From contig CM020619.1 in NCBI GenBank assembly GCA_009829735.1, positions 19,039,816 to 19,103,815 of the forward strand: 64,000 bases of DNA. Direction: 5' to 3'. The notes below the pieces were generated by a model. The model searched no databases, was not told where the DNA came from, and saw only the letters and a list, made by a program, of their open reading frames with translations. Source of the stretch: Pyropia yezoensis (Eukaryota; Rhodophyta; Bangiophyceae; Bangiales; Bangiaceae). The number at the start of each line of letters is the position of its first letter. Position 1 is the stretch's first letter. The position numbers and the translations under genes are program-made. Below are positions 1 to 64,000 of this stretch, piece after piece.

Positions 1-2019
1 GTCGCGGCTGGGGCCGTGGCCAAACCGACTCGCACGGCGGCAGTGGGGATGCATTCCCCTCGCCGCCATCCGGACCGTCAGACACCGTCGGAGGCTGAAG
101 CGGCAGACCCGGCAGACGCAGTTGTGGCATCGAACGCGGTTGACGTAGCTGTGTCGGCGACGGCTACTGAGGCGGCTGCCGATGGGGTGGCCGCGCGTGC
201 TGACTCGGACAGACCAGGCGCGGTGGCTACGGTGGCAAGGTGGGAGCCGTCGAATGCGACGGCTTCCACATCGTGGAGTCAATCTGACCGTCTAGCCGCG
301 GCGACGACAGAGCCAGTTGGTGCGAGAAAGAAGGGGAATGCCATGGGAGCGGCCGCTCCAGCCGTCGCCTCGGATGCGATGGGTCGGGAGTGGCCCTTGA
401 CTTCACCTGTGGTGACTCCAGGCGCTCCGTTTACCCATCTTAACGGCTCGGGCGCCGCCGCCACGACGCTAGAGCCTGTGTCAGCCATGATGGACGGTCT
501 TGAAAGCCCACCGGATGCTGCAGTGGCCGCCGTAATTGCGTCGTCGGCCGTCGTCGGTGCCACTCCTCCGGCGCTAGAAGCTCCGCAGCAGCAGGCAACG
601 CTCGAATCGGCCCACCCGTACACGCAGATGGTGTCTCGGGTAGCCGCCGCGGCGGTAGAGGCGGCGGTGATGGAAGCGACAGCGACGGCTTGGGCGACGG
701 CGACGGCGGGTGCGCCAACTTCAAAGGTCACTACCACCCCCTGCTCGTTCAACCGGCCTCCAGGCGGGGGTGAGCGAGCAGGGAGCCCTACTGTTGCACC
801 GTTGCCGTCCGGACAAGAACGCATCGCCATGTCAGACCACCCGCCTTCCACCCTGACAGCTCTGTCGCGACCGCGAACGATGCGTGGCGGTGAACGGCAC
901 CGCAACCAGTCCGTACCCCGTTTGCCACCGCCGCGGCCACCTTCGGCTGCTGTCGCGGCGACTGGCGTGCCTGCCGCTCCCCTTGTTCTCGCGACAGGCG
1001 GCGAGCCTGGGATGCCCTTCGCTGACCCGGCTGCGGCGCCAACTTACGGGCCAGCAACTCCCCGGAGCCGCGGGGTTTATCTCTTTGCCGGCGACGGGTC
1101 GGTGTTGTACACACCTGCGGGGGGCCTCGCCCAAGTGGGCGACGACATGACGGTGCGGACGACGGCGGCGTCCGACAAGGCAGATGACGAGGAGGCAATC
1201 GGCCCGACAAGGGCGGCGAGAAAAGGGGCGGCGAGGCAGGGGCTGTCGGGCAAGCCAGAGGTGGCAGCGTTCAAATTCAAGAGGATGGTGTCCAAGGGGG
1301 GGGTGTTTGCCCGCGGACAAGCTGAGACCGGTACGCAATACCCGCCTCCGGTTGCGAGGGCATCGTTGGGGCTGCCGCAGTGGCCAGCCCACCCCCTGCC
1401 GTCGCCGCTTCTGTCCGACCTGCCGACGCCGGTGCACCACCTGACCACAGCGGCTGCGCCAGCGGCGGGCGCCGACGCATCCCCCGTGGCCAATCGGCTG
1501 GCGCTGCCGTGGGCGGTTCGGCTAGGAGAGCCCGCCGCGCTCATCACGGATGCGGGGCCCGGCGTGGGCGGCACTGAAGGTCAGCGGCCGGGCCCGGCCG
1601 GGCCAGCCGAGGCGACTCCTCCCCCCCCGCACACCGTGGAAGGCACTACCCCCTTTGCGCCCGTCGTGCGCGCCGGCGGTCCTTGTCACTACAATCAGAC
1701 GTCCTGCTCGTGCGCCCGCCGCTTGGCGGACGCGCGTCCGCCGTCGTCGCTGCCCATGTGCATCCGCTATGCCGGGCGGCCGCCGGCGGGCGCGCCGACG
1801 CGGTGCACCGCCGAGCCGTGCGAGCGGCCGGCGACCTGGTTCGTGTGCGACTGCATGGGCACCGCCATCTGCGACGTGCAGCGCACGGTGGTGGACCGCT
1901 GGCGGCGCATCGGGAGTGAGGGGGCGGGGGAGCCGGCGGTGGCGGATGGGGAGCCCTTCCGGTGCGAGCTCCAACAGCGGCTCATCACAGTTGTGTCGTG
2001 CGTCGACGGCTGCAGCTGA
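1..2019 (+). CDS. Hypothetical Ala-rich protein with Cys-rich C-terminus, 5' partial
   Basis: The reading frame is open from the window edge to a TGA at 2017-2019. There is no ATG near the left edge (the first in-frame candidate is a GTG at 16), so the true start lies outside the window. About 550 residues are low-complexity Ala/Pro/Gly/Thr sequence without a recognisable domain. The last ~110 residues (about 1680-2019) hold some 14 cysteines, with spacings such as CSC, CDC and CxxxxC, which could be a zinc-binding or disulfide module. I do not recognise the family. Long open frames arise by chance at this GC content and an antisense frame is open at 279-905, so this could be spurious. The Cys-rich tail is the best argument for coding. 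It may be spliced to further exons. Confidence 0.35.
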   Translation, partial: VAAGAVAKPTRTAAVGMHSPRRHPDRQTPSEAEAADPADAVVASNAVDVAVSATATEAAADGVAARADSDRPGAVATVARWEPSNATASTSWSQSDRLAAATTEPVGARKKGNAMGAAAPAVASDAMGREWPLTSPVVTPGAPFTHLNGSGAAATTLEPVSAMMDGLESPPDAAVAAVIASSAVVGATPPALEAPQQQATLESAHPYTQMVSRVAAAAVEAAVMEATATAWATATAGAPTSKVTTTPCSFNRPPGGGERAGSPTVAPLPSGQERIAMSDHPPSTLTALSRPRTMRGGERHRNQSVPRLPPPRPPSAAVAATGVPAAPLVLATGGEPGMPFADPAAAPTYGPATPRSRGVYLFAGDGSVLYTPAGGLAQVGDDMTVRTTAASDKADDEEAIGPTRAARKGAARQGLSGKPEVAAFKFKRMVSKGGVFARGQAETGTQYPPPVARASLGLPQWPAHPLPSPLLSDLPTPVHHLTTAAAPAAGADASPVANRLALPWAVRLGEPAALITDAGPGVGGTEGQRPGPAGPAEATPPPPHTVEGTTPFAPVVRAGGPCHYNQTSCSCARRLADARPPSSLPMCIRYAGRPPAGAPTRCTAEPCERPATWFVCDCMGTAICDVQRTVVDRWRRIGSEGAGEPAVADGEPFRCELQQRLITVVSCVDGCS

Positions 2020-2460
2020 GGCTGCGGCGGGGACCGCAGGCGGCTTGCAAGAGGGGCCACACGCCATCCTGCGGGGTGCGCTTATGCCATGTTTGGAGGC
2101 CGCCCGATCTCGCGACGACCAGCCTGCGTCTGCTCAACAGCGGAAAAGCCGCTGTTCGAACCCCACTGCGCCGCTTTTGTGCCGCCTCGGTTGTGCCGCC
2201 ACCGCTACGGCGCCGCTGCCGGCCCCCCCCGCCCGCCTTCGTCTGCATTCTTCTGCCGCGTGTCGTTATCTCGCCTCTGCTGCGCAATCTCTTGGGCGCA
2301 GGCTCGCCGCGCACGCACGCCATCGTACGCGCCTGGCCCCTTCCTCCTTCCCCGCTCCTTTCCCGTGCTGCTCCCTCTCCCATTCCTCTTCCTCCACCGC
2401 CCTGCTCGTCCTCCCCCCTTTTTAAAAATTTTTTTTTCACCCCTTTGTTGTTCCGCCACC

Positions 2461-2781
2461 ATGGTCACCGCCAGCACTGCCTCTCCTGCTGGCTGTGCCG
2501 CTGCCGCCCTCCTCTCGCGGCAATTCGCGCCCACCCGCCACGCCAACCTGACCTCGTCGGGCGTCGGCCGGGCGGCGGCCGTGGCGGCTACCGCCGCCGA
2601 CGGCACCCCCGTCGTGTGCTCGGTGTGCGTCAGCCCCCGCCCCGCGTCGCGTGTGGTCGTCGTTGGCTGTGGGTACCCCCACCGCCACACGTGCCTGGCG
2701 ATAGCGGTGTCGTCTGCGTCGCGGGGCGGCCGGAGGCTGCCCCTCTCCTGTTGTGAGGTTGTCGTTGCAAAACTGATCTGA
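2461..2781 (+). CDS. Small hypothetical Cys-containing protein (106 aa), possibly a first exon
   Basis: The ATG at 2461 sits in a near-perfect Kozak context (GCCACCATGG), just after a T-rich stretch that is unusual for this GC-rich surrounding. The frame ends with TGA at 2779. The product is Ala/Val-rich with seven cysteines, including CSVC and two CC-type positions in its second half. No domain is recognised. It may be the first exon of a longer gene; I could not find a convincing continuation. The start context is directly visible; that it is a gene is inference. Confidence 0.3.
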   Translation: MVTASTASPAGCAAAALLSRQFAPTRHANLTSSGVGRAAAVAATAADGTPVVCSVCVSPRPASRVVVVGCGYPHRHTCLAIAVSSASRGGRRLPLSCCEVVVAKLI

Positions 2782-2919
2782 GGGGTGGACACCCCAGCCG
2801 CTCTAGTAGACATTCGCAACGGCGACGTTCGTGGGAGGGTGCGCCACCACCCGCTGCCCCTTCGCGGGAAACCGCGGCCCTCCACGGCGAGCTCCCCCAG
2901 CACCTTCGCTAGGTATGTA

Positions 2920-3010
2920 GTGCGTCCCGTAAAAAGTGGACGTGCTCGTGTCGTGATCATGTCAAATATCGGCCACTGGAACAATCAAACCCACACTGCA
3001 CGACCTGTAC
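2920..3010 (+). repeat. MITE copy, right end missing
   Basis: This begins with GTGCGTCCCGTAAAAAGTGG and matches the reverse complement of the complete 115-bp copy at 19647-19761 almost base for base over ~90 bp. It ends where the inverted-repeat element at 3014 begins, so its right terminal inverted repeat is absent. Confidence 0.75.
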
Positions 3011-3013
3011 GGA

Positions 3014-4291
3014 CTAGGGATGAGGGTTCGGTTCCGATCGACACCAAGAGGTTCGGTTCCGTTGTGTGTGCAGGATTTGCAGCAGCCAATAACGACTTGA
3101 ATGCGATGGCGGCGCAAATGTGCACGTCTTGTATGATGCACCGACGTCACCTCGCGCCCCACCCCTCCCCCCCCCTCCGTCACCCCCCCACCGCCCCTCT
3201 GCCACCCACCGACGCCCCCCCCCCCCCTCCCTTCCCCGCCGTCGCGCCGCCCCCCCCCGCCGCTGGGGCTTGGGCGGGTGCGACGGGCAGCGGTGATGCT
3301 GACGGAGGCGGCGTCGGGCATGAGCTGTCGTGAGGAACGATCCCCGACCGTGGGTACGCCGGCGCCACAGCGGTGGCAGACGCATGAGTGTTGGCGGGCG
3401 AGGAAGGTGGTGGTGGCCGCGGCGGTGGGGGGGGGCGATGCTCGTCGATCTGATATGGGGCGGCTGGTGGGGCAGGGGCGGCGGTTATGGGTATATATAA
3501 TGGCAAGACTATCCCGCAGGTGGTCGGCCCGGACGCCCCCAGCGAGTCCACACTGCTTCTTCTACCTCTCAGGCGATCACGACCGCCCTCGTACGCCACC
3601 CGGCCCCAGCTGCCTCAACCCCGCCGTCGCAACGGACGCCATCATGCCAGCTCTCCCAAACCCCTCTTCTCCCACCCCTGCCGCCCTCAACCACGCCTAC
3701 CGCCGATGTACAGCTGCCGGTCCCAGTGCACCCCGATGCTCCCCTGTTAAAGCCAACAAAAGAGAATCCAGGACGACAATCCAAGTAGGGGGAAAGGGGT
3801 TTTGAGGCGTTGAGTAGCGACCACAATTGCCTCTGCTGCGGGGCACTCAACGACAGACAAGCCACACTGGACGCGGCCACTGCGTACGCTGCCGCTTGCC
3901 GCGGCGTCTGCCGGCCCTATTACTGACCGCCTGCCACGTGGGCGGATAGGAGGGAGGAGAGGTTGAAAAAATAGGCGGACGCGCACAGATCACGACAGGA
4001 GGGGAGGTTGTGACCACAATCTTGGACGAGGGGGCAAACATAGTCATAACGGGGGAGTGACACAAGAAGGGGAGGGGGGGCACGGTGAAGTCGGGGAGAA
4101 GGGGTAGGCGGTGGCGTCGGAGGGGAGGGGGGGGGTGGGGCGCGAGGTGACGTCGGTGCATCATACAAGAATACAAGACGTACACATTTGCGCCGCCATC
4201 GCATTCAAGTGGTTATTGGCTGCTGCAAATCCTGCACACACAACGGAACCCAACCTCTTGGTGTCGATCGGAACCGAACCTTCAACCCTAG
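3014..4291. mobile_element. Putative non-autonomous element with ~175-bp terminal inverted repeats
   Basis: About 175 bp at 3014-3188 recurs in inverted orientation at about 4100-4291. Both arms start CTAGGG, contain the repeated phrase GGTTCGGTTCCG / GATCGACACCAAGAG, and continue through GCAGCAGCCAATAACNACTT and ATGCACCGACGTCACC. The right arm has a small ATTCTTGT insertion. The ~900-bp interior is GC-rich with C/G runs and no convincing ORF or transposase. No clear target duplication is seen. It could be a TIR transposon derivative, or two smaller repeats in opposite orientation. Confidence 0.5.
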
Positions 4292-6595
4292 GCCCCGGCT
4301 CCTTCCCTGGGGGCTTCCGCAGCCGGGTGCACCTCCCCTTTCGGCGGCGGGGGGAGCGACTGCGGGAAGCGACGCGGACCCTCGGGGACGGCACCGGGAC
4401 CGCCAGCGCGTCAGTGTGGCGCCCGCGGGGGTGCCGCCGTACCCCCCGCTGGGCAGTGTGACGCTCAAGATGGCGCTGCGGCAGCCCGTCTGGCTGCTCC
4501 GTCGAAAGTCCAGGGTAGTCCACGTGACTGGACCGGGAAGCGAGGTGGAGGCGGACGCAGCGAGCCGCCCGTCCACGTGCGTCTTCCCCACGCACAGTGA
4601 CCGGCAGGCACGCAAGAAAGCGTCTGCACAGCTGGGCGCCCTAACGGCTGCGCCCTCGCAGAGCTACCGCCGAGACCTCTTTCGGCGGGACCCCCCGACA
4701 GACCCCGCCGCCGACTCCGACCTCTTTCTGGTTGTCCTCGTGGTGGTGCCAGCGTCAGCTGCGGTGGTGCTGCTGCTGCTCGAGCGGCGGTACCAGCCGC
4801 GGCAGCCGCCGCGTCGGTCGAGGGGGAGGCTGCTGGCAGTAGCCATGGCGGGCGGTGGCGGGTGCGGTGCCGCTGGTCTCCGTTGGGTACGTGGACCGGC
4901 AGGAGCGTCGCGGCCACGCGTGGCGAGTTGCGACGGTGCGCGTCGAGAGAGCGTCAGCCCTCCAGGTCAATGAGCCAGAGATGTACGGGCGACACAGCGA
5001 GTGTGGACGGCCGGTGGCCTAGACCGAATCCCTGTTCATCCTTGCCCGTACGGGCTACCGACCGCATCTCTCGCGGCCATAAACGGCGCCTCGGGCTCGG
5101 CGGGCAGGTCCCCCTTGAATCGAAAGGGCAGGGAGTGGAGGATACGGGGCCGCGCACCGCTGTCGGTCGACAGGTCCGCTTCGAGCAGGGCGTCACCTCT
5201 GACGGCAAGGCCGCTTCCGCCCGCCGTCAGAGCGTCCCCATTGGCAACGACGCCGCCGGGTGCCCCCCCCCCCGCCTGGCCAGCCCACAGTTCGCCGCCG
5301 CCGCGAGCACCCTTGACCCACTTCACGCAGACGGCGACCCGCCGCGCGCACCTGGTGGTCAACGGGCCGAGGGCGGTGGCTGCCAGCAGGTGGCCACTGT
5401 AACCGCCACACCCCCGCCCCTCAACGTCCATGGCGCTTGCGCAGGGGGCAAACCACATGGGGAGGGAGGGCTCGGCGGCCGAGCCAGACTGTCCAAGAAC
5501 GCGGCCCGCCCAAGGTGGCGTGGCGCGGTCGGAGGGGGGGGGGGCCGCCACGCTTTGCCCAAAGCGCCTTGCGTGTGGGGCCGTCTGCGGGTGCGCGCAT
5601 GCGGCCGCCGCCGCCACACCCACCCACCCCCGCCGGGCGCACAGCCGCGGCCGCCCACCGCCGTCACACACGGGTCACCCCGGCCGCCACCGATGCCGCC
5701 ACCGCCGATGCCGCCGCCGCCTTCTGGCTCGTCGCGCCTCCTACCCCCCCCCCCCCCCCCCCCCGCGGGCGGCCGCCGCCGCCTACGCGGCTCGCCGCCA
5801 GGTGCGCAGCGGCGAGCCTGCGGACCGCTTCGAACAGCGCCCGGCGGGCGCGCTGGACCATCGGGTTGCGTTACGGCTCAGCGGTTGCCGGCCGCCTCCG
5901 GGGCGTCGCCGCCGGCGGTGACGCCGCCTTTCTAGACTGTGAGGCATGACCGCACCCACCCCCCCCTCCCGCACCCACCCCCCCCTCTGGCAGCGCCGAT
6001 GGCGCTATCCGTCTACAAAAGCGCGGTATCCGGTCTTTGACTCTCTGTCCTCCCCCCCCCGCTCCGCCGTCAGCCACCGAGCGGGCGCTGGCTGACTGTC
6101 GGGGGGTGGGGCGGCTGGGGGGTAGGCAGCGGGTGCCCCCCGAACGCGGCGTGTGAATGGGGGTACTCATTCCCGGCTTTCCTTCACTATTTTTTCTCTA
6201 CAGCTGCGCGGCTGCGCGGTCTTAACACCCCCGCATCAGGTCTGTAGGGGTGTGAAGGGCGTGTGCGTGTGCGTGCGTACCGCTGGCCCGAGCCGTCTTG
6301 CGGCTCTCCGCGGCGCTCGACCAGCGCTTCCATTCTTGACCGCGGCGCGAAGGGCGGATGCAAATAGAACATGAGAGGGAGCCCAAAGACCATGGGGCAA
6401 GCTAGGTTAAGGTCACCGGCGCCGCCCCTGGGGTGGGAAAGAAACACGCAGCGCTGCGGGGTCACCAAGCAGGGGTCTGTCACCGCAGCCACGTGGAACG
6501 GAGCGCGCGCCCCGCCCCGGGGCCCTTGCCCCACCGGCCCTGCTCGCCACCCACACGCCGCAGTCACGGTCGCCAGCCCTGCGCCCGCCACCCCC
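4292..6595. other. GC-rich interval without a supported gene
   Basis: Several overlapping frames are open on both strands (for example 4470-4973 +, starting at an ATG after CTCAAG and encoding one hydrophobic stretch; and 4862-5935 +), but none shows a domain or other coding evidence beyond length. The stretch contains a 21-C run at 5744-5764 and many short C/G homopolymers. The right end, from about 6000, would hold the 3' untranslated region of the reverse-strand gene that stops at 6596. Confidence 0.5.
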
Positions 6596-9273
6596 TCAAG
6601 GCCGTCTCCCGCTGAGCGAGCGCAGGCGGTCGGCAAATCCCTCGGCCAGCCCCCCCGATGAGCGGATGCGGTCAAGGAGGGGCGCGAGTTCCTCATCGGT
6701 AAAGCAGCCAGAAAACTTTGGCAGCAGGTGCACAGCGACCTTGTCCAGGTGCGCCGTCACCAGCGCCACTAGCTTGTTCACCGCCATAAACACTGACGTA
6801 ATGTCCTCGGTGGTAAGGGTGGCGTCGAGGGACTGGACCATGTGCAGCTGGGCGGCGAGGTCAAACTCGTAGCTCTCCGCCACGCCCGCGACCCGCTGGC
6901 CCAGCACCGCAAAAAGGAGGCCCGACACGGTCGCGTGCAGCAGCAGCGCCTCGCGGACAGAGCCAAAGGAGGAACGCATATTCACCGCCCCGTCGCCGTC
7001 GGCGACCGCCACAAACGCATCTGACTGCAGGCGCTGCAGCGACTCGCGTTGTTGCTTGTGGAGTTCCCGGACGTGCTCCACGAGCGCCTCGGCCACACCG
7101 CCGCCGCCACCGCCGCCGACGCCACCAACACCGCCACCAACACCGCTCGCGATTGCGGCCACAGAGGCCGCCCTACTCATCGCTCCACGGGAAGTGGCGG
7201 GCGGGACATCCTCCCCGCCGCCGTCGTCGCTGCCTCCACCACCGGCACCCTGCCACTCGTTCAGTACGGCAGCCGTCGGCCGGTGGTGGGCAGCGGCTAG
7301 CGGTGGCGCGTGGGCCGGGGGGGGTATTGGCTCCACCACCCCAGCCGGTACGGTCTTGACGTCAGCCGTCTCCACGGGCGCCTCCGGCGACAGTGGCGGG
7401 TGACGAGGCACCCCCGCGCCCGCCGCGTGCGCGGTGGAAGGTTGGGCGCTGGCTGGTTCCGCAGGTGCCGACGCGGGCGGCAGAGGATGGGCAGCGTCAG
7501 CGAGCGGCGGCAGCGCACCAGTACTGCAAAGGGCGAGGTGACTGGCGCCAACTGCCGCTGAAGGCTCGCCGGAGCCAGCAGGAGGCGACCGCACGGCAGG
7601 CGCGGCGGCAGCACCATCCCCCAACCGGGGGTGACGCGGCGGTGAAGGCAAAGACGCAGCGGCTGCACCGCCCGCCACCGCGGCGACAGGGGCGAGAGTG
7701 GCGGCCGCCGACGCTGATGCCGCTGTCGGGGACGGCAACCCTGCGGCCGCCGCCGTCGCCACAATAGGCGACGGTGCAGCCGTGCCCCCACCCCTAGGGG
7801 AGGCCCCCCCAACCCCTACCCCCGTCTTGTCCGCCGCCGCCACACTCGGCACCCGTGCGGGCGAACCTGTGGCCGGAACCTCCTCCGCCTTGATGGCCTG
7901 CAGCGAGCTCTCCACCCGAAAGCTATAATTGCCCGCCCGCCTCCGCTTCTTTGTTGCCGAGAGCGCCACGCCGGCGGCGTACATGGTACAGTACACGCTG
8001 CGGAGTCGGGGGGTGTCGGCCCACCGCCGATACCCTGGTGGCAGGTGGTCGGGGGTGGCTGCGCAGCTGACCAATGGCGCCTTGACGTTGCTGAGAAGTT
8101 CAAACAGACGGGCCGCGTTGGCCTCCCCGCCGGCAGCGTCTTCGTCCCCCTCCCGGCCTTCGGCACCCGCCCCAGGGATGAGCGTCAGCATCCACGGGGC
8201 GGGTGTCTTTGCCGTACCTCCGGCGGCGCTGCTGTCGCCTGGCGACGGGGTGCCCGCCGTTTCGGTCGTCGTTGGCGGGCACTCCCCAAATTGGGTCCCA
8301 CACGCGGCGATAAACGCCCGCACCGCCGCGTCATCGTCGGCAGGGTAGGCCTCCGCGTTGCAGTAGACGTCCAGGACGCGGTCAAAGCGGACGGCCAAAA
8401 ACACGGGGTGGCGACTCTTGTTGCGGATGTTGGGTGCCCTGAAGTACCGCAGCAGTCCCGTCACCGAGTTGTCAACAACCTCCTCCACCGTGCCCCGCTG
8501 CGCGTTGGTGACCTTACGCACAAAGGGGCGGTCGAACACGTCGGGCTCAAAGGGCGCAAACGAGACCGCCCCGGGCTCCTCCCGCGACGACGACGCGTGG
8601 TTCCACCGCCGCTTCCGGTCCGAGTTCTTTCGGCTGTACGCCGAAAAGGGGGTGCAGAGGACGGTCGTCAGCACGACTGCAGGGTTGTCGGCCCGGAAGA
8701 GGCGAAGGAAGAGCTGGAAGCGCTGCCCCCCGTGAGCCGAGCCAGTCGTCGCCAGCCGGAGGCGGGAGAAGCGGCACTCGCCAGACCGTGACAGCCGCGC
8801 ATTTTGCACCGAAGCCGACGAGCCGTCTGACGCGGTAATGCCCACGTCCAAGAGGGTGCCCGCCTCGGCGCCATCCGTCACCACCGTCAAGTACGCGTCA
8901 ATGTCCACATCAGTCGGCGCCCGGCTGGCGCGCACGACCACGTCGGGGAAGCGCCAGCTCTTGGGCCACCGCCACTCGTTGCGCGCATAGTCCCACGTCA
9001 GCGGCCGGCTGAGAGCAATGGTCAGGTCAAAATCAGCTGGGCTCCGCTGGCCCGTCGACACGTCGGCGGGGTCGTCCCGAACCGCCCGCCCAGACCCGCC
9101 CTGCGCTGCCGACGGCTGCACCAATCGGTGAAGGCACATGTGCCACCCAAACTTGTGAGCCGACACGTCCACGTCATTCGCATCGCCGCTGCCGCCGCCG
9201 CCGCCTGGCGCACCGCCCGCACCGCCGCCGCCACCGCCACCACCACCACCGCCACCGCCACCGCCGCCACCAC

Positions 9274-9323
<50 letters not shown>

Positions 9324-9787
9324 CTTCCCGCTCCACCCGCGCGCGCCCCTCCACCGCCACCACCCGAGCCGTCAGCGTCCCCCCCATCTGAGGGCTTGCT
9401 GTCCTCTCCATCCCCGTCGGGGCCATCTGGCCCTTCGCCGGGCGCGGCCACTGCCCCCCCCCGCCCTCCGCCCGCCAAGACGGCAGCCGCACCTCGCCGT
9501 GACGAATCTCGCCGTGGGGCCTCGCTCAGCAGCTCAGGCGCGGCGGCGACTGCGGAACGGGCCACCGGCGAACCCGGTAATGGCTCGGCAGGCGGCGGCG
9601 CAGGGGCAGCACCCGCGTCGGTCGGCGGCTGCCATGGCGCTCGGCGGCAGGCCACGGGGGGTCGCGGCGCCCAGCCGCCGCCGTCGGCTGGCACGTTGGC
9701 CAGCACCCACCGAGTGGCGGCCGCGGCGACAGGGCCCGGCGGGCCGACCGGGAAGGGCGGCGGCAGGTGGCTGCCCACCGAGCACAT
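6596..9787 (-). CDS. Large single-exon protein, possible DNA-binding (p53/Rel-like fold) regulator
   Basis: This is an uninterrupted reverse-strand frame of 1063 aa. The ATG at 9787 (context GCGCGCCATG) is the first methionine; the frame stays open 14 codons upstream but only to a GTG. Layout: Pro/Ala/Gly-rich N-terminus (1-155); poly-Gly tract (about 156-203); a conserved-looking region (about 215-480) with alternating beta-type hydrophobics, ending in PFSAYSRKNSDRKRR, a Ser/Lys/Arg cluster that could contact DNA or be a nuclear signal; a second ordered segment (about 480-640, including LRYFRAPNIRNKSRHP); a long low-complexity linker (about 640-880); and a helical C-terminal ~180 residues. 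The beta-rich region followed by a basic cluster recalls p53/Rel/CSL-type transcription factors, but I cannot name the family. Coding status is well supported by length and ordered segments; function is inference. Confidence 0.75.
9222..9326 (-). repeat. Trinucleotide (CCG/CCA) repeat encoding a poly-Gly tract
   Basis: About 105 bases of almost pure CCN triplets in plus-strand view read as an uninterrupted run of roughly 40-50 glycines near residues 156-203 of the reverse-strand protein. Mixed CCG and CCA triplets suggest replication slippage followed by point changes. Its length probably varies between strains. Confidence 0.8.
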
Positions 9788-10251
9788 GGCGCGCTTGCTG
9801 GCGGGGAGTACCACCCCACCCACACACACTGAGATACCACCAAAAAAAAAAGCAGAGGATCACAGAGGAGATACAGACCAGAGAGGGGGAGGCGCCAAAA
9901 ATACACAATGTCCACCGAAGCGGCCGCCAGAGCCACGAACCAACCACTGCGCGTCGGTAGACGCCGTCAACGCCGCCCCGCATGGAACGCCCTCGCCGAC
10001 GGGAATGCACCACATTCAATGGGGGGCGTGTCACTGGTCCACACCCGCTCCCCGCCCGCCCGCCCCGCGTCGTGCCGCGCGCGGCAGCGCGGTCGCAGCC
10101 GCCCCCAGCAGCCACACGCGTTGCGCAAGGGGGGGGGGCACCGCCGCCCGCCGCCGCATGCTCCTCCACTCGCACCGTGGGGTGGGTGCGGCCGCGCACC
10201 GGGGGACGGCACGCAGGCGGCGTAACACGCTGGCACGTTGAGGTGGGCGTC

Positions 10252-10517
10252 GGGGGGGGGGGGGGGGGGGGGGGGGTGGGAAGGAGCAAGTGGGACGCGC
10301 CCACCCTACAGGGACCGCCACGGGCTCCAGCCACCACCGCCTGGCCGGGGAGCCCGCGGCGACGGCAGGTCGGGATGGCGCGCCTCGATCAGCCAAAAAG
10401 GTGGCGTGTCAGTGTGGGAGGGGGGGGGGGGGGGGAGGACGGGCAGGCACGTGGGCGAGGCAGCGGCTGGCGGCGGCACCGGGCGACCTTGGTAGGAGGC
10501 GGGGGGGGGGGGGGGGG
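10252..10517. repeat. Cluster of three long G homopolymers
   Basis: There are runs of 25 G (10252-10276), 16 G (10420-10435) and 17 G (10501-10517) within 270 bp. Such runs can form G-quadruplexes and are prone to length change and assembly error. They lie 465-730 bp upstream of the start codon of the reverse-strand 1063-aa gene. Confidence 0.9.
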
Positions 10518-11387
10518 AGGACCGTAGCCAGCGGGCGCGTCGGAAGGTCTGCCGACGAGCAGGGGAGGCGGCCCCGTTTGCATGTGCATGCAAACATTGG
10601 GTTGGCAGAGCCCATGGTCGACGGTGGGCGTCGTGGACACTGGGGAAAGGAAACGGGAACCGCCCTTGCAGTTCAATCGTGGTCAATTCCCTTAAGTTGG
10701 TGTGCAAAGTGAGACTGACCAAGCGGACGTCGCGCTCCGCGGAGGTGGGCCGTCCCGGAAGCCCACGTAAAACACACACCCCCCGCCCACTGGGGCAGTG
10801 GATGCAGGATCTGTGTATTTATCCGATGAAAGCTCAGGCGCTGCAGGGCAGCGCACGTAGCTCTATTCCCTCTGAAATATATGAAAACATGTCGGAACTT
10901 TCAGGGCCAATTTTGGATCTCCCAGCCCGCCCCCCTCTCCACCCCTGCAGACACGGGATTCTCTTTCCACTCGCACCCACACCACAGGGCGCTTCGGCTT
11001 GGAGGCGGCGCTCGAGAGGTGGAAATGGACTTTTCCAAGATTCCACCTCCTGTCCCCGGCATATCGGCCGAAGGGTATGAAAACCAGGTACTGGTGTCGT
11101 CCACTGTGTCGATATGTGCATAATTACTGTATCTCGCATCTGGGAGGAAGCAAGGGATGCGCGACCTGGAAGGGTGCACGTTGGGGCGAGATTGGTTTGA
11201 TTTGGATGAGGGAGCGGTGTGATTGGGGAGTGCAGACGGGCACCATCGGACAGTCCGACGCGCTCACACCTCTCTGTTCAGTGTAAGGGCTCTCTACACA
11301 ATCTATGTATGCATGCAGACGCCGCCACGACAGTTTGGGAGAATGGAACCCCGCTGGCACTGTAGTCAGCTCGCTGTGGCTGCAGCT

Positions 11388-11853
11388 ATTGCAGTTCTCC
11401 CAATTTTGGCCGATCCGGACAAGAACAAGAACAACAGTCCACTGACCAATGACATGCCTCACAGGATGCCTCTCTCTGACCAATGAGAGCTCCGAATCAG
11501 CCTCCATTGTTGTGCAAACAGTAAGATCTGCGACTTTCCCGGGACTCCGAGCACATGGAGGGGAGAACCTGAGTGGAACAGACACCAAGACAAGCTGGAC
11601 AACTGTTCCGGAGAGGAACGAGCCGATGTGGGGGGAATCTTCGGCGATCTCAGCCGAGAGAACAACAGTGTTTCGACCAATCAGCGATTGGTAAGAGGCC
11701 CACTGTGGCTGCAGCCAATCATCTGCTCTGGGCGATCGGGCCCCTAGAGCACGCGATTGGCTCGCCCTCACCTGCCAGCACGCGATTGGCTCACACAGTT
11801 GTTCATGCAGTGTTGTTCTTGTCCAGATCGGCCAAAATTGGGAGAACAGCAAT
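11388..11853. mobile_element. 466-bp element with ~40-bp terminal inverted repeats
   Basis: The left end ATTGCAGTTCTCCCAATTTT and the reverse complement of the right end ATTGCTGTTCTCCCAATTTT continue in parallel through GGCCGATCYGGACAAGAACA, giving ~40-bp inverted ends. The interior has no ORF but several CCAAT-type motifs (GACCAATGAG, GCGATTGG). A diverged relative lies at about 19070-19480. No clear target duplication is seen. Most likely a non-autonomous DNA transposon. Confidence 0.65.
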
Positions 11854-12458
11854 ATTTAGCGGAGAGACTATGTAACAGGTATGATCGCGATCTCTTGTCG
11901 GCTACACCACCAGCAGCCGTAGGTGGAATGGCATTCAGAGCGCCCGGACACTGGTCTCAAAGAAAACTTCTGGGACTGCATTCTATGTTCATGAGAGACT
12001 GGTCGCCACCAAGATACAAACAGTCGTACTCTCCCACTGCCTGGTCATCAGTAGCAAGTGGGCGAGTCGCACAACACGTTGCCTACAAAGCGGGTGTTGC
12101 AGCAGAAAAAGGTGCACAGGGTGGCGGAATCCAGATGGGCCGCGCACCGTGCCCACGCCGCGGGGGCACCGTACCCCGCCTTGACGTACTGGTCTTCAAA
12201 GAAGCCTGCGAAGGGAACATCGAAAGGATAGATGTGCACAAAGGCGGGCGAGCGACAGCAAAGGACAGGTCAGTGACAATGCAAATGGAAAGCAAGGGTC
12301 AAGCAGGATCTGGTCAGCTCGATCGGCCCGACTGCCTGTCGGTGCGGACGGTATCGTCACCCACCAATGTCAGACTGCGTGAGCACCGTGATGGCCACAC
12401 CTCTCCAAGCGCGGACACTCCTCACGGCCCCCAAAAAGACAGCCCCACCCCAGCGCGT

Positions 12459-13391
12459 TCAAAAGACCGGGCGGCGACTGTCGAACGTACCGCCCAGCTT
12501 GGCAATGGGCTCGACATCCCGCCCTGGTGCCTGCTGCGGCCGCCGCATCAGAACCACGTCCGAGGCGGCCCCCCCGACGGCGGCGCCCATGGGCACCCGC
12601 ACCACCCCCGGCAGGCGGCTGCGGCTGCGCTTGCTGCTGCCCCGCCCGAGGCTGTGGCCGCCAGGGCCACCACCGTCGCGGCCGCGGCGCCCGTGCCGGC
12701 GGCCACCGCGGCTCGTCGGCCACTGCCCACCCCAGACGCGGCGCACGTGGCGGAGGCCGCGGGGCACAGCCGCGTCGGCCGCATCATATACCGCATCACC
12801 GTGGCGGTCGCGGCAGCGCAGGGGCGCCCCCCCCAGGGTTGCGTTGAAATAGTCCCTGCCCGCCAGACCTCGGGACGACGGCTGCGCAATCCCAACCCCG
12901 CGGAGCGTCGTGCACACCCGCCCGCCGCCGCCGTCAACGCCGCCGCCGCCAGGGCCCTGGACGAGGGCGGGGCTGCCGTCGCCCAGCTCACAGCACACGG
13001 CCCACTCCCCAGAGGGTGTGTGAAAAAACCGGTGGCACCGCCCGCCCGTCTCGAGCGCCCGCACCGCCGTCCGCAGACGGCCGAGCGTCGCCGCTGCCGA
13101 CGCACGGGTGCGCTCCGCCGACGCCGGGGAAGCGGCAATGGCGGTTAGGGTGGAGCTGACGGCGGCAAAGGAAGGCGGCGCCACCGATGCCGAGCACGCC
13201 GGGACCAGATGGAGCGACCGGATGGCGAGCGACGCCTCGGGAAGGGACATGGCGGGCGACAGCGCGAGCAGCGAGGGCATGCGTGACAAACGGGCGGGGG
13301 GGGCACCCCACGTGGAGTGGGGGACAGCCGCCGCCGCGGCGAGCATCACCAGCGGGAGCACTGACCGCGTTGCGCGGAAAAGAACTGCCAT
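12459..13391 (-). CDS. Putative secreted or membrane-anchored protein (310 aa), unknown family
   Basis: The reverse-strand ATG at 13391 has a strong context (CCCCGCCATGG). It begins with a textbook signal peptide: a short basic part (MAVLFRATRS), a hydrophobic core (VLPLVMLAAAAA) and a likely cleavage site near residues 24-30. The mature part has an Ala-rich helical region to about residue 130, then a Cys-containing segment (about 140-225, with CHRFFHTP, WAVCCELGDG, RVCTTL, LRC), suggesting disulfides. A basic, Gly/Arg-rich C-terminus follows. The frame is open 23 codons upstream, but the start with the Kozak context and leader is preferred. I do not recognise a family. The C-terminal ~80 residues are less protein-like and may hide an intron. 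Confidence 0.5.
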   Translation of the reverse strand: MAVLFRATRSVLPLVMLAAAAAVPHSTWGAPPARLSRMPSLLALSPAMSLPEASLAIRSLHLVPACSASVAPPSFAAVSSTLTAIAASPASAERTRASAAATLGRLRTAVRALETGGRCHRFFHTPSGEWAVCCELGDGSPALVQGPGGGGVDGGGGRVCTTLRGVGIAQPSSRGLAGRDYFNATLGGAPLRCRDRHGDAVYDAADAAVPRGLRHVRRVWGGQWPTSRGGRRHGRRGRDGGGPGGHSLGRGSSKRSRSRLPGVVRVPMGAAVGGAASDVVLMRRPQQAPGRDVEPIAKLGGTFDSRRPVF

Positions 13392-14001
13392 GGCGGGGGT
13401 GAGGGGGTGGAAGGGGGAAGGTGCAGTCGATGGGCCAAACAGCAGGGGCGGGTTCGGCACGGGAAAAACCAGGGGCGCTGAGGGCCAACTCTAGCCCAAG
13501 CAACCACCACTTCGATGGACGTACTCCCGGTCACGCCAGTCCAGTCAAAGGTGGTCCCGAAGCAGGGCGCGATGGGGTGGCGTCGGGGGAAGCGCACCCT
13601 CCCACGCCGTCGCCAGTGACCTTTATGGGGTGAGTGGGTGCCGTCGCGGGCCAAACGTTACACAGTAGGCGCGGACGACATGACGCCCCCCCCTCCGGCC
13701 CCACCCGCGCTCCTTTTTTCAACGACCACCCGCCGAGGTTGCCAGGAGGGTCCCACAAGGGAGGAACAAGGAAGCGGAAGACGAGGGAGGGGATAGCGTG
13801 CCGGCTGCACCACAACGGTACTTCACGGCCATTCACCCGCTGCGGCGACAGGAGCAGACGTATGGCCGCTCAACCCACAGTAGGCCCGCCGGCACAAACC
13901 AAGGTCCAATCCTTCCGCAGTGATGGTGGCACATTGCGTCCGCAGCACTCTTGAACGCCGGCACCCGCCGCAAACACCGCCTGCCGCCGGCGAGCTGGCG
14001 G

Positions 14002-14076
14002 GACAGGGCGGCCGTGGTGCGGGCGGGACAGGGCGACCGTGGTGCGGGCGGGACAAAGCGGTCGAGGTGCGGGCGG
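14002..14076. repeat. 25-bp tandem repeat, three copies
   Basis: The unit reads GACAGGGCGGCCGTGGTGCG plus GGCGG. Copies 1 and 2 differ by one base; copy 3 has a few changes (GACAAAGCGGTCGAGG...). A degenerate partial copy follows. Confidence 0.85.
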
Positions 14077-14592
14077 GAGAGGGCGCAGGCGGGGTGGGCA
14101 GACGTGGCCCGTCGGCCCTGGGCCACTGCGTAATGACCCGACCCCTAAATTTATGCTTGACGATTTCTATGTTTCAAGGGCGGCCAGCGAACACGTGTCA
14201 GATCTTCGTGGCCAAGCCACGTTCAAGTCCGTGGTTCCCATTCTCTACTACAGAACTCCTTTCCAAGTCTTCGACAGGTTGCTTCCAATCACCCGAGGTG
14301 AAGCCTTGAGAAACTTCGCCTCACGGGGCCGGACGCAGCGTAGTGGCTCGCGGGCGCGCGGGCGAGCGGCCGTGTGGCCGTGCGGCCCTGCACTCCCGCG
14401 TTCACGTGTGGTCCCTCTCCTGGCGGCCGTTCGCTGCGGGCGCATCGGGCGGGGTTGTGGCCCAGAGCGATTGTGGCCCACCACACTCCTTAAGAGCACG
14501 ACCGACGTGTGTGCCAGCGCGCGTGCGCACATGGCAACGGCAGTCGTGGCCTTCGTGCTACGGGGCCGCAAACGTGCGCGTGTGATCGCCCC

Positions 14593-14659
14593 GGCGGGCG
14601 GTAGGGGGCGTTGAGGTCGTGGCGGGCGGTAGGGGGCGTTGAGGTCGTGGCGGGCGTCG
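14593..14659. repeat. 28-bp tandem repeat, 2.4 copies
   Basis: Two identical 28-bp units (14593-14620 and 14621-14648), each starting GGCGGGCGGTAGGGGGCG and ending TTGAGGTCGT, are followed by a third that breaks off after GGCGGGCG. It lies about 150 bp upstream of the start codon at 14803. Confidence 0.9.
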
Positions 14660-14802
14660 TCTTTCCTGACCGGTAGGTAATCGGGTCCAATTGCTCCCCC
14701 CTCCTGGCGATCGTCACGTGCGGGGGTGTGGCCTACGGGCACCCTCCGCTGCCTTAACCTGTTCCTCATTTTTGGCCAACCGATCCCTTCGTCCGCGGTC
14801 GC

Positions 14803-17512
14803 ATGGCAGACAACACGGGGCCCATGCCGGACCCGACCTTCATGGTCCACCCGCTGACTGGCGAGTGTCAAACGACAGCAGGTGCCAAGTTGGATGCCGC
14901 ATTGAGCAATTTCGCCAAGCAGTCCAAGGTTGCGTGCAAGGGGCACGTGGTTGACACGCTCTGGAAGGTGGTGTCGGCCACCCGTACGCACGTCCTGGCG
15001 GGTCAGGCGAGCGTTACCGCTACGGCACTCTCGCACGCTCTGCCAGCCATCCAGGCGACCACCTGCGCGTACGTGCGGGGCCTGGGCAAGTCGCCTGTGG
15101 CCAAGGCCACGCGGAAACGACCCCGTCGTCCCGCCCATGCTGGCGTCGGGGATGCTCCTCTCCCGGAGGGAGCTGTTCAAGGGCAGGCAGCGGGGGCAGC
15201 GAAGCGGCCGCGTGCTGGCCCGGAAGGCAACGCTCAAGGTACCCCGGGCGGGCGGCATGCTGCTTCAGTGCGGAAGACGTCAGTTGTAGGCAGCACTGCT
15301 GCTCATCCCGTGGAGAACCCTCTGCGTCGGCTAAGGGCTCGGCGGGTGGCGGAGCTCCTGAACCAGTCTGACTGGGACACCGACGCGGCAGGCAAGTTCG
15401 CGGGATTGCTACGTCAGTCCGCAGAGGACCAGCTACTGGTGGCACAAAGTGTGCTGCACCTCGTTGCGCGCGAGAAGGGTTTATCTTCGTCGGGGTGCTT
15501 GGCGCATGTACCTCAATTTGCCGAATGGATATCGTCTGCTTTGGAGGCCCGCCTGTACGGGGTGATTGATGTGCTTTGCAAGACGCTGCTGCGCTTTGAT
15601 GCTGAAAGCATATATGCGGTACGTTGCACGCGACCTGGCATCGGTATTGTCACTTGCATTGGTTTCTCGTGTGCGTGACCTCTCGGAGATAGTGCTTGCC
15701 CCTTGCACTGGGGTATTGGCCGGGGCGTCCGGGCGCGGTCCTGCAAGTGAAGGGCCATAGGACGGCTGGGTTGTTCCACGCGTGTGTCCCTACCTGACGC
15801 GGCCTCCGGCAGCCGCCTTCGATGGCGTTGACGGTAACGTCTGGGGGCTTTGACAGTACAGTGCGATGCATGCCGATGTCGACACGAGTCTGACTTGCGT
15901 GGCTGTGAGACGTCTTCTTGCTTGCACGTGGACTTATCCGTCGCAGCGTGGCCGACAAGACTTCAAGGAGCTTGGCAGGCTCATGAAGGCTGTGGGGTCG
16001 CAACTGGTCAAGGCTTCACAATCGAGCAAGTCGGATGATGTGGTGGTGACGGAGGTGACGGATGAAGTTCGTGACCAGCGCGCCTCATGTCGCTCTGCGG
16101 CCAAGGACTTGTTCAAGCACCTCAAGGAGGTACTTGACAAGGCAGACGTGTCGACTGCAGACCACCCCCCGGGCGCCTCAGACGGGTCACTGTTTGGCGC
16201 GCCCAGTCCACCATCTGTGGTACCGTCTGTGCCATCAAACGGAGGTGATGTGGCAGGGTGTACACCCCCCGCGGTGCGCGAGAATGCCCATCCCATGGAG
16301 CACTCTGCGGCCACCGCGACAGACGCAGGGATGCCCTCGGCCGCGGAAAGCGTGCCCGTTCCTGCTCTCTCCCTGAATCGAGAGGCTCAGCCTGCAGGCA
16401 CCGAGCCGCCGAAGTTGACGCTGCCCAAGGACGTGCAGCGGGGTCCTGGCAGCGGGGAATTGGCCACCTTCGCAAGCGCCGACTCAGCCTCTGCAGCTGC
16501 GTTGGTCAACTCCAAGGAAGGCGCGTCAAACGGCGTGGCTGGCAGCAAGGAGGCGTCCTCTGCTCCCGGTCTAGACCCTCTGCTGCCCATCACCAGGCGG
16601 GTGCCTCTGCGCTCATCTGCGTCAGCTGGTAAGCACTCCACAGGCTCTGCACCGGCAAGTCGCTCACCTGGGGAGTCGCCGCCCGCGGCTAGGGGTAAGC
16701 AATTGTTGGGGTTGCTGCTGCCGCGTCGTCAAGAGGCGACCCTTACTGGGGCAGTCGCGTCGGAGTCGCCTCCTGGACGGACAGCGTCCCCGCGGGCGCC
16801 GGCGTCTCCGCGGCTGCTGTTATCACCCCGCCCACTGGCGTCGCCTGGAACACTGCCGCTCTCGCATGCTCAGCCCCAGGGTGGAGGGCAGGCTGGCAAC
16901 ATCCATGCGTCCGACCAGCCTCGCGCGCGCTCCTCGGTACTCTTTCCTCGTGACGGGAAGGCCCGCCCAGGAGGCGCTCATCCTTTGAAAGCCATTGGGG
17001 GAAGCGTGTATGACGCGATTACAGAGGATACGGGGCTCCACGTGTACGAACCGATGACGCCAAGTCGCAGTGTGCTGCGGTCAGCCCTAACCCGACGAGG
17101 GGGGCGGCGCGTAGCCTTCGGCGTCGACAAGACGTGGATATTGCCGCCACTGTCACCTGCCTCTTCCCCTACCCTCGAGCCGGACGAGGTTGTGATGGAC
17201 CTGGGCGACGACTATGGTGGCGGAGACGACGAGGACGGCAGCGGGGACGATGACGGAGGTAGCGGGGATGTCGGCCTTGCGTTGAAGGTGCGGAATAAGG
17301 ACGTTGAGTCGGAGGCCAAGCACTTCCACGCGCGACACGTGTCGTATGACAGCGACGCCGTCGACGCTCTCCTCACGCTGACATTGCGTAGAGCGTTCGA
17401 GTACTTCGCGAACAATCCCGAACTTCTGTCGGATCCAACCCCTGCAGATTTGGGTGCTGTAATGTGCAACATCTGCGGGGCGATCGACGAGGCGCAGACG
17501 AGGCAGGATTGA
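14803..17512 (+). CDS. Two-exon gene, 823-aa Ser/Pro-rich protein of unknown function
   Basis: Exon 1 is 14803-15618, exon 2 is 15857-17512, and the 238-bp intron runs 15619-15856. The ATG is in good context (GGTCGCATGG). Without splicing the first frame stops shortly after the donor. The donor is GCG|GTACGT, the acceptor is GACAG|TAC, both in phase 0, and the downstream frame is then open for 551 codons. Exon 1 encodes a helical N-terminus, a basic linker (about 100-170) and a second helical block. Exon 2 has a long Ser/Pro/Ala-rich region with repeated SP dipeptides (about 590-620), candidate proline-directed phosphosites. Near residue 700 is RRVAFGVDK, matching the RVxF-type docking motif of PP1 partners. 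An acidic Gly/Asp stretch and an ordered C-terminal ~75 residues with CNIC follow. No family recognised. A nested in-frame 42-nt GTGAGA...CAG segment at 15905-15946 could be optionally spliced. Confidence 0.65.
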
Positions 17513-19069
17513 CTGCACGCAAAATCGAATTGCTGGTACCCAAATTCACGAACCTTGGCTTCGCATTCAGCAATGCAGTGCGTGGAGATTATCTGAACCA
17601 TTGCGCAACGTCGTCTTCGGGCTCCTCATTTGCTTTCCCATGGGACTCTGTCCGCACCAACGCGCACACATTCGCTTGTGCATGGAGGACTCCGGTCACT
17701 GGCCAGTTCATTCTTTACAGCCGGACTGTGTGATCATGTGCCCTCGTGTGGAAAAGAATCGCGTCCCTCGCTCGGGCGTTGACTGGGCGCAATTCTGCGA
17801 CATCCATTCCTTTTGCCAGATCCACCGACTGCCCCAAAGCACGCGTGCAAGGATGGCTGTCTCAGAGTCGAAGCAGTCAAGCCTTTGCAATGTCTCGCGC
17901 TGCTCTTGGGTCGCAGAGGTAGGGAAGGAGAGATCACCTCGACTCTAACATCGGAGAGAGGTGCTGCTAATGTACGTCATGGCAGGAGTCACTCACTGAA
18001 AGCAGTCCCGAAGACTCCGCTGCAGGTCGCATACTTTTGCCGCATACTGACGCAAGGAGCGTGCACTTCAAGCGCGATGAAGTAGTAGAAGGCCCTGAAG
18101 CTCTTCATACTCTTGTGAGCTTGCGTTCGCAGATTGCCACCTATTATCTGTCTTCTCGAACAATCCGCCTCAATACTAAAGCAGAAGACACTTTGCCGAC
18201 TCGTGTTTTTCCAAGAATATTCGTCGCTGTGATGAGACCCCGTCTCTTGGCTCGCTCCTGAGAGTCACTGCCAAGGAAGAATTGGTCGACGTACAGTTTG
18301 TGTCCCAAAAACATTGTTGCGCTCGGATGCACGCTTTGATTCGCTTGTTCGTTGAGGGGTGAGCTGACCCAGCACTTTGACTCCGCGACGTTGGGCTTTG
18401 ACCTTTAGCATGTCAACTGCAGCAGGATGTACTTCTACTTGACCATGAGTCGGAGACTTGCGAGGTATTCAGACAGAGGACGCACATCCCGAGGACCCCA
18501 CTCTTCATGAAGCATGAAGGAAACAATTTCTTAAGACAGGAACGCCGGGTAACAAGACGCAGACTTTCTGTTGAAGCCTGCGGCATGGTGCGAAGCGCAC
18601 TTCATCGCGAGGCTGGTCCGTGCTTCCCGTCATCGACGTGAAAACAGACAGCGCGTTGGCTAAGGTGCCGATAGCAGTTGTATCGTGCCAGGTAGCTTCG
18701 GCAGTGAACTGCCGGAAGGAGGTCTCATGTGTGAAGGATGCATGATCGAATTGGTACACTCCTCTGCGCCGCTCTCACATGACAAGTGACCAAAGTCATC
18801 CACAAAAGTTACATAGGGATGACGATTGTTTCTACCCTGACAGTCTTTGAAGCACTCAGACAGAGTTTGAGCGCCTTGCCGCATTCTTGAGCGGCCTTAA
18901 GCCACTCAACGACTCCAGATCTGCAACAACGATGGACGCAGATGGGGTCCGCACGGCCACGCAAGACATGACTTGGCGCATTCCTTACCCACGCTTAACG
19001 CATGCCAAATAGGTCATCTATCCGCTGCCACGATGATTCTCAAGAGTGTTTGCTGTCGATCTTGATGGG

Positions 19070-19480
19070 GGCCGGTTGCAGTACCCCGAATTCTGTCTCA
19101 AGGTGACAATAACAACAACAGACACACAAAAGGCCAATGGCATGCCTCAGATGGTGCACCCTTGGCCAATGAGTGCTCCGCGTTGGTGTGGAAACAGGGC
19201 GATAAGAGACTTTCTCGTGATTTTTGCCCACATCTCAGAGGGAACAGGCATCCCAGGAACCAGGTGCGACCTCTCCCAGTGCTCTTGAGTAGATTCGGCC
19301 GAGATAGAGAAGTATCCGCCGAGATCGTGAGAGAAAACAACAGGTATCTGACCAACGAGCGTTCGGTACGAGATTCGCCGCGACTGCAGCCAATGATCGC
19401 GTGGTCAACAGGAAAGTCCCGCTGCACGCTATTGGTCCGCTGCGAGCTCCCAGCTCGCAGTTGGGTCATTGCCGATCGCT
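19070..19480. repeat. Diverged relative of the 466-bp inverted-repeat element
   Basis: Several blocks align in the same order as in 11388-11853: the AACAACA stretch followed by GGCATGCCTCA, then CCAATGAG-GCTCCG, later GAGAGAAAACAACAG followed by ACCAACGAGCG, then GACTGCAGCCAATGATC. The ends have decayed, so exact limits are uncertain. Confidence 0.5.
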
Positions 19481-19646
19481 AAGAGCATGGCAGACACTAC
19501 GAAAGAACCCTCCTAAGCAAGGACAGACAAACAATACGAAAGAAAAGCAGTTCCCCAAACGGCGAGCCACATGTGGTCCCAAACCAACAAGGTTGGGCCA
19601 ACCAGTGCGGAATGCTACAAGCCCGTTAATACCGGAACTCGGTATT

Positions 19647-19761
19647 GTGCGTCCCGCAAAAAGTGGACGTGCACGGGTCGTGCAGTGTGGGTTTGATTGG
19701 TCCAGTGGCCGATATTTGAAATGATCACGACACGAGCACGTCCACATTCTACGGGACGCAC
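19647..19761. mobile_element. Complete 115-bp MITE
   Basis: The left end GTGCGTCCCGCAAAAAGTGG and the reverse complement of the right end GTGCGTCCCGTAGAATGTGG are near-perfect inverted repeats of ~26 bp, both running on into ACGTGC. The core includes GATTGGTCCAGTGGCCGATA. The partial copy at 2920-3010 matches the opposite orientation. At this size it has no coding capacity; a transposase in trans would be required. Confidence 0.85.
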
Positions 19762-21059
19762 TACGTAAACGGTAGATTTGCTACAATCTGGGCGGGAGGT
19801 TGCCGGCAAGAGAGGATCTCAGAGAGGGTGGTCGACGAAGGGGCCGATGTTGGCCAAGGTGGGGATCGTCGGTGAAGGGGAGAACTGTTGGCGAAGGAAA
19901 GGTCGGACGGCAGAGCGCAGCGCGGTGCTATCAATGCCTGGTCGGTTGCCTTGGTGTAAGTCCCTTTCTGGGAGAGGCCATTCAGTACGACATCGCACAA
20001 AAGCAATGTGAGCTCTGATGGTGTCAGTGTACGCTCATGTATGCATCGATTAGACCTCGCGGAGTCCCTGTCGGCCCTATACATAGAAAGCGCGAGAGGT
20101 CATATCTGACGAAAGAACGACCCATCACATCAAATTGTTTGAACTTGATCGACAAGCCACCGCGGCAGTACGCCATGTTTAGTCATGCCGTCTTCTGAAG
20201 GAGCTGAATTGTTTACTCCATCGAAAGATGTCTGAGAGCACGAGGATTTGAAGTTCTTCCTCGCCCTCGGTGTCCCACGAAAGGGATTAGCTCGCAGTTA
20301 CAGTATAGTTTACTGATAAACGTTCCGCATGCTCATTAGGCTGAAGTTATCATGTCCATTTCGTCGCATGGCATGTTCCGTTCTTCAACGCATCGCGCGG
20401 GATCATCACTTGTCCCTTACGGGCGAACGCAAATCGTGATTCGTGGACCACGACACGGCGTCCGCGATGAGTAGCTCCTACCCTCGCGCGACGGCGCCGA
20501 AGAGCGAGGAGGAGTAAGCGCGAGTTCCTCAGACGCATCGTCTGCGGGAGAAGTGTTCGGTCAGGTAAAGTCAATATAGGGCCTGGATCCATCAGTGAAA
20601 GTGGCCATTCGACTGGGGCCGATCATGCTCTGCTCAATCCTAAGGCCTGCGGCAGCAATGCGCCTTCGGCCCGCGTCGCAGCGACAGCAGCGTGAACCTC
20701 GCGTTTTTCATTGATGGTAACGGTGGCTTCAGAATTCTGTACTGGGGGACTGGGTCTGACGCTGTCACAGGATCCCTCAACCAATCGGAAGCGCAGCTTG
20801 AGAAGACATCGTTGAGGCACTGTGTTGCCATCTGGACGTGCAATTGGTTAGTTGTTCGAACAACTGGTAGCAGTCATGAACCAATGTGTTCCTGCTTTCA
20901 TGAGAATGTAGTACATTTCGTGAAGTAGTGTTGGTCGCACCCCCTTTCTATCAAAACGCGGGGCAGAGGCGTTCAGACGCGTCGTTCTGACGCCCTTGCG
21001 ATCCGTTATCGCGTCAAAAAAGCGCTCTTGTAGCCCACGAGTATATCTTAAAACCTCAT

Positions 21060-21703
21060 TGTGGCGTTCTGAGCCCCTGGGACCGTTGGAACCCGGGAGC
21101 CTGACTTGGGACCCGGCTGGCAGCGTTACGTGGAACCACGCGCTGGCCGAGGATCCCTGCATCGGTGGCCCGGGGCAGTGGCGACACGCCCGGTGCCCTG
21201 ATTGGTCACCCGGAGCGGTGGACTTGCCGGGTTGGGGCATACTGACCTTCGGGTTATTTGTTTGATTTTTCGCATTTGTTTTCCTTGCGTGATTTCGTGT
21301 CTTTCCCCTTTTTCCCACTGGGTTTTTTTTGGGGATTGACATTTGTGTGTGGGGGGATTTCGCTTGCTTTTTGTGTGTTGGCCCGGTGAGCGGCCGGTGC
21401 CTTGCTGGCACTTGGCCCGCTGGGGGCGCCCTCTGGGGGCCTCGCTCAGGGCCCCTGGAGGGGCCAGGGGGGAAGGTTCTTGAGGGGTGCTTCGGGGTTC
21501 TCCCCGGGGCCATCTTGTAAAATCAACAGTACTTTGGGTTCCTTCTCCCTCGGGCTTTTGTCCTGTTTACCTTTGCCTCTTGTCGTGGCGGGCGAGTGGA
21601 TCAGCAAGGGCTCTTACCTGTTCCTTCCTGGGCTTCGGACTGTGGTCTCTGTGTGTGTGGTTGTGGTTTCTGGGTCCGGGAATCTGGGTCCCATTACGCT
21701 ACA
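21060..21703 (+). repeat. 5' LTR of element A
   Basis: 644 bp, starting TGTGGCGTTCTGAGCC and ending CCCATTACGCTACA. It is identical to the 3' LTR except for three visible substitutions (near 21249, 21474 and 21492). The preceding CTCAT is the target duplication. Confidence 0.95.
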
Positions 21704-21707
21704 TTTA

Positions 21708-21725
21708 TGGTGGAGCAGCAGGGGA
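21708..21725 (+). other. Primer-binding site of element A
   Basis: TGGTGGAGCAGCAGGGGA begins four bases after the LTR end. TGG would pair with the CCA end of a tRNA. The same 14-base core follows the LTRs at 33066, 50632 and 44348. I could not match it to a specific tRNA from memory. Confidence 0.7.
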
Positions 21726-21844
21726 GGGCTTCACTCTTCTCCCGTATCGGGACAGCCCTCTTCTTTTTCTGTGGCGTTTGGTTCCTTGGTTCCCGTTTCT
21801 GGTAACGAGATCGTTTGGTTCAGGTCGAGTGCCGCACGGCCAAC

Positions 21845-23551
21845 ATGACGGACCCTGTCCCTTCGGGTGGTCGGGGCCGTGGTGCACCGTCGGACGTTTC
21901 GATGGTTACTCCCGCTGGCCGTGGCCGCGGCGGTCCCTTGGGTCCGTCGAACCGTGGCGGAGGCGGGTCGACAGGGATTCCTCGTCGGGGGACAGCGCCC
22001 CCGGGTGGGATCCGGGTTACAATGGGTCAGGATTCACGTGGGAACGCGGGTTCCGAGTCGGGGACCCGAGTTCCACCTTCGGCTACTGTTGCTGGGTCCC
22101 CGGATATTGTGTCCACACTGGAAACTTTTCGAGATGAGATTATGGCTACTGTTTCCCAGGCCCTGAGCCAGAGTCCTGCTGGCCGGGGTGGGTCCCGTGA
22201 TACCAGTCGTTCCGATCGTTCTCGTTCCCGCCGTCACCGGCGTCGTCATCATTCGAGTGGCTCCTCTTCCTCTTCTTCCTCTGGTACCACATTTTCATCC
22301 GTCTTCGATGAGGAGGACCTGGAACCCATTCGGAACCCACGAACCGAGCCCCAGGTAATCAAGTGTTCCGACGATCGTTTTGCTCGGGTCCTGGACTATC
22401 GTACGTATCGCCTACGGAACAAGAAATCGACCTATGGAACGCGAGAAGCACGTAAGATGGGACGGGTTGCTCGTAACATGAAACACTCTTTTGCTGGGTA
22501 CCCTAATTTCTCTGGGAAAGAGGCCCTCAAGGTGTTCACGTGGCTCCGCAAACTGGTTAAGGCATGTAACGATAATGGGGTTTCCGAGGGCATGGCCCTG
22601 TACGCGATCCCTCATTTCCTGTCTGGGGACGCGGAACTGCGGTACACTCGGGCCCTTCCGGACTCCTCAAGCGCATCAGGTGGCGCGTCGATCACGAGTT
22701 ACCCTGAGGCCGTTAACTGGTTCCTTGAAACGTACGCTGAACCCCATGCGTTGGCACTGGCGCAGGACAAGCTCAGTCGGGCCGCTTAGGAACCAGATGA
22801 GGGGATCGAGGCCTTTGCGGTACGCTTACGGGGTCTGACGGAACTATGTGGGAGCATCCACACCGAAGGTACCATGAGACAGCAGCTGATTCCAGGGCTC
22901 CCTGAGTACCTACGTACGGACGCATTTGTTTACAATATCCCTGACCGTACGTACCAGCAGCTGGTAACGTTTATTGCGGGCAAGAACAAGGCGGCTACCG
23001 AGGTTATCAAGATGGCCCGAGGGTCCTCTGTGACCAAGGCTGGCCCCTCTGGAACCGTCCGCAGACCCACTGAACCGAGGCCCAATCGTTCGTTGGACTC
23101 GTCCCCGTTGATGGCTGTTAATCCTATGGGCCCCTCTACAATCCTTAAGGGCCCCCTCGAGAAGGAAACTGAGAAGAACGGGTCGGGTCAAGCGTTTGGG
23201 TTCAAGGGACCCACGCCCAAGTTCGTGGGAGTACGTACCATGGACAGTCGACGCCCGTACCGTTGTTACCTTTGTTGGGAACCGGGTCACATGGCCCATC
23301 AATGTTCCATGTTGTCTGAGGTCCAACGGAAAGCGGTTCTCCAGGCCCGGGACTCGTTCCTTGCGGCCACTCGTGGACGAAGTCAGAGTACCGATGTAAA
23401 GCCGAACGCGGACCGCCAGTTCCATCGTCAGATCCGTGTTGCTATGGTTCAGGCCCTTTGTGAAGGGATAAACCTCTCGGATGACGAGGCGGACCAAGGG
23501 TACCAAGTGAACGACGGTTCCCAGGAGCCGGAACCCTCGGGAAGAGAGTAA
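21845..23551 (+). pseudogene. gag: gag of element A, one internal stop codon
   Basis: The ATG at 21845 follows CGGCCAAC. The frame reads to a TAG at 22787-22789, then continues in the same frame without any other break to a TAA at 23549. Element B has an uninterrupted Gag whose residues line up across this point, so the TAG is most simply a point mutation (a CAG or similar codon to TAG). The first part is Gly/Arg/Ser-rich (an RS-like stretch near 22200-22290). The capsid-like region contains the blocks DYRTYRLRNKKSTYG and FTWLRKLVKACNDN, shared with element B. A CCHC zinc knuckle (CYLCWEPGHMAHQC, about 23260-23305) lies near the C-terminus and would bind RNA. Readthrough of the stop is a less likely alternative. 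Confidence 0.85.
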
Positions 23552-26500
23552 CGGGGGGCGGATCGAAACGGTCCCCTCCCCATCGACGGGATAGTACCTG
23601 CTCGTTTGCAACTGCGTTGGGGTTCTCCAAGATCTTTAAGGGCCCCGTTATACCTGTACGTTCTGAGTCTCCTATTACTTTGAAAAACCCTTGTTCCTGT
23701 TTGCCCTCTCTGGCACGACGATCCAAGTCTGGGCTCCGACGTCGGATGGGAGTGAAGAAGCCCTATGGGTTCAAGGGTACCTTGCTTGTACTGCGTAAGA
23801 GAAACTTTGCTTTGAACGCTTTGATTCGACTGGACACGGAGGAACCGAAGGACACTACGGCTATTCTGGACACTGGTGCAGGGCCAAGCGTGGTACGTGA
23901 GGATGTCCTCCCTGAAGGGTGGCGACGACTGGCGTCAAGGGCCCCCAAGTCGACGCATGTGTGTGACGCCTCTGGTCAGTTGTTACGGGCCCGTGGGATC
24001 GTGGAACTATCGGTGATCGTGAACGGGAAGCCGATGGAGTTCGAGTTCCTCGTGGTGAGGGCCCTCTCGGTACCGTTGATCCTCGGGATGGACTTTCAGA
24101 AGGAACACGTTAAGGCGATCTACCCTGGAACAGAGTCTGTGCTTTGGAACCTGGGTTTCCTGACCTACGCCAAGAGAACGTGGGACGGAAAGACCCAGAA
24201 CGCTTTTCCTGTGAAGGGTAACCCTGTACGCCGAGATCCTTCTGCCCTGTACCTCTCCAAGGGTGTAACTTTGGCACCCCGATCCCTCCAAGCGGTCTAC
24301 GTCAAGTGCGGAACGAACGGACGTTGTTTACTATATGAACGACCGCACAAGATGTCTAAGAAAGGGCTCCGTCTGCATAACGCCCTGGCTAACGTACGGA
24401 CCCGGCGGAACTTCCGGATCCACATCATGAACATCTCGAACCGGGCGGTCAACTTGCTCAAGAACTTCGCCGTAGGCCTCGCTATCCCGTACGACGGACC
24501 CGTGCTCGAGGTCCCCACTGGTTACTTGCCGGCCCCTAGTGAGGGGGCCGACCCTATTGTTACGCTGGGAACAGAGCAAGGGAACACGTCGGGTCAAGCG
24601 TCGTCACCGGAGGGCGAGACCCCTGAGGGATCCGATGGAACCACGGTACCCGAGCCGGATACAAAGGGCAAGACGTCAGACGGAACCCCGGTCAAGATGC
24701 CCAAGGTGGCGTACGAGCTGATCCCGCCTGAACTGCACCAGGCTGTACGTGGACTTTTGGAACGCTATAAGGGTCTGCGGGACGGACAACTGGGACGTAT
24801 TGACGTAACACCCCACCGGATCACTTTGAAAGACGGGGCCAAGCCTATTCGTTCCCAACCGTACCGTACCGGGCTCCATCATCGGGACCTGATCAAGGAA
24901 CAAGTGGAAAAGCAGACCAAGCTCGGGGTCATTGAGCCGTCTCAGGCTGAGTGGTCGTTCCCGGTCGTCTTGGTCCCCAAGCCCGATGGTACCCCCCGGT
25001 TCTGTGTTGACTACCGCAGACTGAACGATGTGACGGTTAAGGACATGTACCCGTTACCAAGGATGGACGACTGTATCGACTTTCTGGGAGAGGCTACCGT
25101 ATTTTCGATGCTGGACGCGAACTGTGGCTACTGGCAGATCCCTGTTGCTGCCGAGGACCAGGATAAGACGACGTTCACGTGTCACGAAGGAACCTTCCGG
25201 TACATCAGGCTCCCCTTTGGTCTTACAAACGCTCCGGCTACGTTTCAACGGGCCATTGACATGATCCTGTCCGGGGTTAAGTGGAAGACGTGCCTCGTGT
25301 ACCTGGACGACATTATTGTTTTCTCTAAGAACCCTACGGAACACCTGGAGCACCTGGAAGAGATCTTTGGGCTCCTCGCTAAGGCCGGTGTATCCCTGAA
25401 GGCCAGCAAGTGCTTTTTGTTCCATGACGAGGTTGAGTACCTTGGCCATATCGTCGGCAAGGGCCAGCTCCGCGTGAACGAGAAGAACCTAGTCGGGCTA
25501 CGGGAAGCCAAGACACCGAGAACCAAGAAAGACCTACGCAGTTTCCTGGGAATGTGTAACGTTTACCGTCGCTTTGTTAAGGACTATGCTCAGGTTGCTC
25601 GCCCTCTGTTGGCTATGACAAGTACCAAGGTACCCGACCCTCTGCCTCCTTTTAATCCGGCTCAGACGGACGCGTTTGAGGAACTGAAGTACCGACTGAC
25701 CCACACACCGATCCTGGCGCTTCCTCGACGCTCGGGCCAGTTTATTGTGGATACCGATGCAAGCGCTGCCCAGATTGGTTGCGTTTTGCTACAGGAACAA
25801 GAGGACGGGGCCTACAAGCCCGTGGGTTACTGGAGCAGGGTCGTGACACAAGCGGAACGGAACTATAGTACCACGGAACGCGAGTGCCTCGCTGTTGTCT
25901 GGGCTCTCTTTTTGTTACGACCGTACCTAGAGGGGACACGCTTCGTTGTACGTACGGACCACACCGCTTTGAAGTGGATGTTACACATGGACGGAGCCCA
26001 TGGACGTTTGGCTCGTTGGCGACTCCGGTTAGCTGAGTACCATTATACCGTTGAGTTCCGTCCTGGTCAACACCACCATGCTGCAGACTTTATGTCAAGG
26101 CTAGAAACTACGGGACACGACCGAGGACCTATACCTGAGGAGATACCTTCCCTGTTAACCATGGCCAACTTTGTTACCGGATGGGTCCGCCCGAACTTCA
26201 AGACACACAAGAAGTACCCACCGTTGTCGGTTGACAGGATCCTCAAGGCTCAGGGGAATGATAAGCGTTGCAAGGAACTTCAGGAAGAGATGGACCGGAA
26301 CGCTAACTCGCGGTACGGGGAAACACCTGAAGGGATACTTGTACGACTGGCTCCTTTGGACCGAGCCGTTCAGATTGTGGTACCCAAGGAACTACAGCAG
26401 GAGGTACTGACTTTGGAACATGAACCAGGCCACGCGGGACACCCAGGGATCAATAAGATGTATACCTCTATGAGACGAACGTTCTACTGGGAAACTTTGG

Positions 26501-27801
26501 TGGCCGACGTGCACGCTTTTGTTACCAACTGTACCGCTTGTTCCAAGGGCAAGGTTCAAGGAAGGCGACGTACCAATCCGTTCAAGCTGTTCCCCGCAAC
26601 GGATCCCTTTAAGGACGTATGCCTTGACCTGTTGGGACCCTTGCCTGAGACAGTGAACGGGAACAAGTACCTTTTGGTTATCGTGGACAGGTTTACCAAG
26701 CTGACCAGAGTGGTACCCATTAGCAGTCAGGACGCGGAAGTGGTGGCCTCGGCCTTTTTGGATACGTGGGTCGCTTCTTACGGGCCCCCGGAAACGTTAC
26801 TGACTGACAACGGGCCCCAGCTGGCGTCCACGCACTTCCGTGGCGTCTGCAGTATGCTTGGGATCAAACACGTAACGTCTACCACGTACCATCCGCAGAC
26901 CCAGGGACAAGTGGAACGCTTTAACCGTACTATCGTGGCCCAGTTACGTACGTACATTGAGGACCATCAGGACCAGTGGGACGAATTGGTTTCCGTGCTT
27001 ACCGTGGCGTACAATACCAGGCCACAACAGAGTACCGGCGTGGCCCCGTTTGAGTTCGCTATCCCTGAACGCGTGCGTACCGTTGCACTGGACCGGCTCC
27101 CAGGGTCCCCGTATCCCAAGGAGCTCAGTGGCAACGCACGCCAGGTACGCGATATGAGACGGGCCCACCTAAGGAACCTAGCTTTTACGTTACGCAAGAA
27201 CCTTGACCTGGCCCAGCGTCGGTACAAGCGGGGTTACGATAAACGGGTTACGCCTGTGAACGAGACCCTTCGCGTGGAAGACTGGGTGTACGTGGATACC
27301 AACGACGACAGTCGGAAGAAACTGGACCAGAGGGTCAAGGGTCCCTATCGGATCGTGGACCGGGATGGGCACACGGTCACGGTACTAGTTGAAGGGATCC
27401 GTGACCGGGTCAGTAGTGACCATGTGGCCCGTGCACCCACACCCTCTGGCCAGACGGATTCCACGTCCATGTTACATGGCCCGCAGGAACCGGTTGTACC
27501 CCTGGACCACGAGGACTCTGGCACCCCTTTTGTTTGGGAACGTTTCTTGGGGCACGACAGGGACCAGGAAGGGAACCTTTGGCTCTTGGTACGCTGGTGG
27601 GGTAACGCCCAGTCCGAGGATACCTGGGAACCTTACCACAAGTTCGACAGGGCCAAGGTTATCCAGTACTGTGAACGCGTTGGGACCGAACCTCCACTGC
27701 GGGAGGAGGAGGCCATCGTACTACTGGAACCGTTCAAGGCTATCTATGCTGTGTGGCCCTGGAACCTTGAACCGGGTGCAGACATGTGTCCCCGTTGCTA
27801 A
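23485..27801 (+). CDS. pol: pol polyprotein of element A
   Basis: The frame is -1 relative to gag and open from 23485, overlapping gag by 67 bases; the first ATG is at 23746. Expression as a Gag-Pol fusion by -1 frameshifting is therefore likely, though I see no classical slippery heptamer. Domains in order: aspartic protease with DTGAG (about 23869); reverse transcriptase with PRFCVDYRRLN, LPFGLTNAPATFQ and the catalytic YLDD (about 25300); RNase H with VDTDAS, ERECLAV and TDH; integrase with an HHCC zinc module (about 26417-26545) and a D,D35E core (VCLDLLGPLP, TDNGPQ, GQVERFNRT, about 26625-26920); and a chromodomain (about 27530-27690, WLLVRWWGNAQSEDTWEP). All catalytic residues are present and no stop interrupts the frame, so pol looks intact. 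Confidence 0.95.
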   Translation, partial: RGGPRVPSERRFPGAGTLGKRVTGGGSKRSPPHRRDSTCSFATALGFSKIFKGPVIPVRSESPITLKNPCSCLPSLARRSKSGLRRRMGVKKPYGFKGTLLVLRKRNFALNALIRLDTEEPKDTTAILDTGAGPSVVREDVLPEGWRRLASRAPKSTHVCDASGQLLRARGIVELSVIVNGKPMEFEFLVVRALSVPLILGMDFQKEHVKAIYPGTESVLWNLGFLTYAKRTWDGKTQNAFPVKGNPVRRDPSALYLSKGVTLAPRSLQAVYVKCGTNGRCLLYERPHKMSKKGLRLHNALANVRTRRNFRIHIMNISNRAVNLLKNFAVGLAIPYDGPVLEVPTGYLPAPSEGADPIVTLGTEQGNTSGQASSPEGETPEGSDGTTVPEPDTKGKTSDGTPVKMPKVAYELIPPELHQAVRGLLERYKGLRDGQLGRIDVTPHRITLKDGAKPIRSQPYRTGLHHRDLIKEQVEKQTKLGVIEPSQAEWSFPVVLVPKPDGTPRFCVDYRRLNDVTVKDMYPLPRMDDCIDFLGEATVFSMLDANCGYWQIPVAAEDQDKTTFTCHEGTFRYIRLPFGLTNAPATFQRAIDMILSGVKWKTCLVYLDDIIVFSKNPTEHLEHLEEIFGLLAKAGVSLKASKCFLFHDEVEYLGHIVGKGQLRVNEKNLVGLREAKTPRTKKDLRSFLGMCNVYRRFVKDYAQVARPLLAMTSTKVPDPLPPFNPAQTDAFEELKYRLTHTPILALPRRSGQFIVDTDASAAQIGCVLLQEQEDGAYKPVGYWSRVVTQAERNYSTTERECLAVVWALFLLRPYLEGTRFVVRTDHTALKWMLHMDGAHGRLARWRLRLAEYHYTVEFRPGQHHHAADFMSRLETTGHDRGPIPEEIPSLLTMANFVTGWVRPNFKTHKKYPPLSVDRILKAQGNDKRCKELQEEMDRNANSRYGETPEGILVRLAPLDRAVQIVVPKELQQEVLTLEHEPGHAGHPGINKMYTSMRRTFYWETLVADVHAFVTNCTACSKGKVQGRRRTNPFKLFPATDPFKDVCLDLLGPLPETVNGNKYLLVIVDRFTKLTRVVPISSQDAEVVASAFLDTWVASYGPPETLLTDNGPQLASTHFRGVCSMLGIKHVTSTTYHPQTQGQVERFNRTIVAQLRTYIEDHQDQWDELVSVLTVAYNTRPQQSTGVAPFEFAIPERVRTVALDRLPGSPYPKELSGNARQVRDMRRAHLRNLAFTLRKNLDLAQRRYKRGYDKRVTPVNETLRVEDWVYVDTNDDSRKKLDQRVKGPYRIVDRDGHTVTVLVEGIRDRVSSDHVARAPTPSGQTDSTSMLHGPQEPVVPLDHEDSGTPFVWERFLGHDRDQEGNLWLLVRWWGNAQSEDTWEPYHKFDRAKVIQYCERVGTEPPLREEEAIVLLEPFKAIYAVWPWNLEPGADMCPRC

Positions 27802-28179
27802 CCCTGGGCCCCGCACCCTTGACCTGGTCAGCCGGTTCCCCGAGACCAAGTGCTGGTTGAAACACCCGAGTAGGTGGGCAGGTTGGTGGTTCGACTCGGG
27901 ACACCAAGGGCAACATTTAGTTCCTGCAAAGATTGTTTTCCTTTGAAAGGAGGGCTACTTGGAAATCTGTTTCTGGTTAACCTTGGGTTGACTCTTTCCC
28001 CCTTTTCCCCATTACTCTCACCTCCCATCCAGGGATTACAAGAAAGGGGGGTTTACTGGAAGGGAGCAGGACTACCAAGAGGATGACAAGAAGCAGTGGA
28101 AATTTTATGACTCTCCAAGCAACAAGACGTAGGGTGAACACATGGAACACGCAGACAGAACCCTCAGACCCTCGCTAAC
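27802..28179. other. Spacer between pol and the antisense ORF in element A
   Basis: 378 bp between two convergent stop codons. Mixed composition with T-rich runs around 27980-28015; it could hold polyadenylation signals for the antisense transcript or for gag-pol. No ORF. Confidence 0.4.
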
Positions 28180-29925
28180 CTAGTACCTACGGAAACGACT
28201 GTCGGGACGAGAAGACTCTTCCTCGTCCATGTCGTCTCGACCACGGACACGAGAACCTTCCTGGGTCCCCGTCCAGGCACGTCGCGCGGCCGCCTCGGCG
28301 TTACCCAACTCGGTACCAAGGTCCCCACGGATCCCGTTACGGTCAACCAGGTTCAATAGCGCTTTGTAGTCTGGGTTACTGGAGCCCCCTTGAGCACAGG
28401 TCCACTCGGCTACACGGGCCCCAAGGTTAACAGTCGCGTGAAGGGAAGCCGACAACAGGGGCCCGACATGAGCGTTCGCAAGGACGTCCGCGGGACCCCC
28501 AAAGAAAGTGCGTAGCCCAAGAACCGCCGTGGTAGTCAGGTTTCCCTCCAGGTCCATAAGTTCCGCGTCGGGCACGTCCCCATGGTCCAGAAGGTTAGCC
28601 ACGTACACGGTACGACCCCCGGGAGGGTTGGAACGATGACCAGCTGACCCCGATGACCGAGCGCCCGGAAACCCAGAGGGACCTGCGGGAACCACCTCGT
28701 CCGACTGATCAGCGTTCTCGTCCTGGGCCCCGAGGATCTCACGCCCTTCCAGTACGTCCGATGAGTACGGTAGGTCCAGTGGGGCCAGGTCCTCGTCTAC
28801 CAGGGCCGCCCATACCCCGTCCCGACTCTCGAACCGAACCCGAACGAAGGAACCGCGATCCTTGCGACGTTTCCCGGAAGCGAGGAGACGCGCACGGAGC
28901 CCCGCGGCGGAAACCACTTGGTCACTAAGGGTCAGAAGGGCGTCCAGGTCCCGCACGGCGGCCTCGTCCACGCCACCGGGACCCTGACAGATGGTACGGG
29001 TACCGACACGCTGGATCCACGTACGCAGGGGCCGAGAGAAGAGGCACAGGTGACCTGTCCGACGGGCGAACTCAAGCAGGTGCACAGCACAGTTGGTAGC
29101 CCATTCCGTTCGAAACACGTACCAGGCGCACGCGTCCGACGAACGAAGAAGTTCCGTGAAGTAACACTGGACCGCAGGAAGTTCCACAAGGGCCCCGTAT
29201 GGTAGTTCCACGTTCTCGAACCAGTGCGGAACCCGAACGTAATGGAGCCCACGGGTAGTCGCGGAACAACTGGGGAACTCTTGTTGATGCCACCCGACCA
29301 GGAACCGACTCTTGTCACGATGGTGCCGACTGAACACCAGGCTAGGTAGGGTCACTTGGTACCCGGGACGGTTCAGGTACGGGGGAGACCCGATCAGGTA
29401 ACAGGGTGAAGGTGCGGCAGGTAGGGGTCCTTGGAGGAGTTCCGTGCGAACCGTCTTGAACCGTTCGACGTACCCGACCTCGTCCGCGTGCCGTACAACC
29501 GTGATCGACAGGGAACGGTCCGCAAGGACAGGGATCCGAGCATCCGGCATTACCGCCATCTGCTTGCGAAACGAGTTACCCGGACAGCTCCCGTCCACGG
29601 CTCGAAGGATCCCATGGGCCCGGGTACCAGTAACCCAACCTCGCGCCTCCTCCCGACGCCACGCCGTAACCGTCTCGGATCCGAAGTCCTGAGGAACCAC
29701 GCCAACTATGGCCGCGTACGACTGGCCCGCCCCGGTTTCCTCTTGATCCATTGGGAGAACGTCTGGCCCAGTAACGGGGCCACCTTGAGCATCGCGTACA
29801 CCTTGCCCAGCTGGTACCCCGGACCCAGGAGCGGGTACACCTTGCCCAGCTCGGTCACCTTGTCGCTCAGGGGCCCCAGGGCCCGCGCCAGCAGGCGAAC
29901 CCGCCGCGGCGCTGCCGGTAACCAT
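28180..29925 (-). CDS. Antisense accessory ORF of element A (581 aa), unknown function
   Basis: An uninterrupted reverse-strand frame lies wholly inside the retrotransposon, between pol and the 3' LTR. The first ATG is at 29925 (MVTGSAAAG); the frame is open further upstream but only with a GTG. It has a Gly/Ala/Pro-rich N-terminus (about 1-75), then a ~350-residue ordered region rich in W, Y and hydrophobics, and an acidic/basic tail (RDDMDEEESS...FRRY). The ordered region aligns with the antisense ORF of element B: DEVGYVERFK with EEVEDVQRAK, FLVGWHQQEFP with YLVTSAQLEFP, FENVELPYG with WPQVEVPYG, and KDRGSF...LPYSSDV with KDDGAL...YPYVPGV, with nearly equal spacing. No Gag, Pol or Env domain, signal peptide or membrane segment is seen. 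Antisense ORFs at this position are described in some plant Tat-lineage elements (e.g. Grande, RIRE2), but homology to those is not claimed. Confidence 0.8.
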   Translation of the reverse strand: MVTGSAAAGSPAGAGPGAPERQGDRAGQGVPAPGSGVPAGQGVRDAQGGPVTGPDVLPMDQEETGAGQSYAAIVGVVPQDFGSETVTAWRREEARGWVTGTRAHGILRAVDGSCPGNSFRKQMAVMPDARIPVLADRSLSITVVRHADEVGYVERFKTVRTELLQGPLPAAPSPCYLIGSPPYLNRPGYQVTLPSLVFSRHHRDKSRFLVGWHQQEFPSCSATTRGLHYVRVPHWFENVELPYGALVELPAVQCYFTELLRSSDACAWYVFRTEWATNCAVHLLEFARRTGHLCLFSRPLRTWIQRVGTRTICQGPGGVDEAAVRDLDALLTLSDQVVSAAGLRARLLASGKRRKDRGSFVRVRFESRDGVWAALVDEDLAPLDLPYSSDVLEGREILGAQDENADQSDEVVPAGPSGFPGARSSGSAGHRSNPPGGRTVYVANLLDHGDVPDAELMDLEGNLTTTAVLGLRTFFGGPADVLANAHVGPLLSASLHATVNLGARVAEWTCAQGGSSNPDYKALLNLVDRNGIRGDLGTELGNAEAAARRAWTGTQEGSRVRGRDDMDEEESSRPDSRFRRY

Positions 29926-30494
29926 AGGGGCCAGGGTGGAGGGGAACGTAGGGGTACGGGTGATGGGGTACGGGGGCACGGAGACGGAGAAGGGGAACGA
30001 GGAAACGGCGGAGAACGAGGTGACCACGGGAAGCGCCGCGGGGACGATGGTACAATGGGACCCGGGTGCTGGGGACGAGGGAACCCGTGAGGGTGCTCTT
30101 ATCCACTGGCCCCCTGCGTTCCAAATGGTACCAGGGCTGCGCCCACGTTCCGCTGGCCCCCGCCTGTGCCCCTACACCGCGTCACCCCCCCTGGCGTACG
30201 GCGCCACATGGGGAGAGCGACGGGGAGGAGGAATGCAGGTGGGTGGCCGGCGCGGGCTGCGCCACACCCCCTTTGGTTCCCCTGCGCGTGGCCTGCACCT
30301 CTCCTGTACCCGCCCCTGGCCAGTCTGAACGGGTTCCCCTGGCACGAGATACTTGTCGGGGGGCCCCTGTTGACAGACACTGGCCCCACAACCCGTTCGT
30401 TGTGGCCCTGTTGTAACCCTGTCAGACGTTCCCCAGTCCCTTTCCTCGGCTTCCTTGTTGGCCGGCGGGACGCTCGGCCCTAGTGAGGGGGCCA

Positions 30495-31138
30495 TGTGGC
30501 GTTCTGAGCCCCTGGGACCGTTGGAACCCGGGAGCCTGACTTGGGACCCGGCTGGCAGCGTTACGTGGAACCACGCGCTGGCCGAGGATCCCTGCATCGG
30601 TGGCCCGGGGCAGTGGCGACACGCCCGGTGCCCTGATTGGTCACCCGGAGCGGTGGACTTGCCGGGTTGGGGCATACTGACCTTCGGTTTATTTGTTTGA
30701 TTTTTCGCATTTGTTTTCCTTGCGTGATTTCGTGTCTTTCCCCTTTTTCCCACTGGGTTTTTTTTGGGGATTGACATTTGTGTGTGGGGGGATTTCGCTT
30801 GCTTTTTGTGTGTTGGCCCGGTGAGCGGCCGGTGCCTTGCTGGCACTTGGCCCGCTGGGGGCGCCCTCTGGGGGCCTCGCTCAGGGCCCCTGGAGGGGCC
30901 AGGGGGGGAGGTTCTTGAGGGGTGCTCCGGGGTTCTCCCCGGGGCCATCTTGTAAAATCAACAGTACTTTGGGTTCCTTCTCCCTCGGGCTTTTGTCCTG
31001 TTTACCTTTGCCTCTTGTCGTGGCGGGCGAGTGGATCAGCAAGGGCTCTTACCTGTTCCTTCCTGGGCTTCGGACTGTGGTCTCTGTGTGTGTGGTTGTG
31101 GTTTCTGGGTCCGGGAATCTGGGTCCCATTACGCTACA
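30495..31138 (+). repeat. 3' LTR of element A
   Basis: 644 bp, the same as the 5' LTR apart from three substitutions, and followed by the target duplication CTCAT at 31139-31143. Preceded by the purine-rich GTGAGGGGG, the likely polypurine tract. Confidence 0.95.
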
Positions 31139-31143
31139 CTCAT

Positions 31144-32589
31144 TGTACCCATGACTGTTGTACAAACTGTTTTGTCCGTCATTGGTGGCTCCTGATCTTC
31201 GGTCCCCTTCTGACCCCTTCACCATGATGACGCGCCCAGCTTGTTCAATTTAATGTGAATCTGTTAATCGCGCACCTATTGCGACCTTAGAGTCAGAGCG
31301 ATTCGAGCTGCACATCTCCCTGTTCGCGCCTTAGCAGCGTCAAAAATATTTTCTCCAAAAGCGCGTTGGGTGCCTTGCACAGCCCTTTTCGTTGCTTCAA
31401 ATGATCAAACTCAGCAACAGGAGAAACTTAAATTCGTTCTTGGGGAGTACTAAGGGCTCTCACTGACAGGCCCTCACCCACTTGCCCAATCAGGAGCGTC
31501 TCTTGGACCAACTGTTCGGTCGCCGCGCCTTCACAGGCCGAAGTCGCCCTTGCTCTTTTCCACTTCTGCAAGAACATATAAGGTTCATATGAGTTCTGTA
31601 GGTAAGTGGCTTCGACCTGTGAGAGAGTTTCAGATTCTTGAAAGACAAAGTTGCTGAGCTCCGGCCGTCTGCACGATTAAAGAGTTGGTTTATGGAGCAG
31701 CTGGTCTCAGTCTTGAGCTGAAGGCAGTAAGGGTAGTGCTGCAGACAAACCGTTGACATGTGCCCTGTTGACGCGTGCCCACCATACCACATGTTTTGCA
31801 ATCTTGCTCTGCCAAGTTGAGAACGTGTCAGTCAGTCAGCGCCGAAGCTTGTGAAATCGCCCAGCCGCTCTGCAAGGAGCAGCTGGCGCGCTGGATGTGA
31901 CACTGTTCGCTTGCTGGACGTACATTTGGCCATATCAAACTGGTTGAAGCTCTGCATTGCTTGACTGTGGGGTTTGATATTGCACTTTGCTATTCCTTCG
32001 TGTGATCACACCAAAATACAAGAGCCCGAGGACATGAGCCGATCGCGCGCCGGAGATAGCGTGTGGAGCTCTGTCACTCCCCGTTCTTGAAAAGCTTGTG
32101 ATTTCTGTAGTGACTGAGAGTCTTCAATTGAACGCTGATTGGTTGGAATCCATGTTTTTTCTCGTGGAGTCTTACGCCCAACTCGGGCGCTTCTCGCTAA
32201 TACGGTTCCCCAGGTCAACAGGGGGTCTCCTTCTCTCGTCGACGCACTCAGAAATGAGAAAAAGCCTCATATCACATTGTTTGCGCAACAACAGGTTCTC
32301 ATGCCGAACGTTCAATCCATGGACCCTTCTCGTCGGAGTCGACTCAATGGCCATCCACGGCCTGATCTCGATGCTGTCGCGATGAGACAAAATATTGCTA
32401 GTTTCTGAACTCGGTCGTGGGAAAATGAGATTGATTCCCTCAGAGAGTCTTTCAGCAACTCTCTGCAAAAGGACCAACCATGCGACTCATTTGCCCCCAA
32501 AGATCGCATTCGACCTCGCTTACTTCCAGATCTCCAGAAAAAAAAGTGGTCCAGCAAAAATCTCCTCCTGTGAGGCAGCTGACAGTCAA
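31144..32589. other. Low-GC spacer between elements A and B
   Basis: About 1.45 kb with no ORF above ~125 codons and stops in all frames. Composition resembles 17513-21054 and 41974-43600, suggesting one low-GC tract into which both LTR elements inserted. No repeat boundary or RNA gene seen. Confidence 0.5.
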
Positions 32590-32594
32590 GAAAC

Positions 32595-33063
32595 TGTGGC
32601 AGTATTGACCCCCAGGTAGGGGGGCAACACGTGCCATGCAAGGGGCGGCAGGCCACTAGCCTGATCCGTTCCTCCCCCTGCATTTGGGTCCATATTCCCT
32701 AAGTTTGGTATAGTTAGCTTAGTAGTAAATCCAACTTGGATTTGAGGGTTTTCTGCATTTATCGTCTTGAATTTTCGTGTGGCCCGGTGGGCAGGTGCTG
32801 GGGTGGGAGATTCTGAGTGGCGAGATTCTGAGTGGGCCCTGGGGGGATAAGGGGAGGGACAGCGGGGCTTGGCCCTGCTTCCCCGTCCCGACCAAGAAAC
32901 TGTTGGACCACACATCATCCTCTTGTTTGTCCGAGGGGGGTTTGCCCCACAACAGGGACAGAGTGTGTGCGACTTGCACTTCTTCCGGTTCCCCCGACAC
33001 GGGAGGCAGCCCTAGCACACCGCCACAACTTGGGTGCCGTGTGTGCTAGTGGTTTTTGCCACA
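32595..33063 (+). repeat. 5' LTR of element B
   Basis: 469 bp, preceded by GAAAC. Contains a repeated phrase GAGATTCTGAGTGG near 32808-32835. The primer-binding motif TGGTGGAGCAGCAGGGGA begins at 33066, two bases after the LTR end. Confidence 0.95.
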
Positions 33064-33182
33064 TTTGGTGGAGCAGCAGGGGACAGAGGTAAACTTTACT
33101 TCCGGGTGCACCCGGGTGTAGGGGGCCCTCTGTCTCAGAGAAACGGTGGTCTTGGACCGTGTCATACGGATCGTCAGCCAAC

Positions 33183-35114
33183 ATGGCTAGCTCGGACCCT
33201 CCGTCGTCCGGGGAGTACACGGGTGACGCACGTACTTCAGTGCCTTTGAATACTGGTGAGACACAGGTGGGTTTACCTGGGGTCGCAGAGGGACTAGAGG
33301 TCCCTCAAGCCAGCAGGACTGGAAGTACGGGCGGGCAACAGGCCACCCCGACTCAGTCGGGAGTTCACTCGGGTGACACTTCTGATGTGGGTGGGCCGAA
33401 GTCTGGCCACCGTGTGGTATACTCAACGGGAACGTCCCAAGGGGTGAGGACTGTCCCCGCGGGTTCCACTCGGGTTGGAGCCAACTTTGGCTTCGAGTCG
33501 TCGCCAACTAGGCTTTCGGAGGACGGTGGACCTCCGTTGGTCGGCGATGGGCTCGCGCCCATGCCCCCGGTTGAGACCCCTGAGGAACGTGGTTACCCCT
33601 CAGGTGGACTCCCGGAGGCGGACCGAGACTCAACTGGAGTCGTCAATCCACTCCTCGCGGAAACTGTCCGTCGGGAGGCGACCAATGTGTTGCGGCAGAC
33701 TTTGCCGGACCTGGTGGTCACGATGACGAATACTATTCTGAATCAGATTGTGGCGAGTTTGCCAGATGGCCTTAATGTCCAAACCGGATTGGGGCTTTCG
33801 AGCCCGCAGGCGCAGGGGGAATCCCCCCTTACGCCTATCTCTGGTCGCCCCGAACTGGGGGCGACACCTGTGACTCCCAACGAGGGAGCCACACCGTACT
33901 CGGTGGGGCGTACGCCCTTCACGGGGGAGTTCCCCCCGGAAACGCCGGCGGCTACACCAAGCGCGCCGCGCCGGACTACAGGCACTGAGAGTGAACTTAC
34001 CCCAGTGCCACAGCGGCTGTTCCCTCAACGTGAGGTGCCGCCCAAGATCCAGGTAGCCAACCCGGTCTACCAGAGGATCTTTGACTGTGAGACCTACGCC
34101 CGCCACAACAAGTCGGTGGCGTATGGTCCTGACCAGGCCCGAGCCATGGGCCGTGCCAAGAAGAATGCACTTCATTCTTTTGGGCACAAAGCGGAGTGGG
34201 ACGGAACTCCCCCCCTCCGTGTCTTTGAGTTCCTACGTCGTTTCACAAAAGCCTGTGACGACAATGCCATAAGTGAAGGCATGGCTTTTTACATGCTACA
34301 GGAGTTTACGAAGGGCGACCTACGGACAGAACTTATGTCCGTCATGCCCAGCTCCTTAAGTGGAGGCGCTGGGGAGGTGACGTCCTATTTGGAGCTCGTC
34401 AACTGGTTGTTGAGAGCCATGGTTGATGAGGCAGCGTTGGCTTCTCAAGTCGAGGAGTTTACGCAAGCCCATCAGGAAGAGGCGGAGGACGAGTTGTCCT
34501 TTGCGGAGCGAGTCCGTAAGCTCAACAATCTTTGTGGGTTTCTTCATCCACAAGCTGTGGTGAAGAGTCGGTTTGTGGAGGGACTCCATTGGTCAGTCCG
34601 GATGGAGACCCGGGAGCATAACACTGCCCGGGCGACCCTGGCCGAGTTGGCCAGGTTCGCCTATCGCAGAGGCGAAGCCTACCGCAAGTTGCGGGAGGAA
34701 CAACGCCAGGAGCGACAGGCCGAGTTGGCCAAGGAACGGGAGGAGGCGCGCCAGGCCAGAGAGTTGAGAGAGGCACGCCGAATCCGCAAGGAGAGGGTGG
34801 TAGCTGCCGTGGGAACTTCTCGGGGTATCCCTTCGTCTTCCCCAGTTGGGAAGACCCCTCCCGGAACGGACCATCGGTGTTGGAACTGCAACTCCGATGG
34901 TCATTGGGCATATGATTGCCCCAAGTTGAGTAAACGCATCCAACAACTTGCTAGGAATGCGAGTAAAAAGTCGGCTACGAACGAAGTACGTTCACGCCGC
35001 GAGGGTGGGTCTCGACCGGTCGTTGCGGTCGCCACACCCTCGGCGGAGGAGGCGGACACGTCGTCCTCGGACTCGTCGTCTTCCTCCCCGCCCTCAGATT
35101 CGGACGCCAAGTAG
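33183..35114 (+). CDS. gag: Gag of element B (643 aa)
   Basis: The ATG at 33183 follows CAGCCAAC, the same start context as in element A. The protein is uninterrupted. It has a Ser/Thr/Pro-rich N-terminal third; a capsid-like region with DCETYARHNKSVAYG and EFLRRFTKACDDNAISEG, matching element A; then a strongly charged Glu/Arg helix (about 34680-34800, likely coiled coil); and one CCHC zinc knuckle (CWNCNSDGHWAYDC, about 34879-34920). The tail is acidic and Ser-rich. The overall length is typical for Ty3/gypsy Gag with extensions. It ends at TAG 35112; pol lies in the -1 frame, open from 34967, an overlap of 148 bases. Confidence 0.9.
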   Translation: MASSDPPSSGEYTGDARTSVPLNTGETQVGLPGVAEGLEVPQASRTGSTGGQQATPTQSGVHSGDTSDVGGPKSGHRVVYSTGTSQGVRTVPAGSTRVGANFGFESSPTRLSEDGGPPLVGDGLAPMPPVETPEERGYPSGGLPEADRDSTGVVNPLLAETVRREATNVLRQTLPDLVVTMTNTILNQIVASLPDGLNVQTGLGLSSPQAQGESPLTPISGRPELGATPVTPNEGATPYSVGRTPFTGEFPPETPAATPSAPRRTTGTESELTPVPQRLFPQREVPPKIQVANPVYQRIFDCETYARHNKSVAYGPDQARAMGRAKKNALHSFGHKAEWDGTPPLRVFEFLRRFTKACDDNAISEGMAFYMLQEFTKGDLRTELMSVMPSSLSGGAGEVTSYLELVNWLLRAMVDEAALASQVEEFTQAHQEEAEDELSFAERVRKLNNLCGFLHPQAVVKSRFVEGLHWSVRMETREHNTARATLAELARFAYRRGEAYRKLREEQRQERQAELAKEREEARQARELREARRIRKERVVAAVGTSRGIPSSSPVGKTPPGTDHRCWNCNSDGHWAYDCPKLSKRIQQLARNASKKSATNEVRSRREGGSRPVVAVATPSAEEADTSSSDSSSSSPPSDSDAK

Positions 35115-35125
35115 GCGGGAAACGA

Positions 35126-38100
35126 ATGACCGTTGGGGCTGGTCGTCCGAAGCTCACAACGGCAGCCTCGGCCAAGTGGGCCAGGAGGACGAACCAACCG
35201 TGCCGGATACTGCGGCGACCTAAGGGAGTCCGCACACCTCGGGTAGGACTCCCCAAGAACGTAAACCCACGTCGGGTCATCGCGGTGCTGACGGGTGAGA
35301 ACTTCCAGGTGGCTGGACGGGTGCAGCTTGCCCCCGGCCGTGCATGCTGTACCCGTATCGTACTTGATACCGGGTCAGGAGCCTCCTTGATACGCAAGTC
35401 GCTATTACCAAAGGAGGTGAAGCTCCAACGCTGGAGGTCCAAAGCTGACCATATGATTGACATCAATGGTGGGGTACTTCCCATCGTTGGTGCCGTGACC
35501 CTACCAACTAGGTTGGGGACCCATGAGGTCGACGTGACCTATGGCGTAGTTGAGAATATATCGGTACCCCTGCTTCTGGGTACCCCTTATGTTGTTACAC
35601 AAGTGCCATTGATTTGTGGCCCCGAGTACTGGGTCAAGCTGATGAATGGGGAGACTATCCCCATCCTTGGTAAGGGAAAGTCTGTGGCTCCTGTGACAGT
35701 CTCACAGTCGAAGCCTGTTTGTTCGGTGAGGGAAGGGTTTACTGCTACCCTGCGTTTAGCCCGCAAAGTCACGTTGCCCCCCAACTCGGTGGCGCACGTT
35801 GATGTTGTAACTGATTTTACGGGGAACGGGTTGGTGCACCCTCACCCCCGTCTTGCTCGCAAGCACCAAGTGCATGTTGCCCTTGGCACGATGGACTCCA
35901 AAGCCGGAGTCCCGTGGAGGATCCAGGTGATGAACCTGAGCCCGACGCCCAAGTACTTCAAGTCGGGAGCCAAGTTCGGCTATATCGACCAACACGAGGG
36001 ACCGGTAGTAGCGGTCACCCTCAACGCGGGCGCAAGTAGCGACCCGAAGTCCGGAAAGGAGAAGCATCAAGCCAAGTCGGCCGCCTCTCCTCGACCCCAT
36101 GTGAACATGGAGGGTGTCCCCCCCAGGTTGAGGGTTCAAGTTGAACGCCTCTTGGACCAATATCACAAGTTGTGGGATGGTCAATTGGGACTCATGAGAG
36201 CCACCCAACACCGGATCGAGTTGAAGCCCGGTGCACCCCCTATACGCCAACAACCGTATAGGGGAGGACCTCGTTCAAGGGCCCTCGTTAAGGAGCAAGC
36301 TGCTCGCATGGAGGCCCTCGATGTGATCGAGGCCAGCAACGCCGAGTGGGCGAGTCCGGTGGTTATCGTCCCCAAAGTTGATGGGACCCCCCGGTTTTGT
36401 ATCGACTACCGTAAGCTCAACGAGAGCACGGTGAAGGACAGTTATCCCCTACCTAGGATGGATGACTGTCTGGACTCTCTGGGGGAGGCACACGTGTTCT
36501 CTACCCTGGACTGTATCGCGGGGTACTGGCAAATTCCCATTGCCCCGGAGGACAGGCATAAAACTATCTTTACCTGTCACTGTAGTACCTACCAGTGCAA
36601 GCGTCTACCGTTTGGTCTGTGTAACGCGCCGGCAACTTTCCAGCGCGCTATGGACATGATTCTGGCCGGAGTACGGTGGCAGATCTGTATTGTGTACCTA
36701 GACGATATCATTGTGTTCTCCCGAAGTCCGGAGGAACACATTGGCCATCTTGGCCAGGTGTTCAAGCTACTTGCTGACGCCGGTGTGTCACTGAAGGCGA
36801 GTAAGTGCCACCTCTTTACTCAAGAGGTGGAGTACTTGCGACATGTTGTCCATCCGGGGCGTCTCAGTGTTAACGAGAAGAACTTGAGGGCCATTCGTAA
36901 GGCTCAGTACCCCCGGACCCAGACCCAGATGAGGAGCTTCCTCGGGATGTGTAACGTGTACCGACGTTTCACTAAGGGCTTCGCCAAGGTGGCGAAGCCG
37001 TTGAATGAGCTAGTGAGCTCAACGCTACCGAAGAACCTGCCTCCCCCAAGTCGGGTGGAGCAGGAATCCTTTGAGACTCTTCGGGACCTTCTGCTGAAGC
37101 CCCCCATCTTGGCTATTCCCAGGTTGGGAGGCCACTACATCCTGGATGTGGACGCTAGCTACGACCAACTTGGTTGTGTGTTGCTTCAGCAGCAGCCGGA
37201 CAAGGAGTACTTGCCGGTGGGATACTTTAGTAAGGGGCTGAACTCGGCCGAGAAGAACTACGGAGTCACCGAGTTGGAAGGACTCGCAGTGGTGTGGGCG
37301 GTGACGTCACTTCGTCACTACCTGGAGGGTGAGAAGTTCCTCATCCGCTGTGACCACCGCGCGTTGCAGTTCATCTTTAAGACGGACTGTACGAACACTC
37401 GTCTCAACCGGTGGAGGGTGCGACTGGCACCCTTCAACTTTGACATTGAATACCGACCTGGCAGGCAACATGCCCTTGCCGACGGCCTCTCTCGGGTACC
37501 TACCGAGGGGCTGGACACTAACCCAGTCGATGAGGACATCCCCATCGCGGGGGTAGTCACGCGCTCGGGTCAGGCGTTGAACCCCGAGGCGCCAGGGAAC
37601 AAGAAGTACTTGCCCCTGTCCCTGGACGAGGTGGTGAAGGCCCAGGCCGAGGATCCCTTCTGCAAGTCGCAGAGGGATATACTGGATACAGTGGTAGAGA
37701 CGCGTTTCTTTCTGGGAGACGATGGCCTCCTCATGAGGAGGGGGGTATTCCAGGGGACCGAACAACTTGTCGTCCCCGCATCCCTCAAGGACAGTATCCT
37801 TGAGAGGGAGCACAACGCTCCCACAGGTGGACACCTGGGGTCCAGTAAACTGTACCAGACCCTGAGGACCAGGTACTACTGGCCGTCCATGGTGGTGGAC
37901 ATCTACAGTTGGGTGGCTGCCTGCACAAGTTGTGCACAGAATCGTCTGATGGAACGGCGGCCTACTACGGCTATGCTATTGTTCCCGGCCAAGGAGCCCT
38001 TCGCCGCGTTGGCGATGGACATCCTTGGGCCACTGCCCGTGACCGAGGAGGGCAACCAGTACCTCCTGGTCATCTGTGACCGCTTCACGAAACTTACGCG

Positions 38101-39109
38101 AGCGATCCCACTGGCAGAGATCACGGCCATGTCGGTCGTGTCAGCCTTCCTAGATCACTGGGTTGCCGCGTAAGGCATCCCAGATAGTACACTATCGGAC
38201 AATGGACCGCAATTTGCGTCTGTACTGTTTCAGGGAGTGCTGGATATGTTGGGGGTTAAGGCAGACTATGCCACCCCCTACCACCCACAAACTAATGGGC
38301 AGGTGGAGCGCTTCAACAAAACTATTGTTAGGCAGCTGCGCCACTATGTGAGTGAGCACGTGAAGACGTGGGACCAATACATTTCTATCCTTACTACTGC
38401 CTACAATTCGCAGGTTCACGCATCTACAGGGGAAGTACCCCTCGCTTTTGTGACCCCCCGTCGTGTGCGGTCTATTGCCGTGCGGCGGTCGCTCCCAACT
38501 AGGGAGGATGGTGGCAGTACGCCTACTCCTACTGAGAGTAAGGCGGAGTTCGCTGCTAGGCTTGAAAACCTCATCCCTAAAGTCAGGGCTGAGATGGACA
38601 AAGCACAAAAGCGCTACAAGCGTACCTTTGACAAAAAGGTGCGCAATGCTAAGCACGTCCCCGAGCAGGGTGACTGGGTGCTGGTACACTCGCACACCCC
38701 AACTGGGGGTAAGCTGGTATTCCAGACGAAGGGACCGTACCAGGTCCTTCGTACTGATGGGCGGCGCTTCACCATCGAAAGTGACGATGGGGTCCGCACA
38801 GTGAACGGACAGGACGTGGTCAAAGTTGCACCACCGCCTGCAGGCGACCCAGCTTGGGCGCGTGCGTTGGAATCGTGGCGCCTCCCCGCACTGCCTGCGG
38901 CCAAACAGGGCCCGCAGGAGTACGTGTTCGATAAGTTCATCGACCACGGATGGGATGAAGACACTGACCGCCTCATGTTGAGGGTGCGTTGGTTTGGCTA
39001 CAAAGCCAAGGATGATACGTGGGAGTATGTGGAGGACCTTCCCGCTGAGAAGGTCCGGGCGTACTGTGCCCGGAATGAGATAGACCCTAACAGCCCTCCC
39101 TCAACGTGA
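35126..39109 (+). pseudogene. pol: pol of element B, interrupted by one stop in integrase
   Basis: The ATG at 35126 lies just after gag in the -1 frame; that frame is already open from 34967, so a frameshifted Gag-Pol is the likely product. It contains protease (DTGSG, about 35366), reverse transcriptase (PRFCIDYRKLN, LPFGLCNAPATFQ, YLDD near 36697), RNase H (LDVDAS, ELEGLAV, CDHRAL), and integrase zinc module and core. A TAA at 38171-38173 falls between the first and second catalytic aspartates (LDHWVAA, then GIPDSTLSDNGPQ). Element A has a tyrosine at that position. After the stop the same frame continues unbroken through GQVERFNKT and a C-terminal chromodomain (LMLRVRWFGYKAKDDTWEY) to TGA at 39107. 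A single point change explains the break; as it stands, no full integrase can be made. Confidence 0.9.
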
Positions 39110-39220
39110 GGGAAGGCCGGACAACAGTGCCAAGAGAGTGCTTCAAGTCGAAGTGGTACGCAGAGTGGCTTTTAACTACAGCCCTAACCCTCACACTCTC
39201 ACAACAAAGGCAGCTGCCAA

Positions 39221-41160
39221 CTAGGCACGCATGCTAGACTCTCCCACTCCACGGCACTCGCCCTCACGTGGAGGCGAGCGGCGAGACCCACGCCGATAAC
39301 GGTCTCCACTCGTTGGAGGGGGCGGCGGCTCCAAGTCGGAACCGTCGCGCCCCTCACGGTCGCGCAAGTGGCGTCGACCGTGGCCACTCTTCTGCCTGGT
39401 CTTGCGCGCAAGTTTGCGACGCAGACGCTGGACAGACTCCGTCTCCGACGGGGTAGAGGACTCCGAAACGGAGTGAGACAACTCGTCTTCCGATACGGAA
39501 GGAGAGCGCCGCGAGTGTCGGCGACGACGGCGAGGAGGCGAGTATGCCCGGCTCGCACGACGTTTGCCACGCCCAAGTGGGGCTGGCTGGGGCATAATAG
39601 CCCCAATGCGAGCCAACTCGGCTGTCATAAACTCCGCCACCGACTCGCAACTCGCGGTCGCCACTGCAGTACGAACGCGCTAAGTTGAGGAGTCTCGGAA
39701 CTCTGTAGGGTTGCGGTCGACGCGGCCAACCAGGGAATGGTGCGCACCAACGTGGTCATCATCATCTCGGAGGTTAGAGGCGTGGGCGGCAACACCAACT
39801 TGGGGTATACCGTGAGGAGGGTGGCCCCCAAGTTGGGGGACACCGGGGTGGAAGACTCCACGGCCACGCTGATCGGGATGTTCCCGTGAGGTTGGAAAGG
39901 AACAGGAGGAAGCGGAGGGGCCCGCCGAGGTGGCGATACCCGGGTGTAACTGCGACCCCGACTTGGGGCCCCCGCAGTGGGTTGAGTCATATGGTCATCA
40001 TAGGACGGCACGGCCATAACTATGGGCTTGTCCGGGGGTGGCGCAGTGTGGCGATCCACCCCCGGGACATACGGGTAGTCCCCGATGCCCAACCCCTCTC
40101 GTAGGACCACACGGCCGTCGTGAAGTTCACGAGCGACCCACACGAACTGGCGAAGTGCGCCATCGTCCTTGGGCCCACGAGTGGGGCGGCGCAACTTGTG
40201 CTCAATGCTCTCCCACTCGATAAACTTATGGAGCCGGAGCATCTCCTCAAGTAGAGTGAGTTGTCCTGATGAGCACCCCTCAGCAACTAGCTGAGGGGTG
40301 AGCTGTTCCAAACCTTGGAGTAGCCGGAGGGGGAGATGCCAGAGCATCCCCCGCCGCCGAACACAGGACACCCAGGTCGACATGACCTCGAGGAGCCACT
40401 GGGTGGCCAACATGGCCCACACCAGGTGATCAGGGGCAGCCGTCAACATGACGGAGCCGAAGTGGTCAAGCAACCGTGGCAACAACGCCGGGAACCCGTA
40501 GGGGACCTCAACTTGAGGCCACCACTCGGGCTTCTTCGGATAGTACTGCTCCTTACTGGCAGCAGACTGTTGAGGAAACTCAAGTTGAGCCGAGGTCACC
40601 AAGTAGGGACCTCACCGGAAGTCTTTCTCCATCCGCACATCAAAGTGATGAGTGTGCGGATCGGCCGCGTGGAGGTACGGTGGGCGAGTTGCCACAGCAT
40701 CCCACGTGAAGGTCGGCAAGTCGCCGGGACCCGGGATAGTTCCCCCGCGGTCCACCATGGCCTTGGCACGCTGAACGTCCTCAACCTCCTCATCGTCCAG
40801 GAAGGCAAACTGGTCCGTCCTGAAGCCGGCAGGGAACCCGACCCTACGGGGATACTTCTCCCGTAGGCGGTCCCATACCCGGCCCATCGCTGCGCCAAGT
40901 CGGCCACAGCGAAGAACAGTCAGCCCCTCCTCATAGAGAGGCCAAGCGGGGTAAAACCACCGCCCCAAGGCCTCACGCGGGACAAATTGTCCCGCCTCCG
41001 GGGGAGACCCCGCCGTCAACCCAAAGCCGGGCGACGCGGGAGTCCCGTCCCCCGGAGCGATCGCGGAGCCCCCGCCGGAAGTCCCGGCGGGTGCTGCACC
41101 GTAGGAGGTGTCCTCCATGCGCTCGTCAAGAGAGTCCGTCTCCACTCCCGGAGTCGCCAT
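39221..41160 (-). pseudogene. Antisense accessory ORF of element B, broken by a stop and a frameshift
   Basis: Reverse strand, between pol and the 3' LTR, in the same position as in element A. The frame starts with ATG at 41160 (MATPGVETDS), reaches a TGA at 40612-40614, then continues in the same frame to 39625. The remaining C-terminal part lies in another frame (39221-39664), joined near 39660-39690, where VAEF matches VAEW of element A. The middle region aligns with the element A protein, including PPYL, EFP..SA, VEVPYG, and KDDG followed by D.PY..GV; spacings are 63 against 64 and 108 against 110 residues. The last part is rich in Arg and Ser (RRRRRHSRRS), more basic than in A, which suggests nucleic-acid binding. 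No known domain recognised. Confidence 0.7.
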
Positions 41161-41499
41161 GGCTCTCCCCAAGTTGGGGAGAGACGCTCTGGCTATCGCA
41201 GCACGAGACCCGCCTCAAGTTGAGGGGGACTCGGATCGTGGGTATACGGGTGGCCTCCCCAGCGTGGGGCGGCCCGGTGGAAGGTGAAGGGGAGGTGGTG
41301 GTGATGGTGAAGTGTGAACTGAGGAGAGCAAGCTGCCGAGTGGGCAAGCTTGAGGAGAGGGGCGGTCAACGTGACCGCCTCCACATCCGCGTTACGTACT
41401 CAAGGGGGGGACAGCAAGTCGCGCCCCCAACGCCGAGACGTGCGTTTACGCACCCCCTCACAGGGCCGACCGGGTCGGTCGGAACTGAGGAGAGGGGAG

Positions 41500-41968
41500 T
41501 GTGGCAGTATTGACCCCCAGGTAGGGGGGCAACACGTGCCATGCAAGGGGCGGCAGGCCACTAGCCTGATCCGTTCCTCCCCCTGCATTTGGGTCCATAT
41601 TCCCTAAGTTTGGGATAGTTAGCTTAGTAGTAAATCCAACTTGGATTTGAGGGTTTTCTGCATTTATCGTCTTGAATTTTCGTGTGGCCCGGTGGGCAGG
41701 TGCTGGGGTGGGAGATTCTGAGTGGCGAGATTCTGAGTGGGCCCTGGGGGGATAAGGGGAGGGACAGCGGGGCTTGGCCCTGCTTCCCCGTCCCGACCAA
41801 GAAACTGTTGGACCACACACCATCCTCTTGTTTGTCCGTGGGGGGTTTGCCCCACAACAGGGACAGAGTGTGTGCGACTTGCACTTCTTTCGGTTCCCCC
41901 GGCACGGGAGGCAGCCCTAGCACACCGCCCCAACTTGGGTGCCGTGTGTGCTAGTGGTTTTTGCCACA
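41500..41968 (+). repeat. 3' LTR of element B
   Basis: 469 bp, followed by the GAAAC duplication. At least six substitutions relative to the 5' LTR (for example near 41613, 41820, 41840, 41891, 41902, 41928). A purine-only stretch GAGGAGAGGGGAG directly precedes it. Confidence 0.95.
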
Positions 41969-41973
41969 GAAAC

Positions 41974-44900
41974 ATCATTTTGAGAGCAGGGAAAGTTGAT
42001 GAGATGACCTGCCGTCTGTAAGAGGTGTTACTTCGTCGTTCAACACAGAATTCAGCAAGCAACAAGATCGCCTGCAAACAGCAGTGCCAACTTCAGAATT
42101 TAGAACACTTCAAGCACCGCAGTGAGGTATCTCAATTTAATTGGGAAACGATGTTGCGGTCATTGGACCTCCACAGGGGCTTCATGGGCCTGACTCACGC
42201 TGTAGTGACGCACATTAGCGGTTCAATGCGGGGAATCATCCGAGAAAGAAGCAAAGTATTCCGTGCCCCTATTTTATTGCCGCTAGTACCGACTGCACCG
42301 AACTGTTCTGAGGGGTCCCTACATGTAGAATAGTACTTGTATTTTATGTAGTGGAATGGGGAATCCTGAGACGTATGTGACAGAGAACGAATTGCCGCAA
42401 CTGTAAACAAGTGCGGAGAGGGCGGGAGGACCGCGGTCGCTCACAGAGGGCATAGTGGGCGCCGTGCAGAAAAACTGTGCATCCCTCACAAACAATGTCC
42501 ACCGTCTCTTTGTTCGCCCGTTATTCTAGAAGAGGCGCCAATGTTGGCGCCGCACATTGCTGTGCAGCGACCCATTTTTACGCGCGAAAGGAGGCTCCGG
42601 CCGGCGCATCGTAAAAGCAGATCAAGGAGCTGCAACCGTAAGGAGGTGTCGGGGAGGCTGCCTGGGTGGGCGCCGCCCCTGCTACTTTTTGCCGACGACG
42701 CTGTTGATCCCGGCGTCTCCGTGCCGCGGGGCTCCGAAAGCATGGCGGTTGTGCAAGGTGAGGCAGCGCAGGATAGGCAGGAGGTAGGCAATGGAGAGGG
42801 AGCGGGGAGGGGGAGAGAGTATGCTAAAGCGGTGAGATGGAGAGAGGAGGTGACAGCGGGAAGTATTGGGAGACTGAGTCCGGTGGCCACGCCCTGCAGT
42901 CCTTTGAGAGAAATGGGCGCTTATCTCGTGTGGTGAAGCACGGCGGAGGGAGCCTTCTCATGTTGCGAAATCGGGCGCTACTAGGGCTAAGAGTTTTCTC
43001 CACTGTACGCCATGTAATGCTGAGTCAGTCTGCTCAGACAGCTGTGCCGCGCTCTCATCTGACTCCATGCCTGATGCTGCCGATTTCACGAGCAGAGACT
43101 TCCCGTGGATTGACCAATGAGATGATTCTCCGGCGTTCAGCAGTGTGCCAGATCGTCGAAAGACCCATCGAAAAAAAGAGGTGTTGCCACGTTTTCATGG
43201 ACATGGAGCCTGTGGCGGTCCTTCCATGCTTTGGATTTGGTTGAGGGCGCTTGTTGGCGTCTTGCTGAGTGCACGATTCTTCACAGAACGGCTAAACACG
43301 AAGCGCTGCGCAGCGTTCCGGTCCGTCGCCATCGGCGACTTTATACGCCTCGACAGCTCTGCTGCTTCCGGTTCTGTCCACGATTACGAGGTTTGACAGC
43401 GTCTGCATACCGAAACGCTCTTATGAATATGAAAGGCAAACAGTTGGGGAAGACCTTCGCCCAATCTGCGAAAACGAGAACCGACAACGTCTTGCATGGT
43501 CTCACAAACAGCGCAAAACCAAGGTCTTGTTGAGACTGTTTAGCACCCACTGCGCCACCGAGGAGGATCTGCTGATGTTTGCCATCTACGTCCGCGCAGT
43601 GAGTTCTATATTGGGACGACCGATTCCTAGCATATCGGGTGGTTTCCGATGGCCGAGTACTTTGCAGCCCCCTGTTCGGGCCGCCCGCCGCCCCTCCCCC
43701 CCCCCCCGCTGCCGCTGCCCCTGCTGTGCGGCCGCGCCCCGCGGGCGCCGCCCTTGACGCCACCAGCAGCGTGGAACATCCCTGGCACTGACTGGGCGTC
43801 GACCCGGGATGGCGACCAAGGGACACCGGGTGCCAGAGCACGCCCGCCGTGTGGGGATGCTTGGCGGCCGTGGCCCGTGCCCAGCACTGGGATGCAGTGG
43901 ACTACGCGACCCACACGTGAGAGAGGGACTTCTGAGGGTTAGTGCATATTTGTGAAGGACTTGATTTGAGAGAATTTGAGTGTGAGACTAGTGAGGGAGA
44001 ATAGAATTTGTAGTGATAGTGGCCCCCGACCTGACGAGGTTAGACTCGGGTTGGGGCCACTCGGGGGTCAGGCGGGGGCTACCTGGTTAACGTGCCGAGG
44101 CTCCCCCAGATGCACTTTTAGAAGGACAGCGAGGCGCCCTTAGCCCGCGCCCTCAGGGAGAAAGACAACTGCGTGTTTGCTTTCTTCTTCGCCGTGTGCA
44201 CTACCGTGCGTATCTGTTGGCCCTGCCGACAGGCACGTGAGGCAGCAGGAATACCACTCTCGTAGTTCCCCTCTCTGTGTTACCTGTCCCTTTACTCCGA
44301 GAGATCCTGACACGTGTATGAAAGGATCGAGTTCTATAACACATATTTGGTGGAGCAGCAGAAGATTCTCGCACGTGCGAACAGGGCCAAAATACAAGTG
44401 GCTACATGCAACGTGCGAACAGGGCCGTGATACACGTGGCGAGAACCGGCTGTAAGGAACGACGAGGAAGTAGGTGTCTTTGCTTGAATTGGGGAATTCC
44501 AGATCGAGAGGCTTGGGGACTTGGGCCGAATCGGGGACGATTCGGACGTAAGGAGGGGGCTATGTAACATAATACATAGTCAACGATCGGCTTCCCTGAA
44601 ATGTGTGTACTCGAAATGTGATGGGCAAAAGAATTCAAAGCCGGTCTGAGGGGATCGCCCCGTTGCCTAGTGGTGTGAGCGCGCGCTTCCGCCTTCCTCT
44701 CAAGGGCCCGGGATACCTGTTTTTTCGATATTGTACCCAGCGTCCGCCGCGGCGGCGACGCACGGACTGGGGGCTGGCGCCATCACCGCGCGGGGATGGG
44801 CTTGCGCGGTGGACACACGCCGGCTCTGCCCGCCCCGCCGACGCTGGGGACCGACGCGGGTTCAAGTGGGGACGGTGACCACCCCCCCACTCGCAAGATT

Positions 44901-45674
44901 CTTTATCGGCGCTACTCTCTTGGGTGGCGGGTGTGGGTGCGGGTGTGTCTTCCGTGTCAGTCGAGGCATTGCGGCTCGTCCTGCTGGCCGCCTGTTCCAC
45001 GTAGACTTCCGCTGTGACCTGGTGATCATTGACCGTCTTGGTCTTCGGTGCACGCTGTCTGGCTATGTACCAAACAAAAAGCTAAGCGTCTCACGCCATC
45101 CCGCCGGCCACCACCGTCGCTCGTCGCCCATGGTGACGACCATGGTGACGTCGGCAGTTACGGGGCACGCAGCACCCGGCGCCCGGCGTCGTGGTGCAGT
45201 GGACATGAACTCCCACACCCCACTAGGGTCCTTGTTTAGCCCATTGTATCCAGACGTGCCGTGATGGCTCGTAGACGGACCTGCGCAAAGGCGGGGCGCA
45301 CCTGTTCGCGAGAGTGGAAAGGCCCCCACAAACACTGTGGGGGCTCTTCCTCCGCTCCTTCGTGAACCCCCCCGCGCCGTTTTTCCACATGCCATCCAGG
45401 CCTTCCTGTACGAGCTCCTGCTCCAGGGCCCTGCGGTGCACCCCTGTCCATCCTCACCGGCACCAAGCGTCGCTCCTGATACTTTGCCAAGAGCCGCCGT
45501 GAGGGTCCGCCCGAAGGCAATGGCGTACTGTACGCAGTCACGGAGCATCGCAGGTTGCGGCACCCTCTCCAGAGGGGCCCGACACGCCTTCCATCCCCCC
45601 TGCATAGAATGCGGCGCTTTGCTTGCGTCGCCAACAGTGGCAGGCGCTCCTGCGACTCTGTGAAGTTGTCACGC
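41974..45674. other. Mixed low-GC and GC-rich interval without a supported gene
   Basis: 41974-43600 is low in GC, with short frames only. 43640-43940 and 44640-45660 are GC-rich islands with overlapping open frames on both strands and no domain. Around 44340 an LTR-end and primer-binding remnant is visible. A sequence at 44657-44735 resembles a degraded tRNA or SINE head, ending in a T6 run, but it does not fold convincingly. I call no gene here. Confidence 0.5.
44348..44361 (+). other. Orphan primer-binding motif next to an LTR-like end
   Basis: TGGTGGAGCAGCAG preceded by TATAACACATATT, the same arrangement as at the 5' LTR ends of elements A, B and C. The following ~200 bp contain no gag, and a purine-rich GGAGGGGGCTA then TGTAACA occurs at 44553-44570. 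It is probably a heavily deleted LTR element of a fourth family; I could not find a matching LTR pair. Confidence 0.4.
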
Positions 45675-45739
45675 ACCCCAACCTACCCCCTCGCTCTTTC
45701 TGTTGAGGTGAGCGTTTCGTCGGTTGGCTGAATGTGACA

Positions 45740-47375
45740 ATGCCTACCCAACAGACGGGGAACATGCAAGATGACGGATCGGGGTCGACACCGACCTCGG
45801 AGGCGATCGCAGAAACCGGGGCCGGTAACCCTATCGACAAGATCGAGGCGCCGGTGCCATCCGGTTCCGGATCGACGTTCGGTACGCCTCGGACGGCAAT
45901 GGGCGGAGACCCGCCTCAACTGTCGTCAGCAGAGATCACTCACCCACCACGTTCACCAGAGGACTTCCTGATAGCATCATTGGCTCGCATCGTGGCTCAG
46001 TTTTCCGGACTCGACGCCCGTCAAGAGCGAATGGAGGACGCAATGGCGGTGTTGATGTCAACATGCCACACGACGGGACCCCGTCGTATTCCTCCCCCAC
46101 CGGTACAGTTCGAACCAGCCGGAATAATTTCGGAAGCTACCGGGGTTGACTCCGGTGCATCGCTTACCGGGCAAGCACGGGATACGGCGGGTCTTGGATC
46201 CGACTCGTCATCCGCGTTGGAAGAGACCCACACGGAGCACTACGCCCGGAGCTCTCGGAGCGGACTCCACGCATACGACCCGGAAGATGCTTACGCCGGA
46301 GCAGAATTCGCCATCGGGGGGGGTGGTACCCTTTCCCAGTATCCTCAAGAAGGAGGGAGTCAAGCGACTCAGGAACCCGAGGCGATCACGCACTATTTAG
46401 CAGCCTCACTGGTTCAGGCCATGAATGCGCAGGCTACTGTCAGTCAAACGAAGCGCATGGAGCCGGATGAGCTCACTCACCAACTGGCGAAGCGACTGGA
46501 TACCCAGGACGCGACTACGGAGATTGTCAACGAATTCTTCCGTTCAGTACTAGCTCCGGAACGCTATCGTTTGGAGGATCGCACTGCGCTCGTATCGTAG
46601 TCATTTCGTAACACCTCGCAAGGGCTATCAGATCTATGCCCACCCTGATGAAAGGAGTTTCGATGTTCGGAGGTCGAACGAACGTCCGTTGGCAGTTATC
46701 GACTTCTTGACCAGCTTCAAGGCAGCAGCAGACAAGCCACTCGTTAACGAGGGGCTAGCCCTGGAGATCCTCCAATTCTTTGTTGATGAACGGGTACGAG
46801 GCATCCTTCGACAGGCTTCCCCAATGCCGGGTATGAGGATAGCGGCCACTCCCATGGAATACTGTGGTATTCTGAAGGAGATGCTGAGAAGCTACATCAG
46901 TAAGGACAAGTGCGAAGACCACAACCGGGCGCTTCGCGCGGCGACCGTTCAATCCTGGGAAGATGAGGAGATGTTCGGACGCCAAATCCAGGAGCTCGAC
47001 TACGAGCTGGGAAAATACGTGCTGGGGAAACTCCTAGAAGAAAGCGAGCTGCGCGCCATCATGCTCGCAGGAGTACCCAACTACGTGCGGATATCCGCAC
47101 GAGGAGCCTATACAGCTCGGAGAAGCTTCAGTCGACTGATCCACATGTGCAAGTCACAGGGGGATGTGCCTACATGGTGCTTCACGCACCCCCTCACTGG
47201 GATACCCCGGAAGACACTACCCCGCCCACGGCGGAAAACGAGTAAAAGGAAAGTTAACTCGGGGTCGCTGGGGCAACTCAAGCGTACCATCCCGTACCGC
47301 CGCGGAGAAAGCCCCGCGGAGAACGCGGCTCAGCCGGTGCCGCTTTGTTCCCCGAATACACCTTCCTACCCCGAC
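45740..47375 (+). pseudogene. gag: gag of family C copy C1, multiple breaks
   Basis: The ATG at 45740 aligns with the C2 start at 50856 (MPTQQTGNMQDDGS against MSTQEMENVQDDGS). The frame stops at TAG 46598-46600; homologous sequence then continues in another frame from about 46689. Compared with C2 there are at least one frameshift and two stops between 46598 and 46690, and sequence corresponding to the C2 region with the zinc knuckle is missing: similarity jumps near 47170-47200 from the MCKS block to the GIPRKT block found at the end of C2 gag. Confidence 0.75.
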
Positions 47376-47843
47376 TGTGGCGAAAACCACTCGCGCACAC
47401 AGCACCCAAGTTCAGGCGGTGCACAAGGGCGGCCTCCAGTGCCTGAAGAACCGGAAGAAGTGCAAGTCGAGCACACGCTATCTCTGTTGTAGGGCAATCC
47501 CCCCACGACGAAACAAGAAGAACGTGTGTGGGCCAACAGTCTCTTGGTCGGGACGAGGAAGCGAGGCCAAGCCCCGCTGTCCCTTCCCTTATCCCCCCAG
47601 GGTCCTCTCAGATTCTCGCCACTCAGAGTCTCCCACCCCAGCACCTGCCCACCCGGCCACACGAAAATTCAAGACGATGAAATGCAGATAACCGTCAAAT
47701 CCATGTTGGATATACTATCAAGCAAAAGATCTCTGACTTAGGGAAATTCGCGATCAAATGCAGAGGGAGAAACGGGTCAGACCAGCTGTCTCCCGACCTC
47801 GTGTGGCGCGCCCTGTCCCCTGCGTGGGGCCAGTTCTGACATA
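47376..47843 (-). repeat. Solo LTR of family B, reverse orientation, nested in C1
   Basis: The 468 bp align end to end with the reverse complement of the 469-bp element B LTR. The left end TGTGGCGAAAACCACT matches TGTGGCAAAAACCACT; the middle contains TCTTGGTCGGGACGAGGAAG and CACGAAAATTCAAGACGAT; the right end CAGTTCTGACATA matches CAATACTGCCACA. It is flanked by CCGAC on both sides (47371-47375 and 47844-47848), a perfect 5-bp target duplication. It is considerably diverged from element B, so it marks an old insertion followed by LTR-LTR recombination. Confidence 0.85.
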
Positions 47844-47848
47844 CCGAC

Positions 47849-50267
47849 ACCGCTGAGGCAAGGGGACGATGACCCACCCCCAAGGAATCGGAGAAGTAAG
47901 GAAGGAAAGCCCCGTCACCTGGATCCAGTTAAGGGCTCTGCGCTGGACGCCCGAGATACTCCGGATATCGGTGTGGGCCATATACATTCCACCTTGGAGA
48001 CCTGTAAGGTATCAGCGACACCGGGGGTCGACGCCCAGTCGACGCGATCGTACTACCCCGTACAGAATACAGGGGCGGGACCGAACCTTATCCGGAAGGA
48101 TATCGTCGCGGACAGGTGGCTCGCACGAGTCAGAGTGACCAGGGGACCCACGATCAAGAACGCGAACGGTCGGTTCATCCGCACCACAGCAGCGATACCG
48201 CTGCTGGTCACGATAGGGGACCTCACTACGAAAGTTGACTTCCTGGTACGTTAGACTATATCGGTACCCTGTATACTGGGGTGTACCTTTATCAACGTTC
48301 ACGTGGATGCAATCCTGCCAGGCCGGAGGACCGTCGAGGTACAAGAAGCCGACTGTAGGGAGCGAGGACAGACGGCTATCGTCAGGGACCTGACTCTGCA
48401 GGGGAGCCACGTTAACGTGGCCGAGGTATATGCAAGCGTAGAACCGAAGACACTTCGGTTGGCTAAGCGAATTCACTTTGAGACATTGTCCGAGACGGTG
48501 CTACCGGATAACTGTGACATTGCAGGCATCTGCAGAATCCAGTCCAACCTGCGCACCTATCAGCGCCATGGGTTGACCATGACCAACGGTATCATAGACC
48601 TCCCCGCAGCGGGGTCATCACTGCTCGTGATGGCGAAGTATCGCCGTAAGGAAGTTACCCTTCCGAAGGGGACCGTCCTCGGAATAGCCGATCTCTATGA
48701 ACGAGACGTCCTCGTCCCTACCGGGGACGGCCAAGTGGAACCACTTGAAGTGATGGCGGTCGCGAAGAACCCGAAAGAGAGTACCCCGACGTCGGGGAGC
48801 CTATTCAAGGACCAGGCCCCCTCGGATATTCCGCCGAGGGACCAAAAAGCCTTTAAGGCTTTGGCCGAAGCTGACCTCGACCACCTCCCCCCTCTGGTAG
48901 CCGAGGAGGTACTCCGAATGCTGAATAAGCACGACGTCATGTGGACTGGCGGAGCCTGAGGCACAATTGGGACAACCCAACATCGTCTTGACCCTGTACC
49001 AGGCGCATGGCCTGCCCGGTGGCAACGGCACCGCGCAGGACCTTTGCAACGAGATATCGTTCATGCGAAAGTGAAGAAGATGAGTGATGCGAAGGTTATC
49101 CGACCATCTATGTCGGAATAGGGAGCCCCAGTCGTCATTGTACCGAAGAAGGATCAAGCACCCCGGTTCTGCATCGATTATCGACGCCTCAACGTGGTAA
49201 GCAAGAAGGACTCATACCCCTTACCAAGGATTGATGAGTGCATCGACTCCCTGCGGGAAGCCACATTGTTCACCACTATCGATTGCAATGCCGGGTATTG
49301 GGAGATCCGAGTGGCTGAGGAGGGTATCCCCAAGGCAGCGTTAGTCTGTCACAGAGAAGTGTACGAGCTCCTAAGGATGCCCTTCGGATTTATCAACGCA
49401 CCCGCTACGTTCCAGTGGGCCATCGACATTGTACACTGTCGGGAATGAAGTGGAGTAACTGCCTTGTGTACCCGACGATGTCATCGTCTTCTCACGTAAC
49501 ATGGATGACCATGTACAACATGTCGACGAGGTACTCACCCTCATGAGGAATTCCAAGGTAGCCCTGCGACTTAAGAAGTAAGCCTTATTTCAACAAACGT
49601 TTGAGTATCAAGGTCACCAGAAAACCCCAGGCAAGCTGGGTGTACTCAAAGGCAATGCCCGGGCACTCCGGGATGCTCAATACCCGAACACCCAGACACA
49701 GCTCAAGAGCATTCTGGGAATGTGTAGCGTATACCCAAGGTTCGTTCAGAACTTCGCCCGTAGAGCTAACCTTGAACCGCTCCGACGAGCAGCACCTTGC
49801 CGAAGGTACTCCAACCACCATCGCCCAGCCATGAGGAATAATTCGAGTCGCCTGAGCAGGCCCTGCTGTCCCCACCCGTGCTTAAGCTACCGCACAGGCA
49901 CAGGACCTTCGTCGTCGATGTCGATGCGTGCGACACCAAGGTAGGATGCTCCTTGCTACAGAGAGACACGCTCATCAGTACCGAAAACGCTATCCCAGAC
50001 ATACATCCAGTGGGACACTTCAGCCGGACACGCCACCCGGCTGAGCGTAACTATAGTGCCACCCAGCGCGAATGCCTCCAAGTGATATGGGCAGTGCAAC
50101 TGCTCCGACCATACCTGGAAGCTCCGGGTTCATCGTAAGGTCCGAACACGAACCATTACAGTGGCTCGTCTACGTTGGTGACAAGGATTCCGACAGCCAT
50201 GGTCGGCTGGCCCGATGACGACTGAAGATGGCCGAGCACAACTACAGGACCGTCTATAATGCCGGTG
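47849..50267 (+). pseudogene. pol: pol of family C copy C1, degenerate and truncated
   Basis: Fragments appear in several frames in the usual order: a protease remnant with NTGAGPNLI (about 48070), where the catalytic Asp of DTGAG has become Asn; a long linker region (48303-48959); reverse transcriptase pieces (49140-49590) with APRFCIDYRRLN, PFGFINAPATFQ and a damaged catalytic motif (YP-DD with a frame change near 49460); and an RNase H piece (49878-50138, VDVDAC, QRECLQVIWAV). Integrase and chromodomain are absent because the sequence runs straight into the LTR at 50268. Not functional. Confidence 0.8.
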
Positions 50268-50630
50268 TGTAGCAATATGGATGACCGTATTGTGACCCTA
50301 ATCTAGGGGGACTACTTCTATCCCTTAACTTTCAATTTTGGGAGTCCGTATTGGTCGCGGTATCTACAAGCTACGTATGACCAGAGGGACTTGCATCTTG
50401 GGGTGGAGGGTAGTTAGTGGTTTCTCCGAGGGTTTATATCGAGGGGGCCGGCGGCGAATCCACCGCCGGCCATGGCAGAACAACAAACCCCTCCCATTTG
50501 GGCTCCCATCTTGGTCCCGTGGCTTGCGCTCCAAGGACAGCAGCCTTGACCTCCCGGTGACGTTGGTGCCGATCCCCCTTAATGAGTGTTCCCTGAGAGT
50601 GGGCGTGCGACGGTTTCCTATTGCGCTACA
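50268..50630 (+). repeat. LTR of family C (shared by C1 and C2)
   Basis: 363 bp, beginning TGTAGCAATATGG and ending TTGCGCTACA, followed by the primer-binding motif at 50632. It contains TTTATAT (about 50432), then a perfect 9-bp stem hairpin (GGCCGGCGG at 50446-50454, CCGCCGGCC at 50463-50471). It serves as the 3' LTR of C1 and the 5' LTR of C2. The second copy at 53020 matches only its first ~207 bp. Confidence 0.85.
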
Positions 50631-50855
50631 TTGGTGGAGCAGCAGGGGACGGGTATCCGCCACCCTTGTGGTGACGCCGTCTTCGGCCCTGGCACACGGA
50701 TAGGGAGCCTGTCCTTTTCTTGTACTCGTGGTGTTGCGATCTGGTTGATTGTGTTGAGTTGTTACGTTTGACTGCGACCTACTGTTACTCTCCCCAACCT
50801 ACCCCCTCGCTCTCTTCTTCATGGTGACCGTCACGTCAGTTGACTGATTGTGGCT

Positions 50856-53019
50856 ATGTCTACCCAAGAGATGGAGAACGTTCAAGATGACGGATCGGTG
50901 TCGACGCCGACCCCGGAGGTGAACACGGGAACCGGGATCGGTAACTCGATCGACAACAATGAGACGCCGATGCTCTCCGGTGCCGGATCGACGTTTGGTA
51001 CGGCTCCGACGGCAAGGGGCGGCGGACCGCCTCAACCGTCTTCGACCGACCTCACTCCGCCGCCACCTTCACCAGGGGATTCTCTGATAGCATCATTGGC
51101 TCGTATCGAGTCCCGGTTCACCGGACTCGACGCACGTCAAGAGCGAATGGAGGACGCAATGGCGGCGTTGATGTCAACACGCCACACGACGGTACCTCGT
51201 CGTGTTCCCCCCACACCGGTACGGTTCGAATCGGCCGGACTACTTTCGGAGTCTACCGGGGTCGACCCCGGTGCAGCTACCCCCGGACAACCCCCGGACA
51301 CGGCTGGTTATGGATCCGACTCGTCAGCCGAGTTGGAACGTAGTCACACGGAGCGCTACGCTCGGAGTACCCGGAGCGGACTCCGCGGACACGGCCCGGC
51401 GGATACTTTCGCCGGAACAGAGTCGGCTATGGGGGAGGGCGGTACCCTATCGCAGTACCCCCACGACGGAGGAAGCCATGCAACTCGGGTACCCGAGGTG
51501 CCGATGCCGGAAGTTCCAGCGTCACTGGTGCAAGCTATGACAGCGCAGGTTACTGCGAGCTTACTGAAGCGGATCGAGTCCGATGAGTTTACTCACCAAC
51601 TGGCCAAACGACTGGATATCCAGGACGCTGACACGGAGATTGTCAACGAAGTCTTCCGGTCGGTACTGAATCCGGAACGGTACCGTTTGGAGGACCGATC
51701 CACTACCGTATCGGATTCGATGCGTACGACTTCGCATCGAGCGATCCGCTCTATGCAGACCCTTATGAAGGGAGTCCCTGTGTTCGGGGGCCCGAACGGA
51801 CGCCCGTTGGCAGTCATTGGCTTCCGGACCAGCTTCAACGCAGCCGCAGACAAGGCACTCGTTAACGAGGGGCTAGCCCTGGAGATCCTCCCGTTCTTTG
51901 TTGATGAACGGGTACGAGGCATCCTCCGCCAGGCATCCCCGATGCCCGGAATGAGGTTCGCAGCCACCCTCATGGATGACCGTGGTATTCTGAAGGAGAT
52001 TCTGAGAAGCTACATCAGTGAGGACAAGTGCGAAGACCACTACCGGGCCCTTCGCACCGCCACCGCCCCGTCCTGGGAGGATGAAGAGATGTTCGGACGC
52101 CGGATCCAAGAGCTCGACTACGAGCTGGGGAAGCTCCTCGGAGAAGGGGAGCTGCGGGCCATCCTGTTCGCAGGAGTACCCAACTACGTGCGGATATCCG
52201 CACGGGGAGCCAATACGGCTCGGACGAACTTCTTTCGACTGATGCACATGTGCAAGTCCCTGGGAGACACCTACCGGGTGCTTCACCCGGAGTGTGCCTT
52301 AGCCCCGAAGCTCCAGCGTGAGGGGAGCAAGCTCACTCTTACCCCGGTACCGAGGCAAGAGAAGGTGGAACGTAAGGCCGCACCAGTACTGGTGGCTACC
52401 GAGTACGCCCCCCACGGGTGAGGATGAACCCTTAGTCGACCAATAGGGCCACCTGTTGCTACCGGCGACGCCGGTGATTGATGAGCAAGGTACGGTAGCG
52501 TACATCGCCCCGGCTGGGACCCAGTTCCAGGTCAGCGAGGGCGCGGGACGTCGCGTCCCGTACGTACGGACTACGGGGTATTCCCCGGTTACGGGTAACC
52601 CCCATCAGCCCTTGCCAACATGGGCGGTGAGTACGGAGGCACCTCCGCAGATCGCGGGTAGGACCAATCGGTTGGGGGAGTCTATGTTCCGCTTGGCACC
52701 AGGACCCAAGGCCTACCAAAGGGCAGGCAATCGGGCGCCCGAGGCAGGCAACAGGACCTATGGAGCCACCCCGACGCGGACGCCTGGGACCGCCGGCACT
52801 TCCGGATGCATGTTGTGCGGAGACCCTCAACACTGGGTGTCCTCATGCCCCCGCCCATCCCGGAGGAGTCAAAGGGCAGCAGCGCAACGCAAGGCATCCA
52901 TTGGGGGGTACCCCGCCAGAGTACCGGCACTGGGTAGGCAGCAAGCTCCGGGGAAAGCACTGGCAGTCGAGGAGGCACCTCCTCTCCCGGATATCCCGGA
53001 AGACAGTACCCGGCCAAGT
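50856..53019 (+). pseudogene. gag: gag of family C copy C2, one frameshift
   Basis: The ATG at 50856; the first frame is open for 522 codons to TGA 52419. The protein has a Ser/Thr/Pro-rich N-terminus, a segment resembling a short coiled coil (FTGLDARQERMEDAMAALM), and a conserved capsid-like block (LALEILPFFVDERVRGIL to MCKSLGDTYRVLHP). Coding continues in a different frame from about 52456 with a CCHC knuckle, CMLCGDPQHWVSSC (about 52807-52850), so a frameshift near 52420-52455 separates capsid and nucleocapsid. The second frame runs into the LTR. Except for this break the gene is well preserved relative to C1. Confidence 0.8.
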
Positions 53020-53226
53020 TGTAGCAGTATGGATGGCCGTATTGTGACCCTAGCCTAGGGGGGACTACATCTATCCCTTGACTTTTAATATGGGAGTCCG
53101 TATTGGTCGCGGTACCTACAAGTTACGTATGACCAGAGGGACTTGCATCTTGGGGTGGAGGGTAGTAAGTGGTGTCTCCGAGGGTTTATAGCGAAGGGGC
53201 CGGCGGCGAATCCACCGCCGGCCATG
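53020..53226 (+). repeat. Truncated 3' LTR of family C copy C2
   Basis: This matches the first ~207 bp of the LTR at 50268, with about ten differences. It ends immediately after the GC-rich hairpin (GGCCGGCGG...CCGCCGGCC), followed by unrelated sequence from 53227. Confidence 0.85.
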
Positions 53227-55522
53227 CGCAGCACTTCTTATCCCCTGCGCAGTGGGGTCTAAAGAGGGATCACCGACTTCTGCATTCCGGGTGTTTTCCT
53301 CTTGCGCAGGATTTTGCAACCCCCTCTCAGTGCGTGAAGAACGTCGATTTTGAGGACTAAATTTGCTTTACGCTTCCAGATGCAAGTTGCACAAGCCCGC
53401 ATGGATGGTGCTGGTCTGCGCCGGAAGTGCACGACCCTCAGCTTCCTTTGGGTATCGACAGAACAACTTGCGAGCTTGTGAAGCGCTCCCTGAAGTGTGA
53501 ATGGAAAAAGTTACATCTGGGATCTGTTCTGCACAGCAAGCACTGCACCCACAAGCGACGGACGATGTAGGTCCGTATCCCACAGCAGGGCGCCCCCAGA
53601 GCAGGAACAAAACTCTCCCAGCATTCCGTTTGGAACTGCGACCAGTCATATGTTCTCAATCGTGACAGCGGAGTCATCCGGGCCGTTCTATTGGACACTA
53701 GCGGAGAAAGAGTAAGGATCAGTCACGGCAGATTTTTCGCTCGTGCCGAAGAGCACGGCCGACCTGGGTTGTCCTCTTGTTGTGCCCTGCAAGAAGTTGC
53801 GCTGCGCAGCAATCTCAGATATCTTTCTTGCGCCCGCGATGCAAACTCAGCGTCGCTAAAAGCAAGGTTTCGGGCCAGGACCCCGCTTGCTCGTGGTCCT
53901 GGCGTAAGCCCCACTGCGCAGGGGGGGGGGCTCTCCAACATGGATGGCACCAATAAAATCGATGCATAAAATTAATACGATTAATCATGATTTAGTTGTA
54001 GATTAATCAGTTGGCGCTTTCCCGTTTTTCAATATGTTTTTTGACTAAAAGATGAGTGAGCCCTGCCCCCCACCCCCGCTTCCTCCCACTGCCCCTTGCC
54101 CTGTTCGTTACAGAATTCTTTACCCCCGCCGCTCCACGGAGTGGCCACAGCAGGACTGGCTCTGCGCGACGGTCGGTCCCTCACGCGGACGCTGCCTCTG
54201 GTGCCGCCACTGCTGTCGCTGCCACTGCAGACTTTCTCGCCGCCGCTCTGGCTGCCCACCCTCCCACTCTGATAGTAGCACGTGCCAAGTACGGGGAGGG
54301 GGGGTCGGTGCGACGCTGAAGAACACCGCCGAGACTGCTTCGACCGCTGGCTCTGTCGCTCTTTGTTGCAACGCATAGGGTCGCAGCCGACCCATCGCCG
54401 CCTTCAACATCGTCCTGGGCGGCAAGAAGGTCAGCAACAAGAGTGCGATAAGCGAGCAGGCTTGGATGGCATTATATGGGCGACGAAGTGAGGGGGGCGC
54501 TCCACGGCGTCGCGGCAGCGTGGTCAGGCCAAGTCCAGCAAAACACAATAGATTAACTAAAAATCGAGATTTAGTAGATTAATCAATAGATTAATCTATC
54601 TGGGATGTAAAGCATCCGTTTTTTTTCATCCATGCTCTCCAATGCTCATCGTGTCAATCCGGCTCAAAGAGCGGCCAGGAGAATTTTGAATTGCAAATAC
54701 GTGGACCAACCAAAGGGCGTTAGCGCCACTACAAGCGTGGCCACTTCACAAGGAGCTTCGCTAATTCGCTAATAATATATTGATATCGATCGTTTCATTA
54801 ATGTAATGACTCTTGCTGGACTTGGCCTGACCACGCTGCCGCGACGCCGTGGAGCGCGCCCCTTCGTCGCCCAGACACCGCGCTTTGCAACTGCGCGCTC
54901 CTCGCGCTCTCGTTGCTGACCTTCTTGCCGCCCAGGACGGTGCTGAACACTGCGCGGGGTTGATCGACTTGCAGATGGAGCCGGGGTGGAGGGGGTGGGA
55001 TGAGGCGCCGCAAGCGCCCCCTTTCGTCCCTGTGTGTGGCTGGTCACCACACCGCCGTCGCTGGAGACGGGGCTGCCGCGGCTGCGCCCGCGGGCTGCTA
55101 CGGGAGAGCCCCCCTCCGGTGGTGGTACGAGGGCAGTCTATGCTGTTCGGTGGGGTATTTTCATCTGGGCTCTGCGTTGGTAGAGCAAGGGGCGTGGACT
55201 CCGTGACTCTTGATGTGTTTGTTATGAACTCTGCTTCCTTGACGGTGCCGAGAGCCACCCGCCAGTGAATCGCCTGTGGCATCTCTTGCCGACGTGGATG
55301 CGGCGGCCACCACTCCCTTGTCACCCTCGCCGCCGCCCTCCAGGCGCTCAGCCTCGTCAGCGGACGCGCGCCCACTGTCTCTGGTCACCCTTTCTGCCCC
55401 AATCAAACAGAGAAATCAAAGCGTCCAGGCTCATATCCACCAGTTCCACCGCCCGCACACAACTAGACTACATGCTAAACTCATCAACCTGATACCTCAC
55501 TCTCAGTCACTATAACCCCACC
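53227..55522. other. Interval with inverted duplication and AT-rich patches, no supported gene
   Basis: Contains short AT-rich blocks with repeated GATTAATC (53950-54015, 54543-54600 and 54765-54800) alternating with GC-rich stretches. A ~135-bp segment is duplicated in inverted orientation (54403-54540 and 54814-54946). Open frames are short and overlap on both strands. 55250-55520 is the 3' flank of the reverse-strand gene that stops at 55523. Confidence 0.5.
54403..54946. repeat. Inverted duplication, ~135-bp arms
   Basis: Arm 1 (54403-54540) and arm 2 (54814-54946) match as reverse complements, with identical blocks such as CGTCCTGGGCGGCAAGAAGG and GGCGTCGCGGCAGCGTGGTC. The ~270-bp spacer contains AT-rich GATTAATC repeats and a TTTTTTTT run. 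Both arms, read outward from the same strand sense, share the frame VLGGKKVSN, hinting at a duplicated gene fragment. Could be inverted ends of an element or a local inverted duplication. Confidence 0.7.
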
Positions 55523-57140
55523 TCAGCTGATGTACGAGTAGTAGGCTGGGTAGGGGTACCACACAAACCAGCCCATTGAGCACCCCGCCGTGCTCGTTCC
55601 GCATGCAGACGGTCCGACGCAGAGGCCAGGGACCGCCGCGGCTGGAATCGAGCACGGAGATGGCGGCGATGGGTAGCAGGGAAGCCCCCAAGCAACCTTT
55701 CCACCACCATTGTGGTGGTCAGGAAGGACACTCGCGGCGACCCCCCCCGACCATTCATTCGCTGTACGTTGCCCCCAGCTCCAGGCCGATCCACTGCTGC
55801 TGCTCCAGGCGGCTGTGCTGCTGCTGTTCCAAGTTGACGTTCCAGCACAGGGGCCGAGTTCGGGGCTCTTGGTTTGGTCATTCATCCCTACGGCCGCCGG
55901 GGACGCGTGCGGCTGCACTGGAAAGGAGCCACGCCGCGCCCAAGTGGTGGACGCCGATTTGGCAGGGACACGCGCAGGAGGAGGGGGCGCACCGACCGAG
56001 GTAGACCGCACCACCCTGTCCCGCTTAGACATTACTGTCCATACCGACGGTGTCGGCGGCACTGCCGTGACCAGCGGGACGGACAGGGAGGGGGTGGTGG
56101 TCGATGACCCATTGACCTGTCGCGGCGCAGCTGCAAGCGCGTACCACCTCGCAAAGAGGTCGTCTGAGATGGTGAGACCCGCTATGCGGTCCGAGTCACG
56201 CGTGATGCCCAGCTCTGGTGCCGGCGGGGGGGGGATGACCAGGGCCTTGTCCGCTGGCGGTTGGGCGGAGGGCTCCTGCTTGGTTCTATCAGACGTGCTG
56301 GTAGCACGTGAAGCTGTAGGCCACTGCTAGGATCGCCAAGCAGCATGTGAAAGGAAGAGAAACATTGCAGATGTAGGCAGCAAAGAACAAAAAAAAAAAG
56401 CAAGAATACCAAGTTAGTTTTCTTGGGCAAAAATCCCCCGCTTGGACTGCCTATCCAAAAACCTTGGTCACAGATGCCAGCTTGATGAAACCCAACCGCA
56501 ATGGGCGTGAGCAAGCACACCATAAACGTACCGTTGGCAGGCCGTGATCGTGGGCATCAGAAGCAACTAACCCCCCTTTGTACTTGGGATTGCGCGTCTG
56601 CTCCACGCAGAGCACCATACCGCCCGGAGAACGGGCCTCCTCGGCTAGCAGCTCCCGCATTGTGTCAGATTGCTTGTTGTCCAGCCGGCGAATGCCGTCG
56701 CCCACCTCGGCTGCCTTGACGTACGCGACGCGCGCCCAAGGGCGCACAAATACATTGTAGGGCGGCGCCGCAAGCGAGGACGCACGTAAAGCGCGCCGCA
56801 CCGCATCAACGCCACCGTCCTCGGGGATGTCAAAGGAATCCAAGACGAAGCGCGCCACCAGTGGAGCGGGCCCGTCGCACAGGACCCAGACACGAAAGTT
56901 GGTGAGCGTCCGGGCTGACTGGGTGGCCTTGGGACGAAGAACTGGCGTCGTCGGGGAATGGACATTGACATTTATCGTGGCTGGCACGAACATGGCGGGG
57001 GGGGGGGGCGCAATATCAGCCGAGTTAGTAGCCTCATCAGCAGCAGCTCGCAAGCCACCGTGTTGCTGCAGGCATGGAGCACCAACAGAGCGGGAAGGTG
57101 AACCTATGCTCCGGATAGGTGCAACGGAGGCGGCCGCCAT
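55523..57140 (-). CDS. Two-exon gene, 470-aa protein of unknown function
   Basis: Reverse strand: exon 1 is 57140-56532, exon 2 is 56326-55523, and the 205-bp intron is 56531-56327. The ATG at 57140 has good context (CGGCATGGC). The donor is ACG|GTACGT and the acceptor CCTAG|CAGTGG, both in phase 0; without splicing the frame ends at TAG 56453. Exon 1 encodes a ~65-residue disordered start, then a compact region (about 75-190) starting FRVWVLCDGPAPLVARFVLD and including PYNVFVRPWARVAYVKAAEVGD. This has a ubiquitin-like beta-beta-alpha feel and faintly resembles the N-terminal domain of Crinkler-type proteins (weak inference). Exon 2 is Pro/Ser/Thr-rich, with a small ordered piece (LTISDDLFARWYALAAA) and an aromatic C-terminus (WFVWYPYPAYYSY). 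Family not recognised. Confidence 0.65.
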
Positions 57141-58750
57141 GCCGACGTCGCTCGATCCGTGGGCCTGCTGGGAGGCACGGCGGGGGCAACAGCCAGGGGC
57201 CTGATGTACGGACGGCGGAACCCCTGCGGTGGTTCCCCAGGGTGCTCTTGTACCCGCGTTGTAGATTCACCCCCGCCGCCCACGCCCTCCCGCACGGACC
57301 AATGCGTGTTGTTTTAACTCCACCACGCAGGCGTTAAGGGAGCCACTGGGATGCGCCCGTTGGCCTCGATTGACGCGTCACACGGTGCCTGCTCTCGTTT
57401 GGTAAGACGCGTCCAGCCAGTCCACCAGAGTTGGCGGGAATGGTCGCCCCGTGGGCGCACCAGGAGAGCTGCGGACGTGTGAGGTGCGCGGGAGACACCA
57501 CCTCGCAAGTGTCTGGCGACGCCTTTTCAAGGAAGAACCCCCTTCACGGAGCGAGGGTCACCCTCCCTCCGCGAGGAGGTCGTGACGCCGCCTCAAAAAA
57601 TAACGGTGCTTTTGCCGCCGACGACTGGAAAGCCTGTCTCTCTGGCTCTTGACTAACTTGGACCGTCGGCGGGAGTACAGCCTGCAGGGATGGGATGCGG
57701 GGACCGTCCCGGACTCGTGACCTGTCCTGAACACCCTCGCCACTCCATGCTCTGCTGAGCGGCAAAGCCCAGAGTGACCTGTCGTCCGCGGTCGGTGGAC
57801 CAATATGGTCGGGTCGAGGATCAGTGTCGTGGCTGTATGATGCAGCGCAGCTCTCCTCCTGGCGCACTCCGCAACGCACACAAAGCGAGACCACTCCTCG
57901 CCCAAATCTGGTCAAGAAGACCTTGTCACTTGCCTCCCTAGCTGATCATCTGAAGGCCCGATCATCGCCAGCCCGTCCCAAAGTGGTCACGAGGCGGCGA
58001 AGGCAGCGATCCAGGCGGATAACATGACGACCAAAACCAGAGGAAGGCTCCCGCCCCGAGGGTCACCAACAGCTGTTGCCAGATTTCTCACGCTTCAAGC
58101 CAGTGTGGGGTGGGCTCCTTGATAGAAGGCGCCCGCTCCCGCCACGCGGCGCAAGGTCGCGACCGGGTACGCACGCGAACGGTCCGTTTCAGACACGGCG
58201 TCGGTCCAGCGAAGAGCTTGAGGTGCCCCCCTGGGGATCGAGGACGCGGGGTGGGGGCGGCGAGAGCGAGGTCGCCCAGCTGGGTGTCTCGCGGAGGAGC
58301 GGACCCCGCTGGCGGCTACGGGGCCCCGCCCGGCGCTGCGGCAGACGCTGCACACGTGCCGGCCTGCGGTTGAGCCCATGCCTACGGGTCGTGTCCCGGC
58401 ACGGTACTACTAGATTACGCATACGACTGAATTACGCATGTATTTGATACTTGTATTTCTTAGAGCATCGTGAGTGGCGTCCCAACCACGACCGCCAGTG
58501 CGCGGCGCGGCAGCTCGCGACGCGAGATGGCAATCTCGACTGCCGGCAGAGCTTCCACCACCACACACACCTCACGGCTCTTGAAGCGTCGCGCTCTGCA
58601 GCGTGAGCGCGGGCGGCGCGCAGGCTGGCGCTGTCATCGCTGCTCTTTTCATTGCTCCCCTTGGCTGCCGTTCATTCTCTCCCCTGTGCGTCCTCACTGC
58701 CTCAATCTCGCCTCTTCAGTACGCTGCCCTGCTTTTCTAGGTCTCCTCCC
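57141..58750. other. Divergent intergenic region
   Basis: 1.6 kb between the start of the reverse-strand gene (57140) and the FKBP gene (58751); it should contain both promoters. GC-rich with overlapping open frames but no supported coding sequence. A short AT-rich spot at 58410-58465 (GATTACGCAT repeated as ATTACGCATG) lies about 300 bp upstream of the FKBP start. Confidence 0.5.
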
Positions 58751-60523
58751 ATGGCGTTTGCCAGCCTCGCCCCCCCTCTTCGCTCGCGACGTGTCCCAAC
58801 ACGGTGCGCCGGCGCCGCCGCGACATGCGCGACCCCGCCTGCGGGGCCTCCCGTCCCTCGTCGTACGGCCCTAGCGGTGGCTGCGGCGGGGCTCCTTGCC
58901 GCGGGACTGGGAGGCCCAGCCCTGCCAGTGGCGGCATACTCTTCCCGAACTCAGAATGACATGAGCAATGCGGCACCGACGAGGTACGTGGTGGCGAATC
59001 AAGGTGGGAGTCTCGGGTGGCGCGGCGTGAAGGTACCCGGACAGCTGGGTGCGATTCCGTGAGAAGGGTCTTGGCTCGTGGCGGGGGAAGCTTCAGACCT
59101 TGAGGCTGGCAGAATGTGGAATGAGTGTGGTGGGAGGCGTCGCACCAGCGCTGTTGATGAGGGGCACCGCCAGCCGTCCTTGCCGCTATGGGAAATCTCG
59201 TGTGTGTGGCACGGTGCCAGGTTCGACCGGGATTGACCATATCTGGTGCATCATGTGCTCCGTGTCCCGTGCGCCGTTCTTCGGAGGGACCTGCAGGTAT
59301 GATGGGGCTAAGGAGGTGCGGACCGACTCGGGGATGCGGTATCTGGACCTTGCGGTTGGTGATGGCGTTGGTGGCGACGAGGAACCAGTCCAGGACGGGG
59401 ATAAAGTCACCATTTACTTCACCTCCCGATTGTGGGGCTACAATGGTATGGCCGGGGGCACAAGCGGGTGGAGCCGGCGCAAGAGGTGAGGAGTAGGAGC
59501 CGAAAGCGCGTGACTCGAATCCTTTCGTGGTGTGTGCGGCACAGCTTTTGTGGAACTGACTCTCAGGATCGCTTGCTTGCGGCCAATTCTAGTCGTTTTA
59601 TGCTGTGCTCCATGCTACCGTTTACATTTGCCGTGGTGCGTCGAACTGTACCCGCTCTAGGCATTGTACTGGACTCTACCAACGACCACAAGCGTGATGG
59701 ACTCCCTGAGCCTTTCGTCTTCACCATGGGCGATCAGTGTACGTGCTCCGTTCTCACGCCGCATCTTCCTTGTTCAAACCGCTACGCGCTGCATTCCTCA
59801 GCTAGCGCCTTACCGTGTGACTGGGAGTGGCAGCCCGCCTCATGCCGCGCGAGACTTGACGGCCTCGTCGCGCCTTTAGGTGCTACCGGCTCTGGGAATT
59901 GGCGCAGACAGAGCTTCTATATGGCATAGACATAGCTTCTGTCATTAACACGAGTGTTATTTTCCGCTCTGTCGCTGCCAGCGCTTGGGATGCCTGTGGG
60001 CGCTTCACGCTGAGGTTGTGCCTGTTGCGCTGTTGTTTCTCCATTCCACTCCCCCGGCAGCGGTCGTGCCGGGCCTGCAAGAGATGATTAAGACAATGCA
60101 CGTCGGTGGCAAGCGCCGCGCGGTGCTGCCGCCTTCCATTGGCTACCAAACCGCCACCATGAAGCCCACCCCCGCCGACGTATGCTTTACCTGTGTGTGG
60201 TGCCACTGGCATGAAGTGCACAGCACCCTTGAGTGCTTTCCTGTGTATGCTTTGGGCGGCCGCTCTTCTTTTTTCGCATCTCATCATCGATGCTCTGCCT
60301 CTAACTGCCCACGTGCTGACATTCGTTGCGTTTCTTGGCTGTCTAACCCGCTTGCCGTTTGCCCTGTACACTCCCTTTGTTAACGTCCCTCGATCCTTCT
60401 TTCCCTGCACAGTTCCCGTCCATGCGGCGGCTCCGGTCTGTGTTGGAGACGAGCCGGGACGCCACCATTGTGTTTGACGTGGAGCTGCTGAAGGTCAAGC
60501 GCGCTGCCGGCCGAGGGGCTTGA
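58751..60523 (+). CDS. FKBP-type peptidyl-prolyl isomerase, predicted thylakoid lumen
   Basis: Five exons: 58751-58983, 59297-59445, 59661-59738, 60061-60179, 60413-60523 (229 aa). Donors are GTACGT, GTATGG, GTACGT and GTATGC; acceptors are CAG or TAG; all phases agree. Product: cis-trans isomerisation of X-Pro bonds during protein folding. Residues 1-35 are rich in Ser/Arg/Ala like a chloroplast transit peptide. Then RR (38-39), a hydrophobic stretch ALAVAAAGLLAAGLGG and an A-x-A type end (VAA) form a lumen signal of twin-arginine type. The FKBP domain follows: VQDGDKVTIYFTSRLWGYNG, FDS-type loop IVLDSTND, PFVFTMGDQSVVPGLQEMI, GGKRRAVLPPSIGY, and the terminal strand IVFDVELLKVK. The TSRLWGYNG/LDSTND region fits plant and algal lumen FKBPs. 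Some active-site aromatics of FKBP12 appear replaced, so catalytic activity is uncertain. Confidence 0.9.
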
Positions 60524-60964
60524 CTTTTTGTTGCAGACGCGGTCTCTGGCACGGATGGTTGAAGTCTGACGACGTGGTGCGCGTCGCCTCTGTCACTGGC
60601 GGAGCATGTTGGGTGAGTGTCGGACGCCAACTGATGCACGGGCACCTCTGGTGCTGCGGTTCCAACAAAACCTCACGGCCGTGAAAGCCATTCAAAGGGG
60701 GCTGCGTGCAGTCGAGTGGCGCGCCCGCTCACAAGCGTTTCCAACACGAGCCCCCGTCACCCCGAAGGTGGTACACCTCTCGAGTGATCAAATAAGTAAA
60801 TATATGTGGATGGTTGAGGAGCCTTCAAGCCACACCATCCTCCCAGAGAGGAGACCCTCCGTGGACCCGCCAAAAATAATCCGTTCTATGCACACCAGCG
60901 CCAAAAAAACGAAATGCGCTCACCGAGCGTCAGCCGACCCTCCAACTGCCACCTGTGCCGTCCA
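60524..60964. other. Convergent intergenic region
   Basis: 441 bp between the stop codons of the FKBP gene (+) and the phospholipase gene (-). It would contain both 3' untranslated regions. No repeat or ORF of note. Confidence 0.5.
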
Positions 60965-63103
60965 TCAGTCCAGCTGGGCAATTGCCTCTGCCCGCTTTTG
61001 TGCCTCTGCCTGTCGCCGCGTCAGCCGGACGGCATCGACCATTACCTTGGCCACCTCTGCACTTGTCCAGTAGCTGGTGTGGCTCGTCAGTGCCAGCCAC
61101 ATCTTGACCGCATCGTACGAAGTGTCGACGCCTGTAGGAAGCTCATAGTCAATCCGGCCGGGTACCACCCAGCTGTCATCGTCCGCACCGTTGGCCGAGT
61201 GCAGCGGCGCCGGGGCGAGGGCGCTGCTGCCACCGTCGCCACCGCCACCGCCGCCGCCACCGCCGCTGCCCTTGGCGGCCCCCCGCCTGGCGTCGGGGCT
61301 GCCCACGCCGCCACCGTCCCCGCCGGGCCCCCGGCCGCCAAGGCCGGCCGCCTCCCCAACCCCCGCCCCCGGCCCACCGCCGCCTCCTTCCCCTCCCCCA
61401 CCATGAGTGAAGTCCTCTGCGTCTACGTCGTGCCGAGGGGCGGGCGGAGTGCCGAGCGCGGCGCGTGCGGGCGGCGCCGGCTCTGCCACAGGCACCGCTG
61501 ACAGCAACGGGGGAGGGGGGGTTGCAAGGCCAGGCGGTAGTGGCGGAGCTGACGCGGCGCCAGCTAGGCGCGGCGCCCGAGGCCGCCGCGGTGGGGTTGC
61601 GGCCGAGGAGGTTAACGAACCCTTGGCAGTGGCGGTGGCTTGATCGGCTACCCCGCCACCAGGCGACCGCGCTGGCCGGGGCGTCACGGGCGGGGTGCCC
61701 GCGGCGACTGCCGGTACGTCCTCAGTGGATGGGGTGCGGCTGAACAGCTTGCCCAGCTTGGTCAGGGTACTGGCCCAGGCAGCCTCGCCCGGGAAGGAGC
61801 CACCCCCGCCACCGCCACCTACCAGTCCCGCAGCGGCGGCGGCAGCGGCAGAGAGCGCACCCCCCCCCCCGCCGTTGCCATCCCCGCCACCCCCTCCGCC
61901 GCCTCCGCCACCCGCCGAGCCCGCTACGCCCACCCCCCCACCCGCCTTGAGCCAGGTCTTGTACACGGGCAGCCGCACGGCGGGTGGGTCCGACGCAAAG
62001 TCTGGACGGAGCCACGGCTCCACCCGGAAGGCCAGCGGGTCCATCGGCGCATACAGGTTGTAAAAGACGGGCGTGTCGGGGGAGAGCAAAACCTCTGACG
62101 CCACCTCCCCGTCTTCAAACTGCAGCGACAGGTAGCTGCCCAGCGGGGAGCCCGCACAAAAGACGTGGTCAATGACTAGGCCGGGCGCGAGCCGGTGGCG
62201 GTGCTTCCAAAAGAGGCAAAACATGATGGCAGAGCCGAGGGAGTGCGCAAAGATGGAGAAGCGCACAGGGGGGGGCGTCGGCCCGCCGCTGCCAATTCCC
62301 GCTGCGCCGCCGTCGCCAGCAGTTGCTGCGCCCGCCGGCGTGCCTGCTGCCGCGGCGGCGGCGGGGCTGGTTGGGGACTTCCCCCCCCCTCCCCCGCCAC
62401 CCTTCCCCCCACACGCATACGCAGCGTAGACGGCGTTGATCTGCCGCAGCACCTCCTCAATGATAAACTCGTGCCAGCGGGGGCTCATAAACATCATCAC
62501 GTCGCCGGCCGACGAGAGGATGGCGCCGCGCAATTGCCTGACAGCGTCGGGCGTAATCGACTCGACCGCCCGCCGCCAGCCCGCGTCGCCAGAGTGGAGC
62601 TTGGAGTGCCACTCAACAGGGTGGAACGCCACGTGACCCGGCGCGTGGACGTCGCGGGTGGCGCCGAGGACCTCCGCCACGAGGGTGGACATGTGGCGCG
62701 ACGCGCGCGCCAGGGACATGACAAACGGCGGGTTGTCCACCGACTGGTCCCCAATGCCGTGCACGATGAGCACCACGTGGTCGGCCGCCGCGTCAACGGT
62801 GATGCCCGCCGGCGTCGGGACCGGCTCCTCTGGGATGGCCGCCGACAGGGTGGGCGGCAGGGGCGCGGGGTGGGGGCGCTCACCCGCCGCGGCCGCCCCG
62901 CCGCTGCCACCGCCGGCGGGCTTGGCGGCAAAAGCCGACGCGGGGCGGCCGTCTGTCGACGTCGCAGTGGCCGCCACGGCTGTTGCGGCCGCGGCGGCCA
63001 CCATGGGGCGCGGGGGGGAGCCGCCGCCGTCACTGCCAGAGGAGTCAGCGGCGGGGGTGGCGGTGGCCATTCCCACCGCCGCGGCGGTAGTGCTCCTCAG
63101 CAT
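60965..63103 (-). CDS. DDHD-domain phospholipase (PA-PLA1 family)
   Basis: Single exon, 712 aa from the ATG at 63103 (GAGACCATGC). Family role: hydrolysis of the sn-1 acyl chain of phosphatidic acid and related phospholipids on ER, Golgi or mitochondrial membranes (DDHD1, DDHD2, SEC23IP group). Seen here: HVVLIVHGIGDQ (residues 109-120); PRWHEFIIEEVLRQIN; lipase elbow FAHSLGSA with Ser288 as nucleophile (Ala replaces the usual first Gly of GxSxG); and a DDHD region from about 310 with FCAGSPLGSYL, VFYNLYAPMDPLAFRVEP and, after a ~270-residue insertion, RIDYELPTGVD...WLALTSHTSYWTS. The insertion and the loop at 230-280 are Gly/Ala/Pro low complexity. The WWE and SAM domains of some animal members are absent. 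The frame stays open 215 codons upstream, but that part is Pro/Arg-rich and looks untranslated. Confidence 0.9.
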   Translation of the reverse strand: MLRSTTAAAVGMATATPAADSSGSDGGGSPPRPMVAAAAATAVAATATSTDGRPASAFAAKPAGGGSGGAAAAGERPHPAPLPPTLSAAIPEEPVPTPAGITVDAAADHVVLIVHGIGDQSVDNPPFVMSLARASRHMSTLVAEVLGATRDVHAPGHVAFHPVEWHSKLHSGDAGWRRAVESITPDAVRQLRGAILSSAGDVMMFMSPRWHEFIIEEVLRQINAVYAAYACGGKGGGGGGGKSPTSPAAAAAAGTPAGAATAGDGGAAGIGSGGPTPPPVRFSIFAHSLGSAIMFCLFWKHRHRLAPGLVIDHVFCAGSPLGSYLSLQFEDGEVASEVLLSPDTPVFYNLYAPMDPLAFRVEPWLRPDFASDPPAVRLPVYKTWLKAGGGVGVAGSAGGGGGGGGGGDGNGGGGGALSAAAAAAAGLVGGGGGGGSFPGEAAWASTLTKLGKLFSRTPSTEDVPAVAAGTPPVTPRPARSPGGGVADQATATAKGSLTSSAATPPRRPRAPRLAGAASAPPLPPGLATPPPPLLSAVPVAEPAPPARAALGTPPAPRHDVDAEDFTHGGGGEGGGGGPGAGVGEAAGLGGRGPGGDGGGVGSPDARRGAAKGSGGGGGGGGGDGGSSALAPAPLHSANGADDDSWVVPGRIDYELPTGVDTSYDAVKMWLALTSHTSYWTSAEVAKVMVDAVRLTRRQAEAQKRAEAIAQLD

Positions 63104-64000
63104 GGTCTCCTGCGAGTGGGGGGAGGTGGCGGGACGGAAGGGGGGCAGGAGGGGCCGAAGTGGGGAAGGGGCAAAGGGGGGTGGGGGAGGTGATGAAAAG
63201 CAGGAGAGGCCAGGTCGGGCGCGTGAGCCAAAAACACAGGCGCAGTCAGTGGGGACGACTGTGGGCCCCCCCCGCGGGGGGCGCCGCCGCGGCAACCACG
63301 ACGCGGCGGTGGCGGCGGCGGGTGCGTCCCGCGGCGGCCGCCCCCCCTCCGCAGCGACGCCTGGGCCGCGTCGCGCGGGGCGCCCCCGCCGGAGGGCCGG
63401 CCGACGCGGGACGGCCAGGCGGCAGGCACGCACCCGGAAGGGTGACGCGACAGGGGGGGAGAGGTGGCGCGGCGGGGACGGGGAGCGGTTCCACCCGAGG
63501 CGCCGCTGGCGGCGGGTCAGGCGGGCGGGGCGGCGGGGGAGGAGCCGGCGGCGTCGGGCAGGCAGGGGGGGGGGGGGGTCGTCGACGGCAGACGCGGGAG
63601 AGGAGGGGGCGGAGCGGGCGCTGCGAGGGACGCGGCCGAGCGGGTGGCTCTCGGCCGGCGCTTGCAAAAGGCTTTGCACAAACACGAACAAATCGCTGTG
63701 TAATTGTATTAGTAATGTATGCATCGTGAGCAGTTGTATGAAATACAAACTACAGCGTTAAGTTGCACCTCGGCGCCCACTCGTCTGCCTAGGCCGACTT
63801 CGTGATGGTCGGGTCCGCGCGTCGGCAACGCTATATACCTACAGGCCTGGTCGTGTCGCCGCCACTGCCGCGCCCGCCACGACCGCCTGCTCATGAGGGC
63901 GCCGCGCCCCTCCCATCCCCCCCCTCCCCTGGCAGTGCCGTCCCCACCAGGAAGATGGGTGTTGATCACGAGGCCTCTTTGGTGCCTGCCTCGCCCGTCC
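63104..64000. other. Upstream region of the phospholipase gene to the window edge
   Basis: GC-rich with G/C runs. The reverse frame of the phospholipase gene remains open to 63748, ending in an ATG in an AT-richer patch (63690-63750), so a longer N-terminus cannot be excluded. The last 250 bp contain CTATATACC (about 63830), a possible TATA element. No other gene supported. Confidence 0.4.

What the first reader, a model, noticed from the sequence alone, without database searches (positions are those of the whole stretch)
28180..41160. Conserved antisense gene in two distinct chromovirus elements
Elements A (28180-29925, -) and B (39221-41160, -) each carry a long reverse-strand ORF in the same place, between pol and the 3' LTR. 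The proteins align by eye in matching order and spacing: DEVGYVERFK/EEVEDVQRAK; PPYL in both; FLVGWHQQEFP/YLVTSAQLEFP; FENVELPYG/WPQVEVPYG; KDRGSF/KDDGAL; LPYSSDV/YPYVPGV. PPYL to PYG spans 64 and 63 residues, PYG to KD 110 and 108. The LTRs are unrelated at a glance and Pol is diverged, so retention of this frame implies selection. Antisense ORFs at this position are known from some plant Tat-lineage elements (Grande, RIRE2 type), but I know of none established as a conserved family in chromodomain elements. It may encode a regulator, RNA-binding or silencing-suppressing protein; function is open.
Basis: partly seen in the sequence, partly recalled or inferred. Interest (0 to 1): 0.88.

Follow-up and report, generated by a model that had tools for sequence, protein, structure and literature searches.

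The report
Selected antisense gene in red-alga retrotransposons
Two families of mobile DNA elements in what appears to be the nori seaweed genome carry, on the strand opposite to their usual genes, a related protein gene that natural selection has kept intact, and what the protein does is not yet known.

Summary
Element A has an open antisense frame (581 aa from ATG, 28180-29925, minus) between pol and the 3' LTR. Element B has a related frame at the same place, but this copy is broken (stop 40612-40614, frame change near 39680); 112 of 122 scored matches in the genome have an open frame of 700 or more codons. The A and B proteins are related (SW 145, shuffle maximum 80; hhalign E 3.7e-10). 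The frame is under purifying selection: dN/dS 0.24-0.34 between A subfamilies, 0.09 within B, against 0.05-0.06 for RT at similar dS. The other five frames hold 3-24 stops (five copies). So it is a real, fast-evolving gene. Another form of the element lacks it and has also multiplied. No convincing Pfam, PDB or viral-fold relative was found. I read it as a trans-acting, probably nuclear, accessory protein; that function is inferred. Antisense genes here are known from plant Retand, Grande and RIRE2 and fungal Boty, so this is a new variant: a protein family without TRP28, in chromodomain elements of a probable red alga.

The parts
21060..21703 (+). Element A 5' LTR
   Evidence: 99.5% identical to 30495-31138; TG..CA ends; TSD CTCAT
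21815..23551 (+). Element A gag region, interrupted in this copy (21815-22789 and 22874-23551)
   Evidence: ORF list; CCHC-like motif by eye; first part 21815-22789 has no Pfam match, second part not scanned
23617..27801 (+). Element A pol: protease, RT, RNase H, integrase, chromodomain-like C-terminus
   Evidence: Pfam RVT_1, RT_RNaseH, Integrase_H2C2, rve above cut-off; RVP and Chromo just below theirs; C-terminus matches CDYL2 chromodomain E 1e-4
28180..29925 (-). Element A antisense gene, 581 aa from first ATG (frame open to 30171)
   Evidence: relatives; selection
28726..29574 (-). Folded core (residues 118-400) modelled alone
   Evidence: AlphaFold2 mean pLDDT 72.6, pTM 0.76
29926..30494 (-). 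Leader between 3' LTR and antisense ATG; presumed antisense promoter and 5' UTR
   Evidence: position; A/A2 identity falls from LTR towards ATG; promoter inferred
30495..31138 (+). Element A 3' LTR
32595..33063 (+). Element B 5' LTR
   Evidence: 98.7% identical to 41500-41968; TSD GAAAC
33159..35114 (+). Element B gag, 651 aa, zinc knuckle
   Evidence: Pfam zf-CCHC
35126..39109 (+). Element B pol, interrupted by a stop at 38171-38173; chromodomain-like C-terminus
   Evidence: Chromo 22.0 against cut-off 25.1 bits; RT 60% identical to A
39221..41160 (-). Element B antisense gene, broken in this copy (stop 40612-40614; frame change near 39680); 647 aa in other copies
41500..41968 (+). Element B 3' LTR

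Best explanation
The antisense frame is a genuine third gene of a lineage of chromodomain Ty3/gypsy elements of a probable Bangiales red alga. Shown here: it codes for protein under purifying selection, lies between pol and the 3' LTR facing pol, has about the same synonymous divergence as the RT of its lineage, and changes its protein sequence about five times faster than RT. Inferred: it is transcribed from a promoter in or next to the 3' LTR; the protein acts in trans, most likely in the nucleus, as an accessory regulator of the element, with countering host silencing as my preferred role. Elements that lack it but keep pol would then use the protein made by other copies. I put coding function at about 0.97, an accessory trans-acting role at about 0.55, and an anti-silencing role specifically at about 0.25.
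For: dN/dS 0.24 (A/A2), 0.28 (A/A3), 0.34 (A2/A3), 0.09 within B. Synonymous divergence of the gene (1.06, 1.58, 1.36) is like that of RT (0.90, 1.36, 1.41), while RT dN/dS is 0.05-0.06 (one copy of each subfamily). 0 of 2000 neutral simulations stay stop-free at A/A2 and at A/A3 divergence; the other five frames carry 3-24 stops in the five copies examined. All 44 antisense matches with an RT match within 6 kb (44 of 95 examined) are on the opposite strand and downstream of it. Identity of gene and of RT to A rise together (Spearman 0.85, 38 pairs). Relatives exist outside this assembly, one annotated in Pyropia vietnamensis. No profile similarity to B Gag, no strongly hydrophobic stretch. 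B ends in an arginine-rich tail that would suit the nucleus or RNA. Gene-less, pol-bearing relatives multiplied.
Against: No transcript or protein evidence was available. Success of gene-less elements may simply mean that the gene is dispensable. Within A alone the antisense frame (0.45) is no better than the opposite frame sharing its third positions (0.40), and 109 of 2000 neutral simulations stay open at that small divergence; the case for selection rests on the between-subfamily and B comparisons. A-type proteins are acidic (pI about 6) with at most one weak basic cluster, so nuclear location rests mainly on B. No structural relative supports any molecular activity. Fast protein evolution could be plain relaxed constraint.
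Confidence: 0.55

Rival explanations
1. The protein is a structural or particle component, for example a second capsid-like or envelope-like protein.
For: A mainly helical folded core and the env-like position between pol and 3' LTR.
Against: No profile similarity to B Gag (hhalign probability 0.3; A Gag not compared); maximum 19-residue hydropathy 1.0-1.4, below the usual membrane threshold of about 1.6 (threshold recalled); antisense orientation needs a separate transcript; gene-less elements multiply.
Confidence: 0.12
2. It is an integration or replication helper (targeting, nuclear import or nucleic-acid chaperone) rather than a regulator.
For: Arginine-rich C-terminus in B.
Against: No known nucleic-acid binding domain; A-type proteins are acidic overall.
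Confidence: 0.2
3. The antisense RNA itself is what matters (double-stranded RNA or interference with sense transcription) and the open frame is a by-product.
For: The transcript would be complementary to the 3' end of the genomic RNA (geometry).
Against: dN/dS well below 1 in this frame; the only other frame with a low ratio shares its third positions and has 15-24 stops.
Confidence: 0.04
4. The frame is a chance open frame in GC-rich DNA, or the shadow of a sense-strand gene.
For: GC-rich sequence yields long spurious frames. Within A the sense frame sharing third positions has a slightly lower ratio (0.40 against 0.45).
Against: That sense frame has 15-24 stops in five copies and higher ratios than the antisense frame in A2, A3, B and all between-subfamily comparisons; the remaining frames give ratios of 0.85 or more, nearly all above 1.
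Confidence: 0.01
5. It is a captured host or viral gene that spreads as a passenger without helping the element.
For: No relatives outside this family were found, so the origin is open; gene-less forms succeed.
Against: Purifying selection in A subfamilies and B; a useless passenger should decay.
Confidence: 0.08

Closest known systems
Retand-lineage plant elements with antisense TRP28 ORF (PF04195)
   Same: Antisense ORF between pol and 3' LTR, conserved across families; some members lack other coding domains (PMC11963269, passages).
   Different: Retand are non-chromovirus elements of flowering plants; PF04195 finds nothing in this genome or in nine members of this family; one weak short tandem repeat in A and none in B.
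Maize Grande gene23, rice RIRE2, bean PvRetro13 antisense ORFs
   Same: Same position and orientation; Grande gene23 has an upstream promoter of its own and a nuclear protein (PMC7264820, passages).
   Different: Plant elements; no sequence of theirs was compared here, so relatedness was tested only through Pfam.
Boty of Botrytis cinerea (antisense ORF)
   Same: Antisense ORF at the same position, outside plants (PMC7264820, passages).
   Different: Fungal host; sequences not compared; clade not established here.
HTLV-1 HBZ and related antisense retroviral genes
   Same: Antisense gene of a retroelement with a nuclear product; HTLV has an antisense promoter in the 3' LTR (PMC11963269 and PMC7264820, passages).
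   Different: No Pfam domain, hence no bZIP match, in the present proteins; that HBZ is a bZIP protein is recalled.
VANC anti-silencing proteins of VANDAL DNA transposons (recalled, no call)
   Same: Possible analogue: transposon-encoded protein that counters silencing in trans.
   Different: DNA transposons of plants; no sequence link tested.

Membership tests
Chromodomain Ty3/gypsy elements (chromoviruses) | Protease-RT-RNase H-integrase order between LTRs | tested here: met
   A: RT, RNase H, integrase above cut-off, protease RVP 19.5 against 20.7 bits. B: RT, RNase H, H2C2 above cut-off; protease (E 0.046) and rve_3 (25.7 against 26.5 bits) weak. LTRs and TSDs
Chromodomain Ty3/gypsy elements (chromoviruses) | Chromodomain at the integrase C-terminus | tested here: met
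   A matches CDYL2 chromodomain E 1e-4; A and B C-termini align; Pfam Chromo below curated cut-off in both (19.5 and 22.0 against 25.1 bits), so moderate
Chromodomain Ty3/gypsy elements (chromoviruses) | RT placement in the chromovirus branch | not tested
   no reference RT tree was built
Retand lineage | Antisense ORF between pol and 3' LTR | tested here: met
Retand lineage | Antisense ORF encodes TRP28 (PF04195) | tested here: not met
   0 matches at E<=10 in six frames of the genome; none in 9 members. A very distant relation is not excluded
Retand lineage | Non-chromovirus integrase (no chromodomain) | tested here: not met
   chromodomain-like C-terminus present
HBZ-type antisense regulators | bZIP domain | tested here: not met
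   no Pfam bZIP match in A, B or relatives
Envelope-like third ORF | Transmembrane segments, sense orientation | tested here: not met
   antisense; maximum 19-residue hydropathy 1.0-1.4 in four proteins
Grande/HBZ-like expression | Antisense transcript from the 3' end | not testable with these tools
   no stranded RNA data at hand

The most novel reading that the evidence does not exclude
A family of retrotransposon-encoded, trans-acting anti-silencing (or otherwise host-countering) proteins with a fold not represented among known structures, made from the strand opposite to gag-pol in red algae, with a standing population of gene-less 'cheater' elements that depend on the gene-bearing ones.
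Probability: 0.22. Interest if true: 0.8.

Novelty: new variant of a known kind. Interest (0 to 1): 0.58.

Why it matters
Antisense genes between pol and the 3' LTR are known in plants and in fungal Boty, and their roles are described as undetermined (PMC7264820, passages). Here is a protein family with no TRP28 match in chromodomain elements of a probable red alga, with over a hundred scored open B copies, codon-level selection, a fast protein rate beside a slow RT, and natural gene-plus and gene-minus forms of one element. That makes the general question (why do retrotransposons keep antisense genes?) testable by comparison within one 107-Mb genome.

Tried and rejected

Limits: genome searches score only the best candidates (72 of 1994, 122 of 3833, 98 of 4866), so counts are lower bounds and the B rows favour near-identical copies. 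dN/dS used copies chosen for being stop-free (9 A, 7 A2, 7 of 8 A3, with L047 dropped because its frame has an upstream extension, and 7 of the 17 fetched B loci). In one search, 95 antisense rows were used: all 73 plus 22 that did not overlap them; five further rows that were pieces of listed copies were left out; several rows are pieces of one copy. In one search, 38 of the 44 pairs were used: the window itself, one second piece and four without an identity to A were dropped.
Full report
Setting. The window is part of a 107.5-Mb genome in 11 contigs; the three seen in my calls are 43.6, 34.3 and 29.4 Mb. I infer Neopyropia (Pyropia) yezoensis or a close relative: GC is high (53-72% by 2-kb block), an antisense relative is annotated in Pyropia vietnamensis, and a 257-aa EukProt protein matches A's antisense protein at 91% identity over 29% of it. 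The published P. yezoensis genome has 65% GC and 48% repeats, mostly LTR retrotransposons (PMC7423979, passages). The three-chromosome count of that species is recalled.

Anatomy. Element A spans 21060-31138 with 644-bp LTRs at 99.5% identity and TSD CTCAT; element B spans 32595-41968 with 469-bp LTRs at 98.7% and TSD GAAAC. Both have TG..CA LTR ends and share the string TGGTGGAGCAGCAGGGGA just inside the 5' LTR, the place of the primer site. Pol has RT, RNase H and integrase above Pfam cut-offs; protease and chromodomain are just below theirs, and the C-terminus of A matches the CDYL2 chromodomain at E 1e-4. RT of A and B are 60% identical. In this window A's gag and B's pol and antisense gene are interrupted.

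The antisense gene. In A it is open for 663 codons and gives 581 aa from the first ATG. In B the window copy has a stop and a frame change, but other copies encode 647 aa. A and B score 145 by Smith-Waterman against a maximum of 80 in 500 shuffles, and the best of the other 35 frame pairs reaches 76; hhalign aligns 236 columns at E 3.7e-10. Five related proteins at 34-68% identity to A were found in a database of 5.8 billion, two more in a profile search, and one at 97% to B.

Copies. The A protein gives 73 matches in its own genome, 98% down to 39% identity apart from itself; of 43 single-frame matches of 540 residues or more, the window's included, 24 have no stop (counted). RT (427 codons) is stop-free in 62 of 98 matches (counted). 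B gives 122 matches, 112 with an open frame of 700 codons or more. These lists hold only the best-scoring candidates.

Selection. In codon alignments of stop-free copies the antisense frame has dN/dS 0.45, 0.33 and 0.47 within A, A2 and A3, 0.09 within B, and 0.24, 0.28 and 0.34 between subfamilies; third positions hold the largest share of differences (0.43-0.78). Four other frames give ratios of 0.85 to 5.4, all but one above 1. The fifth, the opposite-strand frame that shares third positions, gives 0.19 in B and 0.37-0.58 elsewhere; it is lower than the antisense frame only within A (0.40 against 0.45), and it carries 15-24 stops in the five copies examined. In neutral simulation 109 of 2000 runs stayed open at a within-A divergence, but 0 of 2000 at A/A2 and 0 of 2000 at A/A3 divergence; the observed copies had been chosen for being open. 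RT between single copies of the same subfamilies has dN/dS 0.05-0.06 at similar dS. The gene thus appears to have travelled with its pol and changes protein sequence about five times faster.

Position. Of 95 antisense matches examined, 44 have an RT match within 6 kb; all 44 are on the opposite strand and downstream of RT, 34 of them 2.04-2.14 kb away. The other 51 have none in my list; both lists are capped and many rows are pieces. Identity to A of gene and RT rise together over 38 pairs (Spearman 0.85).

Gene-less forms. 55 of 98 RT matches have no antisense match within 6 kb. Of four that I read, three (L069-L071, RT 96-98% identical to A) lack the equivalent of about window 27940-29711 and carry about 700 nt without similarity to the window in its place; the fourth (L072) keeps a diverged remnant. 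The segment has 41 matches in the genome: 13 full-length at 93% or more, and 21 covering only its first ~425 nt. 29 of the 55 unpaired RTs have it downstream on the same strand within 13 kb; their RT is stop-free about as often (19 of 29) as in gene-bearing elements (27 of 43); for the other 26 it is 16 of 26. So the gene is not needed in cis for spread. This fits complementation in trans, but also dispensability.

Protein. No Pfam or NCBIfam domain at a credible score, no similarity to B Gag, no membrane-like stretch; three A-type proteins are acidic, B has an arginine-rich tail. A model of residues 118-400 is reasonably confident (pLDDT 72.6, pTM 0.76): mainly helical with a long central helix and two strands near its end. 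Neither PDB nor BFVD gave a convincing match.

How it most likely works. The frame is a protein gene (about 0.97). It must be read from a transcript of the opposite strand, so an antisense promoter in or near the 3' LTR is required; this is inferred, with Grande gene23 and HTLV as precedents (PMC7264820, PMC11963269, passages). Fast protein change beside a slow RT, absence of structural-protein features, and multiplication of gene-less forms favour a trans-acting accessory protein (about 0.55); an anti-silencing role is my preferred guess within that (about 0.25). Alternatives are a replication or integration helper and a structural protein.

Comparison. Antisense ORFs at this place characterise Retand elements (TRP28) and occur in Grande, RIRE2, PvRetro13 and fungal Boty. 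The present family shares position and orientation, shows no TRP28 match, and sits in chromodomain elements of a probable red alga. The listings of nine full-text searches of open-licence papers showed no description of it; subscription papers were not searchable, so the claim of novelty is limited to that library.

Noticed in passing
L009 and L023 upstream flanks (element A and A2 3' LTRs): A and A2 are 97-100% identical over about 400 nt of the LTR although their RTs differ at synonymous sites by dS 0.90; identity falls gradually towards the antisense gene. This points to recent LTR exchange by template switching.
   Followed up: partly
L069:226-929 and 40 further places: A segment of ~700 nt sits where the antisense gene core should be (13 full-length matches at 93% or more); 21 more matches hold only its first ~425 nt, many beside RTs 89-93% identical to A's. 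Origin unknown.
   Followed up: partly
window 47375-47780: A relative of the B LTR (85%) in inverted orientation, next to gag-like stretches 45707-47492 and 50844-52421 that resemble each other at about 80%.
   Followed up: no
window 3011-3227 and 4070-4294: Imperfect inverted repeat of about 200 nt with 840-1040 nt between the arms, 78-95% complementary; the adjoining 2914-3005 recurs inverted at 19676-19767.
   Followed up: no
G000 family B: Most of the 122 scored B matches have the same score against the query, suggesting a recent burst of near-identical copies; B RT shows the same pattern.
   Followed up: no
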